From Candidatus Endomicrobium embiratermitis (GTDB lineage: Bacteria; Elusimicrobiota; Endomicrobiia; Endomicrobiales; Endomicrobiaceae): DNA of 64,000 bases. Each line of letters begins with the position of its first letter. Position 1 is the stretch's first letter. The DNA lies in contig WQYI01000001.1 in the NCBI GenBank assembly GCA_009781315.1, forward strand, positions 186,001-250,000. The letters run 5' to 3'. The position numbers and the translations under genes are program-made. Positions 1-64,000 of the stretch are shown here, piece after piece. A model generated the notes under the pieces. That model saw only the letters and a list, made by a program, of their open reading frames with translations. It was not told where the DNA came from and did not search any database.

Positions 1-1
1 A

Positions 2-2536
2 TACCGCTCTATGATCGGTAATTACGTCCCGTATACTCCCGGCTGGGACTGCCACGGGCTTCCGATAGAGCAACTCGCGTTAAAAGAACTTAAAACCGAT
101 AAAAATAAAGTCGACAGAATGGTTTTCAGAAAGCAGGCTGCTGATTTCGCGAGAAAATTTGTCGAAATACAAAAAGAAGAATTTAAGCGTCTTGGCGTGA
201 TAGCGGACTGGAAAAATCCGTATTTGACTTTAGACCCTAAATATGAAGCTTCGATAGTAAAAGTTTTCGGGCAGCTTACCGAAAAAGGGTATATTTACCG
301 CAAAAAGAAGCCGGTGTATTGGTGTCTGTCGTGCGAAACGGCTTTGGCTGACGCCGAGGTAGAATATGCGGATCACGCTACAGACTCGATTCTTGTCAAA
401 TTTAAAATAGTTTTGCTTCCCGAAGAATTGAAATCAAAAGAATATAAGCTTAAAGATTTCTCGGTTTTAATATGGACAACCACTCCCTGGACGCTTCCCG
501 CGAACGTCGCTTTGGCATTTAAAGGGGACGCGGAATATGTTGCCGCCGTATATAAACTTGAAGACGGCAGGGAAGAAAAAATTATAGTCGCAAAACCTTT
601 GGCGGAAAGCGTAAAAGAAAAAATAAAAGCATTAAGCTGCGAAGTAATTTTGGAAGCCAAAGGCGTGGATTTTGTAAATATTCAATGCCAAAATCCCGTG
701 GTTGAAAGACAATCAAAAGGAATACTCGCGGATTTTGTAAGTATGGAAGACGGCACCGGAATAGTGCATATTGCTCCGGGACACGGTGTGGAAGATTATC
801 AGGCCGGTTTGGAATATGGTCTTGAAGTCATTTCTCCGCTTAATGACAGGGGACAGTTTACCAAAGAAGTTCCCGAGTTTGAAGGTCAAAATGTTTTTAA
901 AGCAAATCCGTTGATAATAGAAAAACTTGAAAGAGAAGGAAAACTGCTGGGGAAATTTCAACTCGAACACTCGTACCCCCATTGCTGGAGATGCAAAAAG
1001 CCCGTAATATTAAGAGCTACTCCGCAGTGGTTTTTAAATGTCGAGCATAACAATTTAAGAAAGAAACTTTTAGATTCGATAAAAACTGTCAACTGGATTC
1101 CTAAATACGGCGAAAACAGAATTACCGGAATGATTGAAAGCCGGCCGGACTGGTGTTTAAGCCGCCAGCGTTTGTGGGGCGTTCCGATACCCGTATTTTA
1201 CTGTAAAGATTGCGGCGAAGCGTTAATTGATCCGAAAATTATATACAAGATATCCGAATTATTCGGGCAAAAAGGCTCGGATATCTGGTTTGAGTTAAAC
1301 GAGGCCGAACTTCTGAAAGGAACAAACGCGAGCTGCACGTCCTGCCATTCCGTAAACTTCAGGAAAGAAGAAGATATTTTAGACGTCTGGTTTGATTCGG
1401 GCGTGTCGTATGAAGCTGTTTTATCGAGCGGCAATTATAAAGATTTGGAATTTCCCGCCGACTTGTACCTTGAAGGCAGCGACCAGCACCGCGGATGGTT
1501 TCAGACGTCGTTAATTCCTTCCGTAGCCGTCAAAGAGCGCGCGCCGTACAACAACGTTTTGACGCACGGCTTTGTAGTCGACGGACAGGGAAAGAAAATG
1601 TCTAAGTCGCTCGGCAACGCCACGTCAAGCGAACAGCTTATAAGCAAATACGGAGCGGATATCGTAAGGCTTTGGATAGCGTCCAGCGATTACAGGGAAG
1701 ATATAAGAATTTCCGAAGAAATTATAAAAGGTTTAAGCGACGCTTACAGAAAAATAAGAAATACCATGAGATTTTTGCTTGGCAATATCGGCGATTTCGA
1801 AGTAAAAAATATTTTGCAGTTTAAAGATTTGCAGGAAATAGACAAGTATGCTTTAAGCCGTTTGCAGGAACTTATAAACCAAACGTCGGCGGCGTACGAA
1901 AGTTACGAATTTCATAAAGCCGTTACCGCGTTAAATAATTTTTGCAATGTGTTTTTAAGCGGTTTTTATCTTGACGCATTGAAAGACACGCTCTATTGCA
2001 ACGCGAAAAACAGCGCGGAGAGAATCAGCGCGCAGTCCGCGATGTTTGAGATATGCTCGGTTTTGATAAGGCTTACGACCCCGATAATTTCTTTTACCGC
2101 GGATGAGGCGTGGAAAGAAATAATAAAAATAGATCCGTCGTCGGTTCAGTCGGTTTTCCTAGCGGATTTTCCCATTATGAACAGCAAAAATATTTTACAG
2201 GCGGAAATTTTGGAAAAGTGGGAAAAAATTCTGGAAGTCCGCAGTCAGGCTCTTTTGGGTTATGAGAAATTAAGGCAGGAAAAAATTATAGGCTCAAACC
2301 TTGAAGCAGCTCTTAAAATTAAATATCCCGCGAAATACGCCGACGTTTTTAAAGATAAAAATCTGGTTTCTCTGGCTCTCGGGAGCTGGGATTTGACTTT
2401 TGAACAGGTTAACGGCGAAGATATTATTTCCGTCGAGACTTTTAAATCCGAGTATCAGAAATGCGAAAGATGCTGGAGACATATTTTCGGCATTAAAAAC
2501 GGGCTTTGCCCAAGATGCGCCGAGGCTTTAAAGTAA
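2..2536 (+). CDS. ileS: Isoleucyl-tRNA synthetase (5' end outside window)
   Basis: Class I aminoacyl-tRNA synthetase that charges tRNA-Ile in the cytosol. The frame is open back to base 2, so the first ATG at 11 is internal: the visible protein begins just before YVPYTPGWDCHGLPIE, which in the family follows the HIGH-type motif, and roughly 60-90 N-terminal residues lie upstream. The editing domain (WTTTPWTLPAN, then GTGIVHIAPGHG), the KMSKS loop (about residue 529 of the visible part) and the C-terminal zinc ribbon (CERCW...CPRC) are all present. Its stop overlaps the lspA start by one base (TAATG), so the two are probably translationally coupled. Confidence 0.97.
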   Translation, partial: YRSMIGNYVPYTPGWDCHGLPIEQLALKELKTDKNKVDRMVFRKQAADFARKFVEIQKEEFKRLGVIADWKNPYLTLDPKYEASIVKVFGQLTEKGYIYRKKKPVYWCLSCETALADAEVEYADHATDSILVKFKIVLLPEELKSKEYKLKDFSVLIWTTTPWTLPANVALAFKGDAEYVAAVYKLEDGREEKIIVAKPLAESVKEKIKALSCEVILEAKGVDFVNIQCQNPVVERQSKGILADFVSMEDGTGIVHIAPGHGVEDYQAGLEYGLEVISPLNDRGQFTKEVPEFEGQNVFKANPLIIEKLEREGKLLGKFQLEHSYPHCWRCKKPVILRATPQWFLNVEHNNLRKKLLDSIKTVNWIPKYGENRITGMIESRPDWCLSRQRLWGVPIPVFYCKDCGEALIDPKIIYKISELFGQKGSDIWFELNEAELLKGTNASCTSCHSVNFRKEEDILDVWFDSGVSYEAVLSSGNYKDLEFPADLYLEGSDQHRGWFQTSLIPSVAVKERAPYNNVLTHGFVVDGQGKKMSKSLGNATSSEQLISKYGADIVRLWIASSDYREDIRISEEIIKGLSDAYRKIRNTMRFLLGNIGDFEVKNILQFKDLQEIDKYALSRLQELINQTSAAYESYEFHKAVTALNNFCNVFLSGFYLDALKDTLYCNAKNSAERISAQSAMFEICSVLIRLTTPIISFTADEAWKEIIKIDPSSVQSVFLADFPIMNSKNILQAEILEKWEKILEVRSQALLGYEKLRQEKIIGSNLEAALKIKYPAKYADVFKDKNLVSLALGSWDLTFEQVNGEDIISVETFKSEYQKCERCWRHIFGIKNGLCPRCAEALK

Positions 2537-3018
2537 TGAAAAAACTTATGATTTTGACGTGCGTTTTATTTGCCGCGGACCAGCTGTCAAAATATATAAT
2601 CGTTTCTTTAGTCCCGTACGGCGCGATAATAAAAGTAATCCCTTTTTTTAATTTTTTCAATATTACAAACGTTCACAATACCGGCGCGGCTTTCAGCATA
2701 CTGCAGGGCAACAATCTTGCTTTTACAATATTGATAGTCGTTGTTCTTTCGGCTGCAGGCTTGTGGTTTTATTTTAATGCGAATAAAATTACGCTTTTGC
2801 AAAAGTACGCTTTTTGTCTGATATTCGCGGGAGGACTCGGGAATTTAACGGACAGAATTTTCAGAGGCGCGGTTGTGGATTTCTTGGATTTCGGAATAAA
2901 TTCTTTGAGATGGCCCGCGTTTAATGTCGCGGATTCCTGCATATGCATAGCCGCCGGATTAATTGTGATAGACATCTTAAAGACAAATAACAATTTACAA
3001 ATAACAAATAATAAATAA
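2536..3018 (+). CDS. lspA: Lipoprotein signal peptidase (signal peptidase II)
   Basis: Inner-membrane aspartyl protease that removes the signal peptide of prolipoproteins after Lgt has lipidated them. The 160-residue protein has four hydrophobic segments and the family motifs NTGAAFS, NLTDRIFRGAVVDF and FNVADS, which carry the two catalytic aspartates. I chose the ATG at 2536 because it overlaps the ileS stop and gives the usual N-terminus. The last residues (KTNNNLQITNNK) are encoded by an AT-rich repeat that continues into the gap before lgt, so the C-terminal tail is repeat-derived. This window alone encodes several lipoproteins that would be its substrates. Confidence 0.95.
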   Translation: MKKLMILTCVLFAADQLSKYIIVSLVPYGAIIKVIPFFNFFNITNVHNTGAAFSILQGNNLAFTILIVVVLSAAGLWFYFNANKITLLQKYAFCLIFAGGLGNLTDRIFRGAVVDFLDFGINSLRWPAFNVADSCICIAAGLIVIDILKTNNNLQITNNK

Positions 3019-3069
3019 CGGCAAACGCTTTTTTGTCTTTAATTGTTCATTGTTATTTGTTCATTGTCG
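2982..3069. repeat. AT-rich imperfect inverted repeat at lspA/lgt junction
   Basis: Two arms built from the units ACAAATAACAA and TTGTTCATTGTTATTTG flank a short centre. The left arm lies inside the 3' end of lspA and supplies its last codons and stop. The right arm ends just before the lgt start. It has the same architecture (low-complexity arms in inverted orientation) as the other intergenic elements in this window. Confidence 0.6.
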
Positions 3070-3081
3070 TTTTGGGGTTTT

Positions 3082-3858
3082 ATGTATCCAATCCTTTTTA
3101 GTTTCGGGAAAATCACCATATATACTTACGGGTTTTTTATAGCCGTCGCTTTTCTCGCGGCTATATCGTACGTTTCTTATGTCTTAAAAAAAACAAAATC
3201 AAGCGTAATCACCCAGGACGAACTTTACAATCTGTTTTTAGGTTTGATTGTATCGGGGATTGTCGGCGCAAGAATTTTTTATATTTTTGTTAATTTTAAC
3301 GAGTATCTCTCGGCTCCGCTTGATATTTTCAAAGTATGGCAGGGCGGTCTTGTATATTACGGCGGTTTTATAACCGCTGTAGGTTTTTTGGTTTTATACG
3401 CTTTCAAAAAAAAGAAGTCCATTCTCAAATTGAGCGATATTATAGCGCCGGCTTTGCCTTTAGGACATTTTTTCGGGCGCATCGGCTGTTTTTTCGCAGG
3501 CTGCTGCTTTGGCAGAGAATGCGCTTTACCGTGGTCTGTTGTTTTTAATAATCAGCATTCTTTGGCGCTCCAGCATGTGCATCTGCATCCTGTGCAATTG
3601 TACGAAGCTTTTGGTAATTTACTTCTGTTTATGTTTTTACATTTTTACAATAAAAAATCTCATGCAGACGGAATGTCATTAGCGTTTTATCTTACGGGTT
3701 ATTCAGTGTTGAGGTTTGCCGCTGAATTTTTAAGAGGGGATTTCAGAGGCGGATATTATTTAGGTTTATCCGTAGCTCAGATTATATCCGCAGTATTGTT
3801 TTTAGCGGGATTAATAATACTTTACAGGATACAAAAAAATGCAGGAAAAATTTCTTGA
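3082..3858 (+). CDS. lgt: Prolipoprotein diacylglyceryl transferase
   Basis: Integral inner-membrane enzyme that moves diacylglycerol from phosphatidylglycerol to the lipobox cysteine, the first step of lipoprotein maturation. It shows several hydrophobic helices, the GGLVYYGGF segment, the signature GRIGCFFAGCCFG and the HPVQLYEA motif. The first ATG in frame (3043) lies in a repeat, so I prefer the ATG at 3082 (MYPILFSFG), which gives 258 residues, usual for the family. It lies directly behind lspA, the next enzyme in the same pathway, and overlaps the following gene by 20 bases. Confidence 0.94.
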   Translation: MYPILFSFGKITIYTYGFFIAVAFLAAISYVSYVLKKTKSSVITQDELYNLFLGLIVSGIVGARIFYIFVNFNEYLSAPLDIFKVWQGGLVYYGGFITAVGFLVLYAFKKKKSILKLSDIIAPALPLGHFFGRIGCFFAGCCFGRECALPWSVVFNNQHSLALQHVHLHPVQLYEAFGNLLLFMFLHFYNKKSHADGMSLAFYLTGYSVLRFAAEFLRGDFRGGYYLGLSVAQIISAVLFLAGLIILYRIQKNAGKIS

Positions 3859-4732
3859 AAAAATAGAATATTCAAAGTTTGAAAGAGAAAGAGTCGACTC
3901 TTTTTTGGCTTCTTATTATAAAGATTATTCCCGTTCTTATTTCCAAAAGCTCGCTTCTAAAAATAAAATATCGGTAAACGATAAGCCTGTATTGCCCAGC
4001 CATAAGCTTAAGCACGGCGATATAGTCGAAGTCGGATTTGAAAAAGAAGTTAAGCTGGACATAATTCCGGAAAAAATAAAGCTCGATATAATTTACGAAG
4101 ACGATGACATAATAATAGTAAATAAGCGTCCCGGAATAGTAGTACACCCTTCTTACGGCCATCCGTCCGGCACTCTTCTGAACGCTTTGACGGCTCATTC
4201 AAAAGGTAAATATAATCCGTATCTCGTTCACAGGCTTGATAAAGATACGTCCGGCATTATAATTTTCGCAAAAAACGAAAAAGCCAAGATAAGCATTTCA
4301 AAGCAGCTGCAAAACAGAGCCGTAAAGAAAATATATTATGCCGCCGTTAAAGGCACTATAGTCGAAAATAAAGGCAGAATAGAAGCGCCGCTGGGGCGTT
4401 CGCAGGAAAACAGAAAATTGATGTCCGTAAATCCTTTGGCAAAAAAAATGGCGATAAGCGAATTTAAAGTTATTGCCAGAAAAGAAGATTTTACTTTGGT
4501 TGAAGTGCGTATTATTACCGGCAGAACGCACCAGATAAGAAGCCATATGAAGTATATCAACCACCCCGTAGTAGGAGACAAACAATACGGCGGTCCCGAA
4601 ACAATAAACGGCAAAACCTACGAAAGACAAATGCTCCACGCATACAGCGTAACGTTTACCCACCCTAAAACTTCTAAAGCAGTTCAGTTCACGGCTCCTT
4701 TACCCGAAGATATGAAAGAAATTTTTAAATAA
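3839..4732 (+). CDS. rluD: RluA/RluD-family 23S rRNA pseudouridine synthase
   Basis: Isomerises specific uridines of 23S rRNA to pseudouridine. An N-terminal S4 RNA-binding domain (residues about 15-75) precedes the catalytic domain, whose motif HRLDKDTSGI contains the catalytic aspartate. GRTHQIRSHM is the second family signature. Length (297 residues) is normal. The start lies inside the end of lgt, so the gene belongs to the ileS-lspA-lgt transcription unit. Assignment to RluD rather than another RluA subfamily member rests on the S4 domain and is probable, not proven. Confidence 0.9.
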   Translation: MQEKFLEKIEYSKFERERVDSFLASYYKDYSRSYFQKLASKNKISVNDKPVLPSHKLKHGDIVEVGFEKEVKLDIIPEKIKLDIIYEDDDIIIVNKRPGIVVHPSYGHPSGTLLNALTAHSKGKYNPYLVHRLDKDTSGIIIFAKNEKAKISISKQLQNRAVKKIYYAAVKGTIVENKGRIEAPLGRSQENRKLMSVNPLAKKMAISEFKVIARKEDFTLVEVRIITGRTHQIRSHMKYINHPVVGDKQYGGPETINGKTYERQMLHAYSVTFTHPKTSKAVQFTAPLPEDMKEIFK

Positions 4733-4734
4733 TT

Positions 4735-4742
4735 GCTATAAT
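4735..4742 (+). promoter_or_regulatory. Extended -10 promoter with leaderless spacing
   Basis: TGCTATAAT is an extended -10 box (TGnTATAAT). Only six bases separate the hexamer (4737-4742) from the ATG at 4749, so transcription would start at or next to the start codon. I see no good -35 box. The same TTGCTATAAT with six-base spacing recurs before pyrK. Confidence 0.6.
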
Positions 4743-4748
4743 AACCAA

Positions 4749-6308
4749 ATGAAAAAAATTTTAATTTGCCTGTTAATAATATCCGTATCTTTTAATTATG
4801 CTTTCGCTCAGAAATATACGCGCAATTCCGTCAAATCCGTTTCCTATGAAAATTATGAAACTAACCTTAAAGAAATTATTTACAATTTTGATTCTTACGC
4901 AAGCAGGCTTCAAAAGGAATGGAATATCCCGGGGATGTCCGTTTGCATGGTTATCGGCGATAAAGTAGTGTATAAAAAATCTTTCGGCGTAAAAGAAGCC
5001 GGGAAAGAAGCGAATGTCGGCAATAAAACGGTTTTTCAGATAGGCTCCTGCACAAAAACTTTTACCGCCGCTTTGGTGGCTATTTTAGTGGATAAAGGTT
5101 ATTTGCGCTGGGATGACAAAGTTATAAAATATCTGCCCGACTTTAAATTGTATAAAAAAGAAATCAGCGACGTTATGACAATAGAAGACCTCCTTTCGCA
5201 AAACTCGCCTCTTCCTCCTTATTCGCAGCATTTGATGATGCTTTTCGATTACGATAAGAAAAACATAATAGAATCCATGCGTTATATTCAGATTACCGGC
5301 GTTTTGGGCAAGCAATTCAGTTATCAGAACAATATGTATCTTGTTTTAGGCGAGGTGATAAAGAAAGCCACGGGAAAATCGTGGGAAGAAAATGTAAAAG
5401 AATTTATTTTTAAACCGCTGGATATGAAATATTCTTCAATGGACTACAAAAGTTATTTAAAATCAGACGACAGGGCAATAGGGCATTATTATTCCGGAGG
5501 AATTCTTAAGCCTATGCCGGATACTCTGACTTACGGCGAATGGGTTTACACTTTCGCGCCCGCGGGCGGCATAAATTCCAATATTGACGATATGGCAAAA
5601 TGGCTGGTTTTTGTCATGAATAATGAAAGATACGCGGCTAAAAGGCTGATTTCCTCGGATAATTTCAACAGACTTTTTATTCCGAAAACTTTTATCAATT
5701 ACGATGTTTACGATAAAACGAAAAGAAATTATTATTGCCTCGGATGGAGATGCGCCCAGTATATTCCGGAAGATATTTACTGGCACGCGGGAGTTACCGA
5801 CGGACAAGGCGCCTACGTTTCATTTTTAAAGAAAAGGAAAATAGGGATTGCCGTGCTGATGAATCTTCCAAACGGAAAAATGGCGGATTCTCTGGCGCGT
5901 AAATTTTACGACGAATATTTTCAAAAGCCGGAAGTAAACTGGAGCGATTTAAAAATGAAAGAGGCGAATAGGAATTTTAGAATTAAAAATTCCAGAGTTA
6001 AGCCGGAAGTCGTTGTTCCTCCGCTTGATTTGAATAAATATACCGGGCAATATCATAATATCTTATACGGTATTGTAGAAGTTATACTTGACGACGGAAA
6101 ATTAAAGTTTAGCGCGGGAACAATGAAAACGTGGATTACCATGAAACATTTTAACGGAAATTCTTTCTACGGGTTAAGTATTCCGGGCTGGGCGTTTAAT
6201 AAAAGGCCTATGTTTGTTTTTAAGGTGTATGAAAAGTCGAACGTTAATAGTTTGATAGTCGAAAATATGACGGACGGCGTTGACACTTTGTTTAGAAAGA
6301 TAAAATGA
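4749..6308 (+). CDS. Secreted serine hydrolase, beta-lactamase/class C family
   Basis: Penicillin-binding-protein-like serine hydrolase, probably periplasmic. A signal peptide (residues 1-20, ending NYAFA) is followed by the beta-lactamase-related domain with SCTK (SxxK nucleophile and base, about residue 100), a YQN triad (about residue 191) and HAGVTDG (HxG-type third motif, about residue 345). The C-terminal part (KYTGQYHNILYGIVEVILDDGKLKF) resembles the DUF3471 domain often fused to this family. Members include D-aminopeptidases, esterases and beta-lactamase-like proteins, so the substrate cannot be read from sequence. It has its own apparent promoter and no functional link to its neighbours. 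Confidence 0.85.
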   Translation: MKKILICLLIISVSFNYAFAQKYTRNSVKSVSYENYETNLKEIIYNFDSYASRLQKEWNIPGMSVCMVIGDKVVYKKSFGVKEAGKEANVGNKTVFQIGSCTKTFTAALVAILVDKGYLRWDDKVIKYLPDFKLYKKEISDVMTIEDLLSQNSPLPPYSQHLMMLFDYDKKNIIESMRYIQITGVLGKQFSYQNNMYLVLGEVIKKATGKSWEENVKEFIFKPLDMKYSSMDYKSYLKSDDRAIGHYYSGGILKPMPDTLTYGEWVYTFAPAGGINSNIDDMAKWLVFVMNNERYAAKRLISSDNFNRLFIPKTFINYDVYDKTKRNYYCLGWRCAQYIPEDIYWHAGVTDGQGAYVSFLKKRKIGIAVLMNLPNGKMADSLARKFYDEYFQKPEVNWSDLKMKEANRNFRIKNSRVKPEVVVPPLDLNKYTGQYHNILYGIVEVILDDGKLKFSAGTMKTWITMKHFNGNSFYGLSIPGWAFNKRPMFVFKVYEKSNVNSLIVENMTDGVDTLFRKIK

Positions 6309-6310
6309 TA

Positions 6311-6456
6311 ATTACGGCAATTACGAATTACGAATGAACGAGCACGGCTTTCCCTCGCCCCTTGCGGGCGGCAGTCCGAGGAATAACGAGGGCGGGCGCG
6401 AGTGGTGAGCGCCCAGGCTCCGAAGCGAGGAGAGGAGAGGGATTAAGGGTGAGGGG
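6311..6456. repeat. Composite intergenic repeat (ATTACGA arm plus GC-rich palindrome)
   Basis: Starts with tandem AATTACGAATTACGAAT (6311-6336) and continues into a GC-rich element (6352-6456) that begins CCCTCGCCCCTTGCGGG and ends GGGTGAGGGG. The same two modules occur inside pyrK (10218-10249 and 9948-9994). The open frame on the opposite strand is only a translation of the repeat. Confidence 0.8.
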
Positions 6457-6470
6457 TTACCTTTGCTGCA

Positions 6471-7964
6471 ATGATAATAAAAAAAGACAAAGACATCATT
6501 CAAAATTACTTCGAAGATAATTCGGGATTAAGAGGATCTTACGCCGATTTTGCGGCCATAGCCGAAAATGAACAAGACGTCGCGGCATTTTTGCCCGAAA
6601 TGTCCGATAAAAAAATTTCGGTGACGGTTGCCGGCGCGTTGACCGGAAACACTGCTTCGGGACTTGGTTTCGGCGGAGCGGTCTTGTCTTTGGAAAAACT
6701 TAATAAAATCGGCAATATTGAAAAATCCGATGATAATACGGCCTATATAACCGTTCAGTCCGGAGCCAGAATACAGGACATAAAAGACAAGGCTTTCAGC
6801 GAAGGCTGGATGTACCCTCCGGATCCGACTGAAAAAAACGCCTATATAGGAGGCAATATAGCCACAAACGCTTCGGGAGGAAGGGGGTTTAAGTTCGGCG
6901 TTACAAGGGATTACGTCCAGTCTTTAAAAATAGTTTTTACCGACGGAAGTTCGGCTTTTATAGATCGCGGAAAATATTTCGCGGACGCCGACGGCAATAT
7001 AAATTTTGAAACAAGCGCGGGTAAAAAGACCATAACTTTGCCTAGATACAAACTCCCCGTAATAAAAAACGCGGCGGGATATTACAATTATCCTCATGCC
7101 GATTTAATAGATGTTTTTATAGGTTCTGACGGCACTTTAGGCGTAACTATTGAAGCCAAGCTCCGTTTGATTCCTCATTTTAAAGAAGTTTTCGGCGGTA
7201 TAATATTTTTTAATTCCCGCGAAGCGGCCTATGATTTTGTGAAACGGGTTAAAGAAATTTCTAAAAAATCTAAAGCTGAAAACGACAAAAATTCAGTCAA
7301 CGCGATGTCTTTGGAATATTTTGATAAAAACGCGCTGCTTATGATACGCGGAGATTATCCCGTGATTCCCGAAAACGCTGAAGCGGGGATTATGTTTGAG
7401 CAGGATATTTATGACGACAATTTCGATATTTTAATGAGCAAATGGGTTGACCTTATAGAACAAAGCGGTATAAATACCGATGAAGTCTGGTTTGCTTCCA
7501 ATATGGCCGAACAGGAAGAATTCCGCCTTTTCAGACACAGGATTCCCGAAAGAGTGAACGAACGCGTCAAAAAAAATAAAATCCCGAAAGTCGGCACGGA
7601 TTTTGCCGTTCCGGAAGGAAAACTTGCCGAGATGGTTGATTTTTGCGATGAAGAATTTAAAGACGCAGGATTATTTAATCTGACTTTCGGTCATATAGGG
7701 GAAAATCATCTTCACGCGAATATCATAGCCTCGAATGAGCAGGAATATAAGAAAACAAAAGAAATGTACGCAAGAATCGCCCAAAAAGCCGTTAAACTTG
7801 GCGGTACGGTTTCCGCGGAACACGGGATAGGGAAACTTAAACACGTGTTTCTTGAAAAAATGGTCGGAGAAGAAGGTTTTAAAGAGATGGCAAAATTCAA
7901 AAAAAGCCTGGATAAAGCCGCGATTTTAGGACAGGACAACATTTTTCCGAAAAAGTATTTGTAA
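6471..7964 (+). CDS. FAD-binding oxidoreductase, GlcD/D-lactate dehydrogenase type
   Basis: Probable flavoprotein that oxidises a 2-hydroxy acid such as glycolate or D-lactate. The N-terminal FAD_binding_4 domain (residues about 30-230) has the PPDPTEKNAYIGGNIATNA segment typical of the family. The C-terminal FAD-oxidase domain has GHIGENHLHANI and SAEHGIGKLK, both usual for GlcD-like proteins. Length (497 residues) is normal. No GlcE or GlcF partner lies nearby, so a single-subunit D-lactate dehydrogenase is as likely as glycolate oxidase. A repeat ends 14 bases before the start and no clear ribosome binding site remains. Confidence 0.85.
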   Translation: MIIKKDKDIIQNYFEDNSGLRGSYADFAAIAENEQDVAAFLPEMSDKKISVTVAGALTGNTASGLGFGGAVLSLEKLNKIGNIEKSDDNTAYITVQSGARIQDIKDKAFSEGWMYPPDPTEKNAYIGGNIATNASGGRGFKFGVTRDYVQSLKIVFTDGSSAFIDRGKYFADADGNINFETSAGKKTITLPRYKLPVIKNAAGYYNYPHADLIDVFIGSDGTLGVTIEAKLRLIPHFKEVFGGIIFFNSREAAYDFVKRVKEISKKSKAENDKNSVNAMSLEYFDKNALLMIRGDYPVIPENAEAGIMFEQDIYDDNFDILMSKWVDLIEQSGINTDEVWFASNMAEQEEFRLFRHRIPERVNERVKKNKIPKVGTDFAVPEGKLAEMVDFCDEEFKDAGLFNLTFGHIGENHLHANIIASNEQEYKKTKEMYARIAQKAVKLGGTVSAEHGIGKLKHVFLEKMVGEEGFKEMAKFKKSLDKAAILGQDNIFPKKYL

Positions 7965-7989
7965 CTTAACGAAAAAAATGCGCCAATTT

Positions 7990-7998
7990 TGCTATAAT
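7990..7998 (+). promoter_or_regulatory. Extended -10 promoter for the glycosyltransferase pair
   Basis: TTTTGCTATAATTAC contains TGCTATAAT, the same extended -10 as before the serine hydrolase and pyrK genes. Here the start codon (8043) is 44 bases away and is preceded by CTGGAG, so this transcript would have a normal leader. Confidence 0.5.
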
Positions 7999-8042
7999 TA
8001 CCGCGTCGTTTCAAATAACGGTCCAAAATATCTGGAGTTTAA

Positions 8043-8849
8043 ATGGATGCAGGAAAATCAGACATATCAATAGTTTTGGTTACCAGAAACTCAAGGTCTG
8101 TTTTATTTGACTGCCTTAAAAGCCTTGAAGAAAACGATGAAATAACAAAAAGCCCGTCTTCCGAATGGATAATAGTCGATAATAACAGCACGGACGGTTC
8201 TATAGAAGACGTTATAAAACTTTATCCGTCGGTTAAAGTAATAAAAAACAAAGAAAATCTCGGGTTTGCCAAAGCATGTAATCAAGGCTGCAAAATTTCT
8301 TCCCGCGGTTATATTTTATTTATAAACACCGATACAAAAATACAGCAAAATGCAATATCAAAATTATATTCGTATATTTCTAAAGACAATTCAATAGGAG
8401 TTATCGGTCCGAGATTAATAAGAAAAGATGAAAGCATACAGAAATCCGTTTATCCGGAACCTTCGCTGCTGACCGAAATTTTCAAACCTTTTGTAAAATT
8501 AACCGTATCTTTAAAAGAAAATTTTTATTCGGAAAATAAATGCTACGATGTAAATTCTTTAAGGGGGGCATGTTTTATCGTAAACAGGCAAATAATGGAG
8601 AAAGCAGGATATTTTGACGAAAGATATTTTTTTTACCTTGAAGAAACGGATTTGTTCAGGCAAATAAGGCTCGGGGGCAATAAAATATGTTATCTTCCGT
8701 ATTCGCGCGTTTATCATTACGGCGGGCTCGGATGCGACGATAAAGCATCTTTTGACAAAAAGAAAATATACAAAGAATCAATGAAAAAATATTTCGAGAA
8801 AAATAGAAATAAATTTGAAAATTTTATAATGGATTATATTTTAAAATGA
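8043..8849 (+). CDS. Family 2 glycosyltransferase (rhamnosyltransferase-like)
   Basis: Inverting GT-A fold transferase that adds a sugar from a nucleotide donor, probably to LPS or another surface glycan at the cytoplasmic face. Visible are the nucleotide-binding start (SIVLVTRNSRSVLFDCLKSL), the metal-binding DxD-like NTDTK (about residue 96) and the acceptor region FYLEETDLFRQIRLGG typical of WcaA/RfbF-like rhamnosyltransferases. At 268 residues the protein is complete. It overlaps the next glycosyltransferase gene by four bases (ATGA), so the two probably act in one pathway. Donor and acceptor are not recognisable. Confidence 0.86.
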   Translation: MDAGKSDISIVLVTRNSRSVLFDCLKSLEENDEITKSPSSEWIIVDNNSTDGSIEDVIKLYPSVKVIKNKENLGFAKACNQGCKISSRGYILFINTDTKIQQNAISKLYSYISKDNSIGVIGPRLIRKDESIQKSVYPEPSLLTEIFKPFVKLTVSLKENFYSENKCYDVNSLRGACFIVNRQIMEKAGYFDERYFFYLEETDLFRQIRLGGNKICYLPYSRVYHYGGLGCDDKASFDKKKIYKESMKKYFEKNRNKFENFIMDYILK

Positions 8850-9607
8850 TTAGTAATTTATCGGTCGTAATGATCACGAAAAATGAAGAAAATAATATCT
8901 TTAAATCTTTAACCGCGGTTAAAGGTTTAAGCAATGATATAATTGTCGTTGACAGTTGTTCAACGGACAATACCGTAAAAATAGCCGAGAATTTAGGAGC
9001 GAAAGTTTATGAAAGACAGTTTGATTCGTTCGCGAATCAGAAAAATTATGCTTTGTCATTAGCTTCAAACGAATGGGTATTGCATATTGACGCGGATGAA
9101 TTTATTACGGCGGCATTGAGCGATGAAATAAAACTGAATCTTGCGGTTGCGCATGCTGACGGTTTTTACGTGCCCAGGGAAAATTACTTCCTCGGAAGAA
9201 AAATGAAGCATTCCGGGCTTGCTAAAGAATACAGATTGCGTCTTGCCAAAAAAAGCAAATCAAAATATGTCGGAGGTTTAATACATGAAGAATTGGTTTG
9301 CGAAGGAAAAAAAGAATTTTTAAAATGCTCGTTTGAACATCATCCTTATCCCGACCTTAATAAATTTTTTGTTAAGTTTGACCAATATACAACGCTTAGT
9401 GCTTTAAAATTGTTTGAAAAACACAGGAAATTCCGTATTTTAGATATAACAGCCAGACCCGTTATTGAGTTTGTTAAACGCTATTTTGTAAGGTTGGGGC
9501 TGCTTGACGGAATTGAAGGTTTGATCTGGGCTGTTACCGGTATGTTTTATGTTTTTATAAAATATGTGAAACTTTATGAATTGTCAAAAAATAAACCCAA
9601 TGCTTGA
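8846..9607 (+). CDS. Family 2 glycosyltransferase, WaaE/KdtX-like
   Basis: GT2 transferase of the group that adds a beta-linked glucose to the LPS inner core. MITKNEENNI, VVDSCSTDNT, QKNYALSLASNEWVLHIDADE (DAD metal site) and the late GLLDGIEGLIWAVTGMFY are family features. 253 residues is normal. It overlaps the upstream transferase by four bases. The last hydrophobic stretch suggests membrane association. Assignment to LPS core synthesis is from family knowledge only. Confidence 0.85.
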   Translation: MISNLSVVMITKNEENNIFKSLTAVKGLSNDIIVVDSCSTDNTVKIAENLGAKVYERQFDSFANQKNYALSLASNEWVLHIDADEFITAALSDEIKLNLAVAHADGFYVPRENYFLGRKMKHSGLAKEYRLRLAKKSKSKYVGGLIHEELVCEGKKEFLKCSFEHHPYPDLNKFFVKFDQYTTLSALKLFEKHRKFRILDITARPVIEFVKRYFVRLGLLDGIEGLIWAVTGMFYVFIKYVKLYELSKNKPNA

Positions 9608-9632
9608 AATAAAGGAACATTTGTGATAATTT

Positions 9633-9641
9633 TGCTATAAT
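9633..9641 (+). promoter_or_regulatory. Extended -10 promoter, leaderless spacing, for the pyr operon
   Basis: TTTGCTATAAT with TATAAT at 9636-9641. The pyrK ATG is at 9648, six bases further on, so the predicted transcript starts at or next to the first codon. No Shine-Dalgarno sequence lies in front of this ATG, which agrees with leaderless initiation. A convincing -35 box is absent. Confidence 0.62.
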
Positions 9642-9647
9642 TACGCC

Positions 9648-10502
9648 ATGGCAAAACGCTTTGATAAAACATATAAAATCATTTCAAATAAAGAAATATG
9701 CGCGGGCTATTTTGAACTGAAAGTAAAAGCCGGAGTTCAAGTCATTAAAGCCTGCAATCCCGGTCAGTTTTTTATGATTTCCGTTCCGGGAGTTTTTTTA
9801 CGCCGCCCTATAAGCGTTCACGACGCTAAAAACGGCGTTATTTCTTTTTTATACAAAATAGTCGGCAAAGGTACTAAAAATCTTTCGCAGTTACAATCAG
9901 GCGAAATTTCTATGCTTGGCCCTTTAGGCAACGGCTATCCGTTTTTACCCTCGCCCCTTGCGGGAGAGGGTGGGACAAAGTCCCGGGTGAGGGGTTGCTT
10001 TTATCCTATTATAATTGCAGGCGGCACAGGCATAGCTTCCGTACATTTCTTAGCAGTCAAATTAAAAAACAAAGGAACTTTGTACTACGGAGCGAAAACA
10101 AAGAAAGATTTGTTATGTTTGGATAAATTCAAAAAAGCAGGCTGGAAAACAATTGTCTCTACTGAAGACGGTTCACAAGGACATAAAGGACTTATAACAA
10201 ACATATTAAAAGAAAAAATTACGAATTACGAATTACGAATTACGAATAATAAGTCTGTCATTGCGAGGAGCAGGTGCGACGCGGCAATCCAGAATATGCT
10301 GTATGTCTGTGGACCCACGCCAATGATGAAAGCCGTATTTAAAATAGCAAAAGAAAAAAATATAAGCGGATACGCTTCGCTTGAAGAAAAAATGGCGTGC
10401 GGCATAGGCAACTGCCAAGGCTGCGCCGTAAAAGTATCGGGAAAAACCAAAATGACATGCAAAGACGGCCCCGTCTTTGCAATAGAGGAAATTGAGATAT
10501 AA
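9648..10502 (+). CDS. pyrK: Dihydroorotate dehydrogenase electron-transfer subunit, with two in-frame repeat insertions
   Basis: FAD and 2Fe-2S subunit that passes electrons from dihydroorotate dehydrogenase B (PyrD, downstream) to NAD+. The ferredoxin-reductase fold is seen in PGQFFMISVPGVFLRRPISV, GTKNLSQL, LGPLGNGYPF, IIIAGGTGIASVHF and YVCGPTPMMKAV. The C-terminal CGIGNCQGCAVKV and a later MTCK carry the four cluster cysteines. At 284 residues it is longer than usual. The excess is two stretches, about 9944-10000 (LPSPLAGEGG...VRGCF) and 10217-10294 (ITNYELRITNN...RCDAAIQ), which are translated copies of two intergenic repeat families. Without them the length would be near 240. Both keep frame and lie between conserved blocks, so the protein may still work. 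Confidence 0.93.
   Translation: MAKRFDKTYKIISNKEICAGYFELKVKAGVQVIKACNPGQFFMISVPGVFLRRPISVHDAKNGVISFLYKIVGKGTKNLSQLQSGEISMLGPLGNGYPFLPSPLAGEGGTKSRVRGCFYPIIIAGGTGIASVHFLAVKLKNKGTLYYGAKTKKDLLCLDKFKKAGWKTIVSTEDGSQGHKGLITNILKEKITNYELRITNNKSVIARSRCDAAIQNMLYVCGPTPMMKAVFKIAKEKNISGYASLEEKMACGIGNCQGCAVKVSGKTKMTCKDGPVFAIEEIEI
9948..9994. repeat. GC-rich palindromic repeat inserted in pyrK
   Basis: The element starts CCCTCGCCCCTTGCGGGAG and ends TCCCGGGTGAGGGG. Its ends match the intergenic element at 6352-6456, but here it lies in frame between the PyrK motifs LGPLGNGYPF and IIIAGGTGIASV. Confidence 0.88.
10217..10294. repeat. ATTACGA arm plus CATTGCGAGGAGC repeat inserted in pyrK
   Basis: Four tandem ATTACGA units (10218-10249) run into GTCATTGCGAGGAGC and GCGACGCGGCAATCC, a common intergenic palindrome type. 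It is read in frame as ITNYELRITNN... and VIARSRCDAAIQ. The tandem arm is shared with 6311-6336 and 55535-55553. Confidence 0.88.
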
Positions 10503-10521
10503 AAGCGGAGCGTGGAGAATA

Positions 10522-11238
10522 ATGAATATTCTTTCCAAATTAAAGGAAGAACAATCTGTTAAGCTTAAAGGCGGATTATATCATCAGACTCAAGTTAAAT
10601 TGTGTTATAATTCAAACCGCATAGAAGGTAGCCGCTTGTCGGAAGAGCAAACACGCTATATATTTGAGACAAACACTATAAACACGGCTCCTGATGACAC
10701 GGCAAATGTTGACGATATTATAGAAACCGTCAATCATTTCGCGTGTTTTGATTATATGCTTGATGCCGCGGATAAAAATTTGTCGGAAGTTATAATTAAA
10801 GAGTTTCACCGCATATTGAAAACCAACACTTCAGATTCTAAAAAAGAATGGTTTAACATCGGAGAGTACAAGTCCAAACCGAATATGATAGGCGATATGG
10901 AAACAACCGCTCCTAAGGAAACATCCAAAGCCGTTTCCGATTTGATTTCCTCGTATCATTCTAAGCCGGTTGTTTCTTTTGAAAATATAATCGAGTTTCA
11001 CTACATGTTTGAAAAAATACATCCGTTTCAAGACGGCAACGGGCGCGTCGGAAGAATGATAATGTTTAAAGAATGTTTGAAATTTAACATAATGCCTTTC
11101 ATTATTGACGAACGTCATAAACTCTTTTATTACAGAGGCTTGAGAGAATTTAAAAACGCGCCGGGATATCTTTTGGATACTTGCCGTTCTGCGCAGGATG
11201 AATATGAAAAATTTGCGACATACTTTGAGGCTAAATAA
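10522..11238 (+). CDS. Fic-domain protein (adenylyltransferase, class II)
   Basis: Fic proteins usually transfer AMP from ATP to a hydroxyl side chain of a target protein. The active-site motif is intact and canonical, HPFQDGNGRVGR (about residues 167-178). An N-terminal SNRIEG (about residue 31) fits the S/TxxxE inhibitory helix placed before the Fic core, which defines class II. I chose the ATG at 10522 (GGAG four bases upstream) over an in-frame ATG at 10492 that lies inside pyrK. The gene sits between pyrK and pyrD with gaps of 19 and 3 bases, so it is cotranscribed with pyrimidine genes. No antitoxin-like partner is visible. The target is unknown. Confidence 0.9.
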   Translation: MNILSKLKEEQSVKLKGGLYHQTQVKLCYNSNRIEGSRLSEEQTRYIFETNTINTAPDDTANVDDIIETVNHFACFDYMLDAADKNLSEVIIKEFHRILKTNTSDSKKEWFNIGEYKSKPNMIGDMETTAPKETSKAVSDLISSYHSKPVVSFENIIEFHYMFEKIHPFQDGNGRVGRMIMFKECLKFNIMPFIIDERHKLFYYRGLREFKNAPGYLLDTCRSAQDEYEKFATYFEAK

Positions 11239-11241
11239 AAA

Positions 11242-12150
11242 ATGAAACCGGATTTAAGCGTCGATTTTGCGGGAATAAAATTAAAGAATCCTGTGCTTAC
11301 GGCATCGGGAACTTTCGGTTACGGCTATGAACTTGCCGATTTGATTCATTTAAAGAAACTCGGCGGAATCGTTACAAAAACTATAACTCTTGAACCTCGT
11401 CAGGGAAATCCGCAGCCCAGAATCGCAGAAGTCGAAAGCGGTATGCTTAACACGATAGGCTTGCAAAATATCGGCGTTAAGGCGTTCGTTGAAGGACCGT
11501 TAGAGAAACTTTCTAAAACCGGCGTTCCTGTTTTTGTAAGCGTTGCCGGAGCCAGTGTTTCCGATTATTTCGAAGTTGCCAAAATATTAAAAATGCATAA
11601 ATGCGTGTCCGCAATAGAGTTAAATTTGTCCTGCCCGAATTTAAAGAAAAAAATAGTCTGCCACGATTTACCTTTGATGACGGATGTTATAAAGCAGGTA
11701 AAAAAAGTTTCTAAAGTTCCCGTAATTGCAAAACTGTCGCCGCTTGTTACGGATATTGCTGAACTTGCTTTAACGGCTCAAAATGCGGGAGCAGACGGGG
11801 TAACTTTAACAAATACTTATCCCGCGATGGCTATAGACGTAAAAACTTTCAAACCCAAACTTTCGACCGTAAAAGGCGGAATGTCCGGAGCATGCGTTAA
11901 ACCTATGTCCGTAAGGTGCGTTTACGACGCGTATCCCTCTTTAAAAATTCCTATAATCGGCTGCGGCGGAATAATGACAGGTGAAGACGCGGTTGAATTT
12001 ATACTTGCGGGAGCTGCAGCCGTCAGCGTAGGCACGGCAAGTTTAGCGTCTCCTGAAAATCTGATAAAAGTTATCGACGGAATTGAAGAAATATTAAAAG
12101 AAAAACAGATAAAGTCTGTCAAAAATATAATAGGAAAAGTCAACTCATGA
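11242..12150 (+). CDS. pyrD: Dihydroorotate dehydrogenase B, catalytic subunit
   Basis: FMN enzyme that oxidises dihydroorotate to orotate and works as a heterotetramer with PyrK. GIKLKNPVLTASGTFGYG, the AIELNLSCPN segment with the active-site cysteine of class 1B enzymes, NTYPAMAID and GCGGIMTGEDAVEFILAGA (FMN phosphate site) are present. 302 residues is typical. It overlaps pyrF by four bases. Separation from pyrK by fic is unusual, because the two subunit genes are normally adjacent. Confidence 0.96.
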   Translation: MKPDLSVDFAGIKLKNPVLTASGTFGYGYELADLIHLKKLGGIVTKTITLEPRQGNPQPRIAEVESGMLNTIGLQNIGVKAFVEGPLEKLSKTGVPVFVSVAGASVSDYFEVAKILKMHKCVSAIELNLSCPNLKKKIVCHDLPLMTDVIKQVKKVSKVPVIAKLSPLVTDIAELALTAQNAGADGVTLTNTYPAMAIDVKTFKPKLSTVKGGMSGACVKPMSVRCVYDAYPSLKIPIIGCGGIMTGEDAVEFILAGAAAVSVGTASLASPENLIKVIDGIEEILKEKQIKSVKNIIGKVNS

Positions 12151-12791
12151 AAAAAATAATACTTGCGCTAGATGTGTATGATTTTGCAAAAGCCGAACAG
12201 CTTGTAAAAGATACTAAAGATTATATCGATATTTACAAAGTCGGTCCGATACTGTTTTTGCAATCGGGAAAAGAAATAATAAAAATGATAAAAGATAACG
12301 GGAAGAAGGTTTTTCTCGATTTAAAATTTCACGATATACCAGCGACTGTTAGAAGAGCCGTTGAGTCAGCCAAAGAGTTGGGAGTTTACAGCTTGACCGT
12401 TCATTCAGTCGGCGGGGAAGAAATGCTAAAAGCCGCTGTTTCCGTTTCAAACAGTCCGAAAATTTGGGCTGTTACTGTTTTGACAAGCCAGGTTACTAAG
12501 CCCGAAGAAGTGATAAAAAGGGCAAAACTTGCCAAAGAATGCGGAGTTGACGGAGTAATAGCTTCGCCTCTTGAAATAACGGCTATTAAAAAAGAATGCG
12601 GTAGGGGTTTTCAGGTAGTTACTCCCGGAATAAGGCCTTCAAAAGCCGATGACGACCAAAAAAGGATTGCGACTCCGGAAAGCGCGGTAAAAGACGGAGC
12701 GGATTTTATAGTTGTAGGCAGGCCTATTTTGGAAGCGCCAAATCCCGCGGAAGCGGCAAAAGCAATATACGAAAGCATAAAAAATATATAA
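12147..12791 (+). CDS. pyrF: Orotidine 5'-phosphate decarboxylase
   Basis: Final step of UMP synthesis, decarboxylation of OMP. The catalytic DLKFHDIP motif (Lys and Asp of the DxKxxD array, about residue 58) and the phosphate-binding VVGRPILEAPNP region near the C-terminus are intact. 214 residues places it with the short bacterial class I enzymes. Start overlaps the pyrD stop (ATGA). Confidence 0.96.
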   Translation: MKKIILALDVYDFAKAEQLVKDTKDYIDIYKVGPILFLQSGKEIIKMIKDNGKKVFLDLKFHDIPATVRRAVESAKELGVYSLTVHSVGGEEMLKAAVSVSNSPKIWAVTVLTSQVTKPEEVIKRAKLAKECGVDGVIASPLEITAIKKECGRGFQVVTPGIRPSKADDDQKRIATPESAVKDGADFIVVGRPILEAPNPAEAAKAIYESIKNI

Positions 12792-12802
12792 GGAACGGTA
12801 AA

Positions 12803-13393
12803 ATGGAAAAGGAAGAAGTCATAAAACTATTCGGTAAAAACCATGCTCTTTTGAGAGGACATTTTAAACTTTCAAGCGGCTTGCACTCCGACACTTATTT
12901 TCAGTCGGCTTTGATTTTACAGCATCCAGCGGAAGCCGAAAAACTTGCGAAAGAGCTTGCGAAAAAAATCATAGATGCAAAAATTAAAATCGATGTTGTA
13001 GTATCCCCAGCTATGGGCGGTATTATAATAGGTCACGAAGTGGCTCGAGCTTTAGGAACAAGAGCGATTTTTACCGAACGAGTTGATGGAAAAGTTATTC
13101 TTCGACGCCTTTTTTCTGTAGCTAAAGCTGAAAAAGTCCTGATAGTTGAAGACGTTGTGACAACAGGCCTTTCGACTCAGGAAGTTATAGGTGCTTTAAA
13201 AGCCGATGTTGTCGCGGTAGTCTCTCTTGTGGACAGAAGCGCCGGTAAAGTTGATTTTGGAGTTCCTAGATTTTCTCTTTTAAGCCTTGAAGTAAAAAGT
13301 TATAAAGAAGAAGAATGCCCTATGTGCAAAGAAGGTAAACCGCTTATTAAGCCTGGAAGCAGAACACAAAGAATAAGCAAAGTCCGGAAGTAG
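12803..13393 (+). CDS. pyrE: Orotate phosphoribosyltransferase
   Basis: Joins orotate and PRPP to give OMP, upstream of PyrF in the pathway. The PRPP-binding signature VLIVEDVVTTGLST (about residues 112-125) is intact and the flexible-loop lysines precede it. The C-terminal CPMCKEGKPLIKPGSR is a tail seen in the longer bacterial and archaeal-like PyrE group. It is the last gene of the pyr cluster. pyrB, pyrC and carAB are not in the window. Confidence 0.95.
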   Translation: MEKEEVIKLFGKNHALLRGHFKLSSGLHSDTYFQSALILQHPAEAEKLAKELAKKIIDAKIKIDVVVSPAMGGIIIGHEVARALGTRAIFTERVDGKVILRRLFSVAKAEKVLIVEDVVTTGLSTQEVIGALKADVVAVVSLVDRSAGKVDFGVPRFSLLSLEVKSYKEEECPMCKEGKPLIKPGSRTQRISKVRK

Positions 13394-13427
13394 AAAATAA
13401 ATAAAATTATTACTAACGGAGCATAAA

Positions 13428-14390
13428 ATGTCTATTACTTACAAAAAAGCGGGCGTAAATATCGACGCCGGCAACGAGCTTGTTAAAAGGATAAAAAAGA
13501 AACTTCCCAAAATAGGCGGTTTCGGCGGATTGTTTCCCGTTGACGGCACCAAATATAATCTGGTCAGTTCTACCGACGGCGTAGGGACAAAATTAAAAAT
13601 CGCTTTTCTTGTAAACAAACACGATACGGTCGGCATAGATTTAGTCGCTATGAATGTGAACGACCTGATTTGCGTAGGCGCAAAGCCTCTTTTCTTTTTA
13701 GATTATTTTGCCTGCGGAAAACTTAATGTAGGACAGGCTGAAAACGTTATAAAAGGAATAGCTAAAGGCTGTGAAATTTCAGGTTCGCAGCTTATAGGCG
13801 GGGAAACCGCGGAAATGCCCGGTTTTTATAAAGACGGAGAATATGATTTGGCGGGTTTTTCCGTAGGAATAATCGAAAAAGGCAAAGAAATAACCGGAAA
13901 AAATATTAAAGCGGGAGACGTTATAATCGGACTTCCTTCAAGCGGTCCTCATTCAAACGGCTATTCTTTAATAAGAAAAGTTTTTTCCGACGCGGAACTT
14001 AAAAAATACTCTAAAGCTTTGCTTGCTCCCACAAAAATCTATGTTAAAGAAGTTTTAGCGGCTCTTAAAAAATTTAATTTTAAAAAACAAAATATTACGG
14101 GCATAGCCCACATTACCGGCGGAAGTTTTTACGATAAAATAGAAAGAATATTGCCCCAAAACGCAAGAGTCGTAATCGAAAAAAATTCCTGGAAAGTTCC
14201 TGAAATTTTTAAACTTGTTCGGCAAAAAGGAAACGTTCCTGAAAAAGACATTTACAGAACTCTCAATATGGGCATAGGAATGGTTTTGATAGTAAGGCCG
14301 GATGTTGCGCTCGCTGTAAAGAAATTTTTTAAAGATGCGAAAGCAATCGGTTATATAAAAAAGGGCGAACGTGGCGTTGAGATAATATAA
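13428..14390 (+). CDS. purM: Phosphoribosylformylglycinamidine cyclo-ligase (AIR synthetase)
   Basis: ATP-dependent ring closure giving aminoimidazole ribotide, step 5 of purine synthesis. The protein starts SITYKKAGVNIDAGNELV and carries DGVGTKLKIA, VAMNVNDLICVGAKPLFFLDY, GGETAEMPGFY and GLPSSGPHSNGYSLIRKV, all standard for PurM. AACGGAG precedes the start. 320 residues is slightly short but complete. purN follows, then purB beyond one gene. Confidence 0.96.
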   Translation: MSITYKKAGVNIDAGNELVKRIKKKLPKIGGFGGLFPVDGTKYNLVSSTDGVGTKLKIAFLVNKHDTVGIDLVAMNVNDLICVGAKPLFFLDYFACGKLNVGQAENVIKGIAKGCEISGSQLIGGETAEMPGFYKDGEYDLAGFSVGIIEKGKEITGKNIKAGDVIIGLPSSGPHSNGYSLIRKVFSDAELKKYSKALLAPTKIYVKEVLAALKKFNFKKQNITGIAHITGGSFYDKIERILPQNARVVIEKNSWKVPEIFKLVRQKGNVPEKDIYRTLNMGIGMVLIVRPDVALAVKKFFKDAKAIGYIKKGERGVEII

Positions 14391-14433
14391 CGCTTCGTCT
14401 TTTGAGTTTCAATAACTTCTTGAGATACAAGAT

Positions 14434-15033
14434 ATGAAAAAAATAGCGATTTTAGCATCAGGCGGCGGTTCGAATATGCAGGCTATTGCGGATTCCGTAA
14501 AAAACGGGATTCTCAAAGGACTAGCGGAAGTTGTTTTGGTCATTTCAAATAATCCCGACGCTTTTGCTTTAGAAAGAGCCGCAAAAGAAAATATAAAGAC
14601 TGTTTGTATTGAAAGAAAAAAATTCCATGATGAAAAGTCATTTAACTCCGAAATTCTGAAAGAGTTAAGAAAAGCAAAGGCGGATATTATCTGTCTTGCC
14701 GGTTATATGAGAATTGTCGGTAAAGAAATTATAGACGCGTATCCTCAAAAAGTTTTAAATATTCATCCTGCTTTGCTTCCGAAATTCGGCGGTAAGGGAA
14801 TGTACGGGCATCACGTTCATGAATCTGTTGTCGCGGCTAAAGAAAAAAAATCAGGCGCGACGGTTCATTTTGTCGATGAAAATTATGATACGGGAAGTAT
14901 TGTCATTCAGCGCGAAGTTCCGGTTTTTGAAACGGATACACCCGCTGACGTAGCAAAACGCGTTTTAGAAGTCGAACACAAAATTTATCCGGAGGCTGTA
15001 TGCAAAGTGATAACCAGACCAGACCAAATATAA
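14434..15033 (+). CDS. purN: Phosphoribosylglycinamide formyltransferase
   Basis: Uses 10-formyl-tetrahydrofolate to formylate GAR, step 3 of purine synthesis. The catalytic Asn and His in LNIHPALLPKF (about residues 106-116) and the Asp in DENYDTGSIV are present, with the usual GHHVHESV loop. 199 residues. Its last 34 bases overlap the next gene, whose ribosome binding site lies inside purN. Confidence 0.95.
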   Translation: MKKIAILASGGGSNMQAIADSVKNGILKGLAEVVLVISNNPDAFALERAAKENIKTVCIERKKFHDEKSFNSEILKELRKAKADIICLAGYMRIVGKEIIDAYPQKVLNIHPALLPKFGGKGMYGHHVHESVVAAKEKKSGATVHFVDENYDTGSIVIQREVPVFETDTPADVAKRVLEVEHKIYPEAVCKVITRPDQI

Positions 15034-15761
15034 AAGGATATGTCATTCACGTTAAAGACGATACCGTGCGTGAAAAACATATGAAAGAGCAAATCGAAAA
15101 TATAAGCATGCCCGTTGATTTTATTCTGGACGGAGAACAGAAAGATATCACCAAAGAAATTATTGAAAATTTTTTTAGCGGTTATATGAGAAGCTCTTTA
15201 ATGCAGGGGTTGGAATTAGGAACGGCTTCCTGCACATATAAACATTTGCTGGCTTACAAAGATATCGTTAAAAATAATATTCCATACGGAGTAGTTTTTG
15301 AAAACGACATAATTTTGGAGAAAAATTTTAACGAAATAATTTTCAAAGCTATAGAAGAAATTAAAAAACGGAACTTAAAAAATTTTGTCATAAGCCTTGA
15401 AGACACCATGCTAAGGTATGTCCCAAGGAGCAAAAGAATAAAAGGGCAGCTTATATACAGAAACCCTAATATGATAAGATTTGCCGGTGCTTATCTTTTT
15501 GATATTGAATACGCAAAAAATATGATTAATTACGTCGATATGAAAGGCTGCGACACGGTTATAGATTTGTTTATAAATAAAATAGACATGGAAAAAGTTA
15601 TTGATATATACTGGCTGCATCCGACTATCGCCGCAGGCGGTTCGGTTACCGGAAAATTTGATTCGTATTTTACCCGTGGGAGCAGTTACAAGGGGTTTTT
15701 CCGAAAAATTTCCAGAAATGTCCAAAAAACTTATAAAAAATTTTTATGGAATATGAGATAA
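15000..15761 (+). CDS. Family 25 glycosyltransferase (LPS biosynthesis type)
   Basis: Members of this family add galactose or glucose to lipooligosaccharide. GYVIHVKDDTVREKHMKEQI matches the family N-terminus, SCTYKHLLAYKDIV the central block, and VFENDI (ExD-like metal site, about residues 100-105) the catalytic region. RFAGAYLFDIEYAKNMI is also typical. The start at 15000 is decided by GGAGG at 14991-14995 inside purN. A basic C-terminus (KKFLWNMR) may help membrane attachment. It sits among purine genes with no other glycan gene adjacent, and the acceptor cannot be named. Confidence 0.82.
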   Translation: MQSDNQTRPNIKGYVIHVKDDTVREKHMKEQIENISMPVDFILDGEQKDITKEIIENFFSGYMRSSLMQGLELGTASCTYKHLLAYKDIVKNNIPYGVVFENDIILEKNFNEIIFKAIEEIKKRNLKNFVISLEDTMLRYVPRSKRIKGQLIYRNPNMIRFAGAYLFDIEYAKNMINYVDMKGCDTVIDLFINKIDMEKVIDIYWLHPTIAAGGSVTGKFDSYFTRGSSYKGFFRKISRNVQKTYKKFLWNMR

Positions 15762-15771
15762 AATAAAAAGA

Positions 15772-15912
15772 GTGAAAATGCTAAAAAAGTGTAAAGTTAA
15801 AAGTGAAAATTATGTGTTTTCGCTTTGCGAAAACCGATTAATTCGGTTTCGGCTTTGCCGAAACACGACATTTACACTTTCCACTTCTTACTTTTCACTT
15901 TGTAGTTAAATA
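15772..15912. repeat. Large intergenic inverted repeat, GTGAAAAGTG family
   Basis: Arms made of AAAAGTGAAAATG / AAGTGTAAAGTTAAAAGTG and their reverse complement (ACTTTCCACTTCTTACTTTTC...) enclose two inner hairpins: TTTTCGCTTTGCGAAAA and CGGTTTCGGCTTTGCCGAAAC. The second core and the arms recur at 56452-56555; single arms occur at 52640-52680 and 53951-53994. Confidence 0.85.
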
Positions 15913-15926
15913 AAAAGGAGTTTTAG

Positions 15927-17228
15927 ATGATTTCGCGTTATAGCAAGCCTGAAATGTCTGCTATCTGGTCGGATGAAAACAGATTTCAAAAAATGCTTGA
16001 AATCGAAATTTTTGCCGCGGAAGCAATGTCAAAACTCGGAATTGTTCCTAAAAAAGCGGTTGAAACCGTAAAGAAAAAGGCAAAAATTAACGTCAAAAGA
16101 ATAAATGAAATCGAGCTTACGGTAAAGCACGATGTTATCGCTTTTTTGACTGCCGTTGTGGAAACTACGGGACCTGACGGAAGATATTTACATTTAGGCA
16201 TGACTTCGTCCGACGTTTTGGATACGGCCACGGGCGTTCAAATGAGACAATCAATACAGCTTCTTATAAGCGAAACGAAGAAACTTGCTTTGTTAATATC
16301 CGGACTTGCGAAAAAATATAAAATGACGCCCGTTATGGGCAGAACCCACGGAGTTCACGCCGAGCCTATGACGTTCGGCTTGAAAGCGGCAAACTGGTAC
16401 TCTGAAATTATACGCAATATTGAAAGACTTGAGACGGCTTTGGACGAAGTGAGTTACGGCAAAATTTCGGGCGCAGTGGGAACAATGGCGCATTTAGATC
16501 CGAGTGTTGAAAAATACGTCTGTCAAAAAATGGGTTTAAAGCCTGAACCTGTTTCAACACAGATTGTTCCGCGCGACAGACATTCGGTATATTTTTCCAC
16601 TCTTGCCCATCTTGGCGCGGCTCTTGAAAGAATTGCCGTTGAAATAAGGCATTTGCAAAGAACAGAAGTCGCCGAAGCCGAAGAACCGTTTACAAAAGGT
16701 CAGAAAGGCTCGTCCGCAATGCCGCACAAAAGAAATCCTATAATTTCAGAAAACATATGCGGTCTTGCTAGGCTTTTAAGAGGCTATGCGGCCACGGCTA
16801 TGGAAAACATAGCTTTATGGCATGAAAGAGACATAAGCCATTCGTCAACCGAAAGAATAATGTTTCCCGACGCTTCAATCATTACGCATTATATGCTTGT
16901 AAGAATGCAGACGCTTATTTCCGGGCTCAACGTATATCCGCAGAATATGCAGGCAAATCTTGATAAAACAAAAGACATTATTTTTTCCGGAACGATTTTG
17001 CTTTTTTTGGTTGATAAAGGTCTTTCAAGAGAAAAAGCTTACGCTATGGTGCAATCCGCCGCTTTTGACGCAAGGGACAACAAAATTTCTTTTGAAGAAG
17101 CGTGTTTAAGAAATCCGGAGATAAAAAAGCATCTTACGGCAGCGGAAATAAAAAGAGCCTGCGATATAAAGTCGCAATTTAAAAATATTGATTATATATT
17201 TAAAAGAACATTTGGAAAAACGAAGTAA
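15927..17228 (+). CDS. purB: Adenylosuccinate lyase
   Basis: Fumarase/aspartase-superfamily tetramer that releases fumarate from SAICAR and from adenylosuccinate in purine synthesis. The superfamily signature SSAMPHKRNPI (about residues 268-278) is intact, as are TSSDVLDT and GRTHGVHAEPMTFG. 433 residues is normal. AAAGGAG lies well placed before the ATG. A repeat separates it from the purM-purN unit. Confidence 0.97.
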   Translation: MISRYSKPEMSAIWSDENRFQKMLEIEIFAAEAMSKLGIVPKKAVETVKKKAKINVKRINEIELTVKHDVIAFLTAVVETTGPDGRYLHLGMTSSDVLDTATGVQMRQSIQLLISETKKLALLISGLAKKYKMTPVMGRTHGVHAEPMTFGLKAANWYSEIIRNIERLETALDEVSYGKISGAVGTMAHLDPSVEKYVCQKMGLKPEPVSTQIVPRDRHSVYFSTLAHLGAALERIAVEIRHLQRTEVAEAEEPFTKGQKGSSAMPHKRNPIISENICGLARLLRGYAATAMENIALWHERDISHSSTERIMFPDASIITHYMLVRMQTLISGLNVYPQNMQANLDKTKDIIFSGTILLFLVDKGLSREKAYAMVQSAAFDARDNKISFEEACLRNPEIKKHLTAAEIKRACDIKSQFKNIDYIFKRTFGKTK

Positions 17229-17291
17229 TACTAATAATAAAAAAATATTATTTATTGTCAGCCCCGTACCTACAATCAATGGGAGATAAAA

Positions 17292-18176
17292 GTGAAAAAA
17301 GGATTATTGATATTTTTAACGGTAGCAATTTTTTGCATTCCTTTGGCTTTTGCTGTAAGTGTTGAAGAAACAAAGAAGTTGGCAGAACAAGGAAATGCCG
17401 AAGCGCAGTATAATCTTGGAATGATATATTATGAAAAAGAAAAGGGAGAAAAGCCAGGCATAGGATTAAGCCAAGAAGCTTTTACATGGATGAATAAAGC
17501 GGCGGAACAGGGATATCAACCGGCTATAGATTTTTTTAGGAAAAAAGAGCTCGAAGACACAAAAAAACTGGCAGAACAAGGAAATGTTGCGGCACAATAT
17601 AATCTAGGAACATGTTACTATACAGGCCGGCTGGGAGTGAAACAAGACTATCAGGAAGCGCTCAAATGGTATAAGAAGGCGGCAGAGCAGAATGATGCCG
17701 AGGCGCAGAATGCTATTGTTGCAGCACAACGTCAAGTTGGAACAATGTACTATATGACACAGGACTATCAGGAAGCGCTTAAATGGTATAAGAAAGCGGC
17801 AGAGCAGAATGATGCCGAATCGCAGTTTGCTCTTTCAGGAATGTATTATATGGGATTAGGAGTAAAACAAGATTATCAGGAGTCTATTAGATGGACTAAA
17901 AGTGCAGCGGAACATGGGTCTGCAAATGCCCAGCGTAATCTTGGGTATATGTATTATGCAGGAGAAGGGGTAAAACAAGACCATCAGGAAGCATTTAAGT
18001 GGTGGAAGAAATCGGCAGAACAAGGCAATGCAAAAGCTCAGTATGATCTCGGATTAATGTATTATGACGGAGAAGGGGTAAAACAAGACCGCCAAGAAGC
18101 TATAAAATGGATGAATAAAGCGGCAGAGCAGGGTTATGGAGAAGCCAGAGCTTTTTTATATGACAATAGACAATAA
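17292..18176 (+). CDS. Secreted Sel1-like repeat protein
   Basis: Starts at GTG with GGGAG seven bases upstream. A signal peptide (residues 1-22, ending PLAFA) is followed by about six Sel1-type helical repeats of roughly 36 residues with the pattern AEAQYNLGxMYYxGxGVKQDYQEAxKWxxKAAEQG. Sel1 repeats bind partner proteins, often at the envelope. One repeat (about residues 127-160) is irregular: a duplicated KWYKKAAEQNDAE flanks a repeat that lacks the GLGV loop, so a recent internal duplication is likely. Function unknown. Confidence 0.86.
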   Translation: MKKGLLIFLTVAIFCIPLAFAVSVEETKKLAEQGNAEAQYNLGMIYYEKEKGEKPGIGLSQEAFTWMNKAAEQGYQPAIDFFRKKELEDTKKLAEQGNVAAQYNLGTCYYTGRLGVKQDYQEALKWYKKAAEQNDAEAQNAIVAAQRQVGTMYYMTQDYQEALKWYKKAAEQNDAESQFALSGMYYMGLGVKQDYQESIRWTKSAAEHGSANAQRNLGYMYYAGEGVKQDHQEAFKWWKKSAEQGNAKAQYDLGLMYYDGEGVKQDRQEAIKWMNKAAEQGYGEARAFLYDNRQ

Positions 18177-18266
18177 AATTATTTAGTATCTTTTGAGTAC
18201 GAGGGTGTTGACCAAAGCAGTGTAAAACAACTACAAGAGGGTTTTCAAGAAATAACGAGGATTAAA

Positions 18267-21200
18267 ATGAGTAATCAAAAGGTGAATTATTTTTTGCAGG
18301 ACGACGGGGCTTTTGTAATTGAAAATTATAATAACGCGCCTGCGTTTTCAAGCTTTTTTCCGGGAATCGCCGGTCTTAAAGGCATTCCTATGTGGGCTTT
18401 TTACGTCAACAGAGGGCAGGGGATAGCGTCTTTTGGAATTAAAAATAAAAATTATTCGATAATGGAATTTTATCCCGCGAATACTTCTTACAGCCTTGTT
18501 TCTACTTTGGGTTTTAGAACTTTTTTAAAGATAAAAAAAGGCGACAAGGTCACAAATTACGAAGCCTTTGCCGTAAATCCGCGCTACGGCGTTAAACAAA
18601 CAATGTTTATATCTTCCTGCGATATGGCTATTGAAGAAGTCAACGAAACTCTGGGAATAAAAACTACGGTAAGATACGCGACGCTTCCAAACGAGCCGAT
18701 TGCCGCGATAATAAGAGCCGTTACCGTAGAAAATATTTCAAAAACAAATCTTGAAATAGAAATTGTCGACGGTATGCCAAAACTTATACCTTATTACGTT
18801 AACCAGTGGGCGCAAAAGTTTATGAGTACGACTATTCAGGCATGGACAACCGTGGATAATTTCGATAAAACCGGCGTTCCGTTTTTCAGGTTAAAAGTCG
18901 ATACCGCGGACAGCGCCGAAGTCGTTGAAATTCACGAGGGAAATTTTTATTTCGGTTTTGCCGGAAACAATGAAAAAATAAAAAAAGCCGATATAGTAAT
19001 TAATCCCGACGTTCTTTTCGGAAACGATTTGAGTTTTTCATATCCTCAAAACTTTTTTTCCGACGGGATTTTCAAATATCCAAAATCCCAGTTCGCTTCC
19101 AACAGATATCCTTGCGCGTTCAGTTGTTTTTCATCCAAACTTGCTCCGAAACAAAATTTTACGCTTTATTCCGCCGCGGGACATATCGACAGCGCGGATT
19201 CTTTAAATGCTTTTGTCAAACAAGCCGGAACAGCCGGATATTTTGAGAAAAAAATAGAAGAAAATAAAAAACTTATACGCGATATTACAAACAACGTGGA
19301 AACAAAATCGTCTATGAGAAACTTCGACAATTACTGCAAACAGATGTATCTCGACAACGTTTTAAGAGGCGGATATCCGATAACTTTTGAAGACGCGGGT
19401 AAAAAAACTCCGTATTACGTATATTCCAGAAAACACGGCGATCTTGAAAGAGATTATAACGAGTTTCAGCTTTCGCCCAATTACTATTCTCAAGGCAACG
19501 GTAATTTCCGCGACATAAACCAAAACAGAAGAAAAGACATTTTTTTCAATCCTGAAATAGGCTCGGGAGCGCTTAAATATTTTTATAACCTGATACAAAT
19601 AGACGGGAATAATCCGCTTGTAGTAAAAGGCGCTTATTTTGTTATGGATACAAATAAGCCTTACTATAAGGTCATAAGCGCTCAAATAGAAAATAAATCC
19701 GGTAAAATCAAACTTGAGAAGCTTTTCGTCAAAGGTTTTGAACCGGGCCAGCTTGCGATGTTTTTGACAAAAGAAAAAATCAAAACAAAAATTAAACTTG
19801 AGGATTTTGTCGCGAAATGCGTGACCTCGGCTTTGGAAGTAAACGACGCCGAGCACGGCGAAGGTTTTTGGGTTGACCATTGGACGTATAATCAGGATTT
19901 ACTGGACAGTTTCCTCGCGATTTATCCTGAAAAAGAGAATGAAATTCTTTTTAAAGACAAATCCTTTATATATTACGATTGTAATCACTATGTTGTTCCC
20001 AGAGACAAAAAACACGTTTTATTCAACGATAAAATAAGAAGATACGGCGCGGTTGTAAAAAGCGCCGAAAAAGACGCGTTAATTAAATCAAGAAAAGTTA
20101 ATCCGAACGCGTTAAGAACTGAAAACGGCAAAGGCGAAGTATATAAAAATAATCTCGCTTCAAAGTTTTTGAGCCTGATTACGGTTAAGACGGCGTCGCT
20201 TGATCCCGACGGAATCGGAATAGAAATGGAATCCGACAAACCGGGCTGGTACGATTCTCTTAACGGTTTGCCCGGGATTTTCGGTTCTTCTGCTTGCGAA
20301 ACATTTGAGCTTAAACGCTTCGCGTTGTATTTTAGGGACGTTTTAAAGAAAAACCAAGATGAAAAAATTTCTATTCCTTTGGAAACCGCGGAATTGTTTT
20401 CAGGAATTTCAAAACTCTTGAAATCAAAGATTTCCGCTTTTGAGTTTTGGGATAAAGCCTCTGCTCTTAAAGAAAAATACAGGGCAAGCGTTTTAATGGG
20501 AATAAAAGGCGACGAGAAAATATTTTCCTCGAAAGAAGTAATAGAATTTTTAGATAATGGTATAAATAAAATAAACGAAGGCTTAAAAAAAGCCGTTGAT
20601 ACAAAAACAGGGTTGTATTATACTTATTTCCGATACGAAGCAGTGAAATATAAACGGCTGATTTCAAAAAATATTAAAGGTTTGCCATGCGTAAAAGTAG
20701 AATCTTTTAAACGTTTTCCTCTTCCGTTATTTTTGGAAGGAGAAGTTCATTACATGAAATCCGAAACCGATAAAGAAAAAATTTTAAAGCATGTTCAAAA
20801 TATGCGAAACAGCGGCGTTTACGACAAAAAACTTAAAATGTTTAAAGTAAACGAACCGTTAAAAACTGAAAGCCTTGAAATAGGAAGAACCAGAGTTTTT
20901 AATCCGGGCTGGCTTGAAAACGAATCGGTATTTTTACATATGGCGTACAAATATTTGCTTGAAATTTTAAAAGCCGGGCTTTATGACGAGTTTTATAAAG
21001 AAATAAAAACAGGATTTGTCTGTTTTACGGATCCGAAGATATATAAAAGAAGTATTCTTGAAAATTCGTCGTTTATATGTTCGAGCGCTTTTCCAGACGC
21101 CCAAAATCACGGGAGAGGATTTATCGCCCGTCTTAGCGGTTCGACAGTGGAATTTATAGATATGTGGGTCAGAATGACTGTCGGGGCTAAACCTTTTTCT

Positions 21201-21479
21201 TATGAAAACGGGGAATTAAGTTTTGAATTAAAACCTGCGATAAATTCCGCGTTTTTTGATAAAGACGGAAAATTTTCATTTAAGCTGTTTGGCAGTACTG
21301 ACGTGACTTATATAAATCCGTCAAGAAAGAGCACTTATGCAAAAGATGCGGAAATCAAAAAGATCGAGATATTCTGGAAGGACGGAAGAAAGCAGGTTGT
21401 TGACGGCAAGATTATTAAAGGAAGCGAAGCTTCAAAAATAAGGGAAGTCCGGGCAAAGGTTCTTAAAGTTCATTTTTAA
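18267..21479 (+). CDS. Large glycoside phosphorylase/hydrolase-like protein (GH94/GH161 type)
   Basis: A 1070-residue protein without signal peptide or membrane segment, so probably cytosolic. An N-terminal beta-rich domain (YGVKQTMFIS, aromatic-rich) precedes a helical domain. SQGNGNFRDINQNRRKDIFF (about residues 412-431) resembles the FRDxxQ segment that holds the catalytic Asp of GH94-type phosphorylases. Total size fits the long beta-oligoglucan phosphorylases of GH94 or GH161. If so, it would split imported beta-glucan oligosaccharides with phosphate. The family call is from motif and length memory only. It heads the glycan region and lies next to secreted GH-A enzymes that could supply oligosaccharides. 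Confidence 0.6.
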   Translation: MSNQKVNYFLQDDGAFVIENYNNAPAFSSFFPGIAGLKGIPMWAFYVNRGQGIASFGIKNKNYSIMEFYPANTSYSLVSTLGFRTFLKIKKGDKVTNYEAFAVNPRYGVKQTMFISSCDMAIEEVNETLGIKTTVRYATLPNEPIAAIIRAVTVENISKTNLEIEIVDGMPKLIPYYVNQWAQKFMSTTIQAWTTVDNFDKTGVPFFRLKVDTADSAEVVEIHEGNFYFGFAGNNEKIKKADIVINPDVLFGNDLSFSYPQNFFSDGIFKYPKSQFASNRYPCAFSCFSSKLAPKQNFTLYSAAGHIDSADSLNAFVKQAGTAGYFEKKIEENKKLIRDITNNVETKSSMRNFDNYCKQMYLDNVLRGGYPITFEDAGKKTPYYVYSRKHGDLERDYNEFQLSPNYYSQGNGNFRDINQNRRKDIFFNPEIGSGALKYFYNLIQIDGNNPLVVKGAYFVMDTNKPYYKVISAQIENKSGKIKLEKLFVKGFEPGQLAMFLTKEKIKTKIKLEDFVAKCVTSALEVNDAEHGEGFWVDHWTYNQDLLDSFLAIYPEKENEILFKDKSFIYYDCNHYVVPRDKKHVLFNDKIRRYGAVVKSAEKDALIKSRKVNPNALRTENGKGEVYKNNLASKFLSLITVKTASLDPDGIGIEMESDKPGWYDSLNGLPGIFGSSACETFELKRFALYFRDVLKKNQDEKISIPLETAELFSGISKLLKSKISAFEFWDKASALKEKYRASVLMGIKGDEKIFSSKEVIEFLDNGINKINEGLKKAVDTKTGLYYTYFRYEAVKYKRLISKNIKGLPCVKVESFKRFPLPLFLEGEVHYMKSETDKEKILKHVQNMRNSGVYDKKLKMFKVNEPLKTESLEIGRTRVFNPGWLENESVFLHMAYKYLLEILKAGLYDEFYKEIKTGFVCFTDPKIYKRSILENSSFICSSAFPDAQNHGRGFIARLSGSTVEFIDMWVRMTVGAKPFSYENGELSFELKPAINSAFFDKDGKFSFKLFGSTDVTYINPSRKSTYAKDAEIKKIEIFWKDGRKQVVDGKIIKGSEASKIREVRAKVLKVHF

Positions 21480-21512
21480 TCTGTTTGCCGTTGTCTCTAT
21501 TGTGAATTTAAG

Positions 21513-21541
21513 TTGAAAAATAAGTAAATTTTAGTTAAAAT
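21513..21541 (+). promoter_or_regulatory. Promoter before first GH-A glycosidase
   Basis: TTGAAA (21513-21518), 17-base spacer, TAAAAT (21536-21541). The start codon at 21655 lies about 105 bases beyond the expected transcription start, leaving room for a leader, in which I see no known riboswitch. Confidence 0.5.
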
Positions 21542-21654
21542 AAATATCCATTTGCGCAGGTATGACAGGATTTACTTTGCCGTTATTCCTTATCGTTTCT
21601 ATAGTGAATATATTGAAATTTTGGAATTGTTGATAAAGAGAAGCATGGGGTTCA

Positions 21655-23607
21655 ATGAAATTCCTTAAAATGACAATCACTTTCGTGTTTTTGTTTTCTT
21701 TCTCGCAAGCTTATTGCGCCGGCGCTGATATCAATTCTGTTTTATACGCGGCGTATAAACATAACAAAACACTTGTTTATAGTGCTCCTCCGCCTTTTGA
21801 AATTTTTGACGCCGGAACCGAGGAATGGGTTGATTACGAAAAATACGGTAAATTCCGTTCGATCGGCGCGGAAAATTACGAGTATATAGTAACGGATTCA
21901 AAAGGGCTTGCCGCTGCGTCCGGCGAGGGTATATATCCCAATACCGAAAGCATAAAACAATCTTTTAACCTGCAAAATAAATCGAAAAAAAAGCAATCTC
22001 CAGAGCAAAAAGACTATTATAAACAGGCTATGTCGGTTAAGCAAAGTCCGGGCATGAAGCTTTATCTGACCGCGTTTGCTCTTGAAAAATCCGGAAATTT
22101 TAAACACGCAGTAAAAGCTTATTACGCGTGTCTTGTTTTATTTCCCAAAACTGTCGGTTACACCCAGTGGAATACCCCGTGGTATGTCGCTCCCGTATGT
22201 CTTGCGAAAATTAAATATCTTACCCGTGAGCATCCTGAAATCGGCGTTAGGCTCGACGGCGCAGACGTAATAATAAAAAATGCTTTTGACAACGATGTTA
22301 AAAACGACGTCTTTATAATAAATCCCGGAAAACTTATTGCCGCGACCGCAAAAGACTTTGAAAGAAAAATCGAAGATTTACCGAAAATTCAGGTAAAAAA
22401 AGTTACCGGAAAAGGAAAAGTGAAGCTGGTGCAATACCAAAACGGTAATTTCGAGTTAACTGTTGACGGGAAACAGTTTGTTGTTAAAGGCATTTCTTAC
22501 AGCCCGACTAAAATCGGTTTATCGCCGGATTTCGGGACGGTCAATAATTTGCGCGACTGGTCTTTTGACGATTACGACCGCAACGGAAAAGTCGACGGGC
22601 CTTTTGACGCGTGGGTTGACGCTAACAGAAATGAAAAACAAGACCGCGACGAGCCCAATATAGGCGATTTTGCCCTTATGAACGAAATGGGTATAAACAC
22701 TTTAAGAATATACCATTATGACGGAGTAAATAAAGATTTGCTTAAAGACGGCTATGAGAAATACGGCTTTATGTATCTTATCGGAAATCTTATAGGAATG
22801 TATGCGGTTGATTCCGGAGCGGGATGGTATGCCGGCACGGATTATACCGATAAAGAACATAAAAAAAGTATGCTTGAAAGCGTTGAGCGTATGGTCAAAG
22901 AGTACAAAGACAAACCTTACGTTTTAATGTGGGTTTTGGGTAATGAAAACAATTACAGCACGGTAAGCGACGGATCTTCTTCCGGTTCGGGTTGTCAGGC
23001 TCAGGCGCAGCCCGTGGAGTATTATAAGTTTGTAAATGAATGCGCTAAACTAATAAAATCTCTTGACCCTCAAAAAAGACCGGTCGCCGTATGTAACGGA
23101 GATACGTATCTTTTGGATTATTGCGCCGTATACGCTCCCGATATAGATATTTACGGAGCTAATGCTTACAGGGGCGATTATGGATTCGGTTCAATATGGA
23201 AAGATGTTTTAAGAGAATATTCCAAGCCTGTTTTGATAACCGAGTTTGGCTGTCCCGCGTACGCGAAAGGCTGGAGCATTGCGAGAATTGAAGACGCCCA
23301 GGCGGCATATCATAAAGGCAATTGGAAAGATATTGAAGACAATCTTGCGGGTATTGCCGGCGGAGCAGGGAACGCTTTAGGCGGAGTTATATTCGAATGG
23401 ACTGACGAATGGTGGAAATCCGGCTATACGTTCAACCCGCATGAACATACGACGGAATCCCAATGGAGAGGGCCGTTTTTAGATGGCAATGCTTACGAAG
23501 AATGGTTTGGAATATGTTCTTTAGGCAACGGCAGCCACTCTCCTTTTAAAAGGCAGCTTCGCAAAGTTTATTTTATGTACAGAGACCTTTGGGAAGGCAG
23601 CGAGTAA
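21655..23607 (+). CDS. Secreted clan GH-A glycosidase, paralogue 1
   Basis: Signal peptide (residues 1-22), then a helical N-terminal domain (about 25-270) with a TPR-like LEKSGNFKHAVKAYYACLVLFP, then a TIM-barrel glycosidase. The barrel opens with a GH2/GH5/GH72-like strand (FVVKGISYSPTK). WVLGNENN (about residue 430) supplies the likely acid/base Glu, and LITEFGCPAY (about residue 528) the likely nucleophile. Between first strand and barrel sit two EF-hand-like loops, DYDRNGKVDG and DANRNEKQDRDE, which could bind calcium. 26428-28488 is a close full-length paralogue and 28491-29738 lacks the N-terminal domain. Substrate unknown; a beta-glucan is plausible. Confidence 0.78.
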   Translation: MKFLKMTITFVFLFSFSQAYCAGADINSVLYAAYKHNKTLVYSAPPPFEIFDAGTEEWVDYEKYGKFRSIGAENYEYIVTDSKGLAAASGEGIYPNTESIKQSFNLQNKSKKKQSPEQKDYYKQAMSVKQSPGMKLYLTAFALEKSGNFKHAVKAYYACLVLFPKTVGYTQWNTPWYVAPVCLAKIKYLTREHPEIGVRLDGADVIIKNAFDNDVKNDVFIINPGKLIAATAKDFERKIEDLPKIQVKKVTGKGKVKLVQYQNGNFELTVDGKQFVVKGISYSPTKIGLSPDFGTVNNLRDWSFDDYDRNGKVDGPFDAWVDANRNEKQDRDEPNIGDFALMNEMGINTLRIYHYDGVNKDLLKDGYEKYGFMYLIGNLIGMYAVDSGAGWYAGTDYTDKEHKKSMLESVERMVKEYKDKPYVLMWVLGNENNYSTVSDGSSSGSGCQAQAQPVEYYKFVNECAKLIKSLDPQKRPVAVCNGDTYLLDYCAVYAPDIDIYGANAYRGDYGFGSIWKDVLREYSKPVLITEFGCPAYAKGWSIARIEDAQAAYHKGNWKDIEDNLAGIAGGAGNALGGVIFEWTDEWWKSGYTFNPHEHTTESQWRGPFLDGNAYEEWFGICSLGNGSHSPFKRQLRKVYFMYRDLWEGSE

Positions 23608-23727
23608 TTAGCAGCTGGTAATGAGCAGTACTCGAGTGCGCGGAGTTTACCCTGATTGTAATCGCAGGGCGCGCCTATCAATAAGCGCGGCAGAGCAGCG
23701 CGCAACAATTCTGCTCAAGGAATAACT
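23608..23727. repeat. GC-rich palindromic intergenic sequence
   Basis: This gap contains short inverted segments (CCTG...CAGG, GCGCGCC, GAGCAG...CTGCTC) and no gene. It resembles the other repeat-filled gaps but I see no second copy in the window. Confidence 0.4.
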
Positions 23728-24999
23728 ATGAGGTATTCAAGTTTTCTTATAAGGATGCTGGCTTTTTTAATAGACGGTATTATTATTTCCGTCGCGTCAT
23801 TTATATTTTATGTCTTTTTAATATTAGCGTTAAAAATTTTATTAAATAATCATGCGCAGGCTGCGTACATGAATTATGAGATAATATTGATTATAAACGT
23901 AATTTTATTTTTTACGCTGGTTCCCGCCTGGTTTGAAAGTTCAAAATATCAGGCTACTCCCGGCAAACTTATTTTTGGAATTAAAGTTGTCGGTAATTAT
24001 GGGCAGACAATAAGTTTCAAACAAGCGTTAATTCGTTCCGCAGTCAAACTGTTTCAGTGGACAGTTCTTATGTGGACGTATGCAGTATGTTTATTTACTA
24101 AAAAAAATCAAAATATACACGATTTTGCCGCAGACGCTTATGTCGTTTATAAAAATGAAAAGATAAACATAACTTTAGCTATAAATTTAAATTCAGGGTT
24201 TATATACAAGATTATAAAGTATTTAGAGGTTAAAATTGCGTATAAAAATATAAATATTAATATGAATTTATGGTATATAGAAAGATTCTCGAGACCTTTA
24301 AACACTCATATCGATTATAAAAATAAGAGCATAAATATAACCATAGATATAAATTTATATCTATGGATTATAGACAGAATTATAAAATCGTTAGCTATAG
24401 TTATAACCGCTGTATTAATTCAAAATAAAATAATAGTCCCTTTAATGAAAGCTCAAATTGACGGCGGTTTGTTTTTTAACATGATAGACGATGTTTTATT
24501 TAAAACGAGAATAAAAACTCCTTCTTTTGGCGTGAAAGAAATAGAATTTTCCGATACGATAATGGAAATTAGAAGTCCTTTTGATTTTAAACGGGTTCCT
24601 AATAAAGAAACCGCGCTGAAATTAATGGAAGAAGTGGAAGACGCCGTTGTTTATAGAACGCCTTCGCTTACGTTTGGCGCTGAAGTGCGGCAAATAGTTT
24701 TTTTCAAAAAGATGACGTATAAGGAAGTTTTAGATTTATTCGGTTTAAGAAAGAGCGATGAAAAAAGAATTATAAATGAAGGGGAAATTTCCGGTTATCA
24801 TTTTTTAAGACTGGAAACGGAAAAACAAGAGATAATCATTATTTTAGATAATACGCGCCGTATAGACGTAGGTTACAGCTTATATCCGATATTTATGGTA
24901 ATTTACGATAAGCTTCCTCTTGGCGGAAGATCGAAATCCGAGGTATGGAAAATAGTTAATGATTCCATAGCGATAAAGTCTTTAATTGTGAGGGAATAA
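23728..24999 (+). CDS. RDD-family membrane protein with internal repeats
   Basis: The N-terminal RDD domain (residues about 1-145) starts RYSSFLIRMLAFLIDGIIISVASF, with membrane helices and the conserved Arg and Asp-Asp-like positions, then TPGKLIFGIKVV and NIHDFAADAYVVYK. The middle (about 140-230) is three degenerate repeats of some 25-31 residues, each beginning YKN followed by INIT/INMN-type strands. The C-terminal 170 residues look soluble and are related to the tail of the next gene. RDD proteins are poorly defined; some act in ion or proton exchange. AAGGAAT precedes the ATG. Confidence 0.78.
   Translation: MRYSSFLIRMLAFLIDGIIISVASFIFYVFLILALKILLNNHAQAAYMNYEIILIINVILFFTLVPAWFESSKYQATPGKLIFGIKVVGNYGQTISFKQALIRSAVKLFQWTVLMWTYAVCLFTKKNQNIHDFAADAYVVYKNEKINITLAINLNSGFIYKIIKYLEVKIAYKNININMNLWYIERFSRPLNTHIDYKNKSINITIDINLYLWIIDRIIKSLAIVITAVLIQNKIIVPLMKAQIDGGLFFNMIDDVLFKTRIKTPSFGVKEIEFSDTIMEIRSPFDFKRVPNKETALKLMEEVEDAVVYRTPSLTFGAEVRQIVFFKKMTYKEVLDLFGLRKSDEKRIINEGEISGYHFLRLETEKQEIIIILDNTRRIDVGYSLYPIFMVIYDKLPLGGRSKSEVWKIVNDSIAIKSLIVRE
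24147..24410 (+). repeat. Threefold degenerate repeat inside RDD gene
   Basis: Units begin at about 24147, 24241 and 24315, each with TATAAAAAT followed by AATATAA-rich sequence and a II(K/D)-type hydrophobic segment. Copies 1 and 3 are most alike (INITLAINLN against INITIDINLY). Confidence 0.6.
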
Positions 25000-25004
25000 G
25001 TAAT

Positions 25005-26162
25005 ATGATATATGTAGGTTTTTTGAGGAGATGTTTCGCGTTTACCGCGGATTTTTTAATTATCATGCTGATATATACGGCATTGAAAGTTTTTTTGTTA
25101 GGCTGCGTAATGAAAGAAGGTTGTGTGTTTTTTGACTCGCATTTTTTTATATTTTTATTTTGGGGATTATTTTTATATTTTACGATTTTAGAAGCCTCGC
25201 CTTTTAAGGCCACTTTAGGTAAGTTATTAGTCGGAATAAAAGTTTATGGAATGAACGGTTCAAAATTGACGTTTTATAAATCCGCGATCCGTTCTTTAAT
25301 AAAGACCGTTCTTCTTTTTCCCGTTTGCTGCGCTTTTATTTTCGGCATTTTGATGTTTTCCGTAGCGGTCGCGGCGTTAGTCGTAAAATATCCCGCCAAA
25401 ATCGACGTAATTCATTCTATAATGTTTTTTACCGTTACGCAATCGTCTTTTTTTACGTTAAAATCATTCTACGCGCTTACCCCGTTTATAGCTTTCGCGT
25501 ATCTTTGTTTCATCGATACGAAGCATAAGCAATATATACACGATTTTCCCGTAAAATCAGTCGTCGCGGAATACAAAAAAAATTATATGGGTATCGGAGG
25601 TCCTTTTCGTTTACGGAAAGGAATTTCGTATTATAAAATTTTTATTGCTACGGCCGTAACGTTACTTTGTTTAATTGTTGCGGCGGTTAAGTTTAATTTT
25701 GACTGTAATATGATAGTTTCAACTTGCATTCACGATTATTATAAAGATGTTGCTCTATGGGATAAACAATATTTATCCGATATAAATTTGACAATAACGG
25801 CTCCGTTTGAGTTTTCTTCCGGCAGAAGAAATATTCAGAGATTTGAAAATGAGAACAAGATATCATATTTGTGGCCGGATGTCAGGATCGATTATTTTAA
25901 AAAAAGCAATGACGAATATATAAACGCGAATATTGAAAATCTTATTGAAGGCGGGGTCGATATAATAAAATTGAAAATAAAAATTTCAGAGCTTGAAGGA
26001 AAAAAAATAACGTATAAAAAAAAGAGGGGTGACGACACGATCGGTTACGGAGCAATTATTCTTTTAAATAAAAAAACAGGGGAAAGTTACTTAATCTCTT
26101 TATTTTCTAAAATTTCCCAAAGCGTTAATGAAAAGGTGTGGCGTTCAATAGAAATCAAATGA
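25005..26162 (+). CDS. RDD-family membrane protein
   Basis: Second RDD-domain protein, five bases after the first and so cotranscribed. YVGFLRRCFAFTADFLIIMLIYT is the RDD start, KATLGKLLVGIKVYGMNGSKL matches the family loop, and KQYIHDFPVKSVV closes the domain. There are about five hydrophobic helices, then one further helix (about 211-226) and a soluble C-terminal domain of 150 residues that resembles the first protein's tail in strand pattern. 385 residues. Role unknown; the pair probably acts together. Confidence 0.75.
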   Translation: MIYVGFLRRCFAFTADFLIIMLIYTALKVFLLGCVMKEGCVFFDSHFFIFLFWGLFLYFTILEASPFKATLGKLLVGIKVYGMNGSKLTFYKSAIRSLIKTVLLFPVCCAFIFGILMFSVAVAALVVKYPAKIDVIHSIMFFTVTQSSFFTLKSFYALTPFIAFAYLCFIDTKHKQYIHDFPVKSVVAEYKKNYMGIGGPFRLRKGISYYKIFIATAVTLLCLIVAAVKFNFDCNMIVSTCIHDYYKDVALWDKQYLSDINLTITAPFEFSSGRRNIQRFENENKISYLWPDVRIDYFKKSNDEYINANIENLIEGGVDIIKLKIKISELEGKKITYKKKRGDDTIGYGAIILLNKKTGESYLISLFSKISQSVNEKVWRSIEIK

Positions 26163-26271
26163 CAGAGTAGAATGGATCCTCGCAACTGCCAAAGGCAGAG
26201 TTTTGAAAAAACTCTTAAAACACTCGAGGGCGACAAAAGAGTAGAATAACAAATTTCTTTTGTCGATTTCT

Positions 26272-26300
26272 TTGACAGCAAAAGATAAATTTGATACCAT
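26272..26300 (+). promoter_or_regulatory. Promoter of tRNA-Val
   Basis: TTGACA (26272-26277), 17-base spacer, TACCAT (26295-26300) preceded by TGA, giving an extended -10. The tRNA begins 18 bases after the -10 box. Confidence 0.65.
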
Positions 26301-26318
26301 TACAAAACTTCGTATTTC

Positions 26319-26394
26319 GGGCAGTTAGCTCAGCTGGAAGAGCAATTCCCTTACAAGGAATAGGCCGCAGGTTCAAGTCCTGCACTGCCCACCA
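26319..26394 (+). tRNA. tRNA-Val (anticodon TAC)
   Basis: 76 bases including an encoded CCA end. Acceptor arms GGGCAGT and ACTGCCC pair fully. The D arm is GCTC...GAGC. Anticodon stem ATTCC/GGAAT encloses loop CTTACAA with anticodon TAC, which reads GUA. The T arm is GCAGG-TTCAAGT-CCTGC. It stands alone between the RDD genes and the lipoprotein glycosidase gene. Confidence 0.97.
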
Positions 26395-26427
26395 CACGCA
26401 AAAATAATAAAACTACGGGAGTAAAAA

Positions 26428-28488
26428 ATGAAGCAAATAAAGCTTGCCGCTGTTCTTATTTGTATTTTTTTCGTCATTTCCTGCGCCGGCGCTAAAATTT
26501 CCGATAATCCGGCACAAAATGGTTCTCAAAATAATTTTATTTTTACGCCTAATTGGAAAAACGTGGACGCTTCCATTGCCGCGGCAAGAAAACACAACGA
26601 CACTATGAGATATGTCGCGCCCAAACCTTTTGTTATTGACGACACGGGAACGGAACAATGGATTGACTACTCGAAATACGGCGAGTTTCAGAATCTCGGA
26701 ACAAAAAATTATAAATACGTGGTAACCGATATGGCGGGTTTAAGAAAAGCCTCGGGCTCAGGGATTTATCCCAATACTCAAAGCGTCTATAAAGAAAAAG
26801 GCTACGAAGAATACGCGAAAGAAAAAAAACTTGAAGGCGACAAATGGAAGTTTGTAAATTCAAGCGATTATCAGGCTGATTTTTACAAATGGTCCGTTGC
26901 TCCGGAAGAACCCGGCGTAAAACTCTTTTATACCGCCCATGCTTTAGATAAAGCCGGAAATTACCTCCACGCGATAAAAGCTTATTATGCCGTTCTTGTG
27001 TTTTTTCCGAAATCAATGGGTTTTACGGAGTGGAATACTCCGTGGTATGTCGCTACCGTAGCCATAGACAGAATTAATTATTTGACTAAAATGCATCCCG
27101 AATTCGGCATTAAGCTTGAAGGCGCGAAAATAACAATAGAAAACAGATACGATAACAATAAGCATAACAAAGTGTTTCATGTTAACCCGGGAAGGCTCGT
27201 TCCCTCGGTCGCGGGAGATTTTGAGAGAAAAAAATTCAATTTAGATAATATAGGCGTGAAAAACGTCACCGGAAAAGGAAAAGTCAAACTTATTCAGTAC
27301 GACAATAATCATTTTCAGCTTACCGTTGATGATAAACCTTTCGTGGTAAGAGGAATATGTTATTCGCCCACAAAAGTCGGTTTAACACCGGATAACGGGT
27401 CCGTGGACGTCAGCAAGGACTGGTCTTGGTCGGATGTCAACAAAAACGATGTTATCGACGGGCCTTACGAAGCGTGGGTTGACGCTAACAGAAATGACAA
27501 ACAGGACGCTGCCGAAAAAAATATCGGCGATTTCCCTTTGATGCAAAGAATGGGAATAAACACTATAAGGCTTTATCATTATCCTGATTTTAATAAAGAA
27601 GTGCTTAAAGACGGTTACGAAACATACGGTTTTATGTATATGGTAGGAAATATGCTGGGCATGTACGGAGTTGATTCGGGAGCGAAATGGTTTAAAGGAA
27701 CCGATTACACCGACCCGAAACAACAGCAAAATATGATGGACAGCGTCAGAAGAATGGTAGAAGAATATAAAGACGAACCGTACGTTCTAATGTGGGTTTT
27801 GGGCAATGAAAATAATTACGGAACGGTCGGCGTTGAAGGGGAGTTCGCCGGAACCAGCAATCAGGCGCAAATACACCCTGCCGCTTATTATAAATTTGTA
27901 AATGAATGCGCGAAATTAATTAAATCGATTGATCCGCAGCAAAGGCCCGTCGCTATATGTAACGGCGATGTTTATCTTATGGATATTTGCGCTAAAAACG
28001 CGCCTGATTTGGATATTTACGGAGCTAACGCTTACAGAGGCGAAGCGGGTTTCGGGCCTTTATGGCAAGATGTTATGGACATATATCAAAAACCAGTTGT
28101 TGTAACCGAATTCGGCGCTCCGGCCTACGCGAAAGGCTGGAGTACCTCGAGAATTGAACAAGCTCAGGCTTCTTATCACGCGGGTAACTGGAACAATATA
28201 GAAGATAACCGCGCAGGAGTCGTAAACGGAGTAGGCAACGCTTTGGGCGGAGTTATTTTCGAATGGGTTGACGAATGGTGGAAAGCGGGACCTCCTCCGG
28301 AATACGATCCTTATGATCAGGATATAACCGCCCAGTGGTTCGGGCCTTTCTTAGACGGCGGGGCGTATGAAGAATGGTTCGGTTTATGCAGCCAGGGAAA
28401 CGGTAAAGACAGCCCGTTTAAACGCCAGTTGAGAAAGGCGTTTTTTACATATATGGATATGTGGAAAAATACAGAGAATAGCCGGTAA
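26428..28488 (+). CDS. Clan GH-A glycosidase lipoprotein, paralogue 2
   Basis: Close relative of 21655-23607 along its full length, but with a lipoprotein signal: hydrophobic segment ending FFVISC, with VISC as lipobox (Cys about residue 19). It is therefore membrane-anchored rather than free. The helical N-terminal domain is followed by the barrel with FVVRGICYSPTK, EF-hand-like loops DVNKNDVIDG and DANRNDKQDAAE (about 331-365), acid/base WVLGNENN (about 457) and nucleophile VVTEFGAPAY (about 558). CGGGAG precedes the ATG. The stop is two bases from the next gene, so paralogues 2 and 3 are one unit. Confidence 0.8.
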   Translation: MKQIKLAAVLICIFFVISCAGAKISDNPAQNGSQNNFIFTPNWKNVDASIAAARKHNDTMRYVAPKPFVIDDTGTEQWIDYSKYGEFQNLGTKNYKYVVTDMAGLRKASGSGIYPNTQSVYKEKGYEEYAKEKKLEGDKWKFVNSSDYQADFYKWSVAPEEPGVKLFYTAHALDKAGNYLHAIKAYYAVLVFFPKSMGFTEWNTPWYVATVAIDRINYLTKMHPEFGIKLEGAKITIENRYDNNKHNKVFHVNPGRLVPSVAGDFERKKFNLDNIGVKNVTGKGKVKLIQYDNNHFQLTVDDKPFVVRGICYSPTKVGLTPDNGSVDVSKDWSWSDVNKNDVIDGPYEAWVDANRNDKQDAAEKNIGDFPLMQRMGINTIRLYHYPDFNKEVLKDGYETYGFMYMVGNMLGMYGVDSGAKWFKGTDYTDPKQQQNMMDSVRRMVEEYKDEPYVLMWVLGNENNYGTVGVEGEFAGTSNQAQIHPAAYYKFVNECAKLIKSIDPQQRPVAICNGDVYLMDICAKNAPDLDIYGANAYRGEAGFGPLWQDVMDIYQKPVVVTEFGAPAYAKGWSTSRIEQAQASYHAGNWNNIEDNRAGVVNGVGNALGGVIFEWVDEWWKAGPPPEYDPYDQDITAQWFGPFLDGGAYEEWFGLCSQGNGKDSPFKRQLRKAFFTYMDMWKNTENSR

Positions 28489-28490
28489 TA

Positions 28491-29738
28491 ATGAATTTTT
28501 TAAATTTAAGGCTTAAAATTTTTGCAATAGCCGTTTTTATCAGCTGTGCCGTTTCGTTTTCATTTGCTGTGGCGGTTAAAGTCGTACAGACCGAAGAAGG
28601 TTCATGGAAATTAACGGTTAACGGCAGGGATTATTTTGTAAAGGGTATGGAATATTCCCCGGATACCGTCGGCCGCACGCCCGAATTGAACGACTGGATG
28701 TGGAGCGATATAAACAATAACGGCCGCATTGACGGGCCTTACGATTCCTGGATTGACACCGACAGAGATAATTACCGTTCTCCCGATGAAAATGACGTCG
28801 GAGATTTTGCTCTTTTGAAAGCCATGGGATGCAATACCATAAGAATTTATCATGCCGAAGACATCAATAAAGAACTATTAAGAGATTTGTATCATACCTA
28901 CGGCATAATGGTTATAATGGGCGATTATTTAGGCGCGTACACCAGAGGCAGCGAAGCGCATTGGAACGACGGAACGGATTATACAAACTCTTCGCAGCGC
29001 GCTAAAATGAAAGAAAGCGTCAGAAGAATGGTGCTTGAGCATAAAGACGAGCCTTATGTGCTTATGTGGATGCTTGGCAACGAAAATGATTCTCCGGGAC
29101 TTGAAATAAACTCCACCAAAACAAATACCAACGCCATAAAACATCCCGAAGTTTACGCGAAGTTTGTAAACGAAGTCGCCGCCATGATAAAAAGTATCGA
29201 TAAAAATCATCCTGTCGGAGTCTGTAACGCCACGGTAAAATTTCTGGAACATTACGCGAAGCATACTCCCGAAATAGATATTTTGGGATTTAACCAGTAC
29301 ACGGGCCCTTATGGTTTCGGCACATTGTGGAACAGGGTTAAAAGCGTATGCGGCAAACCTGTTCTTATAACCGAATTCGGGTGCGACTCATGGAACTCTA
29401 ATAAAAAAGCCGAAGACGAACGCTATCAGTCCAAGTATCATGCGGGAGCATGGAAAGACATAGAGAAAAACAGCTGTTGGGGCGAAGGCGCGGGCAACGC
29501 TCTCGGAGGCGTTGTTTACTGCTGGCTTGACAAATGGTGGCTTATAGGTTCTCCGAAAGTTCACGATACGGAGCTTGGAGCATGGAGAGGTCCGAAAAAT
29601 GACGGTTATTTTCACGACGAGTGGCTAGGCATATGTTCTCAGGGAAACGGAAAACAAAGTCCTTTTAAAAGGCAGCTTAAAGAAGTTTATTTTACGTATC
29701 AGGAAGAACTTTGGGCGACGGATATAACTAAAGAATGA
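28491..29738 (+). CDS. Clan GH-A glycosidase, short secreted paralogue 3
   Basis: 415 residues. It has a signal peptide (ending SFSFA) and only the catalytic barrel of the two larger paralogues. DYFVKGMEYSPDTVG opens the barrel; DINNNGRIDG and DTDRDNYRSPDE are the calcium-loop-like inserts (about 65-100); WMLGNENDS (about 194) and LITEFGCDSW (about 293) hold the two catalytic Glu. Loss of the N-terminal domain suggests different localisation or partner. A domain-level duplication is the simplest history. Substrate unknown. Confidence 0.78.
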   Translation: MNFLNLRLKIFAIAVFISCAVSFSFAVAVKVVQTEEGSWKLTVNGRDYFVKGMEYSPDTVGRTPELNDWMWSDINNNGRIDGPYDSWIDTDRDNYRSPDENDVGDFALLKAMGCNTIRIYHAEDINKELLRDLYHTYGIMVIMGDYLGAYTRGSEAHWNDGTDYTNSSQRAKMKESVRRMVLEHKDEPYVLMWMLGNENDSPGLEINSTKTNTNAIKHPEVYAKFVNEVAAMIKSIDKNHPVGVCNATVKFLEHYAKHTPEIDILGFNQYTGPYGFGTLWNRVKSVCGKPVLITEFGCDSWNSNKKAEDERYQSKYHAGAWKDIEKNSCWGEGAGNALGGVVYCWLDKWWLIGSPKVHDTELGAWRGPKNDGYFHDEWLGICSQGNGKQSPFKRQLKEVYFTYQEELWATDITKE

Positions 29739-29741
29739 TAA

Positions 29742-29770
29742 TTGACATAATTTTTTTTATAATGTAAAAT
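29742..29770 (+). promoter_or_regulatory. Promoter of the barrel-OmpA/lipoprotein operon
   Basis: TTGACA (29742-29747), 17-base spacer, TAAAAT (29765-29770). Perfect -35 box and optimal spacing. AGGAAAG lies before the ATG at 29812. Confidence 0.75.
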
Positions 29771-29811
29771 AATTTCGTTATTATTAGTTTTTAAAACAGG
29801 AAAGTTATTAA

Positions 29812-32628
29812 ATGAGATTTAAGCAAATTTTTTCGGCTTTAATATTTTTCTTATTAATTTCTTCAGCATGCGCCTTAACTGCGTATGCCGATTTTTTTTC
29901 GCCTTACGCGAAATATAACAGAATAGACCCGGAAACGCTTGAGACAGGCTCTATCGTTTTTAACGGCGAACTTACTTTTGATTACGTTTTCCATAAGCTG
30001 GGCGAAAACTGGGTAGTTTCCAGAGACATTAGCGGTATTAATAAAATCTTCAATTACATGCCGTCTCTTAACCCGGACAACAGATGGGAAGACACATACG
30101 GTCAGACTTTTCTTTTCAACGTAGGTTTCAGGCCTGTCGACTGGTTTTTCGCGGCGTTCGGTTTTGAAATGATTAACGATTACGCCGACAGATACTGGAT
30201 TCCGGTAAACGAGGAACACAGGCTTACTCTCAACGGCGACAGATTTCCGAGAATCGCGTGGCAAAACGCGAAAATCGGCATAAAATTAGACTGGATGTCG
30301 CTCACTTATTTCAAAAATTACGGACATGACGGCTGGATTTACGACGGGGATATGTTTGAAATGTTTCCCAAACAATACAATCCGGACGATTATTTACGTT
30401 ATTCAGGGCATCATACGCCCGATTACTGGCAGTTTAAAACCAAAGGAGTTTTCGGCGATCTGGACGTTATCTACGGCGAGGAAGCCATACAGGATTATAA
30501 GCAGGGCATATACCTAAAATATAAAAATATTTTCGGCAGCAACATCAATTTCTTTTATTCCGATCATATAATACCTTTCGGCAGGCCGGACGAAAGAATG
30601 CGTAATTTCCAGCTGAATACGGATTTTACTTTCTGGAAAGAGAGCAAATTTCAGATCGGCGGATTGTACAGGCCTTTCAGGCTTGACTGGGATTATCAAT
30701 ATGCCGAAGACGTCGGAGCAGGCAACGGACAGTACGGTACAAAATATATTATTAAAGACGGAACAACCGAAGAGAAAGACGCTTTAGGCGGTTCCGCGAA
30801 ATTTACGTTTCCTAAAAAATTAGGTTTGGATATGATAACGCTCGGCGGCGATTACAGAGGTTTGGTCGCCGGAAACAGATGGAAAGCGGAAGCTTCCGTG
30901 GAAAAACAGCTTTCTAAAACTATGAACGCTTATTTGGGCTATTTTTATCAAAAACCTCTTCTTAACGCTATGCCTTTGGTTTATGCGGGAGGCGGGATAG
31001 TGCCGCCTACTCTTTTTCAGGCCAGAGGGCCGGACAGCCCTTTTTGGGTTTGGTGGAGAGAACCCGCGTCCGGCTTTGACAACAGGGAAACAAGCAATTT
31101 TTCTTTTGTTTTTACCTACGACCCTACCCCTTCAACGTGGTTTTATAAGGATGATCCCAATGTTCCTATCGAATATAATTTGAATCCCGAGGAAGACGCG
31201 CCGTTTTCTTTTGCCGTTAAAGTAAATGTGGCTAAATATTACGGGACTTTAGACAGGCAGTTTTATTGGGAATATGACGGCTCTACCGTATGGGAAGACG
31301 CTTTTGCCAACGGAACGAACGTTCCGGACAGATATATAGGCTCGCTATACTTTTTAGGCCAGTTTGTTAAAGACGAGATAAAAGTTCTTTACGATTTTGA
31401 AGTCGGGGAAGATTTAGCTACTTTAAGTTATGCTTACCCCGATATGCCGGGCTTGCCCGGAAGAGAAGTATATATTAAGCCTATGATAGGTTATTTTAAA
31501 ACGAGTTTGAGCGTTAAAACAGACCCTTATTATTTTAAAGTAGGCTACCATAAAAATTATTGGGGTCCGGAAGACTGGCACAGAAAATTCGGTTCGTCCT
31601 ATGACGAGCTTTATCTTGCCCATGCCGACAGAAATATAGGCGAATGGTTTAACGTAGGCATAGAATATGTCGGAGCCAGAAAAACCGAACTTGCCGTTTT
31701 AAACCAGATGGCTGATATCCAAACCGAGAATGAAATGGGCTATTTTGATGAAATAAGAGTGTATTTTAAAGTATTCCTTGACGCGTTATTGAAATTCGGC
31801 AAAAAAGAAAGCGGACTTCCTTTTGAAGTCGAATATGACAAAACTCCTCCCGATGTGGCTCTTAAAACCAGACCCGATACTATTCATCCCGCCGAAGGAG
31901 AAGTTGCCACTCTCGAACCATGGGCTTATGCCCGCTCGGGAATATCTCACTGGGAAATATTTATCAGAGACCATGAAGGAAACGCGGTGCAAACTTATAA
32001 AGGCGAGAAAGAACCTCCGGAAGAACTTCGCTGGAACGGTAAAAATGAAAATAATAAAGCAATATGCCCTAACGGTCCTTATTACGCTACTCTTGAAGTC
32101 TGGGATAATTATAATAATCATGCCGTTTCTCCGACAAGAACCATCAACGTTATGACCAAAATAAAAGACGCCGAGGTTGTTGAAACCGAAAGAGGCTTGG
32201 TAATTACTCTGGGCGCTAAAGTGTTGTTTGATTTTGATAAATATAACCTTAAGACAGGCGCGAAGAAAACATTGACTGAAGTCGCTAACCTGTTAAAGAT
32301 GTATCCGAACAATAATATATCCGTTGAAGGCCATACGGATTGGAAAGGCAGTATAGCTTATAATCAGACATTGTCCGAAAACCGCGCGAAATCAGTAAGA
32401 GAATTTCTTGTAAAAGAAGGAATAGACGCCGATAGAATTAAGATTACGGGATTTGGCAAGTTAAGACCTGTTGCTTCAAACGAAACGGACAAGGGCAGAG
32501 ACCAGAACAGACGCGTTGAAATAATTGTTTTAAACGAACCTATGAAAGTTGACGAAATGCCTGATATTTCCGACAAGGCGATAAAAATCGACGCTAAGGA
32601 AACCGAGGTAAAAAATGAAAATAAATAA
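29812..32628 (+). CDS. Outer-membrane beta-barrel fused to FlgD-like Ig and OmpA domains
   Basis: 938 residues. Signal peptide (ending TAYA), then about 640 residues of alternating aromatic strands, as in a large outer-membrane barrel. An Ig-like segment with RWNGKNENNKAICPNGPYYATLEVWD (FlgD-Ig style, about 735-780) follows. The C-terminal OmpA domain has VLFDFDKYNLKTGAKKTL, ISVEGHTDWKGS, LSENRAKSVREFL and GRDQNRRVEI and should bind peptidoglycan. The barrel may be a glycan channel or a scaffold for the lipoproteins encoded downstream. It overlaps the next gene by 14 bases. The barrel-Ig-OmpA order in one chain is unusual. Confidence 0.8.
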   Translation: MRFKQIFSALIFFLLISSACALTAYADFFSPYAKYNRIDPETLETGSIVFNGELTFDYVFHKLGENWVVSRDISGINKIFNYMPSLNPDNRWEDTYGQTFLFNVGFRPVDWFFAAFGFEMINDYADRYWIPVNEEHRLTLNGDRFPRIAWQNAKIGIKLDWMSLTYFKNYGHDGWIYDGDMFEMFPKQYNPDDYLRYSGHHTPDYWQFKTKGVFGDLDVIYGEEAIQDYKQGIYLKYKNIFGSNINFFYSDHIIPFGRPDERMRNFQLNTDFTFWKESKFQIGGLYRPFRLDWDYQYAEDVGAGNGQYGTKYIIKDGTTEEKDALGGSAKFTFPKKLGLDMITLGGDYRGLVAGNRWKAEASVEKQLSKTMNAYLGYFYQKPLLNAMPLVYAGGGIVPPTLFQARGPDSPFWVWWREPASGFDNRETSNFSFVFTYDPTPSTWFYKDDPNVPIEYNLNPEEDAPFSFAVKVNVAKYYGTLDRQFYWEYDGSTVWEDAFANGTNVPDRYIGSLYFLGQFVKDEIKVLYDFEVGEDLATLSYAYPDMPGLPGREVYIKPMIGYFKTSLSVKTDPYYFKVGYHKNYWGPEDWHRKFGSSYDELYLAHADRNIGEWFNVGIEYVGARKTELAVLNQMADIQTENEMGYFDEIRVYFKVFLDALLKFGKKESGLPFEVEYDKTPPDVALKTRPDTIHPAEGEVATLEPWAYARSGISHWEIFIRDHEGNAVQTYKGEKEPPEELRWNGKNENNKAICPNGPYYATLEVWDNYNNHAVSPTRTINVMTKIKDAEVVETERGLVITLGAKVLFDFDKYNLKTGAKKTLTEVANLLKMYPNNNISVEGHTDWKGSIAYNQTLSENRAKSVREFLVKEGIDADRIKITGFGKLRPVASNETDKGRDQNRRVEIIVLNEPMKVDEMPDISDKAIKIDAKETEVKNENK

Positions 32629-33283
32629 AATTACAGCGGCGTCTTTTGCGTTAGTTTTACTGGCAGGTTTTATTTCATCATGCGCTTCTTCAAATTCAGC
32701 CGGCAATTCCGCCGCTATTTCTCGGACGAAAAATACAAGCGCGCTTACCGCGCAGGAAAGGGCTGCTTTGGCGTTTTACGTTTATGCTGATTATAAATCT
32801 CCGTTAAATCATTTTTATCCTTCGGGCTGGATGGGCGATACCAGGGATTTGTTTTTTGACCAAAACAGTAAAGAATACCCGTATGCCGGAAAGACATGTA
32901 TAAAAGTGCAATATATCCCTAGCGGGAAAAACGGCTGGGCGGGCGTTTTTTGGCAGCAGCCTGCCAATAACTGGGGAGATAAAGACGGCGGATATGATTT
33001 GAGCAAAGCTACCCATGTTACGTTTTGGATGAGAGGCGAGAGCGGCGGGGAAGTTATTTCCGAAGTAAAAATAGGCGGATTAAAAGGACAGTTTCCCGAT
33101 TCGGATTTTGCCGTTAAAAAAAATATAACGCTTACAAAAGGCTGGAAATTGTATTACATAGATTTAAAAGGAAAAAAACTTTCGCGCATTGCCGGCGGTT
33201 TCTGTTTTGTTGTCAACAAGGATGATAATCCCAGAGGCTGCACATTTTATATAGATGAAGTAAGATACGAGATGAATAAATGA
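32615..33283 (+). CDS. Lipoprotein with carbohydrate-binding-like sandwich
   Basis: 222 residues. Lipobox ISSC after a hydrophobic signal, then a short Ser/Ala linker and one beta-sandwich domain (about 55-222) with GWAGVFWQQPANNWGDK, FWMRGESGGE, KIGGLKG and YIDEVRYE. The pattern fits galactose-binding-like modules (CBM11/CIA30 style) ending in an IDD/IDE strand. The domain is closely similar to the C-terminal part of 34444-35319. Predicted to sit on the outer membrane and bind a glycan; ligand unknown. Confidence 0.72.
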   Translation: MKINKITAASFALVLLAGFISSCASSNSAGNSAAISRTKNTSALTAQERAALAFYVYADYKSPLNHFYPSGWMGDTRDLFFDQNSKEYPYAGKTCIKVQYIPSGKNGWAGVFWQQPANNWGDKDGGYDLSKATHVTFWMRGESGGEVISEVKIGGLKGQFPDSDFAVKKNITLTKGWKLYYIDLKGKKLSRIAGGFCFVVNKDDNPRGCTFYIDEVRYEMNK

Positions 33284-33930
33284 AAAAACTATTAATACTT
33301 TTTATTCCTATGCTTGTTATTTTGTCGGGATGCGAAAAGAATCCCATAGGGGCGCTTTTATACAACGGCGTTAACAATTCAACCGGCTGGCCGGCTGTTT
33401 GGACTCTTTACAGAAACGGCGACCTTATGGTAAGCAAAAATTCGTATGATATTCGCGCATATACGGATTATTGGGGTACGCGCCCGAATCAGCTTAATTT
33501 GAAAAGTCTGGGAGCCTCGCACAGCGGTACAATGTCTATATATGTTGCCTGGGACGGCAGCCCCAGTTTTGATTTTAGCGCAGGCATCCAGCAAACCGGT
33601 TATGTCGGTTTTTGGATATATACCGAAAATAAGACTTTTGGCATCGATATGACAGGCGGCGGATATCAATATTTAAAATTTTGGGCTAAAGGAAAATTGA
33701 ATTCCGGCGTTGTATTAAGAGTGGAAACGGAAGGAGCGTCAAGTACTGATCCAAACGGAGCACCGGGAGTATGGGAAGGTCCAGTCTCCGACGTTTGGAC
33801 GGAATACACCGTTCAACTCAAGCAAATTACAGGCGTTAAGGATGCTTTTAGAATTATTTTAAGAAATACAACGTCTCTGCAAAGTAACGGCGGATATGCA
33901 TATATAGACGATATAAGGTTCACGCAATGA
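33280..33930 (+). CDS. Lipoprotein with galactose-binding-like domain
   Basis: 216 residues. Lipobox LSGC (Cys about residue 18). The mature protein is one beta-rich domain with YLKFWAKGKLNSGVVLRVETEG and a final YAYIDDIRFTQ, the strand order of carbohydrate-binding sandwiches. It is more distant from its neighbours than they are from each other. Start overlaps the previous stop by four bases (ATGA). Ligand unknown. Confidence 0.68.
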   Translation: MKKLLILFIPMLVILSGCEKNPIGALLYNGVNNSTGWPAVWTLYRNGDLMVSKNSYDIRAYTDYWGTRPNQLNLKSLGASHSGTMSIYVAWDGSPSFDFSAGIQQTGYVGFWIYTENKTFGIDMTGGGYQYLKFWAKGKLNSGVVLRVETEGASSTDPNGAPGVWEGPVSDVWTEYTVQLKQITGVKDAFRIILRNTTSLQSNGGYAYIDDIRFTQ

Positions 33931-34409
33931 AAAAAATAATAGCTTTTATTTTCGCTTTTTGTTTGTTTGCAAACTCTTGCGCGTATGCGGGGACTTTGGA
34001 ATTAGATTTTTCAGAAGAAACCCCGTTTAACGCTTCTTTGCGTTCGGCTTTGCTTCCCGGCTGGGGGCAAATGTGGAACGATCAGGAAACAAAAGGCTGG
34101 ATAGTTTTGGGTATTTTTGCCGTTTCCGTTGCCGGAGCTTTTTATTTTAATAATCAGGCGCAGGAATACTATGATAAGTATGAGAATCAAGGCATAATAA
34201 ACGGAAGTTATTACGATGATTACGAAAGAAATTATCAGGCTTCCCAGATTTTTACGTTTGCGGCTATAGGCACGTGGCTTTACGCGGTTATAGACGCTTA
34301 TGTTGTCTGTAAAAAACAAACGTCGTCGTATTCCAGAACATCTTCATTCAATTTTTATTACAATCAGAAAGACGATTCTTTGAGTTTTAATTACAGCAGG
34401 AGAATTTAA
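33927..34409 (+). CDS. DUF5683-like membrane protein
   Basis: 160 residues with a signal peptide (ending CAYA), then FNASLRSALLPGWGQMWNDQETKGWIVLG, the hallmark of the DUF5683-type family, and two membrane helices (about 50-70 and 105-125). Family function is unknown; members often sit next to outer-membrane or surface-protein genes, as here. Overlaps the previous gene by four bases. Confidence 0.7.
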   Translation: MKKIIAFIFAFCLFANSCAYAGTLELDFSEETPFNASLRSALLPGWGQMWNDQETKGWIVLGIFAVSVAGAFYFNNQAQEYYDKYENQGIINGSYYDDYERNYQASQIFTFAAIGTWLYAVIDAYVVCKKQTSSYSRTSSFNFYYNQKDDSLSFNYSRRI

Positions 34410-34443
34410 CGCTGGCGCTGATTGCAAGAAAATGGAGTGAGAA

Positions 34444-35319
34444 ATGGACAATAAAAAAACTACCGTAGTCCTTTCTGTATTGCTTTTTTTTATAATAATG
34501 CTTTTGTTTCTCAGATCTTGCGATGTTTTGCCTGAACTTCATGTTAACGCCGGCCAAACGGCTGTAAAAAACGATTCGCCGGCAAATTATAAATCAGTAA
34601 ATTCGGATGACGGCATTATAATATCTTCCGAACCGGTTATTAACACTAATATTTCTGTTGCTGCCGTTTCGGAATCTACGGCTCCGGCGGTTCAAAAAAA
34701 AGTTGCTCTGAACAGTACGGAATTGCTTGAATCTGTTGTTCAAAAACAGAAAAAGAAGATTGAAAAAAGTACGGCATATTTTAATAAATCAGGGTTTAAA
34801 CCTTTTTATGTTTACAGTGAAGCAGGACAGAAAGGCAATCATTATTATCCTTACGGCTATATGGGAAATATCCGTTCTTTAACAGTAAATCAAGCATGCA
34901 AAGAAACTTTTAAAAACGGAAAAACAAGTATTAAGATAACTTATAATCCGCATGTGGAAGATACAGAAGGTTTGGACTGGGCCGGTTTATATTGGACGGA
35001 ACCTGCTAATAATTGGGGCGATAAAGGCCCCGGATTTAATCTTACCGGAGCCGAAAGGATTTCTTTTTGGGTTAAGGGAGAAAAAGGCGGGGAAATAATC
35101 AACAATTTTAAGATAGGCGGCATTCAGGGCAAAGAAAGCGAAGATTCGGATTCAAGATCAATAGGACCGATTGAACTTACAAAAGACTGGGAGCAGTATG
35201 TAATTATTGTTGAAGAAGCCGACTTGAAAAACATAATCGGCGGTTTTTGTTTTACTATAACGAAACAAAGCAATCCCGACGGCGCGGTGTTTTATCTGGA
35301 CGATATAGTTTACGAATAG
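34444..35319 (+). CDS. Membrane-anchored protein with carbohydrate-binding-like sandwich
   Basis: 291 residues. The N-terminal hydrophobic segment (about 8-25) ends LFLRSC, a poor lipobox because Arg sits at -2, so a plain membrane anchor is also possible. A Ser/Ala/Val-rich linker (about 30-115) leads to a sandwich domain (about 118-291) with DWAGLYWTEPANNWGDK, FWVKGEKGGE, FKIGGIQG and YLDDIVYE, almost the same as in 32615-33283. Same operon. Ligand unknown. Confidence 0.7.
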   Translation: MDNKKTTVVLSVLLFFIIMLLFLRSCDVLPELHVNAGQTAVKNDSPANYKSVNSDDGIIISSEPVINTNISVAAVSESTAPAVQKKVALNSTELLESVVQKQKKKIEKSTAYFNKSGFKPFYVYSEAGQKGNHYYPYGYMGNIRSLTVNQACKETFKNGKTSIKITYNPHVEDTEGLDWAGLYWTEPANNWGDKGPGFNLTGAERISFWVKGEKGGEIINNFKIGGIQGKESEDSDSRSIGPIELTKDWEQYVIIVEEADLKNIIGGFCFTITKQSNPDGAVFYLDDIVYE

Positions 35320-35320
35320 A

Positions 35321-35412
35321 AGCTGAGAAGTTGGGCAGCTAGGAAGCTGAGCAAGAGACTTTTTTTATCGTTACTCAACCTCCCCGCTTCTCACCCTCTC
35401 AACTTCTTATTA
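35321..35412. repeat. Inverted repeat, GAAGCTGAGAAG family
   Basis: Arms AGAAGCTGAGAAGTTGGG and CTTCTCACCCTCTCAACTTCT in inverted orientation around a short T-rich centre. A relative with arms AGAGGATGAGAAGG...CATCTCAACTTCT lies at 61161-61264. Confidence 0.75.
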
Positions 35413-35427
35413 TCACGGGAGTTTATT

Positions 35428-36657
35428 ATGAAAAAATTTTTATTTTTATCGCCTTTACTGTTAATATGCGCCTTTATTATAATTTCCTGCGCTCCTGAAA
35501 GAAAGTCCAGATTAAACAGTGACAGCATTGTAGTAAGAATAGAACCTCCCATAGCGAACGTTCCTTTAGACACTACAAAAACTTTGACCGCTATAGTTAG
35601 AAACGCCAAAGGTGATATAGTGGATTTACCCGTTACATGGAGCATAGACCCGTCAACAGGCATCGGCGCGTTTGATTCCGTGACAGGTAAAACAGCGGAA
35701 TTCAGGGCTATTGGAAACGGCATCGTTACTATAACCGCGCTTAGCAACGGCGTAACGGGCAGTATAAACGTAGGATGCGGAAGCTATCATGCTCCCGACA
35801 GCATTGTTATTACTTCTGCGCCTGACGGCGTGAGCAACGGTAAATCCGTGCCTATAACCGTTCAGTTATCCTACGGCGGTCCGGTTGCGTCCGGGGGTAT
35901 AGCGGTTTCTGTAGACACCAGTACGATACTTTGGGATGTTTCAGGTCCCGGATCTCTTTCGGCATCAAGCGGTCAGACTGTAACATTTACCGCGAACCCT
36001 GCTCCGGCGCTTGGACAAGCAACCGTAAAAATCTCTTTCGGGAATTTATCGGTTACTAAGCTTATATCTGTAGCCGAAGTCGTTCCTACTGCGGATGCCG
36101 TAATGATTTACAGCGATAACGGTTTTGGACCCAACTTAATAACTGAACCTTACGGGTATTTTCATTGGGGAGACTGGAACTGGTATCCTCCGGGAACTTA
36201 TCCTGAAAATCCCGATGCTCCCGTAGTGTATCCGACAACGTCAAAAGTTGATACTACTGCTGCTCCCAGCGGCGTGCCTAGTATTGACCCTTTGAGTTCG
36301 TTGAAATTTGAATATTATAAAGGCAGCGGCTTAACCTCACCCGTATGGCCTTCCGGCAATTTTTACGGCGGATTTTCTTTCAGATATAATTCCGCGCAGA
36401 ATTTAACTACCATGACTAAACTGTATTTTTATGTTAGAGGCGCTTCAGGCGGTGAAGATCTTATAGTACAAAATGTCGGTAATGCTTCTACAAATTTACA
36501 CATAAACACAATAAAACCTATAACTACGAATTGGCAGCTCTATAGTATTACTCTTTCTGCTGCGCGTACTTCCGTAACGGTTCCTGTTTCTTTCTTTTTT
36601 GAAGCAGCGCCTGACAGTACCGTTTATATAGACTACATATATTTCGACGTTGAATAA
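35428..36657 (+). CDS. Lipoprotein with Ig-like domains and carbohydrate-binding-like tail
   Basis: 409 residues. Signal with lipobox IISC, then a Big-type Ig domain (VRIEPPIANVPLDTTKTLTAIVRNAKG..., about 30-115), a second Ig-like region (about 118-215) and a C-terminal sandwich (about 220-409) with FEYYKGSG, LYFYVRGASGGEDLIV and TVYIDYIYFDVE, distantly related to the modules upstream. The shape suits an outward-reaching surface binder. A strong terminator follows, ending the operon that starts at 29812. Confidence 0.72.
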   Translation: MKKFLFLSPLLLICAFIIISCAPERKSRLNSDSIVVRIEPPIANVPLDTTKTLTAIVRNAKGDIVDLPVTWSIDPSTGIGAFDSVTGKTAEFRAIGNGIVTITALSNGVTGSINVGCGSYHAPDSIVITSAPDGVSNGKSVPITVQLSYGGPVASGGIAVSVDTSTILWDVSGPGSLSASSGQTVTFTANPAPALGQATVKISFGNLSVTKLISVAEVVPTADAVMIYSDNGFGPNLITEPYGYFHWGDWNWYPPGTYPENPDAPVVYPTTSKVDTTAAPSGVPSIDPLSSLKFEYYKGSGLTSPVWPSGNFYGGFSFRYNSAQNLTTMTKLYFYVRGASGGEDLIVQNVGNASTNLHINTIKPITTNWQLYSITLSAARTSVTVPVSFFFEAAPDSTVYIDYIYFDVE

Positions 36658-36671
36658 ATTTTAAGTAAAAC

Positions 36672-36713
36672 AAAAAGCCCGCGGAAATAAATTTAATTTC
36701 CGCGGGCTTTTTT
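36672..36713 (+). terminator. Strong intrinsic terminator
   Basis: A 17-base-pair stem (AAAAAGCCCGCGGAAAT with its complement) and 7-base loop, followed by TTGTTTT. Closes the 29812-36657 operon. Confidence 0.92.
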
Positions 36714-36746
36714 GTTTTACCGCGAGAGTTATTAAACCTTTTATCT

Positions 36747-36846
36747 TGTCACTCTGCGCGGAGCTTGCACTGAGCGTAGTCGCAGGGTCGCAGAGTCTAT
36801 AAATTCATAGATTCTGCGAGAGGTAAGAGCCTCAGCAGAATGACAA
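36747..36846. repeat. Intergenic palindromic repeat (TTGTCA...TGACAA ends)
   Basis: Begins TTGTCACTCTGCGCGGAGC and ends CAGCAGAATGACAA, with an inner AGATTCTGCGAG-type hairpin. This is the only content seen between the terminator and the next promoter in this 351-base gap. Confidence 0.75.
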
Positions 36847-36969
36847 ATGAGCTAGTATATATATAACTGTAATTCTGAAATTTTCATTCTCCTCCGTCGT
36901 CATTTCTGATATAACGCTTAATTGCAAATAATTGAAAAAATAATTGAAAAAAAGTTGTGAAATTTTTTA

Positions 36970-36998
36970 TTGACATAGAAAAGTTTTGCGGCTATAGT
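36970..36998 (+). promoter_or_regulatory. Near-consensus promoter with very short leader
   Basis: TTGACA (36970-36975), 17-base spacer, TATAGT (36993-36998). The ATG at 37009 is ten bases after the -10 box, so the leader would be only about three to five bases, with no ribosome binding site. Confidence 0.78.
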
Positions 36999-37008
36999 TT
37001 AAATACTT

Positions 37009-38523
37009 ATGAAAAACAAATCAAAAATAAGTATATATAGTTTATTCCTTTTTTCCTTTTCTTCATTGGTTTACGCGGGCGACATCGTAAATAAAAAATA
37101 CCGCGAAGAATTTCTTTCCGATCAGGCAATAAAAAATTACTATAAAACGCAAGTCAATGTTTCAAATTACTTTTCAAGGCAGACTTCAGCCGTTAACGGA
37201 CTGGTCGAAAGTTTCCGAGGAAGTTCCGTATACAGCTACGACGTATTTACCAGAGGTTTTATATACGGGAAAAACGGCGTTCTTGACGCGCAGTCTTTTA
37301 CATACGACGGAGCCATCGCGGCTATCGCCTATTTGACGTGCGACCAACCGCAAAAAGCAGCGGATATTTTAAACGTTTATAAAAAAGAATTTTATTGTAT
37401 TAAAAACGACGAAAATTACGGAATTTTTAACAGTTACCAGACGGATAAACCCGCCACCCAGTGGGGGCTTGCAATAGGGATTGACGGCGACAGAATGCAC
37501 GTAGGACCCACAATATGGGTTGGGATTGCCGCTATCCAATATACCGCTATTACGGGCAAACTTGATTTTCTTCCGTTTATAATAGACATATGCAAATGGA
37601 CGGAATCCCTTCCGCATTATACTCTTGAAAACGACCAAAGAGGCGCGGTCTCAATGGGGTCCGGCTGGGGGCCGGACTGGTCTAAAATTTATTCCACGGA
37701 AAACATTGTGGATCATTACGCTCTTTTAAAAATGTTAAAAGAAATATACGACCTCAACAATGATAAAATAAAAGAAATATTCAGGCAAAAAGGCTATTCC
37801 GATGTTGACATAAATAAGGAAATGTTCAGTATAGAGAGATGGCTCATGGAAGCGGTGTACGACAAAGACAAAAAAACTTTTAACGTGGGCACTAATGAAA
37901 ACGGCGTGGATAAAACCGACGCTTTGGACGCGATTTCATGGACCATACCCGCAATAGGACCGCAGCGCCTTTTGGAACTTGGCGTTGACCCTTATCATTT
38001 AATGAAGTTTGCCGATGAAAATTATCTTGTTGAAGATACTATAAACAATACTATTATCCGCGGATATGATTTTACGAATTATGAAGGCAGAAAGAAAGAT
38101 TACAAAATGGTCTGGTTTGAAGGAACGGGCTTTCACATTGTAGCTATGCAGGTTATGGCAAAATTTGCCCAGGAGAACGGTCAAGACAACAGAGCCGAAT
38201 ACTTTCAACAGAAAGCAAAATATTTTTTAAACGAAATGGATAAAGCTTCCGCTGCCTGCGGTATGATTGACGGAGCCTTGCCTTATACTTCCAAAAACCC
38301 CGGAGAAAAAGAAATTTTTACAACTTTTTACTATGAGTGGGAAATTCCTCGCGGCAGGAAAGGGCAATTGGTTTCTTCTGCTTCTTCAACCGGCTGGTAT
38401 ATAATAGCGTCCTCGGCTTTTGACCCCCTGAGTTTTGACAAGAAAAATGTCAACTACAAGCTTTTCAATAAATATCCGCAGAAACCTGCCATTAACGGCA
38501 ACGGCAAAAACGGCAAAAAATAA
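37009..38523 (+). CDS. Secreted six-hairpin (alpha/alpha barrel) glycosidase-like protein
   Basis: 504 residues with a signal peptide (ending VYAG). The mature part is mostly helical with repeated hairpins: DAQSFTYDGAIAAIAYL, HVGPTIWVGIAAIQY, NIVDHYALLKMLKEIYD and GTGFHIVAMQVMAKFAQENG, the pattern of (alpha/alpha)6 glycosidases. Acidic residues next to aromatics (SFTYD, WFEGTGF) are candidate catalytic positions. I cannot assign a GH family. It is transcribed alone from its own promoter, between the lipoprotein operon and the fibre-like cluster. Confidence 0.68.
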   Translation: MKNKSKISIYSLFLFSFSSLVYAGDIVNKKYREEFLSDQAIKNYYKTQVNVSNYFSRQTSAVNGLVESFRGSSVYSYDVFTRGFIYGKNGVLDAQSFTYDGAIAAIAYLTCDQPQKAADILNVYKKEFYCIKNDENYGIFNSYQTDKPATQWGLAIGIDGDRMHVGPTIWVGIAAIQYTAITGKLDFLPFIIDICKWTESLPHYTLENDQRGAVSMGSGWGPDWSKIYSTENIVDHYALLKMLKEIYDLNNDKIKEIFRQKGYSDVDINKEMFSIERWLMEAVYDKDKKTFNVGTNENGVDKTDALDAISWTIPAIGPQRLLELGVDPYHLMKFADENYLVEDTINNTIIRGYDFTNYEGRKKDYKMVWFEGTGFHIVAMQVMAKFAQENGQDNRAEYFQQKAKYFLNEMDKASAACGMIDGALPYTSKNPGEKEIFTTFYYEWEIPRGRKGQLVSSASSTGWYIIASSAFDPLSFDKKNVNYKLFNKYPQKPAINGNGKNGKK

Positions 38524-38832
38524 ACCTTCGCTTTCATTCTGAATTCCGATAATCCTCTTTGCCATTGTGAACCCCAAAGGGGTAAAGAATCAACTGCCTT
38601 TAACTAACAACCGGATCATTCGGCGTGCCGTCTCAGTATGACAAATGTTCGTAAAACTGTCATGTTGAGCGAAACCACGCCATAGCGAAGCGACGGCAGG
38701 TGTAGTCGAAACATCTGCTTTTAACGGCAGACACTTCGGCGGAATTTATCCTGAGCATGGTCGAAGGACTCAGGGTTGATGACAATATGTAGGCTAATAA
38801 TAAATAGTTCACAAATTTTTCACACTCTCAGA
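38524..38832. repeat. Two adjacent palindromic repeats in a 414-base gap
   Basis: Elements at about 38571-38643 (CATTGTGAACCCC...CAGTATGACAAA) and 38658-38784 (TGTCATGTTGAGCGAAACC...GGTTGATGACA). Both have the TGTCAT/ATGACA ends common here. No gene is supported. Confidence 0.65.
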
Positions 38833-38861
38833 TTGACAAAATCCTCATTTTTTCTTATCCT
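38833..38861 (+). promoter_or_regulatory. Promoter of the surface-structure cluster
   Basis: TTGACA (38833-38838), 17-base spacer, TATCCT (38856-38861). A leader of about 70 bases ends in AAGGAG (38925-38930), seven bases before the ATG at 38938: the strongest ribosome binding site in this region. Confidence 0.6.
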
Positions 38862-38937
38862 TTATACAATGAGCGTAATATCGTTTGAACGCTTAAAAAC
38901 TATGGTTGAAGATAACCATAAAAAAAGGAGAAAAAGT

Positions 38938-39831
38938 ATGAAAAAGTTGTTAGGACTTTTGGTTGTGTCTGTTTTCATTTTTGTAGCAGCGGTAAATGTT
39001 TATGCTGTTACTATCAGTACGGCAGGTTTTACTGCAGAAGTTATTTTTGCAGATAAGACTGGTGATTCTGTGTTTGGTGTAGTATTGAAAAAGATTACCT
39101 CTGGTAATACTATTACTGCTACCAGCACTTCTACTGCCGGTAACTTAAACTGGACTGATACGGATGGTACGACTCTTCTTACCGGTGTTGTCCCCAAGGG
39201 TTCTACGTCCACTTGGGTAACTTCTAGAGTTTATGCGGAAATGATAGGAGATGTTAAATTAAACGGAAGAGTTATGGTTTACACGGACAATACTGATAGC
39301 ATCGCCTATAAATTCAGTGGTAATGATGCTAATAAAGCACAAATGGGTACGTTGGTAATATCCACCAAAACCACCGGAAACTCCGGAGCAGCGAGTTTCC
39401 AGGATACGTTGCCTCTAGTTTATAAAGTAGTAAGTCTTAATAATGCTTCAACGAGCTCTTATGTTTCTTATGGTATGGACCCGACTATTACTAATAACTT
39501 TGGAGTTTTTGCCATGCAGGATAAAGCAAAACTATTCTTTGATGGTAAGAATGATCAGGGCGTCGTCGTAACAGACACAACAATGGAGTATAATGAAGTT
39601 TATTCGACTATAATGACAGGCAAAGATGGATATAGAGCCGGTTTTATTGGAGACACAGAACCCGGATTTAATATTGCTAATGGTGATCCTAAGGATCCTT
39701 TGGCTTATCACTGGGGCAAAGAAGCGCCTGAAACTAAAATGATTATGTTTTTCGCTTCAATGTTTAACAATGCTAACCGTGGTTTTTCATACGGAACTGA
39801 TACTCTGACTTTTGAGCTTATAGAAGAATAG
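38938..39831 (+). CDS. Secreted beta-rich protein, possible major surface subunit
   Basis: 297 residues. Signal peptide ends NVYA. The mature protein is Thr/Ser/Gly-rich, beta-strand-like, low in Cys and rather acidic, as in abundant fibre or S-layer subunits. The last strand YGTDTLTFELIEE resembles the end of 40751-41995 (YRTNTITLECLNE). I chose the ATG at 38938 for its strong AAGGAG; an upstream in-frame ATG at 38776 lies in repeat sequence. A perfect hairpin without U-tract follows the stop, then a PapD-like chaperone gene. Codon and residue choice differ visibly from housekeeping neighbours, suggesting high expression. Not matched to a known family. Confidence 0.65.
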   Translation: MKKLLGLLVVSVFIFVAAVNVYAVTISTAGFTAEVIFADKTGDSVFGVVLKKITSGNTITATSTSTAGNLNWTDTDGTTLLTGVVPKGSTSTWVTSRVYAEMIGDVKLNGRVMVYTDNTDSIAYKFSGNDANKAQMGTLVISTKTTGNSGAASFQDTLPLVYKVVSLNNASTSSYVSYGMDPTITNNFGVFAMQDKAKLFFDGKNDQGVVVTDTTMEYNEVYSTIMTGKDGYRAGFIGDTEPGFNIANGDPKDPLAYHWGKEAPETKMIMFFASMFNNANRGFSYGTDTLTFELIEE

Positions 39832-39839
39832 TTTTTTTT

Positions 39840-39876
39840 AAGAAGCGGCTTAAAGTTTAGCTTTAAGCCGCTTCTT
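39840..39876 (+). other. Perfect 16-bp hairpin without U-tract
   Basis: AAGAAGCGGCTTAAAG pairs fully with CTTTAAGCCGCTTCTT around the loop TTTAG. ACGACAAAAA follows, so it is not a typical intrinsic terminator on the plus strand. It lies nine bases after the stop of 38938-39831 and could protect that mRNA end or reduce readthrough. Confidence 0.75.
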
Positions 39877-39903
39877 ACGACAAAAAACTCATTAGGAACA
39901 AAT

Positions 39904-39979
39904 TTGTCATGCTGAACTTGTTTCAGCATCTCGTTGTTAAAAGATAACGGCAGATCCTTCACTGCGTTCAGGGTGACAG
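39904..39979. repeat. Intergenic palindromic repeat
   Basis: Begins TTGTCATGCTGAACTTG and ends CGTTCAGGGTGACAGT, with an inner CTGAACTTGTTTCAG hairpin. Same type as the TGTCAT/ATGACA elements elsewhere. Confidence 0.75.
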
Positions 39980-39997
39980 TATTTAACGGGATGATTT

Positions 39998-40744
39998 ATG
40001 AAACGAATATTTGTGCTTTTAGCGTTATTGTTTTTTGCATCTTACTCTTACGCGAGTTTGGTTATATCTCCAGAGAGGTTGGAACTTCTTGTTGAAAGAA
40101 ACGCGGTTTTTAAAGGGGAGTATTCGTTAACTAATAGATATGATGGCAGCGTTGATGTTGAGATATCGTTTCGAAACTGGAACATATATTCCGGCAACGG
40201 TGATTTAGACGTTAAGGATTGGCTTAAAATTCCGTTTAGCAAAATCCGTCTTGCGAAAGGCGAAACAAAAAAAGTTCCTTACGAGGTACATACCGATAAT
40301 TCTATGAAAGGGTCTGTTTCCGCTATGGTTTCTTTTAGCGTAAAACCGCCGCAAAGCGAAGGCATAAATGTTAAAATGACGCTTCCTTTGTATCTTGTTA
40401 TAGAAGGAACTCATAAAGTAGAGTTTTCTACGGAAAAAATTATAATAAGCCGGTACAATAACCAAACATCCGTTGACATTGTGGTTAAAAACGACGGAAA
40501 CGTGCATATAAGGCCGAACGGTACTTTAAATATATACAGCGGAAAGAAATTAGTTTATACGGTTGAAATTCCCGAAGGGCTTCCGGTTTATGCTGGTACT
40601 TCTAGAAGCGTAATGAAGGCTTCTATACCTAACGATCTTAAAAAAGGCAAATATACTGCCGAAGTAATTGTGAGGGCGTTAGGTATGGAAGCAAGCAAAA
40701 AAACAGAGTTCAGAATAAGAAAAGACGGCTCGCTTATATCTTAA
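39998..40744 (+). CDS. PapD-like periplasmic chaperone
   Basis: 248 residues with a signal peptide (ending SYA). Two Ig-like halves. The first starts LVISPERLELLVERNAVFKGEYSLTN and contains WLKIPFSKIRLAKGETKKVPYEV, the motif order of PapD-like chaperones (subunit-binding strands, then a WI/L-x-x-P...L-x-x-G-E motif). VSAMVSFSVKPP ends it. The second half has STEKIIISRYNNQTSVDIVVKNDGN. Such chaperones hold surface subunits in the periplasm by donor-strand exchange. No usher gene is visible. An alternative is a DUF916-like ligand-binding protein. Confidence 0.68.
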   Translation: MKRIFVLLALLFFASYSYASLVISPERLELLVERNAVFKGEYSLTNRYDGSVDVEISFRNWNIYSGNGDLDVKDWLKIPFSKIRLAKGETKKVPYEVHTDNSMKGSVSAMVSFSVKPPQSEGINVKMTLPLYLVIEGTHKVEFSTEKIIISRYNNQTSVDIVVKNDGNVHIRPNGTLNIYSGKKLVYTVEIPEGLPVYAGTSRSVMKASIPNDLKKGKYTAEVIVRALGMEASKKTEFRIRKDGSLIS

Positions 40745-40750
40745 AATATT

Positions 40751-41995
40751 ATGACAACTAAAATATTAAAATTATCATTACCTTTATTTATCTGTTTTGT
40801 GTGCGTTGGCTTTTTGCATGCACAGAGTTATCCCGTAATAAATAAAAATGTTTACGCCATTTATTGCGATAATATCAGCGGAGCTACTCTTGATGATAAT
40901 GATTCTGGACCTAACAGAATACGTTGGATGCCTTGGACAGACTGGAATGGTTATTTGGCAATCTCTGAAATTGAAAATGAACCTTTTGAAGGGAAGTATT
41001 GTTTTCGCTTTACAAGACCTCCAGAGAACGCTTGGGGCGGAGGGGGATTTAATTTTACTGGTCCTTCTGGCGCTTATAGAAATATGTCGTCGTACTATGA
41101 CGGAGCAATTGAATTTTGGGTAAGAACCACGGATAAAAACAATGCAGTAACAGCTAATTATGAAGTTGGTGTACAGTTTACTCCCGGTGTGGAAGAATTC
41201 TTCACTCTTGTTAGTTTGAATTTTATATCTACAGAACCAGGTTGGCAAAAGATGTATATACCGCTTACTTCACCGAGGTTTGATACCGTAAAACTATCAT
41301 CGGTTTCTGCTTCTTTTGTGATTAAGCATGATCCTTTTTCTTGTCCGATAGATATTGATGCAATCGTTTGGAAAAAACCGAATTTAGCTTCAGGCCAGAA
41401 TTTTTCGGCAAATATAAAAAACAGGAGCGGTGGCGCTTCGGTTTCTTCAATAACGTGGTCTAATCCTGCGGTTGGCTCAGGCTGGCAAACCTCTGACCAG
41501 TATATTGAACTTTATCTTGACAGCGATGATTTTGTAAACAATAATTGGAGCGTTCGACTATATGTAAATAACGGAACAGGGGCTGGCGGCGACGGCTATA
41601 CCGGATCTCTTACTACATCTACAGTAGCCGGGCTTGTATCTTCATCTTCCGATACAATACTTCCAATGAGGTTTAGAGTTATAGATAAGGACCTTGATGC
41701 ACCCGGCGAAGTTCTTTTTGTTAACGAAAATTGGATGTATCCTTATTGGGCGCAAATGAGAGATGAAAATCATTTTGATTCGGCTGACGAGTTAACTGTT
41801 TGGGATTCAAGGCAAGGATTTCATTGGAATTTTTATAGAGATGGTTTAGATGACGATGGATACCCAATATCTTATTACGGCGATTTGAAAAACGATAAAG
41901 TTTTAAGAATATATTTTCTTGCAGATTTCACAGACGCTCGTTACGGGCGTGAATATAGAACGAATACAATAACGCTAGAGTGTTTAAATGAATAA
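40751..41995 (+). CDS. Secreted protein with glycan-binding-like N-terminus, possible tip or minor subunit
   Basis: 414 residues. Signal peptide ends FLHA. The N-terminal half (about 25-210) is a beta-sandwich with RFTRPPENAWGGGGFNFTG, IEFWVRTTD and a final IDIDAIVWKK, like the lipoprotein modules at 32.6-36.6 kb. The C-terminal half (about 215-414) is a second beta domain ending TITLECLNE, which resembles the end of 38938-39831 and may be the polymerisation or chaperone-recognised part. Two-domain adhesins at fibre tips have this layout. It overlaps the next gene by eight bases. Confidence 0.6.
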   Translation: MTTKILKLSLPLFICFVCVGFLHAQSYPVINKNVYAIYCDNISGATLDDNDSGPNRIRWMPWTDWNGYLAISEIENEPFEGKYCFRFTRPPENAWGGGGFNFTGPSGAYRNMSSYYDGAIEFWVRTTDKNNAVTANYEVGVQFTPGVEEFFTLVSLNFISTEPGWQKMYIPLTSPRFDTVKLSSVSASFVIKHDPFSCPIDIDAIVWKKPNLASGQNFSANIKNRSGGASVSSITWSNPAVGSGWQTSDQYIELYLDSDDFVNNNWSVRLYVNNGTGAGGDGYTGSLTTSTVAGLVSSSSDTILPMRFRVIDKDLDAPGEVLFVNENWMYPYWAQMRDENHFDSADELTVWDSRQGFHWNFYRDGLDDDGYPISYYGDLKNDKVLRIYFLADFTDARYGREYRTNTITLECLNE

Positions 41996-43430
41996 GAAAA
42001 TTTTATTTACCAGCTTAATATTATTCTTTGCTTTTTGCGGTTTTTCTAGTGCCGCTGAAGTTGGATTGAATTCACCCGCGGTGTTTCGCGCGGAAATTCA
42101 TTTTTCAAACGAAATTCCTCCTTTAAATGTTCTTCATGACCAACAGACTTATGTTTTGCAGTTTTCATCGTTTACGGCGGACGGCAGGGTAGTTGCGGAT
42201 TCAAGAATAACGATAGATTCCGTAGAACTTCAGTACAGTTCCGATACAGTAAATTTTGTAACATACTCTACGTCTTTTTATAACGCTTTAGACAAAACTT
42301 TCAGCTTTTTTGTCGATAATATAGACATGTCGCCCAGTTTGGGTTTTTACAGGTTTGCCGTAGAGTATTCCACGCCCGGCGCGAACGGGCTTATTTATTC
42401 TTCCAATTGGTTTGACGTAAAAAATCCTAAAATATCGCATGTGCATATTGAAAGAGTATCGCCTATTCAGAAAGCGATAGTTTTAAAAGGCGATGTTTCG
42501 GACAGCTTTGTAAGCAAGGTTGACATAGAATACAAAATCGACGAAAATCTTAATGTATCTTCCGCAGGCCTGGCCGGTTTGAAGTTTACAAGCGATATAA
42601 AATATGTTGAAGATAACCCTGATTTTGTCGAGTATAGAATCAGAGCGTATGTTGACGGCAGCGCTGATAAAGTAAAATATTATCCGTACGATATGTCTTA
42701 TATCAATGCTCCTGTTTCGTCTTTTACCGCGAAAAATATCACTCCAGATGGCGATACGATTATTTTAGACAATGAAGACCAAAGATACGGAAATTCTAGA
42801 ATTACGTTTTACGCGGGCGCTCTAACTTCGGATGTGCTTGTTTCTATTACCGAATTAGATCATAAAGATCCCGCTAATTTTCCTTCGCACATACAAAATG
42901 CCGTAAAATTGTATGTAATCGAACCGGAAGGGCTTGAATTGAATTCTCTAAGCCCTGAGCAGCTTGTAAAAAAGATTTCTCCTAAAAGCATAAACGGCTT
43001 GGCGAATTTGATTTTATATCAGGGGAATGAGAAAAACGGAAGATTTCAGATAAAACATCATAACGGCTCGGAGTGGATAGATATGGAAACAACGCAGGAT
43101 TTAGCTTCGAAAACTGTTTCCACGTCCATAAGCAGGCTGGGGTATTACGCGATAGCCCAACTCTCTTCCAATCCGGATAACGACTACAGGCCGCTTGAAA
43201 GGGCTTTTAGACCGGGAGAAACCATAGAATTTAGAAGTTTGCAGGCAGGAGATAGTGTTACCATATATAACCTGAGAGGACAGCAAATAACAAGGCTTAC
43301 GGCTTCATCTTCCGGTAATCTTGCATGGGATGGAAAAAAGAACGGTTCTTACGTAGAGTCCGGTTCTTATATATATCAGATAAAAACCAACGGAAAAGTA
43401 ATAAGCGGTTCATTGGCGTTCTTTAGATAA
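41988..43430 (+). CDS. Secreted protein with FlgD/type-IX-like C-terminal domain
   Basis: 480 residues. Signal peptide ends SSA. Beta-rich throughout, with ZU5/autotransporter-adhesin-like segments in the middle. The C-terminal 70 residues (FRPGETIEFRSLQAGDSVTIYNLRG..., WDGKKNGSYVESGSYIYQIKTNGKVISGSLAFFR) match the pattern of FlgD-Ig and type IX sorting tails: V-x-I-Y-N-L-x-G, then W-D-G-x, then G-x-Y-x-Y, then a final basic strand. A PorV/UPF0164-like barrel follows directly. It may be exported or anchored through that barrel. Confidence 0.65.
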   Translation: MNKKILFTSLILFFAFCGFSSAAEVGLNSPAVFRAEIHFSNEIPPLNVLHDQQTYVLQFSSFTADGRVVADSRITIDSVELQYSSDTVNFVTYSTSFYNALDKTFSFFVDNIDMSPSLGFYRFAVEYSTPGANGLIYSSNWFDVKNPKISHVHIERVSPIQKAIVLKGDVSDSFVSKVDIEYKIDENLNVSSAGLAGLKFTSDIKYVEDNPDFVEYRIRAYVDGSADKVKYYPYDMSYINAPVSSFTAKNITPDGDTIILDNEDQRYGNSRITFYAGALTSDVLVSITELDHKDPANFPSHIQNAVKLYVIEPEGLELNSLSPEQLVKKISPKSINGLANLILYQGNEKNGRFQIKHHNGSEWIDMETTQDLASKTVSTSISRLGYYAIAQLSSNPDNDYRPLERAFRPGETIEFRSLQAGDSVTIYNLRGQQITRLTASSSGNLAWDGKKNGSYVESGSYIYQIKTNGKVISGSLAFFR

Positions 43431-43441
43431 AAGGCAAAAAT

Positions 43442-44353
43442 ATGAGAAAAAGTGCGTTACTATCATTATCAATAATCTTTCTTTTCGCCGCTAAAGCGTT
43501 TGCTTTATTTGACGCGTCTTTCTGGGGCGTACGCGCTATGGGAATGGGCGGAGCGTTTACCGCTGTATCCGACGATGTAAATGCGCCGGGATACAATATA
43601 GCGGGTATAGCCGGAATGGAAAGTCCGGAAGTTACGGCGATGTCTGCGAAACTGTTTTCAGGACTTGACGGTTTGGATATGAGCGCCCAATATATTGAGG
43701 GCGTTTACCCTATAAGTAAAAAAGCAGGTTCAGTGGCATTAGGCTGGTCTCATTTCGGAGACGCAGGATTGAGAAGCGAAGATATGGTAAATTTAGGCTA
43801 TGCAAATAATGTTTATAAAAACGACTGGATAAAATTGCTTTTGGGCGCCAACTTAAAGTATTTAAGGCAAGCCGTAATGTATATGGGAGACGACTTGTCT
43901 AACAGCGCGTTTGGCATAGATTTAGGCGTTCTTGCCAGATTTAAACATGGGATTTCCGTTGGATACAGCGGTAAATATTTAAATTCGCCGGATATAGGAC
44001 TTAAGGACACTGATAATGTCCCGCGGACAAATACGGTAGGTTTGGCTTATTATAACGAAAAGCTTCCTTATTTAGACATTCCTCATTTTACGGTAGCCAT
44101 GGACTATGAAATAAGAGACAGCGAAAATACATTGATGCTTGGAATGGAAAGCCGTCTTATAAATGACACGCTAGCGGTAAGAGCCGGCGGCTGGAGCGAA
44201 CAGCTAAATTTTGGTTTAGGTTATAAATTAAAGTTTGGCAAAGACGAAAAAAACAACTCTGCTTTAAGCATAGATTATGCTCTCGGACTTCCCTTAAAAG
44301 TGCAGGATACTATCGGTTCACACTTCTTCAGTTTAAGCTACAGATTTAATTAA
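43442..44353 (+). CDS. PorV/UPF0164-like outer-membrane barrel
   Basis: 303 residues. Signal peptide (ending KAFA), then FDASFWGVRAMGMGGAFTAVSDDVNAPGYNIAGIAGMESPEV, the N-terminal pattern of PorV/PorQ and UPF0164 barrels (GxRAxGMGGAFxAxADDxxAxxxNPAG). The rest is repeating amphipathic strands ending in aromatic FFSLSYRFN, a C-terminal barrel signal. In type IX systems PorV shuttles cargo carrying a C-terminal sorting domain; the adjacent gene has such a tail. This is the last gene of the cluster. Confidence 0.75.
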   Translation: MRKSALLSLSIIFLFAAKAFALFDASFWGVRAMGMGGAFTAVSDDVNAPGYNIAGIAGMESPEVTAMSAKLFSGLDGLDMSAQYIEGVYPISKKAGSVALGWSHFGDAGLRSEDMVNLGYANNVYKNDWIKLLLGANLKYLRQAVMYMGDDLSNSAFGIDLGVLARFKHGISVGYSGKYLNSPDIGLKDTDNVPRTNTVGLAYYNEKLPYLDIPHFTVAMDYEIRDSENTLMLGMESRLINDTLAVRAGGWSEQLNFGLGYKLKFGKDEKNNSALSIDYALGLPLKVQDTIGSHFFSLSYRFN

Positions 44354-44372
44354 ACGACAATTACAAAATTGG

Positions 44373-44440
44373 TCGTCATTCCCGCGAAAGCGGGAATCCA
44401 CGTTGAAAAATGGATTCCGGCTCGGAGGCCGGAATGACAA
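44373..44440. repeat. Intergenic palindromic repeat
   Basis: Two hairpins: CATTCCCGCGAAAGCGGGAAT and ATTCCGGCTCGGAGGCCGGAAT, within GTCATT...AATGAC ends. A shorter version lies at 47829-47859. Confidence 0.85.
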
Positions 44441-44475
44441 TTAAGTTGAGCGCATCTTTGCGCGTAATTATTTAT

Positions 44476-44505
44476 TTGTCAACTTTTCTTTAAAAATGGT
44501 AAAAT
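44476..44505 (+). promoter_or_regulatory. Promoter of def-fmt
   Basis: TTGTCA (44476-44481), 18-base spacer, TAAAAT (44500-44505) preceded by TGG, giving an extended -10. Confidence 0.7.
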
Positions 44506-44539
44506 ATCGCGAAATATTAAGTTATTAAAAGGTAAATTT

Positions 44540-45046
44540 ATGTCCAAACTCGAAATAAAAAAGTACGGCGACAACGTTTTGAGAAAAAATAACGTTCCTG
44601 TGGAAAATATAACCGACGAAATAAAAAAATTAGCCGCGGATATGCTTGAAACTATGTACTCGGCGCCCGGCGTCGGGCTTGCCGCGCCTCAGGTGGGTAT
44701 TTCCTTGAGAATATGCGTTATAGACGTCAGTCCTGAAAAAAACTCGCCCGTAGTTATGATAAATCCTAAGATAACCGAAAGGGGAGATAAAATTTTAGCC
44801 GAGGAAGGCTGTTTGTCTTTCCCCGGGATATATGAAAAAATCGGGCGTTTTGAAACGGTAGGAGCGGAATATATTGATTTGAACGGTAAAAAAAGTAAAA
44901 TTAAAGCCGAAGGCTTTTTGGCGAAGGCCATACAGCATGAAATCGACCATCTTGATTCAAAACTTTTCATAGATTATCTGCCTGACTGGAAAAGAAAGTC
45001 CGTCGAGAAAGAAATTAAAAGAAAAAAGAAAGCGGGCGATTGGTGA
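44540..45046 (+). CDS. def: Peptide deformylase
   Basis: Metalloenzyme that removes the N-formyl group from new proteins. All three motifs are intact: GVGLAAPQ (about residues 45-52), EEGCLSFPG with the metal-binding Cys, and HEIDH with both metal-binding His and the catalytic Glu. 168 residues. Its stop overlaps the GTG start of fmt, which makes the formyl-Met it later removes: the usual def-fmt pairing. Confidence 0.97.
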   Translation: MSKLEIKKYGDNVLRKNNVPVENITDEIKKLAADMLETMYSAPGVGLAAPQVGISLRICVIDVSPEKNSPVVMINPKITERGDKILAEEGCLSFPGIYEKIGRFETVGAEYIDLNGKKSKIKAEGFLAKAIQHEIDHLDSKLFIDYLPDWKRKSVEKEIKRKKKAGDW

Positions 45047-45987
45047 AAATATTATTTTTCGGCACTGCGTCGCTTTCAAAAGTTTTTCTCGAAAATTTGC
45101 GTAAAAGCAAACACGATATTTTCTGCGTTACTATGCCGGACAAACCTGCGGCAAGAGGCCAAAAGCTTGCTTTCCCTGCGATAAAAACATTCGCTTTGGA
45201 AAATAATATACCGTTTGTACAGCCCGAAAAGTTCACGCCTGAAATCATAGAACAGATAAAAAATTTTAATGCCGACGCGGGATTTGCCGTCTCATACGGC
45301 AAGTTAATCCCGAAATCCGTATTTCTGCTGCCGAAGTTTAAAACTTTCAATATACACTTTTCGCTTCTTCCTAAGTACAGGGGCGCGGCTCCGGTGCAAT
45401 ATGCGCTTTTCAACGGTGAAACCGAGACAGGCGTATCGTCTTTTTATCTTGAAGAAACTCTCGATACGGGTGAAATAATAATACAGGAAAAAATGCCTGT
45501 TGACATTAAAGATACGGCGGAAACATTGTTTGATAAACTTATTCCTTTGGGAATAGAAGTTATGAACGAGACTTTGTCTCGTTTTGAAAATAGAAACTTA
45601 AACTCAATGCCGCAGCAAGGCGAACCGAGTTACGCGCCTGTTTTAAAAAAAGAAGACGGACAGGTTGATTGGCGTAAAAGCGCGAATGAAATATATAACA
45701 AATACAGGGGGCTTTGCCCCTGGCCCGGGACATATTCCGTTGTATCAAAAGGTAAAAGCGAAGGAAAAAGAATAAAGTTTATTGAAATTGAAATTGCGGA
45801 AAATAATACGATAAACGAAGATTTGGGAAAAGTCTTTAAGATAGAAAAACATAAAGGTTTTATAGTTATATGCGCCGTTGGGAAAATTCTTGTTACCAAA
45901 GTCCAGCCGGAAAATAAACCGGTTATGAACGCGTGGGATTTTATATACGGCGGACAAATTTCCGAAGGCGATTGTTTTGGTGCATAG
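45043..45987 (+). CDS. fmt: Methionyl-tRNA formyltransferase
   Basis: Formylates Met-tRNA for initiation. KILFFGTASLSKVF begins the Rossmann-like domain. NIHFSLLPKYRGAAPVQYAL carries the catalytic Asn and His, and EETLDTGEII the Asp. The C-terminal tRNA-binding domain is present. I prefer GTG at 45043, which overlaps the def stop as GTGA, to TTG at 45040. 314 residues. The last codons end where a palindromic repeat begins. Confidence 0.95.
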   Translation: MKILFFGTASLSKVFLENLRKSKHDIFCVTMPDKPAARGQKLAFPAIKTFALENNIPFVQPEKFTPEIIEQIKNFNADAGFAVSYGKLIPKSVFLLPKFKTFNIHFSLLPKYRGAAPVQYALFNGETETGVSSFYLEETLDTGEIIIQEKMPVDIKDTAETLFDKLIPLGIEVMNETLSRFENRNLNSMPQQGEPSYAPVLKKEDGQVDWRKSANEIYNKYRGLCPWPGTYSVVSKGKSEGKRIKFIEIEIAENNTINEDLGKVFKIEKHKGFIVICAVGKILVTKVQPENKPVMNAWDFIYGGQISEGDCFGA

Positions 45988-46040
45988 TGTCATTCTTCAT
46001 AATGACGACACAGCATGGTTGTCTCCGCAGAATGACAAAT
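45988..46040. repeat. Short palindromic repeat after fmt
   Basis: TGTCATTCTTCATAATGACGA followed by CTCCGCAGAATGACAAA; ends are complementary. Starts directly after the fmt stop. Confidence 0.6.
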
Positions 46041-46071
46041 TAAGCTGATAGCAAATTTTACTGATAATTAG

Positions 46072-46077
46072 TATAAT
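46072..46077 (+). promoter_or_regulatory. -10 box before thioredoxin gene
   Basis: A perfect TATAAT with no good -35 box. The ATG at 46105 has AAGGGGG four bases upstream. Confidence 0.4.
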
Positions 46078-46104
46078 CTTAAAAAGATGTATTAAGGGGG
46101 ATTT

Positions 46105-46425
46105 ATGGCGGGAATTATTTTGACGGAAAACAACTTTTCGGAAGAAGTTTTAAAATCGGACAAACCGGTTCTTGTTGATTTTTGGGCTCCGTGGTGCGGC
46201 CCGTGTAAAATGCTGACTCCCGTTATAGAGGAACTTACCGCCGAATATGACGGCAAAGTTAAAATCTGCAAACTCAATACCGATGAAAATATGAGTTTGT
46301 CGGCTAAATTCCAGATAACTTCCATACCCTGCCTTATTTTGTTTAAAGACGGAAATCCCGTGCAAAAAATAGTGGGTTTCAGACCTAAAAATGACATAAA
46401 GAAGGTATTAGATGATTCACTTTAA
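46105..46425 (+). CDS. trxA: Thioredoxin
   Basis: Small cytosolic disulfide reductase. 106 residues with the active site WAPWCGPCKM (about residues 29-38), the cis-proline in TSIPCLILF and FKDG. Complete. Overlaps the next gene by 14 bases. It would be recycled by the thioredoxin reductase encoded two genes downstream, which is interrupted. Confidence 0.94.
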   Translation: MAGIILTENNFSEEVLKSDKPVLVDFWAPWCGPCKMLTPVIEELTAEYDGKVKICKLNTDENMSLSAKFQITSIPCLILFKDGNPVQKIVGFRPKNDIKKVLDDSL

Positions 46426-46903
46426 AAATAAATTTCTTTTTATTTTAACGGCGTTATTAATTTTCGTGTCCGCGGCATATTGCGGCGACGCTTATGATTT
46501 TACCCTGAAAGATATGAGAGGGAACGTTGTAAGATTGTCGGATTTCAAAGGCAAAGTCGTTTTTTTAGATTTTTGGGCAAGCTGGTGCCCTCCGTGCAGA
46601 AACTCAATACCTGCCGTAAAAAATCTCCATAAAAACCATGGTCCCGATTCCGGAGTCGTGATTCTCGGCGTTAATGCCGGCGAAAAGCAGGCTACAATTG
46701 AAAAATTCCTTAAAAAAGAGGGGATTGACTATACTGTTTTGCTTGGCGATAATAACGTGATGCAGAAATACGGCGTAAGCGGGATTCCCGCGTTTTTTAT
46801 AATCGACCAAAACGGAAATATAGCGAAAAAACATGTAGGTTATTATGACGGTCTTGAAAAAGAATGGGACAAAGAAATAGCCCTTTTACTAAAGCAGGAA
46901 TAA
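46412..46903 (+). CDS. Periplasmic TlpA/ResA-like thioredoxin
   Basis: 163 residues with a signal peptide or anchor (ending AAYC), then the AhpC/TSA-like fold [36 protein letters not shown] (CPPC about residue 57) and the cis-Pro loop [12 protein letters not shown]. Members reduce periplasmic disulfides, often for cytochrome c maturation; no such gene is nearby. Starts inside trxA and ends one base before trxB. Confidence 0.88.
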
Positions 46904-46904
46904 A

Positions 46905-47828
46905 ATGACATACGACGTTATTATTGTAGGCGGCGGACCTGCAGGCTTGTCTGCCGCTATTTATACGGCCAGAGCAAGGCTTAAAACCCTTATAATAGAG
47001 AAAGCAGGCTGCGGCGGCCAGATGGCTGTTACGGATATGCTTGAAAACTATCCGGGCTTTAACGGCGGAATAAACGGTTTTGAGCTTGCCACGAAGCTTG
47101 AGTCCCAGGTAAGAGATTTCGGTGCTGAAATCGTCTATGACGAAGTAGAAAGCATATCTGATACCGGAGAGCTAAAAACCGTGATTACGCCGAATACTAC
47201 TTACAAATCTAAAACGGTTATTATAGCCGCAGGCGCAAAAGTCAAAGAAATGAACATAGAAGGCGAGGCGCGGTTTATAGGCAAGGGCATATCTTTTTGC
47301 GCGGTTTGCGACGCGCCTTTTTACAGAGATAAAACCGTGGCGGTAGTCGGCGGCGGTGATTCGGCGGTGCAGGAAGCGATACATCTTGCGAAATTCGGTA
47401 AAAACGTCATTATAATTCACCGCAGGAATGAGCTTAGAGCCGCGAAAATTTTACAGTAAAAGATGCTTTCGTATAAGAATATATCGGTAATATACAATAC
47501 CGTTCCCGAACGCGTTACAGGCGGCGATAAAATAGAAAAGTTTATAGTTTCCGACGTAAATACAAAAAAGATAACCGAACTTGAAGTTGACGGTATCTTT
47601 GTTTTTATAGGCCTTATTCCAAATACCGCTTTTATTTCAAAAGAAGCCGCTAATCTGGCTTTAGACGAATCGGGTTACATAATAACCGATGAAAACATGA
47701 AAACCTCCGTTTCCGGCATTTTTGCATGCGGGGATATAAGGAAAAAACAGTTAAGGCAGGTTGTTACAGCTGCTTCAGACGGCGCGCAAGCCGCGATAAG
47801 CGCCCAAAATTACATAGAACAGCATTAA
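46905..47828 (+). pseudogene. trxB: Thioredoxin reductase interrupted by an in-frame TAA
   Basis: FAD/NADPH enzyme that reduces thioredoxin. The first part (46905-47459) has the FAD site [16 protein letters not shown], the redox-active CAVCD (about residues 131-135) and the NADPH site [11 protein letters not shown], and stops at TAA (47457-47459) after [12 protein letters not shown]. The same frame continues at once with KMLSYKNISVIYNTVPERVTG and ends with the FAD motif GIFACGDIRKKQLRQVVTAASDG. A single GAA or AAA to TAA change would explain it. There is no frameshift and no other damage. It is recent decay, a sequencing error or readthrough. UAA is an ordinary stop elsewhere in the window. 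Confidence 0.88.
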
Positions 47829-47859
47829 AATGGATTCCGGGTCAAGCCCGGAATGACAT
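47829..47859. repeat. Short palindromic repeat after trxB
   Basis: ATTCCGGGTCAAGCCCGGAAT hairpin followed by GACA. Short form of the 44373-44440 element. Confidence 0.8.
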
Positions 47860-47863
47860 AAAC

Positions 47864-47897
47864 AAAAAACTGCTATTTTTTGAAAAGCAGTTTTTTT
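47864..47897 (+). terminator. Intrinsic terminator after the thioredoxin genes
   Basis: AACTGCT pairs with AGCAGTT around an AT-rich loop, followed by a run of T. The A-rich 5' side makes it potentially bidirectional. Confidence 0.75.
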
Positions 47898-48030
47898 ATT
47901 TTTTTGACATTAAAATTTTTACCGCAAAAAACAATAAGAGTTTAATTTTTAAAACACACCAAGAAGAACCTTGTTTTTCAAAATTTTAAAAAATTCTACA
48001 TGAAAAATCCTTAAAAATCACCCCAAAACA

Positions 48031-48058
48031 ACGTCCGATAAGATATATTATGTTAAGT
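48031..48058. other. dif: Probable dif site (XerC/XerD recombination, chromosome terminus)
   Basis: 28 bases in the 11-6-11 layout: left arm ACGTCCGATAA, centre GATATA, right arm TTATGTTAAGT. The right (XerD) arm differs from the E. coli arm TTATGTTAAAT at one position. Against the B. subtilis dif as I remember it, about 22 of 28 positions agree. The arms form an imperfect dyad (7 of 11). The site lies in the only long gene-free stretch (47829-48421) near the point where coding switches from plus to minus strand, as expected at a terminus. The rest of this AT-rich gap shows no gene. Confidence 0.8.
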
Positions 48059-48352
48059 ACGATAGAGAAAAATGAAGTTGTAAACAATAAAGTTATTTGT
48101 GATTTTAAATTAAATTACTGCTTATAAATATGAATAATTCTATTTTATATTATATTTTTCTTTAACAGTTATAAAATATCGCTCACAGTAAGCTAAAGTG
48201 AAGATAAAGAAGAAATTTTAAAAACTAAGGTCTTTAAATTGGATTTATATTTAACCCGGATTTTTGTTAATTAAAATTTGAAGAAAATTGAATGAAGTTA
48301 AAGTAAAAACAGGCGGTTTTTTTTCGGGTTAAATGCGGTTAGAATTATCCCC

Positions 48353-48381
48353 TTAACTTTTTGATATAAATTAGGTAAAAT
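48353..48381 (+). promoter_or_regulatory. Promoter before small lipoprotein
   Basis: TTAACT (48353-48358), 17-base spacer, TAAAAT (48376-48381). Modest match; the TAAAAT -10 is also used before def and the OmpA-fusion gene. Confidence 0.45.
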
Positions 48382-48421
48382 ATCTAAAAATAAGAATAAA
48401 ATAAAGCGAGGTTTTAGCGAG

Positions 48422-48850
48422 ATGAAAAAATCAATATTTTTTGCGCTGTTTTTGACGGCAGGATTGTTCTTTTTGAACGCTTGCGATGTTGTGGATAATA
48501 TTACGAATCCTTATAAAGACTGGTATATGACGATTAATATGACGCCGAAACCTTCAGGTATTACTGAAGTAGATGTATCTTCTGCTTCAATAAGCCTCGG
48601 GACAGTATCTTCAATAGTATTTGATTCAATAATAAAAAATGCCAATGATGATACGCAGTCAATATCAAACGTTAGCTGGACAATGAATGTTGAAGGCAGA
48701 GGACCCCTTCCCGTGCAGTTTGTGAATTTTCTAATAGAGTATAACAGGGTAGAAATAAGTACCGGTTTTGCCATAAACGGAGATAAACTTGTAATTAGCA
48801 CTTATTGGCAAGATTTAGTGAAGACTTCCACTATAACTTTTACAAATTAG
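48422..48850 (+). CDS. Small lipoprotein, unknown function
   Basis: 142 residues. Signal with lipobox LNAC (Cys about residue 21). The mature part is a single beta-rich domain, with GxxxxIxxxxxxNxNDD and SNVSWTMNVEG patterns, perhaps Ig-like. No family recognised. It is the last plus-strand gene before the strand switch and stands alone between dif and a terminator. Confidence 0.7.
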   Translation: MKKSIFFALFLTAGLFFLNACDVVDNITNPYKDWYMTINMTPKPSGITEVDVSSASISLGTVSSIVFDSIIKNANDDTQSISNVSWTMNVEGRGPLPVQFVNFLIEYNRVEISTGFAINGDKLVISTYWQDLVKTSTITFTN

Positions 48851-48882
48851 TAAATCCCCTGCCTTATTATTATAAAAATTAA

Positions 48883-48920
48883 AAAGCCTTTTGTCCGATT
48901 ACTATCGGGCAAAAGGCTTT
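48883..48920. terminator. Bidirectional terminator between converging genes
   Basis: AAAGCCTTTTGTCCGAT pairs with ATCGGGCAAAAGGCTTT with one bulge, A-rich on the left and T-containing on the right. It serves the plus gene at 48422-48850 and the minus gene at 48943-49173. Confidence 0.8.
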
Positions 48921-48942
48921 AGTTGCTTTATACCCTCTTTTG

Positions 48943-49173
48943 TCATTTAGATAGAAACAATACAAGAAGAACTACGGACGATACAAAAAATACAATCGCG
49001 CATATACCGGAAGTTAAAAACAAAGTTTTTAAAGACTTATTTTCTTCAATCAGCCTTTTGTTTTCCTCTTCGGCAACGGACAATGCTTTTTGATAATCTA
49101 TAAGTTTAGACACATGCGGCTGTGCGACTGAAACTAATGAAGAAAATGCTTTTACGATTCCTATAAGAGACAT
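48943..49173 (-). CDS. Small coiled-coil protein with C-terminal membrane anchor
   Basis: 76 residues. A helical, heptad-like stretch (SVAEEENKRLIEENKSLKTL, about 31-50) precedes one strong membrane helix (about 52-74) at the C-terminus. GGGAGGGGAG on the minus strand lies before the ATG, an unusually strong ribosome binding site that supports real expression. Topology would be tail-anchored. No family recognised. It is the first minus-strand gene at the strand switch. Confidence 0.65.
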   Translation of the reverse strand: MSLIGIVKAFSSLVSVAQPHVSKLIDYQKALSVAEEENKRLIEENKSLKTLFLTSGICAIVFFVSSVVLLVLFLSK

Positions 49174-49206
49174 ACTCCCCTCCCGTTATTAATTATTCAA
49201 AATGCT

Positions 49207-49893
49207 TTATATTTCCTCAAACGAAATAATTTCTATGTTCTGCTCTTTCAAATATTGTATCAAATTCGGATTGCAGCAGTTTGCGGTTTCCGACTCTCTC
49301 CACGGATCGTTAAATTCGGGGTGGACCATAAGTTCCGCTGTATCATATTTTTCGTCGATATTTCCCCAATACCAGCCGTTTATAAAATGCGGATATTTTA
49401 TGCTTTCCGAGTTTAACATGCATTTTATTTTTTTAATGGTTTCCGTGTCTTTATAAAATCCCGGACAAAAACGCACAGGCACGCCTAATTCTTTGGCTTT
49501 TTGCATAACAATAGGCAAAACTTCCGGTAATAAATGAGCGTGGTGATGGCTGTCTATATGCGATAATTTGAGTCCGGCGTTTAAAAATTTATCAAGCTGT
49601 ATATTTATTTTATCCATTATCTGTTGAGCGGTCGGTTTAATTTTAAAGCCCGTAATAATCCCGCCGGGACGTTTTATTTCCAAAAATTCGTCTAAATCTA
49701 TGTGCAGACCTGTTTTTAATCCGGGATTTTCTTTGGAAAGAAAAACGGCATCTTCAAAAGCTTCTCTGTCGGTTAAAACAGTAGTATTTTTTACGATGCC
49801 ATTTTTATGAGCGTAAATAATGCCTTTATTGATATCTTTTGTATATCCGAAATCATCGGCATTAACAATAAGGCGTTTTACAATTGTTGTCAT
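49207..49893 (-). CDS. YdjC/ChbG-family carbohydrate deacetylase
   Basis: Metal-dependent deacetylase of N-acetylated sugars. The metal and catalytic motifs IVNADDFGYT (about residues 9-18), TGLHIDL and HIDSHHHAHL (about 114-123) are present. 228 residues. The family includes ChbG (chitooligosaccharides) and HpnK-like proteins; the substrate cannot be chosen here. Downstream of asd in the same direction, separated by a repeat. Confidence 0.88.
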   Translation of the reverse strand: MTTIVKRLIVNADDFGYTKDINKGIIYAHKNGIVKNTTVLTDREAFEDAVFLSKENPGLKTGLHIDLDEFLEIKRPGGIITGFKIKPTAQQIMDKINIQLDKFLNAGLKLSHIDSHHHAHLLPEVLPIVMQKAKELGVPVRFCPGFYKDTETIKKIKCMLNSESIKYPHFINGWYWGNIDEKYDTAELMVHPEFNDPWRESETANCCNPNLIQYLKEQNIEIISFEEI

Positions 49894-49915
49894 TCTGAAC
49901 CCGTTTCAGAATTTT
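49888..49915. repeat. Short palindromic repeat
   Basis: TGTCATTCTGAACCC...TTCAGAAT: a short hairpin of the same type as other gap elements, spanning the YdjC gene's start side. Confidence 0.5.
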
Positions 49916-49917
49916 AT

Positions 49918-50937
49918 TTATACCAAATCATTTTTTATAAGAGCTTCGGCAATCTGTACGGCGTTTAACGCTGCGCCTTTCAAGAGGTTGTCCGATACCA
50001 CCCAGAAAGTTAAGCCGTTTCCGGTATTTGAAATATCTTTTCTTATTCTGCCTACATAAGTCACCTGTTTGTCTTCAGCGTATAGCGGCATAGGATATTT
50101 TTTATTCGCGACGTCGTCTATAAGTTCAATGCCGTCGGCTTTTGAAAGAAGCTCTTTTGCTTTTTCGGGAGTGATTGGCTTTTCCGTTTCAATCCAAACG
50201 CTTTCCGAATGCGAGCGGAAAACAGGCACTCTCACGCACGTAGCGCTTAGCATAATGGAATCATCACCCATGATTTTTCTCGTTTCATTAGTCATTTTCA
50301 ATTCTTCTTTTGTGTAATCGTACTCGTCAAAAACGTCTATCTGTGGAATCAGATTGAACGCGATCTGATATTGAAATTTGCCAGCCGCCGGTATTTCTTC
50401 GCCTTTTGCCCAGGCTTTTGACTGGTCCGTAAGTTCTATTATTCCTTTTTGCCCCGCGCCAGAAACAGACTGATATGTCGAGACTATAACTCTTTTAATT
50501 TTAGCGTAATCGTGGATAGGTTTTAACGCCACAACCATCTGAATTGTGGAACAATTAGGGTTTGCTATAAGCTTTTTTTCTTTTTTCAAATCTCCGGGAT
50601 TTACTTCGGGAACAACAAGCGGAACGTCTTTGTCCATTCTCCACGCGCTTGAATTATCTATGACAAAACATCCGTCCGCGGCAAAATACGGAGCAAATTC
50701 TTTAGAAACGCTTCCGCCCGCGCTAAATAACGCTATGTCAACGCCTTTTCCGCCGTCTTTTGTAAGAAGCTCAACCGGATATTCTTTTCCGTTAAATTTC
50801 AGTTTTTTGCCTACGGAACGCTCTGACGCTAAAAACTTTATGCTTTCAACCGGAAAGTTTCTGCTTTCAAGCATTTTAATCATTTCAAGACCTACGGCGC
50901 CCGTCGCGCCCGCAACTGCAACTTTGTACTTTTTCAT
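49918..50937 (-). CDS. asd: Aspartate-semialdehyde dehydrogenase
   Basis: Reduces aspartyl phosphate to aspartate semialdehyde for Lys/DAP, Thr and Met. KVAVAGATGAVGLEM is the NADP-binding start, NPNCSTIQM holds the catalytic Cys, and SGAGQKGI is also characteristic. I chose the ATG at 50937 (MKKYKVAV) because AAAGGA is seven bases upstream of it, but only two or three from the alternative ATG at 50943. 339 residues. Behind the leu genes. Confidence 0.95.
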   Translation of the reverse strand: MKKYKVAVAGATGAVGLEMIKMLESRNFPVESIKFLASERSVGKKLKFNGKEYPVELLTKDGGKGVDIALFSAGGSVSKEFAPYFAADGCFVIDNSSAWRMDKDVPLVVPEVNPGDLKKEKKLIANPNCSTIQMVVALKPIHDYAKIKRVIVSTYQSVSGAGQKGIIELTDQSKAWAKGEEIPAAGKFQYQIAFNLIPQIDVFDEYDYTKEELKMTNETRKIMGDDSIMLSATCVRVPVFRSHSESVWIETEKPITPEKAKELLSKADGIELIDDVANKKYPMPLYAEDKQVTYVGRIRKDISNTGNGLTFWVVSDNLLKGAALNAVQIAEALIKNDLV

Positions 50938-50954
50938 TTTCATTTCCTTTCGAT

Positions 50955-50984
50955 CGTCATTCCGTGCCTGACACGGAATCTAAA
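50955..50984. repeat. Short palindromic repeat between leuB and asd
   Basis: CGTCATTCCGTGCCTGACACGGAAT: hairpin ATTCCGTG/CACGGAAT. Confidence 0.7.
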
Positions 50985-50990
50985 TATTTA

Positions 50991-52052
50991 TTATACAAGC
51001 GAAGCGACTAAATCGCCGACTTCGGTTGTTCCCATGCCCATTTTTCCCGCTGACATACTTTTTATCTTTCCGGATTCCAACGCTTTAATTACCGCGTTAT
51101 CAACGTCTTTTGCCGCTTTTGTTTCACCGAGGTTTTCAAGGAGCAAAGCTCCGGCATTTATAGCAGCTATAGGATTTATGACGTTTTGTCCCGTATATTT
51201 AGGCGCTGAGCCGCCCATAGGCTCAAACATTGAAACGCCTTCGGGGTTGATATTTCCGCCCGCTGCAACGCCCATACCGCCCTGAATCATAGCCGCCAAA
51301 TCCGTAATGATGTCGCCGAAAAGATTATCGGTAACAACTACGTCGAACCATTCCGGATTTTTTATAAACCACATGCATATTGCGTCCACGTTTACATAGT
51401 CGCCTTTAACGGTTATATATTCTTTCGCTACGTCGTTGAAAGTCCGCTGCCATAAATCCGACGCGTAAGTTAAAACGTTTGTTTTGCCGCAAAGAGTAAG
51501 TTTATTGTTTTTAGCTCTCTTTTTTGTGAGTTCAAAAGCGTAGCGTACGCACCTTTCCACGCCGAATCTCGTATTTATGGATTCCTGCACCGCGACTTCC
51601 TGAGGCGTATCTTTTCTCAAAAACCCGCCCGCGCCGGTATAAAGTCCTTCTGTGTTTTCGCGCACTATTACCATGTCTATATCAGCGGGAGTTTTGTCTT
51701 TTAAAGGAGTATCCACGTTAGGATAAAGCTTTACGGGACGTAAATTTATATATTGGTCAAGTTCGAAACGCAGCCTGAGCAAAATCCCTTTTTCAAGAAT
51801 GCCGGGTTTTACGTCGGGATGTCCGATTGCGCCTAAAAACATCGCGTCGAAACTTTTAAATTCTTCGACAACGCTGTCGGGAAGAACTTCGCCTGTTCTT
51901 TTATATCTTTCCCCGCCTAAATCAAAATTTATAAAATCAAGCTTAAATCCGTTTTTTTTCGCCGCGGTCTCAATGACTTTCACTCCTTCCTTCAAAACTT
52001 CCGGACCCGTCCCGTCTCCGGGAAGCAACGCTATTTTGTAAGATTTTGACAT
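50991..52052 (-). CDS. leuB: 3-isopropylmalate dehydrogenase
   Basis: NAD-dependent oxidative decarboxylation, third step of leucine synthesis. KIALLPGDGTGPEVLKEG opens the protein; VIVRENTEGLYTGAGG, VVTDNLFGDIITDLAAM and EPMGGSAPKYTGQNVINPIA are family motifs. 353 residues. The overall type is closer to the isopropylmalate/homoisocitrate dehydrogenase group found with short-type LeuC/LeuD, which agrees with its neighbours here. Confidence 0.93.
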   Translation of the reverse strand: MSKSYKIALLPGDGTGPEVLKEGVKVIETAAKKNGFKLDFINFDLGGERYKRTGEVLPDSVVEEFKSFDAMFLGAIGHPDVKPGILEKGILLRLRFELDQYINLRPVKLYPNVDTPLKDKTPADIDMVIVRENTEGLYTGAGGFLRKDTPQEVAVQESINTRFGVERCVRYAFELTKKRAKNNKLTLCGKTNVLTYASDLWQRTFNDVAKEYITVKGDYVNVDAICMWFIKNPEWFDVVVTDNLFGDIITDLAAMIQGGMGVAAGGNINPEGVSMFEPMGGSAPKYTGQNVINPIAAINAGALLLENLGETKAAKDVDNAVIKALESGKIKSMSAGKMGMGTTEVGDLVASLV

Positions 52053-52067
52053 TGTATTCTCCTATTA

Positions 52068-52121
52068 TCGTCATTGCGGACTTGATCCGCAATCTATTCG
52101 GTGATGACGCATTGCGTCATT
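52068..52121. repeat. Palindromic repeat between leuD and leuB
   Basis: ATCGTCATTGCGGACTTG...CCGCAAT plus ATGACGCATTGCGTCAT, two hairpins; the second ends at the leuD stop. Confidence 0.75.
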
Positions 52122-52608
52122 TTTTTATGTATCCCAACAATCCGCCCGCTTTGATTATTTTTTGCATAAATTCCGGGAAAGGCTGGGATTTATAAGTTTC
52201 GTTTTTTGTGATGTTTTTTATAATTCCCTGATTTAAATTTATTTCAATCATATCGCCGTTTTTAATAGCCTTTACGGCATCTGGCGATTCCAAAATCGGA
52301 AGCCCTATGTTTATCGCGTTTCTGAAAAAAATTCTCGCGAAAGAGTTTGCGATGACAGCCGAAACTCCCGCGGCTTTTATCGCTATCGGCGCGTGTTCTC
52401 TTGACGAGCCGCAGCCGAAATTGTTTTCCGCGACAATAATATCGCCTTTTTTTACTTTTTTGACGAAATCTTTGTCTATGTCTTCCATACAGTATTTCGC
52501 AAGTATCGCAGGATCGGTAGTATTCAAATATCTTGCCGGAATTATCTCGTCGGTATTTACGTTAGAACCGTATTTGTGAACAACGCCTTTTAATATCATA
52601 TCTGACAT
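52117..52608 (-). CDS. leuD: 3-isopropylmalate dehydratase small subunit
   Basis: Swivel domain of the isopropylmalate isomerase. [23 protein letters not shown] and [27 protein letters not shown] (substrate-binding loop) are intact. 163 residues is the short type that pairs with the 420-residue LeuC upstream. Confidence 0.95.
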
Positions 52609-52639
52609 TTATAAACTCCTGTTTTTGTAGTCCTTGCCG

Positions 52640-52680
52640 TTATTTGCACTTTACACTTTTCACTTTGAACTTTGCCGTAT
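52640..52680. repeat. Single arm of the GTGAAAAGTG repeat family
   Basis: TTGCACTTTACACTTTTCACTTTGAACTTTG, matching arms at 15772-15912 and 56452-56555; fills the leuC-leuD gap. Confidence 0.75.
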
Positions 52681-53943
52681 CTATATTTCATCAGGCGTTG
52701 CTATATAACCCTTTATCGCGCTTGCCGCGGCTACAGCCGGGCTTGCCAATATTACTTCCGACTTAACATGTCCCATTCTGCCTACAAAATTTCTGTTGGT
52801 TGTTGCAACGCATTTTTCGCCTGACGCTAAAATTCCCATGTGTCCGCCAAGGCATGGCCCGCAGGTAGGAGCAGAGATTATCGCTCCCGCGTCCATAAAA
52901 GTTTTCATTAAACCTTCGGCTAAAGCCTGCGAATAAACGTCGGGCGTAGCGGGAATTATCAAAGTTCTTACGTTAGGGTTTACTTTTTTACCTTTTTTAA
53001 TTATCGCGGCCGCTACCCTTAAATCCTCAATTCTTCCGTTAGTGCAGGAACCTATTACAACTTGGTCAATGTAAGTTTTTTTGACGTCTTTCGCGGCTTT
53101 CGCGTTAGACGGCAGGAAAGGCATAGAAACCTGAGGATAAATTTTTGAGCAGTCGATTTCAAAAGTTTTCGCGTATTTCGCGTCTTTGTCGCCGGCGTAA
53201 AATTTATATTTTCTCTGCGCTCTTTTTGCAATATATTTTTCGGTAATTTCGTCCGGCGTGAATATTCCGTTTTTTCCGCCGGCTTCAATAGCCATATTGG
53301 CTATGGTAAATCTGTCCGCCATTGTAAGTTTCTTGCAGATTTCTCCGGTAAACTCCATAGACTGGTAAAGCGCTCCGTCAACGCCTATAAGACCGATGAT
53401 ATAAAGTATGATATCCTTTCCGCTTACCCATTTGTTGAGTTTGCCTTTTAAAACGAATTTTATCGATTGCGGAACTTTAAACCAAACTTTGCCGGTAGCC
53501 ATAGCCGCGGCAACATCTGTCGAGCCTACGCCCGTTGAAAACGCGCCAAGCGCCCCGTATGTGCACGTATGTGAATCAGCTCCTATAACAACATCTCCCG
53601 GAACAACTATTCCTTTTTCGGGCAGCAAAGCGTGTTCCACGCCTACGTTTCCGCCTTCATAGTAATGTTTTATTTTCTGCTCTTTCGCGAACTCACGCAC
53701 AAATTTTACGTGCTCCGCGCTTAGAATGTCTTTATTAGGCGTGAAATGGTCCATAACAAGCGCGATTTTGTTTTTATCGAAAACTTTTTTTACGCCCGAT
53801 TTTCTGAATTCTTTTATTGCTAAAGGCGCCGTAACGTCGTTTGAAAGGACTATATCGACTTTGGGTTCGATAAATTCCCCGGCCTCTACGACTTTTTTCC
53901 CGCAGTGAGCTGCTAATATTTTTTCAGTAATCGTACTTCCCAT
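52681..53943 (-). CDS. leuC: 3-isopropylmalate dehydratase large subunit
   Basis: 4Fe-4S hydro-lyase that interconverts 2- and 3-isopropylmalate with LeuD. The cluster cysteines lie in [14 protein letters not shown] (about residue 298) and [12 protein letters not shown] (about 357-360). [13 protein letters not shown] is also present. 420 residues, the short (HACN-like) class. Confidence 0.95.
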
Positions 53944-53950
53944 TTATATC

Positions 53951-53994
53951 CTCTCTTTGAACTTTGCACTTTTCACTTTGAACTTTGTTTTTTG
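53951..53994. repeat. GTGAAAAGTG-family arm overlapping the leuA 3' end
   Basis: TTTGAACTTTGCACTTTTCACTTTGAACTTTG. Read on the minus strand it provides the last leuA codons (KKQSSK) and the TGA stop. Confidence 0.78.
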
Positions 53995-55514
53995 TTAAAC
54001 GCTTTAGCTTTATTTATTGCCTGCATATAAGCTTTTGCGCTGGCTTCAACTATATCGGTTGACGTACCTTTTCCGGAAAATATCATTCCTTTGTATTGGG
54101 CTTTTAAAAAAACTTCGCCCAAAGCGTCTACTCCCGACGAAACGGCTTTTAAAGAAAAATCCGTCAATTTTATGTCCATTTTTGTTATCTTATCTATGGC
54201 TCTGTATGTGGCGTCAACAGGACCCACGCCGCACGCCGCTTCCTGCAGGGCTGCGCCCTTTTTATCAGTATCGGCAATTCTGACTGTTGCGGTGGGTATG
54301 GTGCCCGTTCCGGCTGTCGCGCTTTGATACGTTAAGGAAAATATTTCCTTTTCGGATGCGGCGTCTTCTTCTATCAGCGCTATTATGTCGTCGTCGAAAA
54401 TAACTTTTTTCTTGTCGGCTAAAACTTTAAATTTTTCAAAAACATGTTCTGCCGATTTATCGTCAAGCTTATAACCTAACGATTTAATTCTGGTAAACAA
54501 AGCGTGTCTGCCCGAATGTTTGCCTAAAACTAAAGATGTTTCGGGAACGCCTACGTCTTCAGGCTTCATAATTTCATAAGTTGAAGGATCTTTTAACATT
54601 CCGTCCTGATGAATACCCGACTCGTGCGCGAAAGCGTTTGCTCCGACTATTGCTTTGTTGACCTGTACGGAAACGCCCGTCAAACTCGAAACAAGTTTGC
54701 TGGTTTTGTATATTTCTTTTGTTTTTATATTATGATCGACGTTATAGTAATGCGGGCGGACTTTTAACGCCATCGCGATTTCTTCAAGCGACGCATTCCC
54801 CGCTCTTTCGCCAATGCCGTTTACGGTACATTCGACCTGCCTTGCGCCGTTTTCTATCGCGGACAAAGAATTTGCCACGGCCAAACCTAAATCGTTATGG
54901 CAATGGACGCTTATTACGGCTTTGTGTATATTCGGAACGCGTCTTTTAATTTCGGCTATTTTAGCTCCGAATTCCACAGGCATCGTATAACCGACAGTGT
55001 CGGGAATGTTTACCGTCAAAGCTCCGGCGTCTATAGCCGCTTCAACTACTTTGCACAGAAAATCCATATTTGAACGTCCGGCGTCTTCCGCGGAAAATTC
55101 TATGTCTTTGCATAAGCTTTTTCCGTATTTAACGGCTTTTATGGCCATATCCAAAACCTGCGCGCGGGTTTTCTGCAGTTTCTTTTCAATATGCAAATCG
55201 GAAGTGGCTATAAATATATGTATTCTGTTCTTTTTGGCGTGTTTAACAGCGTCCCAGCAGGCGTTTATGTCTTTTTCAGACGCTCTTGCCAAACCGGCTA
55301 TTGTTGAAGTTTTCACGGCTTGTGCGATAGATTTTACCGATTCAAAATCGCCTGGGCTTGAAATCGGAAATCCCGCTTCTATAATGTCAACGCCTAAAGC
55401 TGACAATTGTTTCGCAACCAGCAACTTTTCGTTTAAATTCATACTCGCGCCCGGAGATTGTTCCCCGTCTCTTAAAGTTGTATCGAAAAATAATACTTTA
55501 TCTTGTTTTTTCAT
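53973..55514 (-). CDS. leuA: 2-isopropylmalate synthase
   Basis: Condenses acetyl-CoA and 2-oxoisovalerate, the first committed step of leucine synthesis. [42 protein letters not shown] and the [13 protein letters not shown] motif give the catalytic barrel. The C-terminal regulatory (LeuA dimer) domain (about 390-500) suggests leucine feedback. I chose the ATG at 55514, with AAGGGG eight bases upstream; an upstream in-frame ATG (55568) reads only through an ATTACGA repeat. 513 residues. The last six residues are repeat-derived. Order of transcription is leuA, leuC, leuD, leuB, asd. Confidence 0.96.
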
Positions 55515-55534
55515 AAAAATTCCCCTTATTCTTT

Positions 55535-55580
55535 TAATTCGTAATTCGTAATTGAGTCTGTCCTGCACAAAGCTGCAGGA
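55535..55580. repeat. ATTACGA repeat and hairpin upstream of leuA
   Basis: AATTCGTAATTCGTAATT (the complement of the ATTACGAATTACGAATT unit) is followed by TCCTGCACAAAGCTGCAGGA, a small hairpin. It lies in the leuA leader. No leucine-codon leader peptide or T-box is evident. Confidence 0.65.
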
Positions 55581-55630
55581 TAATTGCCTTTAAAAGACTA
55601 AGTCGAAAATACATCTTTTCTATATAAAAT

Positions 55631-56428
55631 CTATTCATTTGTTCCTTCTTTTTTCTTGTATAATCTTCTGATAATTTTCCAATATCTGCTGAAATACATT
55701 ATTATTCCGGACAGAGCGTACAAAGAAAATAATATGAAAATAATATTTTGCGGAAATACTATAGCCAAAAATAAAACGAAAATTATCAAAACTAAAAACT
55801 GAAACACTTTAGGCTTTGAAAGTTTAAACTTTTTAAACGAAGCGTAAGGTATATTTGAAACCATCAAAAATGACAATACTACCATTACGATAGGCATCGC
55901 TTTAAAAAAAGTAGGCATTGTGTTCATAAGCATAGGTATTGTTTTAAATGATAAAACCTGTCCCGTGTCCGATAAAAGTTCATAACTTAACACAAACGAT
56001 ATTACAAGCCCTGCCGAAGCGGGCGTAGGCAATCCCATAAAAGAATTGTGAATTATGCCTTCCTTAGCATGGACGTTAAATTTCGCAAGCCTCAAACCGC
56101 TGCACAAAACAAACAACACGGCTATTGCTATGCCGGGTTTGCCCATAGTATTTAATACAAGCTGATACATCATAATTGAAGGAGCTACACCGAAAGATAC
56201 CAAATCGCTTAAAGAATCAAGCTGCACGCCGAATTCGCTTGTAGTTTTTGTCATTCTTGCGACTCTGCCGTCAAGCATATCAAACGCGATTGCCAAGATA
56301 ATCATCCATGCGGCGGTCGTGAATTCTCCGTTTATTGAAAATATTACGGAAATTAGACCGCAAGCCATATTACCGCTTGTAAATAAGCTCGGCAGAATAT
56401 AAATCCCTTTTTTTAAATCTCTTTTCAT
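55631..56428 (-). CDS. pssA: CDP-diacylglycerol-serine O-phosphatidyltransferase
   Basis: Makes phosphatidylserine in the inner membrane. The CDP-alcohol phosphotransferase motif D-x2-D-G-x2-A-R...G-x3-D-x3-D is complete in FDMLDGRVARM...GVQLDSLSD (about residues 46-71). About eight hydrophobic helices; 265 residues. With psd directly upstream it forms the phosphatidylethanolamine pathway, PssA acting first. Confidence 0.93.
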   Translation of the reverse strand: MKRDLKKGIYILPSLFTSGNMACGLISVIFSINGEFTTAAWMIILAIAFDMLDGRVARMTKTTSEFGVQLDSLSDLVSFGVAPSIMMYQLVLNTMGKPGIAIAVLFVLCSGLRLAKFNVHAKEGIIHNSFMGLPTPASAGLVISFVLSYELLSDTGQVLSFKTIPMLMNTMPTFFKAMPIVMVVLSFLMVSNIPYASFKKFKLSKPKVFQFLVLIIFVLFLAIVFPQNIIFILFSLYALSGIIMYFSRYWKIIRRLYKKKEGTNE

Positions 56429-56451
56429 TTTGGAATTCCCTTATCAACAGC

Positions 56452-56555
56452 AAAGTGAAAAGTGTAAAGTTAAAAGTGAAAACTTATAATCGGTTTCGAC
56501 TTGTCGAAACACAACATTTCCACTTTTCACTCTTCACTTTCAACTTTGTCTTTAC
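56452..56555. repeat. Large inverted repeat between psd and pssA, GTGAAAAGTG family
   Basis: Arms AAAGTGAAAAGTGTAAAG and CACTTTTCACTCTTCACTTT surround a CGGTTTCGACTTGTCGAAAC hairpin, the same core as at 15772-15912. Confidence 0.87.
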
Positions 56556-57169
56556 TTTATAGTTCCGAAAATCGTTACTCCGGAAACAACTTTATCGTCT
56601 TTTTTAATTTTTATCTCGACGTTTTTTGGCATATGCAGGTCAACCTGCGAACTGAACTTTATTACTCCTATTTTATCGCCTGCCGCTAAAACGTCTCCGT
56701 TTTTTACCCACGAAACGCATCTTCTCGCGAGTATTCCGGCTATTTGTTTGACTAAATATTTTCCGTTTTCATTTTCAATCGTTATTATGTTCTGCTCGTT
56801 TACTATATGGGCTTCGGGCTCCATAGCTTTTAAAAATTTCCCGGGTTTATATTCTATTCTTGTTACTTTCCCGGCTACCGGCGAACGCTGCAAATGCACG
56901 TCCAAAACTGACAAAAACACTCTTATGACTTTTTCGTTTTCATTTTCGCTTACTTCTAAAACTCTTCCATTACATGGCGAAAGCACAAGCCTTTCGCCTT
57001 TGGTTATTTCAATTTTGGGGTCTCTGAAAAAATACACGCAAAACAAAGAAAGCAAAATCAATAAAATTCCGATAACTGAAAATAGACTTCCATATCCCGC
57101 AAAAGCCAATATTATCCCGAACAAAAGCGGGATAAAAATAAAAGGATACCCTTCTTTAACAATTGACAT
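56552..57169 (-). CDS. psd: Phosphatidylserine decarboxylase, short type, altered cleavage motif
   Basis: Converts phosphatidylserine to phosphatidylethanolamine. 205 residues with an N-terminal hydrophobic region (about 8-45), FLSVLDVHLQRSPVAGKV (family His/Asp block) and a C-terminal VIKFSSQVDLHMP. In this short family the proenzyme cuts itself between Gly and Ser of a FGS motif to form the pyruvoyl group. Here the Gly codon has become AGT (Ser), giving FSS. The nucleophilic Ser is retained, so cleavage may still occur, but the change is at a key position. Confidence 0.88.
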   Translation of the reverse strand: MSIVKEGYPFIFIPLLFGIILAFAGYGSLFSVIGILLILLSLFCVYFFRDPKIEITKGERLVLSPCNGRVLEVSENENEKVIRVFLSVLDVHLQRSPVAGKVTRIEYKPGKFLKAMEPEAHIVNEQNIITIENENGKYLVKQIAGILARRCVSWVKNGDVLAAGDKIGVIKFSSQVDLHMPKNVEIKIKKDDKVVSGVTIFGTIK

Positions 57170-57317
57170 GTCAAATTCTCCGTAGTTGTAATATACATAA
57201 ATAAAATCTCCCGATTAACGAGAGATAATATTAAATGATTTTACTAAAAATGCTTTCAGTTGTCAAAACAAAAAACATTGAAAATTAACGGTATTTTTCA
57301 GGCGCTTTGCTAACGGC

Positions 57318-58148
57318 TTATTGATTTAGTTTTGCGAAACATTCATCGGCAAGGTAGGAGCTTCGGACATATCTTCCGCAAACGGAGTGTTTAACCCCTT
57401 TACCGGCGGCATATTTTTGTATTTCATTGAATTCGGTTTCATCGTACTCTTTTATAACGGCGTGATGGTTTTTTGTCGGAGCAAGATACTGTCCTATTGT
57501 TAAAATATCTATTTCTGCGTTTTTTACGTCTGAAATCAGGTCAAAAACCTCGTTTTTTGTTTCCCCGAGCCCCAGCATAATTCCGGTTTTAACTTTGAAT
57601 CCCTTGGCTTTAGCATATTTCAAAACATTAAGAGAACGTTTATAGTCCGCGCCTTGCCTTGCCTTTTTATACAAAGACGGCACGGTTTCCAGATTATGCG
57701 AAAAAACGTCAGGCTTAGCGTTTAACACCGTATCTATGGAACTTTGTTCCCCTTTGAAATCCGGGACAAGAACTTCTATTTTGATATCAGGGTTTAGTTT
57801 TCTTATTTCAAAAACCGTATCGGCAAAATGTTTTGCTCCGCCGTCTTTTAAATCGTCCCTTGTAACCGACGTTACGACGCAGTAAGCAAGTCCTAAATCT
57901 TTTATTGCCAAAGCCGCGCGTTTTGGTTCGTTCGCGTCTAAGGGTTCAGGCGGATTTTTATCTATGGCGCAAAAAGAACATCCGCGCGTGCAGTTTTTGC
58001 CTAAAATCAAAAAAGTCGCAGTCCGTTTTTTAAAACATTCGCCGATATTAGGGCATTTCGCGCTTTGGCATACCGTATTTAAATTTTGGGATTTAAAATT
58101 GTTTTTCAAAGCAGTAATATCGGCTATGGTTATTTTTTTCTTTTGCAT
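57318..58148 (-). CDS. lipA: Lipoyl synthase
   Basis: Radical SAM enzyme that inserts two sulfurs into protein-bound octanoate. The auxiliary-cluster motif CQSAKCPNIGEC (about residues 27-38) and the radical SAM motif CTRGCSFC (about 53-60) are intact. The C-terminal GRYVRSSYLADE includes the conserved RSSY. 276 residues. It has an apparent leaderless promoter of its own. Confidence 0.96.
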   Translation of the reverse strand: MQKKKITIADITALKNNFKSQNLNTVCQSAKCPNIGECFKKRTATFLILGKNCTRGCSFCAIDKNPPEPLDANEPKRAALAIKDLGLAYCVVTSVTRDDLKDGGAKHFADTVFEIRKLNPDIKIEVLVPDFKGEQSSIDTVLNAKPDVFSHNLETVPSLYKKARQGADYKRSLNVLKYAKAKGFKVKTGIMLGLGETKNEVFDLISDVKNAEIDILTIGQYLAPTKNHHAVIKEYDETEFNEIQKYAAGKGVKHSVCGRYVRSSYLADECFAKLNQ

Positions 58149-58154
58149 TGCGGT

Positions 58155-58183
58155 ATTTTATATATTTTTTGCAATGAAGTCTA
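58155..58183 (-). promoter_or_regulatory. Leaderless-type promoter of lipA
   Basis: On the minus strand: TAGACT (58183-58178), 17-base spacer, TAAAAT (58160-58155), then six bases to the ATG at 58148. Same six-base spacing as before 4749 and 9648. Confidence 0.6.
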
Positions 58184-58205
58184 ATATTTAGTATTTACAA
58201 ACGAA

Positions 58206-58241
58206 AGAAAAGCCTCTTTTAACGAAAAAGAGGCTTTTCTT
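58206..58241 (-). terminator. Intrinsic terminator of the three-paralogue operon
   Basis: AGAAAAGCCTCTTTT pairs with AAAAGAGGCTTTTCT, 18 bases past the stop of 58259-59746 on the minus strand, ending in TTTTCTTTC. Confidence 0.85.
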
Positions 58242-58258
58242 GTTGCGGACTATATTAC

Positions 58259-59746
58259 TTAATAGCCATATCTGGCTTTAAGACTGTCTAAACGCGCTTG
58301 GTCCTGCTCTGTAAAAGACTCGCTTCTTATGCTTCTTCCGTCAACAGTTTTGATTCCAGTGATAGATACGCCGAATAAAGTCATATCGGAAGGCTTTACG
58401 CTAGCCCAGCTGCCGAAAGCGTTAAGCGATATTCTGTAAGTGGCGCTTTCGCCCGGTTCAAGAGGTTCCGGCAAATAATAACTGAAAGCGTCGTCTATCA
58501 GTATTTTATTGGTAATATGCGTTTGCAATGTTCCCCTAAAGTATATAGCGGATATGTAATTGTTTGAATCATTTGTTACGGTAACTTCCGCAACGGACAC
58601 TGGTAAAGCGTCAGTAGTGTACACTTTATAGAAAGATGCATTGTTGATATTTATATAAGCAAGGCTTCTTTCCGCATGTATTGCGGATGCTTTTGCGTCT
58701 TCAAGCTTGTTTATTTCGGCAAGGGCGGCGCGGCGTTCCTGCTGCTCGTAGTAAACGGAGTCATAATAAGTCCAGTAAGGGTCGTAGCTGTCATAGTATG
58801 ATATGCTTATGCGCGGTCTATTGTAGTAATAATCGTATCTGTAATAAGGCCAATAATTGTAGCTTACATAGGTACTTCTGGGGATATAATAAGTGCTGTA
58901 ATGTACTATTGCGGCAAGCCCGACAAGGCCTAAAAATACGCCGAAATTAACGTATCCTCTGTTTTTATAGTAAATTCCGTTGTAATAATTGTATCTTTGA
59001 TAGTAGTTTCTGGGGTATGTGTAAACCGTTGAATAGTTATTGTAATTATTTATGACAACTTTTGGTTTTTTTACATTTCTATTATTGATAACTGTTCTAT
59101 TGGTATTAGCGTTGTTTACAACTGTTTTATTGCTATTTATAACAGTTGTTTTATTATTGTTTCTGTTATCCGTTCTGTTTCCTTTTATATCGTAATTTTT
59201 AGTTGTAGTTATATTTCCGTTTGAATTTCCGTAATTATTGCGGTTACGGTTAACTTCCGTAACATTTACATTCGGGTTAGGTTTTTTTGAAACATTGTTT
59301 CCAACATTATTTCCGGAAGTCTGTCTGCTATTTACTGTCGGAACGCTTTTGGAATTGGAAACGCCGGTATAACTGTTTGGTTTAGCAACTGAAACATTTG
59401 AATTTTTAGCAGGAACAGCAGGAGCCGCTTTTATATTATTATTGTTTGACGGTCTGCTTGAAACAGAACTTGTTGAAAAGACATTTTTTGTATTATTGTT
59501 TGATGATTTTGAAGCAGAGTTTGTTACGGAATTATTTTTTGCAGGAGCTGTGTTTTTTACAGCTGGCGCGCTCTTTTCAGAAACTTCTCTTATTGCGGAT
59601 GAAACATCTTTAGAAACGGTATTTTTTTCAGATGCCGTATTGTTTGCTGAATTTACGGGCGTACTGCCTGATCTTGCGTTTGGCGCTGCAAGCGCTGCGG
59701 AAGACATTAAGCTTGTGCTGATTAAAACTGCTAGTAATTTTTTCAT
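58259..59746 (-). CDS. Secreted Asn-rich protein with shared C-terminal domain (paralogue C)
   Basis: 495 residues. Signal peptide (ending AALA), then a 210-residue low-complexity region rich in Asn, Ser and Val (about 25-235), a Tyr/Asn-rich segment with one hydrophobic stretch GVFLGLVGLAAIVHY (about 265-280), and a C-terminal beta domain (about 360-495): VAEVTVTNDSNNYISAIYFRGTLQTHITN, LPEPLEPGESATYRI, VSITGIKTVDGRSI. The same domain ends the two genes upstream. No known family recognised. Probably cell-surface or periplasmic, with the Asn-rich part as a spacer. Confidence 0.7.
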   Translation of the reverse strand: MKKLLAVLISTSLMSSAALAAPNARSGSTPVNSANNTASEKNTVSKDVSSAIREVSEKSAPAVKNTAPAKNNSVTNSASKSSNNNTKNVFSTSSVSSRPSNNNNIKAAPAVPAKNSNVSVAKPNSYTGVSNSKSVPTVNSRQTSGNNVGNNVSKKPNPNVNVTEVNRNRNNYGNSNGNITTTKNYDIKGNRTDNRNNNKTTVINSNKTVVNNANTNRTVINNRNVKKPKVVINNYNNYSTVYTYPRNYYQRYNYYNGIYYKNRGYVNFGVFLGLVGLAAIVHYSTYYIPRSTYVSYNYWPYYRYDYYYNRPRISISYYDSYDPYWTYYDSVYYEQQERRAALAEINKLEDAKASAIHAERSLAYININNASFYKVYTTDALPVSVAEVTVTNDSNNYISAIYFRGTLQTHITNKILIDDAFSYYLPEPLEPGESATYRISLNAFGSWASVKPSDMTLFGVSITGIKTVDGRSIRSESFTEQDQARLDSLKARYGY

Positions 59747-59801
59747 AATACCCTCCTATCTATGGTTAAATAACGCAGGGAGTATTTTTTTTATTGCAGA
59801 T

Positions 59802-60455
59802 TTATCTTAAATTATCCCGAAGTATGTTCAGTTTCTGTTCTTCAGCCTGAGTAAAAGCGCCGGTCTGTATGGCCTGACCGCTTTCCGTGTATATTCCCGT
59901 AACTTTTACCTCAAAACCGCACATATCGGAACAAGATACGGGAAAAATATTATTCATAAGAATTTCGTATGTCTTTTTGTTTAAAGGCAAAAGAGGTTTG
60001 GACAGCGTATAATTAAAAGCTTTGGCGGCTATAATTTCACCGGTAGCTCTTGAAGTAATCTCCCCTGTGAAATAAATCTTTTTTATTGTAAAACCCGAAT
60101 TATTTTCGACTGTTATTTCCGCTTTTGTCTGTCCGTTATCTATCGTGTAAATTTTTGCGTTTAGTACGATTATCAGCGATAGAATTCTGTCGCGGGATTC
60201 GGCAGCAGATCTTCTTGCTTCTAAAGAATACAGTCTGTCCAAATCTGCCGCGGTGTCTTTCTGAAAATACGCCGTATTAGCTGCCCGTAAAGGCATTGGC
60301 CATGAAGGACGGGTTAACCGAAAGTTTGAGCCGAAACTGTAATATATCTTAACAGGGCTGTTGTAAACTCTCCTTAACTCTAAATCTAAATCTATTGAAA
60401 AACAAAATGCGGAAAATATTAAAAAGACTAACAGCGCAAATAGTATTTTTTTCAT
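59802..60455 (-). CDS. Secreted protein with shared C-terminal domain (paralogue B)
   Basis: 217 residues. Signal peptide (ending FCFS), a basic/aromatic N-terminal part, then the shared domain (about 95-217): AEITVENNSGFTIKKIYFTGEITSRAT, LSKPLLPLNKKTYEI, VKVTGIYTESGQAIQTGAF and a helical end TQAEEQKLNILRDNLR. Most diverged of the three; it carries two extra Cys (CSDMC) in the loop before the last strands. Middle gene of the operon. Confidence 0.68.
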   Translation of the reverse strand: MKKILFALLVFLIFSAFCFSIDLDLELRRVYNSPVKIYYSFGSNFRLTRPSWPMPLRAANTAYFQKDTAADLDRLYSLEARRSAAESRDRILSLIIVLNAKIYTIDNGQTKAEITVENNSGFTIKKIYFTGEITSRATGEIIAAKAFNYTLSKPLLPLNKKTYEILMNNIFPVSCSDMCGFEVKVTGIYTESGQAIQTGAFTQAEEQKLNILRDNLR

Positions 60456-60466
60456 AATCTTCTTAT

Positions 60467-60497
60467 CGTCATTGCGGGCTAGACCCGTAATCGATTA
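60467..60497. repeat. Palindromic repeat at the truncated end of 60495-61148
   Basis: CGTCATTGCGGGCTAGACCCGTAAT: hairpin ATTGCGGG/CCCGTAAT. The stop codon of the upstream gene is at its edge. Confidence 0.75.
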
Positions 60498-61148
60498 ATT
60501 ACTTCTTATAATTTCGCCGGAAGACGTTGTTATTCCCGTAACCGTAGCTGTAAATACTGCCATGTCAGGCGGCCTTATGTTTGCCCAGCGGCTAAAAGAG
60601 CTTAAAGGTATTCTGTAAACCGCGCGTTCCCCCGGTTGGAGATGCCGGGGAAGTTCATAATTGAAAACATCGTCTATTATAACTCTGTTTGTTATGTGGG
60701 TTTCAATTCTTCCTCTGAAAAATATTTCAGATATTGCCAAATCAGAATTATTTATAACCGTTACTTCCGCCACAGCGGCCGGCGCTGCGGCAGAGGAAAA
60801 AACTCTGAAAAATCTTTCGTTTAATACGGATATCAAAGCAAGATTTCTTTGTGCTTCTCTGACTCTTTCAAGTCTTTCCCTTTCTCTTTCAGCCTGAAAA
60901 GGGTCCGGAGGCGTGACATTCACAACATTTACGACAGGTCTGCTGTAAAAATGATGTCTGTAGAAAAACGGACTGTGATGGTGCCACCTGCTGCGATGAG
61001 AGAATGACGGACCCCAAAATCCGAAATGGTGATAGCGAACTGACACTCTGTTTTGTGAAACGGTTTGAAAATCGTTAGAATTTTGTGCAAAAACTTCTGA
61101 TGAAGTTATAAAACAAAGAGTTATTAAAACCGCGAAAAACTTTTTCAT
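60495..61148 (-). CDS. Secreted His-rich protein with shared C-terminal domain (paralogue A, shortened)
   Basis: 217 residues. Signal peptide (ending EVFA). A His/Arg/Phe-rich stretch (about 38-72: RYHHFGFWG, HRSRWHHHSPFFYRHHF) could bind metal. The shared domain follows (about 100-217): VAEVTVINNSDLAISEIFFRG, LPRHLQPGERAVYRI, ATVTGITTSSGEIIRSN. It stops where both paralogues continue with about 16-20 residues (SFTEQDQ..., AFTQAEEQ...), and a palindromic repeat begins exactly there, so the repeat probably removed the end. First gene of the three-gene operon. Confidence 0.7.
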   Translation of the reverse strand: MKKFFAVLITLCFITSSEVFAQNSNDFQTVSQNRVSVRYHHFGFWGPSFSHRSRWHHHSPFFYRHHFYSRPVVNVVNVTPPDPFQAERERERLERVREAQRNLALISVLNERFFRVFSSAAAPAAVAEVTVINNSDLAISEIFFRGRIETHITNRVIIDDVFNYELPRHLQPGERAVYRIPLSSFSRWANIRPPDMAVFTATVTGITTSSGEIIRSN

Positions 61149-61160
61149 AATATGCCTCTT

Positions 61161-61264
61161 TAATGGCAGAAGATAAGAGGATGAGAAGGTGAGAGGATGG
61201 GTAACAACAAGAGATACTGCTGTTGCAGTTGCTCAACATCCCATCTTCTCATCTCAACTTCTAT
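61161..61264. repeat. Inverted repeat, GAGAAG family, upstream of the three-paralogue operon
   Basis: Arms AGAAGATAAGAGGATGAGAA and TCTTCTCATCTCAACTTCT with inner CTGCTGTTGCAG hairpin. Relative of 35321-35412. Confidence 0.75.
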
Positions 61265-61265
61265 A

Positions 61266-62822
61266 TCAGTGTTTAAAATGCCTCATTCCCGTAGCAATCA
61301 TTGCAATTCCGTTTTCGTTTGCGGCATTGACTGAATCCTGATCTTTAATCGACCCGCCGGGCTGTACTATAGCCGTAATTCCCGCTTTTGCGGCTTCCTG
61401 AACTACGTCCGGAAAAGGAAAGAAAGCGTCCGAAGCCAAAACAAGTTTACTTGTTTTTTCGTCAATTCCTATTACCGCTTCGCGCATCTTTTTTAACGCT
61501 ATTTGTAAAGAATCGATACGGCTCATTTGTCCTGCTCCGATACCTACTGTCTGTCTGCCTCTTACAAGAATAATCGCGTTGGATTTTACGTGTTTACATA
61601 CTTTCCATGCAAAATCCAAAGCTTCGCTTTCTTCTTTCGTAGGCTTGCGGTTTGTCATATCTTTTATTTCCGTCGAAAGGCTGTTGTCTCTGTCCTGAAC
61701 AAGCATACCCGAAGACATCATTCTGTATTCCATTGCGTTTTTTTCTTCTTTATAAGGCATTTCCTGTTTCAATAACCTGATATTTTTTTTCTGCATAAGC
61801 GCGTCTAATGCTTGTTTAGAGTAATCCGGAGCTATTACGCACTCTACAAAAAGCTTTACAAGTTCATTTGCAACGTCTTCTTCTACAGGCTTGTTAAAAG
61901 CTATTATCCCGCCGAAAGCGCTTACCTGATCGCAGGCAAAAGCTTTTAAATAAGCGTCTTTTACATTGTTTCCTTCCGCGCATCCACAAGGATTATTATG
62001 TTTTATTATGGCGCATGCCGGATTTGTAAATTCGTGAACAAGTCTCCACGCAGCTTCCAAATCCAAATAATTGTTATAAGAAAGTTCTTTACCGTGAAGC
62101 TGCTTTGCCGCTATTACGACAGGCTTGTTTTGTTCTGTGCCGTTTCCGTATAAAGCCGCTTCCTGATGAGGATTTTCCCCGTAGCGGAGTCCCGAAAGTT
62201 TTTTTAGAGGTATCGAAGCTTGGGAAGGAAATTTTTCATAAGTTAAATAATTCGAAATTAAAGAATCATAATAAGCGGTATGCCTGAATGCCTTTGCCGC
62301 GAGATTAAGCTTCAATTCGTCATTAACGGATTTATTTTTAAGGCTGTCTATAACGCTTTGATAATCCGAAGAATCGCAAATTACTAAAACGTCCTTAAAA
62401 TTTTTCGCGGCGGCTCTGAGCAAAGCCACTCCGCCGATATCTATATTTTCGATTACGTCCTGATTTATTTTTTTGTCTTCGGGTTTAGTAATTTTATTGA
62501 TTGTTTCTTCAAATGGGTAAAGGTTGACGGCGACAATATCTATAGCGCCGATTTCGTATTTTTTAAGCTGGCTTTGGTGGTCGGCGTTACCTCTGACAGC
62601 TAAAATTCCGCCGTGTATTTTAGGGTTTAAAGTTTTTACTCTTCCGTCAAGGATTTCGGGAAATCCGGTGGCTTCGGATATTTCTCTGCATTCAATTTTA
62701 TTGTCTTTTAAAGTTTTTGCAGTCCCTCCGCTTGAAATGATGTCCCAACCCAAAGATTTTAACTCTTTAGCAAATTCCACAACTCCTGTTTTGTCCGATA
62801 CGCTAAGTAATGCTGTAGGCAT
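61266..62822 (-). CDS. purH: Bifunctional AICAR transformylase/IMP cyclohydrolase
   Basis: Last two steps of IMP synthesis. The N-terminal IMP cyclohydrolase (ALLSVSDKTGVVEFAKEL, SGGTAKTL, FPEILDGRVKTLNPKIHGGIL) and C-terminal transformylase (LRYGENPHQEAALYG, IIKHNNPCGCAEG with catalytic Lys-His, SDAFFPFPD) are complete. 518 residues. GGGAG precedes the ATG. It lies 19 bases after recX. Confidence 0.97.
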   Translation of the reverse strand: MPTALLSVSDKTGVVEFAKELKSLGWDIISSGGTAKTLKDNKIECREISEATGFPEILDGRVKTLNPKIHGGILAVRGNADHQSQLKKYEIGAIDIVAVNLYPFEETINKITKPEDKKINQDVIENIDIGGVALLRAAAKNFKDVLVICDSSDYQSVIDSLKNKSVNDELKLNLAAKAFRHTAYYDSLISNYLTYEKFPSQASIPLKKLSGLRYGENPHQEAALYGNGTEQNKPVVIAAKQLHGKELSYNNYLDLEAAWRLVHEFTNPACAIIKHNNPCGCAEGNNVKDAYLKAFACDQVSAFGGIIAFNKPVEEDVANELVKLFVECVIAPDYSKQALDALMQKKNIRLLKQEMPYKEEKNAMEYRMMSSGMLVQDRDNSLSTEIKDMTNRKPTKEESEALDFAWKVCKHVKSNAIILVRGRQTVGIGAGQMSRIDSLQIALKKMREAVIGIDEKTSKLVLASDAFFPFPDVVQEAAKAGITAIVQPGGSIKDQDSVNAANENGIAMIATGMRHFKH

Positions 62823-62841
62823 AAATTTTCTCCCATATAAT

Positions 62842-63489
62842 TTATTCTATTTCTATACTTTTATAATTTCTCAGCGCTTTTGATATATCTTCCGATGCAA
62901 AGCCTTTTCTTAAAAAAAACGACGCTATACGACGGACTTCGTTTTTGTCTTTTGCATTGAAATCTTTAAATTTTCGTTTTATTGTTTCTATAATCTGCTC
63001 GTAAGGTTCGGCTTCTGTTTTTAACGAACCCAAAGCTTTATTTGCCAGCTCTTTTGATATTCCTTTTTCTTCCAATTCTTTACGGACGGCATATTCACCT
63101 TTGCCTTTTTTTTCGTACAAATATTTTGCATAAGCTAAAGCATATTTTTCGTCGTTTATATATCCTAATTCGGTAAGCCTTGAAACGGCGGATTTTATGT
63201 TGTCGGGCTCATAACCTTTAAGAAGCAATCTATCCGATAATGTTTTTATGCTGTAAGAACGTTTTGAAACGAGCGTTAAAGCGTCAAAAATTACTCTGTA
63301 GGCTTTATCCGCGGCTAAAACTTCTTTGAACGTAATGTCCGATATTTCCACGCCTTGATTAAGGCCGAATTTTACTATTATATCGGCTGACAATAAAATA
63401 TTTTCGCCGTTATCAAAAAATACTTTAAAACTGTCTTTTTTAGCAGGTATTTTCTCAAGTTTTATTATTTTCATAGAATCAATCATCAA
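62842..63489 (-). CDS. recX: Regulatory protein RecX
   Basis: Modulator of RecA filaments. 215 residues of three-helix repeats with the family pattern ALTLVSKRSYSIKTLSDRLLLKGYEPDNIKSAVSRLTELGYINDEKYALAYAKYL, and a second set ending KDKNEVRRIASFFLRKGFASEDISKAL. The start overlaps the previous stop (ATGA); internal ATG at residue 6 is an alternative. recA itself is not in the window. Confidence 0.9.
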   Translation of the reverse strand: MMIDSMKIIKLEKIPAKKDSFKVFFDNGENILLSADIIVKFGLNQGVEISDITFKEVLAADKAYRVIFDALTLVSKRSYSIKTLSDRLLLKGYEPDNIKSAVSRLTELGYINDEKYALAYAKYLYEKKGKGEYAVRKELEEKGISKELANKALGSLKTEAEPYEQIIETIKRKFKDFNAKDKNEVRRIASFFLRKGFASEDISKALRNYKSIEIE

Positions 63490-64000
63490 AGCGATTTAAT
63501 AGATTTTGACGTATCAAATTCTTTATTCATATGAAGCGTGTCAGGAATTCCGACCAAACAGCCGTCAAGTTCATATTTGCCGTGTTCTAGCCCCAATAAG
63601 TTAAAAACATCTTTGTTTGAACTCAGTGTGCTTAATGCCGACAGCATTTGAAACCCAAGGCCTAAAGAAACGGCGTAAATCCACATACTTTGCAAAGCAT
63701 GGGCGGCTGCCTGCTTGGCTACGGGAGGAAATCCTTTCTTTTCCGCGACAAGAATCAAATATGTGCCTTTTGACAATCCGGGAATCCCGTTTTTAGAAAA
63801 TCCGTAAATACGCTGGGAGAATGATTTCAGTTTTGGCAAAAAAATGCTTAAAACAGATAATTTTTTTGCGTTTTTCAAAAGCTGTTTTTGTATAATTTCT
63901 TCCAGTTTTTTTCTGTTTTCGGTATTTGGAGGAAATATATAAATCTTGCGGATTTCTTCTCTTGGAATTCCGTTTGCTCCGGCATACGGAGCCAAGATGC
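63486..64000 (-). CDS. Nitroreductase-like protein (5' end outside window)
   Basis: The frame is open to the window edge, so the N-terminus is missing. APYAGANGIPREEIRKIYI, AKQAAAHALQSMWIYAVSLGLGFQMLSAL and LDGCLVGIPD fit the nitroreductase fold (FMN-binding N-terminal block, the A-A-x-Q/H-x-M helix, then LGxxxG). Substrate unknown. Overlaps recX by four bases. Confidence 0.72.
   Translation of the reverse strand, partial: ILAPYAGANGIPREEIRKIYIFPPNTENRKKLEEIIQKQLLKNAKKLSVLSIFLPKLKSFSQRIYGFSKNGIPGLSKGTYLILVAEKKGFPPVAKQAAAHALQSMWIYAVSLGLGFQMLSALSTLSSNKDVFNLLGLEHGKYELDGCLVGIPDTLHMNKEFDTSKSIKSL

Follow-up and report, generated by a model that had tools for sequence, protein, structure and literature searches.

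Five genes in the window, the 64,000-nucleotide stretch of Candidatus Endomicrobium embiratermitis DNA analysed here, probably encode a glucan-binding surface fibre or a short multi-subunit adhesive complex; donor strands would link its members, and no usher would take part in the assembly. The genes, named SUB, CHP, TIP, T9C and BRL, lie between positions 38938 and 44353, all on the + strand, and the features of the locus are:

37009-38523, + strand: secreted 504-aa protein of unknown family with a loose association to the set; in several loci, homologues lie upstream of SUB
38938-39831, + strand: SUB, putative major subunit, 297 aa, with signal peptide, N-terminal extension and a beta domain with the end YGTDTLTFELIEE; the family recurs beside CHP
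39007-39063, + strand: putative donor strand at the N-terminus of mature SUB (residues 24-42), an extension with the core FTAEVIF and hydrophobic alternation
39839-39877, + strand: strong RNA stem-loop just past the SUB stop codon (-30.6 kcal/mol, z -8.2)
39998-40744, + strand: CHP, periplasmic two-Ig chaperone of WxLIP/PapD-like fold, 248 aa (structure model, fold matches, profile match)
40751-41995, + strand: TIP, putative tip adhesin, 414 aa, with a CBM30-like front and a SUB-like tail
40817-41383, + strand: CBM30-like glucan-binding domain of TIP, residues 23-211 (family profile against PDB 2c24/1wmx, E 2.5e-5)
41396-41992, + strand: SUB-like domain at the C-terminus of TIP, residues 216-414, lacking the N-terminal extension (i-Evalue 4e-28)
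41988-43430, + strand: T9C, putative base or anchor protein, 480 aa, with a type-IX-like C-terminal domain (CTD) and a SUB-like N-terminus
42057-42110, + strand: N-terminus of mature T9C, core FRAEIHF, an extension of the SUB kind (same-locus comparison with SUB)
43239-43406, + strand: type-IX-like CTD of T9C, residues 418-473 (TIGR04183, 23.8 bits, cut-off 23)
43442-44353, + strand: BRL, PorV/PorP-like outer-membrane barrel, putative shuttle or anchor for T9C, 303 aa (NF033709 and TIGR03519, both below cut-off)

Each of the five proteins opens with a signal-peptide-like stretch, as judged by eye from the sequence, and the motif AGGAG is located 7 nt upstream of the SUB start codon ATG. The sequence-only reading, which had described five secreted proteins encoded in one direction and a strong ribosome binding site in front of SUB, was confirmed in both respects; it had overlooked the N-terminal extension of SUB and T9C, the stem-loop behind SUB, the resemblance of CHP to WxLIP and, at another place in the genome, a SprA-like gene. 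Judging from the signal peptides, all five proteins would be secreted to the periplasm or the outer membrane. The genes around the set encode glucan enzymes and CBM-like lipoproteins.

Loci and homologues were searched for mainly in Elusimicrobiota. The gene set was found again in tens of loci throughout the phylum, which is more than chance. It is kept in at least seven families of Elusimicrobiota, in the order of the window or rearranged; distant families retain the parts, with the order changed in some. SUB family members are found beside CHP in 40 of 50 CHP loci. Among the 18 CHP loci with full context, T9C and BRL were present in 16 each and SUB in 13, or 14 counting the window's own SUB, which was mislabelled in this count owing to a long ORF call. 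Lone CHP genes exist (L049, L051), and in L084 and L085 unrecognised secreted proteins occupy the positions of SUB and TIP. The gene order, whose conservation in relatives had been proposed as a check, is thus mostly conserved across Elusimicrobiota, as is the set itself.

The AlphaFold2 model of CHP (pLDDT 93.9) consists of two Ig domains. The best Foldseek matches were WxLIP structures (9i1y and 9i25, E 4e-12), followed by the fimbrial chaperones CfaA, YadV, Caf1M and CsuC (E 8e-10 to 2e-8; 8e-10 to 2e-7 for the PapD-like fold matches overall), and the best match of the CHP profile in the PDB was a full-length one to EfmWxLIP1 (E 1.2e-3). Pfam WxLIP domains matched 4-5 of 36 CHP members, weakly; PapD_N (PF00345) had no match in the organism's own genome. 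Of the original description as a PapD-like two-Ig chaperone the two-Ig fold stands, but the nearest relative in structure and sequence is WxLIP and not PapD. Judging from its fold and gene neighbourhood, CHP would bind SUB-type domains in the periplasm and keep them capped. The absence of an usher, also claimed before, was corroborated: PF00577 had no match in the own genome or in any of 60 relatives, with a positive E. coli control. The sequence-only reading had named unrelated folds, a canonical usher elsewhere serving the chaperone and a gene order not conserved in relatives as evidence against its proposal; none of these was seen, the fold of CHP being chaperone-like.

Since WxLIP, and not PapD, is the nearest to CHP, the WxL clusters of Firmicutes are the closest described layout. 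They comprise a small WxL protein, a large one with a C-terminal WxL domain and WxLIP (PMC10599100), and here, too, the genes encode a small protein of one domain, a large protein in which adhesive domains precede that same domain at the C-terminus, and a two-Ig protein as putative partner. The products could, accordingly, be a WxL-like surface complex and no fibre, in which CHP is a permanent partner like WxLIP, and SUB and TIP correspond to the small and the large protein; with T9C and BRL, they would form a fixed glucan-binding patch on the outer membrane. The relationship of CHP to WxLIP, the mirrored layout and the WxLIP strand predicted to complete the WxL sandwich (PMC10599100) speak for such a complex, but CHP ends in beta strands with no helix, unlike WxLIP with its membrane helix at the C-terminus, no WxL family was among the Pfam matches of 37 SUB members or of seven TIPs, and the stem-loop of a major subunit and the donor-strand-like N-terminus common to SUB and T9C fit a chain better; we consider it rather unlikely. 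Unlike WxL clusters, the set also includes T9C and BRL, i.e. a type-IX-like signal and an outer-membrane-type barrel.

A chain of donor-strand-linked subunits is suggested by the N-terminal extension of SUB, in which positions 1, 3, 5 and 7 are hydrophobic in 80, 93, 98 and 91% of the sequences and positions 0, 2, 4 and 6 in 25, 7, 20 and 16%, respectively. Residues 20-37 are unpacked (pLDDT <50) in the AlphaFold2 single-chain model of SUB, which is mediocre (pLDDT 77.7) and had no significant fold match; CanA was best (E 0.02), with the pilins CfaB, FimI and FimA lower down. The SUB sequence had no match in the PDB when searched without signal peptide; with it, secreted Fab chains alone were found, which were discarded as signal-peptide matches. 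An assignment to the DUF4402 pilins (PF14352) was rejected (hhalign E 0.54), and PF14352 had no match in the own genome.

The N-termini of SUB and T9C were similar in a locus-specific manner, with a score of 31.6 within the same locus compared to 17.4 between loci (0 of 10,000 permutations). Their signal peptides did not match (18.2 and 18.5, respectively), and a duplicated 5' gene end was, therefore, rejected as the source of the similarity. No signal was obtained for TIP, CHP or BRL in the same comparison with SUB. A model of the extension alone, which is too short to decide and was replaced by this paired same-locus test, had its best match within the first 30 residues in 20 of 37 T9C, 1 of 34 TIP, 2 of 40 CHP and 16 of 22 BRL proteins. 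SUB would be the major subunit, offering a presumed acceptor groove and donating the extension as strand. A strand donated to SUB by CHP can also be envisaged, but a donor strand from the N-terminus common to SUB and T9C is better supported.

Alternatively, this N-terminus could be an export or sorting signal for one machine, for example BRL or a SprA-like channel, and no donor strand at all. Its location directly after the signal peptide and the locus-by-locus match agree with such a signal, but TIP must reach the same place and has no extension, and the strict in-out alternation of hydrophobic residues is what a groove-filling beta strand needs, so that we regard a sorting function as improbable. 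That the proteins are unlinked glucan-binding surface proteins, which have a folding chaperone and a regulon in common but form no joint structure, would be compatible with the adjoining glucan genes; given the locus specificity of the SUB-T9C match, and because the set is conserved outside the glucan cluster as well, this is very improbable.

The proposed donor-strand fibre gains from the stem-loop behind SUB. Equivalent stem-loops follow SUB in 21 of 29 loci, compared to 24 of 150 control gene ends. The structure probably shifts expression towards SUB and away from the genes downstream, which would suit a major subunit. It may also be a plain terminator; T-runs past it are barely richer than in controls.

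TIP had been described as a two-domain protein with a glycan-binding-like front and a tail resembling SUB, and both domain matches listed above bear this out. One to seven CBM30-like domains are arranged in tandem per TIP, and one TIP carries a GH72-like domain. The match of the tail starts at position 28 of the SUB model in the window's TIP and, wherever the domain was recognised, at position 20 or later. Since its SUB-type domain is devoid of the extension, TIP fits the distal end alone and would be placed there. The sequence pattern is that expected of chaperone-usher systems, with a donor-strand-like N-terminus on the subunits and none on the tip adhesin.

T9C has a SUB-like extension and, in place of the SUB domain, a type-IX-like domain, and would therefore close the chain at the cell. 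The FlgD/type-IX-like C-terminus attributed to it earlier was substantiated by TIGR04183, above cut-off, and by CHU_C (4e-4). Seven CTDs over cut-off are encoded in the genome, and several of their genes adjoin PorV-family genes. BRL matched PorV_fam NF033709 with E 8e-11 (42 bits, curated cut-off 90) and TIGR03519 with 3e-4 (20.2 bits, cut-off 90.6), which upholds the proposed PorV-like barrel, though under the curated cut-offs; other genes of the genome pass them. BRL may export T9C and keep it on the cell surface. The channel for T9C could be a distant SprA/Sov-like protein encoded elsewhere in the genome (118.6 bits, E 1.5e-34, curated cut-off 200), a counterpart of which is present in 17 of 18 tested genomes. 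The matches listed for PorU (NF033707) cover the C-terminal part of the model alone, none over cut-off, and the GldM model, for the motor PorL/PorM (GldL/GldM), matched nowhere, controls included. With these three results, a working T9SS is unproven in this genome.

In sum, the architecture would be TIP-(SUB)n-T9C, assembled by CHP and anchored by BRL; strand exchange, polymerisation and the export route are inferred in this model. SUB and TIP have no CTD and, therefore, the model does not account for their crossing of the outer membrane.

By some of the membership criteria tested for each, the gene set falls outside the chaperone-usher, WxL and canonical T9SS systems. Like archaic (Csu) and class 5 (CFA/I) chaperone-usher pili, it has a two-Ig periplasmic chaperone, a donor-strand-like extension on the major subunit and a two-domain tip without extension, but CHP is outside Pfam PapD_N, and a CTD protein and a PorV/PorP-like barrel take the usher's place. 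PorP-like barrels are reported to carry and anchor type B CTD proteins (PMC12618676, PMC9143113). As in Flavobacterium, where type IX type B CTD adhesins have dedicated PorP/SprF-like shuttles, a dedicated barrel gene comes immediately after the CTD gene; unlike there, BRL is under the curated PorV/PorP cut-offs, the PorU peptidase was not detected, GldM was not found (its controls were blank too) and T9C has a SUB-type donor-strand-like N-terminus. CanA cannulae and TasA-like donor-strand fibres are related through CanA as the best, non-significant fold match of SUB. To our knowledge, no chaperone, tip or CTD anchor is described for them. The type V (FimA/Mfa1) pili of Porphyromonas are donor-strand fibres without usher, as is proposed here, and their pilins are made as lipoprotein precursors that a protease activates. 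SUB, in contrast, lacks a lipobox cysteine and is accompanied by a chaperone. Donor-strand complementation is named in the title of PMC4789730.

We tentatively suggest, with slightly less than even confidence, a new fibre class at the junction of pilus assembly and type-IX-like export, with a WxLIP/PapD-like chaperone, no usher and a chain started or ended by a T9C protein that bears the subunit donor strand and depends on its own PorV/PorP-like barrel for export and retention. In the literature, we found no description of such a pilus assembly or type-IX-like route in Elusimicrobiota, and nothing relevant that joins WxL with donor strands or Elusimicrobiota with chaperone-usher systems. Pilins are the sole cell appendages reported to be encoded in Endomicrobiaceae (PMC11257099), and an Elusimicrobia lineage was reportedly enriched ~500-fold on cellulose with cellulases largely absent (PMC7031533). 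If the proposal is true, donor-strand fibres would be built across the outer membrane without an usher and tied to a type-IX-like anchor, one chaperone fold would connect Gram-negative pili with the WxL layout of Gram-positive bacteria, and Endomicrobiaceae would gain an adhesion system for glucans.

Five ORFs in the window, taken by the sequence-only reading as a candidate surface-structure system of secreted proteins without an usher, were confirmed as real. The host, a member of Endomicrobium (phylum Elusimicrobiota), has a genome of 1.9 Mb.

The five genes, all in the same direction (start positions in the window)
38938: SUB, putative major subunit
39998: CHP, two-Ig chaperone, WxLIP/PapD-like
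40751: TIP, putative tip adhesin
41988: T9C, putative base/anchor protein with a type-IX-like C-terminus
43442: BRL, PorV/PorP-like outer-membrane barrel

No usher is encoded among them and the intergenic gaps are short, except for that between SUB and CHP (166 nt). The closest named genome found was that of Ca. Endomicrobium labiotermitis (BRL identity 75%). Of 60 close relatives, 25 have a CHP relative, and a profile search found CHP relatives in 55 of 341 Elusimicrobiota genomes; the neighbourhoods of these genes were fetched, ORFs were called and then scored with family models. The order SUB-CHP-TIP-T9C-BRL was found again in several genera of the same family, in L062 and L064, which belong to other families of the order, and in L068, from a different family of the class. 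TIP precedes CHP in L066, from another family of the order, the order is BRL-SUB-CHP-T9C-TIP in families f15 and f19, and family f17 has SUB-CHP-TIP-T9C at a contig end (L077) or CHP-T9C-BRL (L084, L085), with unrecognised secreted proteins at the positions of SUB and TIP. Among the 18 CHP loci flanked on both sides by 5 kb or more of sequence, SUB was found in 13, T9C and BRL in 16 each and all five genes, by strict labels, in 8; the window's own SUB was mislabelled in the locus scoring, an upstream TTG having lengthened the ORF. Exceptions are the lone CHP genes of one genus (L049, L051); in these loci and in L042, L044 and L047, CHP has no recognised SUB, TIP, T9C or BRL nearby, and three of the five lie at contig ends. 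CHP was absent from every listed genome of genus g8, whose genomes are small and whose members we infer to be intracellular symbionts.

Just upstream, a cluster that probably serves glucan handling (18267-36657) encodes three GH2_C/GH72-like enzymes, an OmpA-domain protein, several CBM-like lipoproteins and a 1070-aa protein without Pfam match. The thioredoxin reductase gene at 46905-47828 has an in-frame TAA (47457-47459) and is either a pseudogene or an assembly error; its counterpart in the relative L031 is a single 307-aa ORF. Three adjacent minus-strand proteins (58259-61148), two of them without Pfam match, have a similar C-terminal domain of unassigned family.

CHP was modelled by AlphaFold2 with 36 relatives as two beta-sandwich domains (pLDDT 93.9). 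Top Foldseek matches in the PDB were the Gram-positive WxL-interacting proteins (WxLIP) 9i1y and 9i25 of Enterococcus faecium (E 4e-12 to 2e-11), followed by the fimbrial chaperones CfaA, YadV, Caf1M and CsuC (E 8e-10 to 2e-8). The sequence profile matched WxLIP along its full length (E 1.2e-3) and Pfam PapD_N gave no match. Since TM-scores were ~0.5, the kinship of the predicted structure with both groups is at the level of the fold. In WxLIP gene clusters, a small WxL protein is accompanied by a large one that ends in a WxL domain, and the WxL sandwich is predicted to be completed by a WxLIP strand (PMC10599100). SUB, TIP and CHP show the same layout, although no WxL domain can be recognised in SUB. 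Another possible fibre, usherless or with an unusual usher, is encoded in a distant Elusimicrobiota genome (L086:5541-10948), where the genes for a CHP-like chaperone, a 1013-aa CarboxypepD/OmpA protein and two DUF4402 pilin-like proteins are grouped.

TIP consists of a CBM30-like front (family profile against PDB 2c24/1wmx, E 2.5e-5) with a SUB domain behind it; the CBM30-like domain is present once in the window and up to seven times in L038, and the TIP of L066 carries a GH72-like domain as well. In every TIP where it is recognised, the SUB domain begins at model position 20 or later; therefore, TIP has no equivalent of the 20-odd residues with which mature SUB begins. This N-terminal segment of SUB has the consensus xSxST(F/Y)TAEVTF with near-perfect hydrophobic alternation (80/93/98/91% vs 25/7/20/16%), and AlphaFold2 left residues 20-37 unpacked (pLDDT <50). 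SUB had no significant structural match; the best was CanA (E 0.02), with pilins lower in the list. In chaperone-usher fibres, subunits have an N-terminal donor strand and the two-domain tip has none, which is the layout seen in SUB and TIP. By donor-strand exchange, SUB would polymerise into a fibre with TIP at its end.

T9C is largely unrelated to SUB, yet the same kind of segment directly follows its signal peptide, and the match is locus-specific, as in L064 (SFSGSISSTTITASAT / SYSGSISSSTITCSVT), L068 (QQFQSIRISTITAQANVT / QNFQSISISTVVAEAYVS) and L034 (TTIFRAEISF / TMLFRAEVSF). Local alignments across 25 loci gave a mean score of 31.6 within and 17.4 between loci, and 0 of 10,000 permutations reached the within-locus score. 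Signal peptides scored 18.2 and 18.5, respectively; in up to 30 loci, no locus-specific match was found for the N-termini of TIP, CHP and BRL, and the following 36 residues of SUB and T9C showed a slight effect only. Because the match persists in one short strand and hardly elsewhere, SUB and T9C most likely insert the segment into a common partner, for which the SUB-domain groove is the simplest candidate; T9C would then be the final link of the chain on the cell side.

A stem-loop of 18 pairs (z -8.2) lies directly 3' of the SUB stop codon. An equivalent stem-loop, unrelated in sequence between loci, was found behind SUB at 21 of 29 loci; among 150 control ends of genes in tandem, 24 had one. 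The stem-loop may end or stabilise transcripts; either way, SUB would be raised above the later genes.

The T9C C-terminus matched TIGR04183 with 23.8 bits (cut-off 23) and type-B models weakly; BRL is similar to PorV and PorP, under curated cut-offs. In Flavobacterium, type-B cargo genes often lie directly upstream of their own PorP/SprF-like shuttle gene, and these barrels are thought to anchor the cargo (PMC12618676, PMC9143113); BRL may anchor T9C likewise. Further genes for type-IX-like C-terminal sorting domains adjoin PorV-family genes in the same genome (C24, C11, C3, C8). Reviews confine the T9SS to Bacteroidota (e.g. PMC7463736). A 1783-aa protein on contig 14 matched SprA/Sov under the cut-off (E 1.5e-34), and SprA/Sov-like proteins occur in 17 of 18 CHP-bearing genomes, the G003 copy being a fragment at a contig end. 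Of PorU, the C-terminal domain alone was detected, and GldM was not found in a search without positive control. Export by a type-IX-like route is therefore plausible but unproven. On contig 14 (L088:4568-15373), the SprA/Sov-like gene is directly preceded by the gene for a 1762-aa autotransporter that has PMP repeats of the Chlamydia type.

In sum, the five-gene system cannot be classed with the chaperone-usher, WxL or canonical type IX systems. The analysis establishes the conservation of the set, the fold predicted for CHP, the layout of the domains, the lack of an usher, the N-terminal segment common to SUB and T9C, and the stem-loop; donor-strand exchange, polymerisation, the arrangement of the parts, export and anchoring are proposed. 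The sequence-only reading withstood its own refuting tests and gained independent support, and the system most likely functions like a donor-strand fibre.
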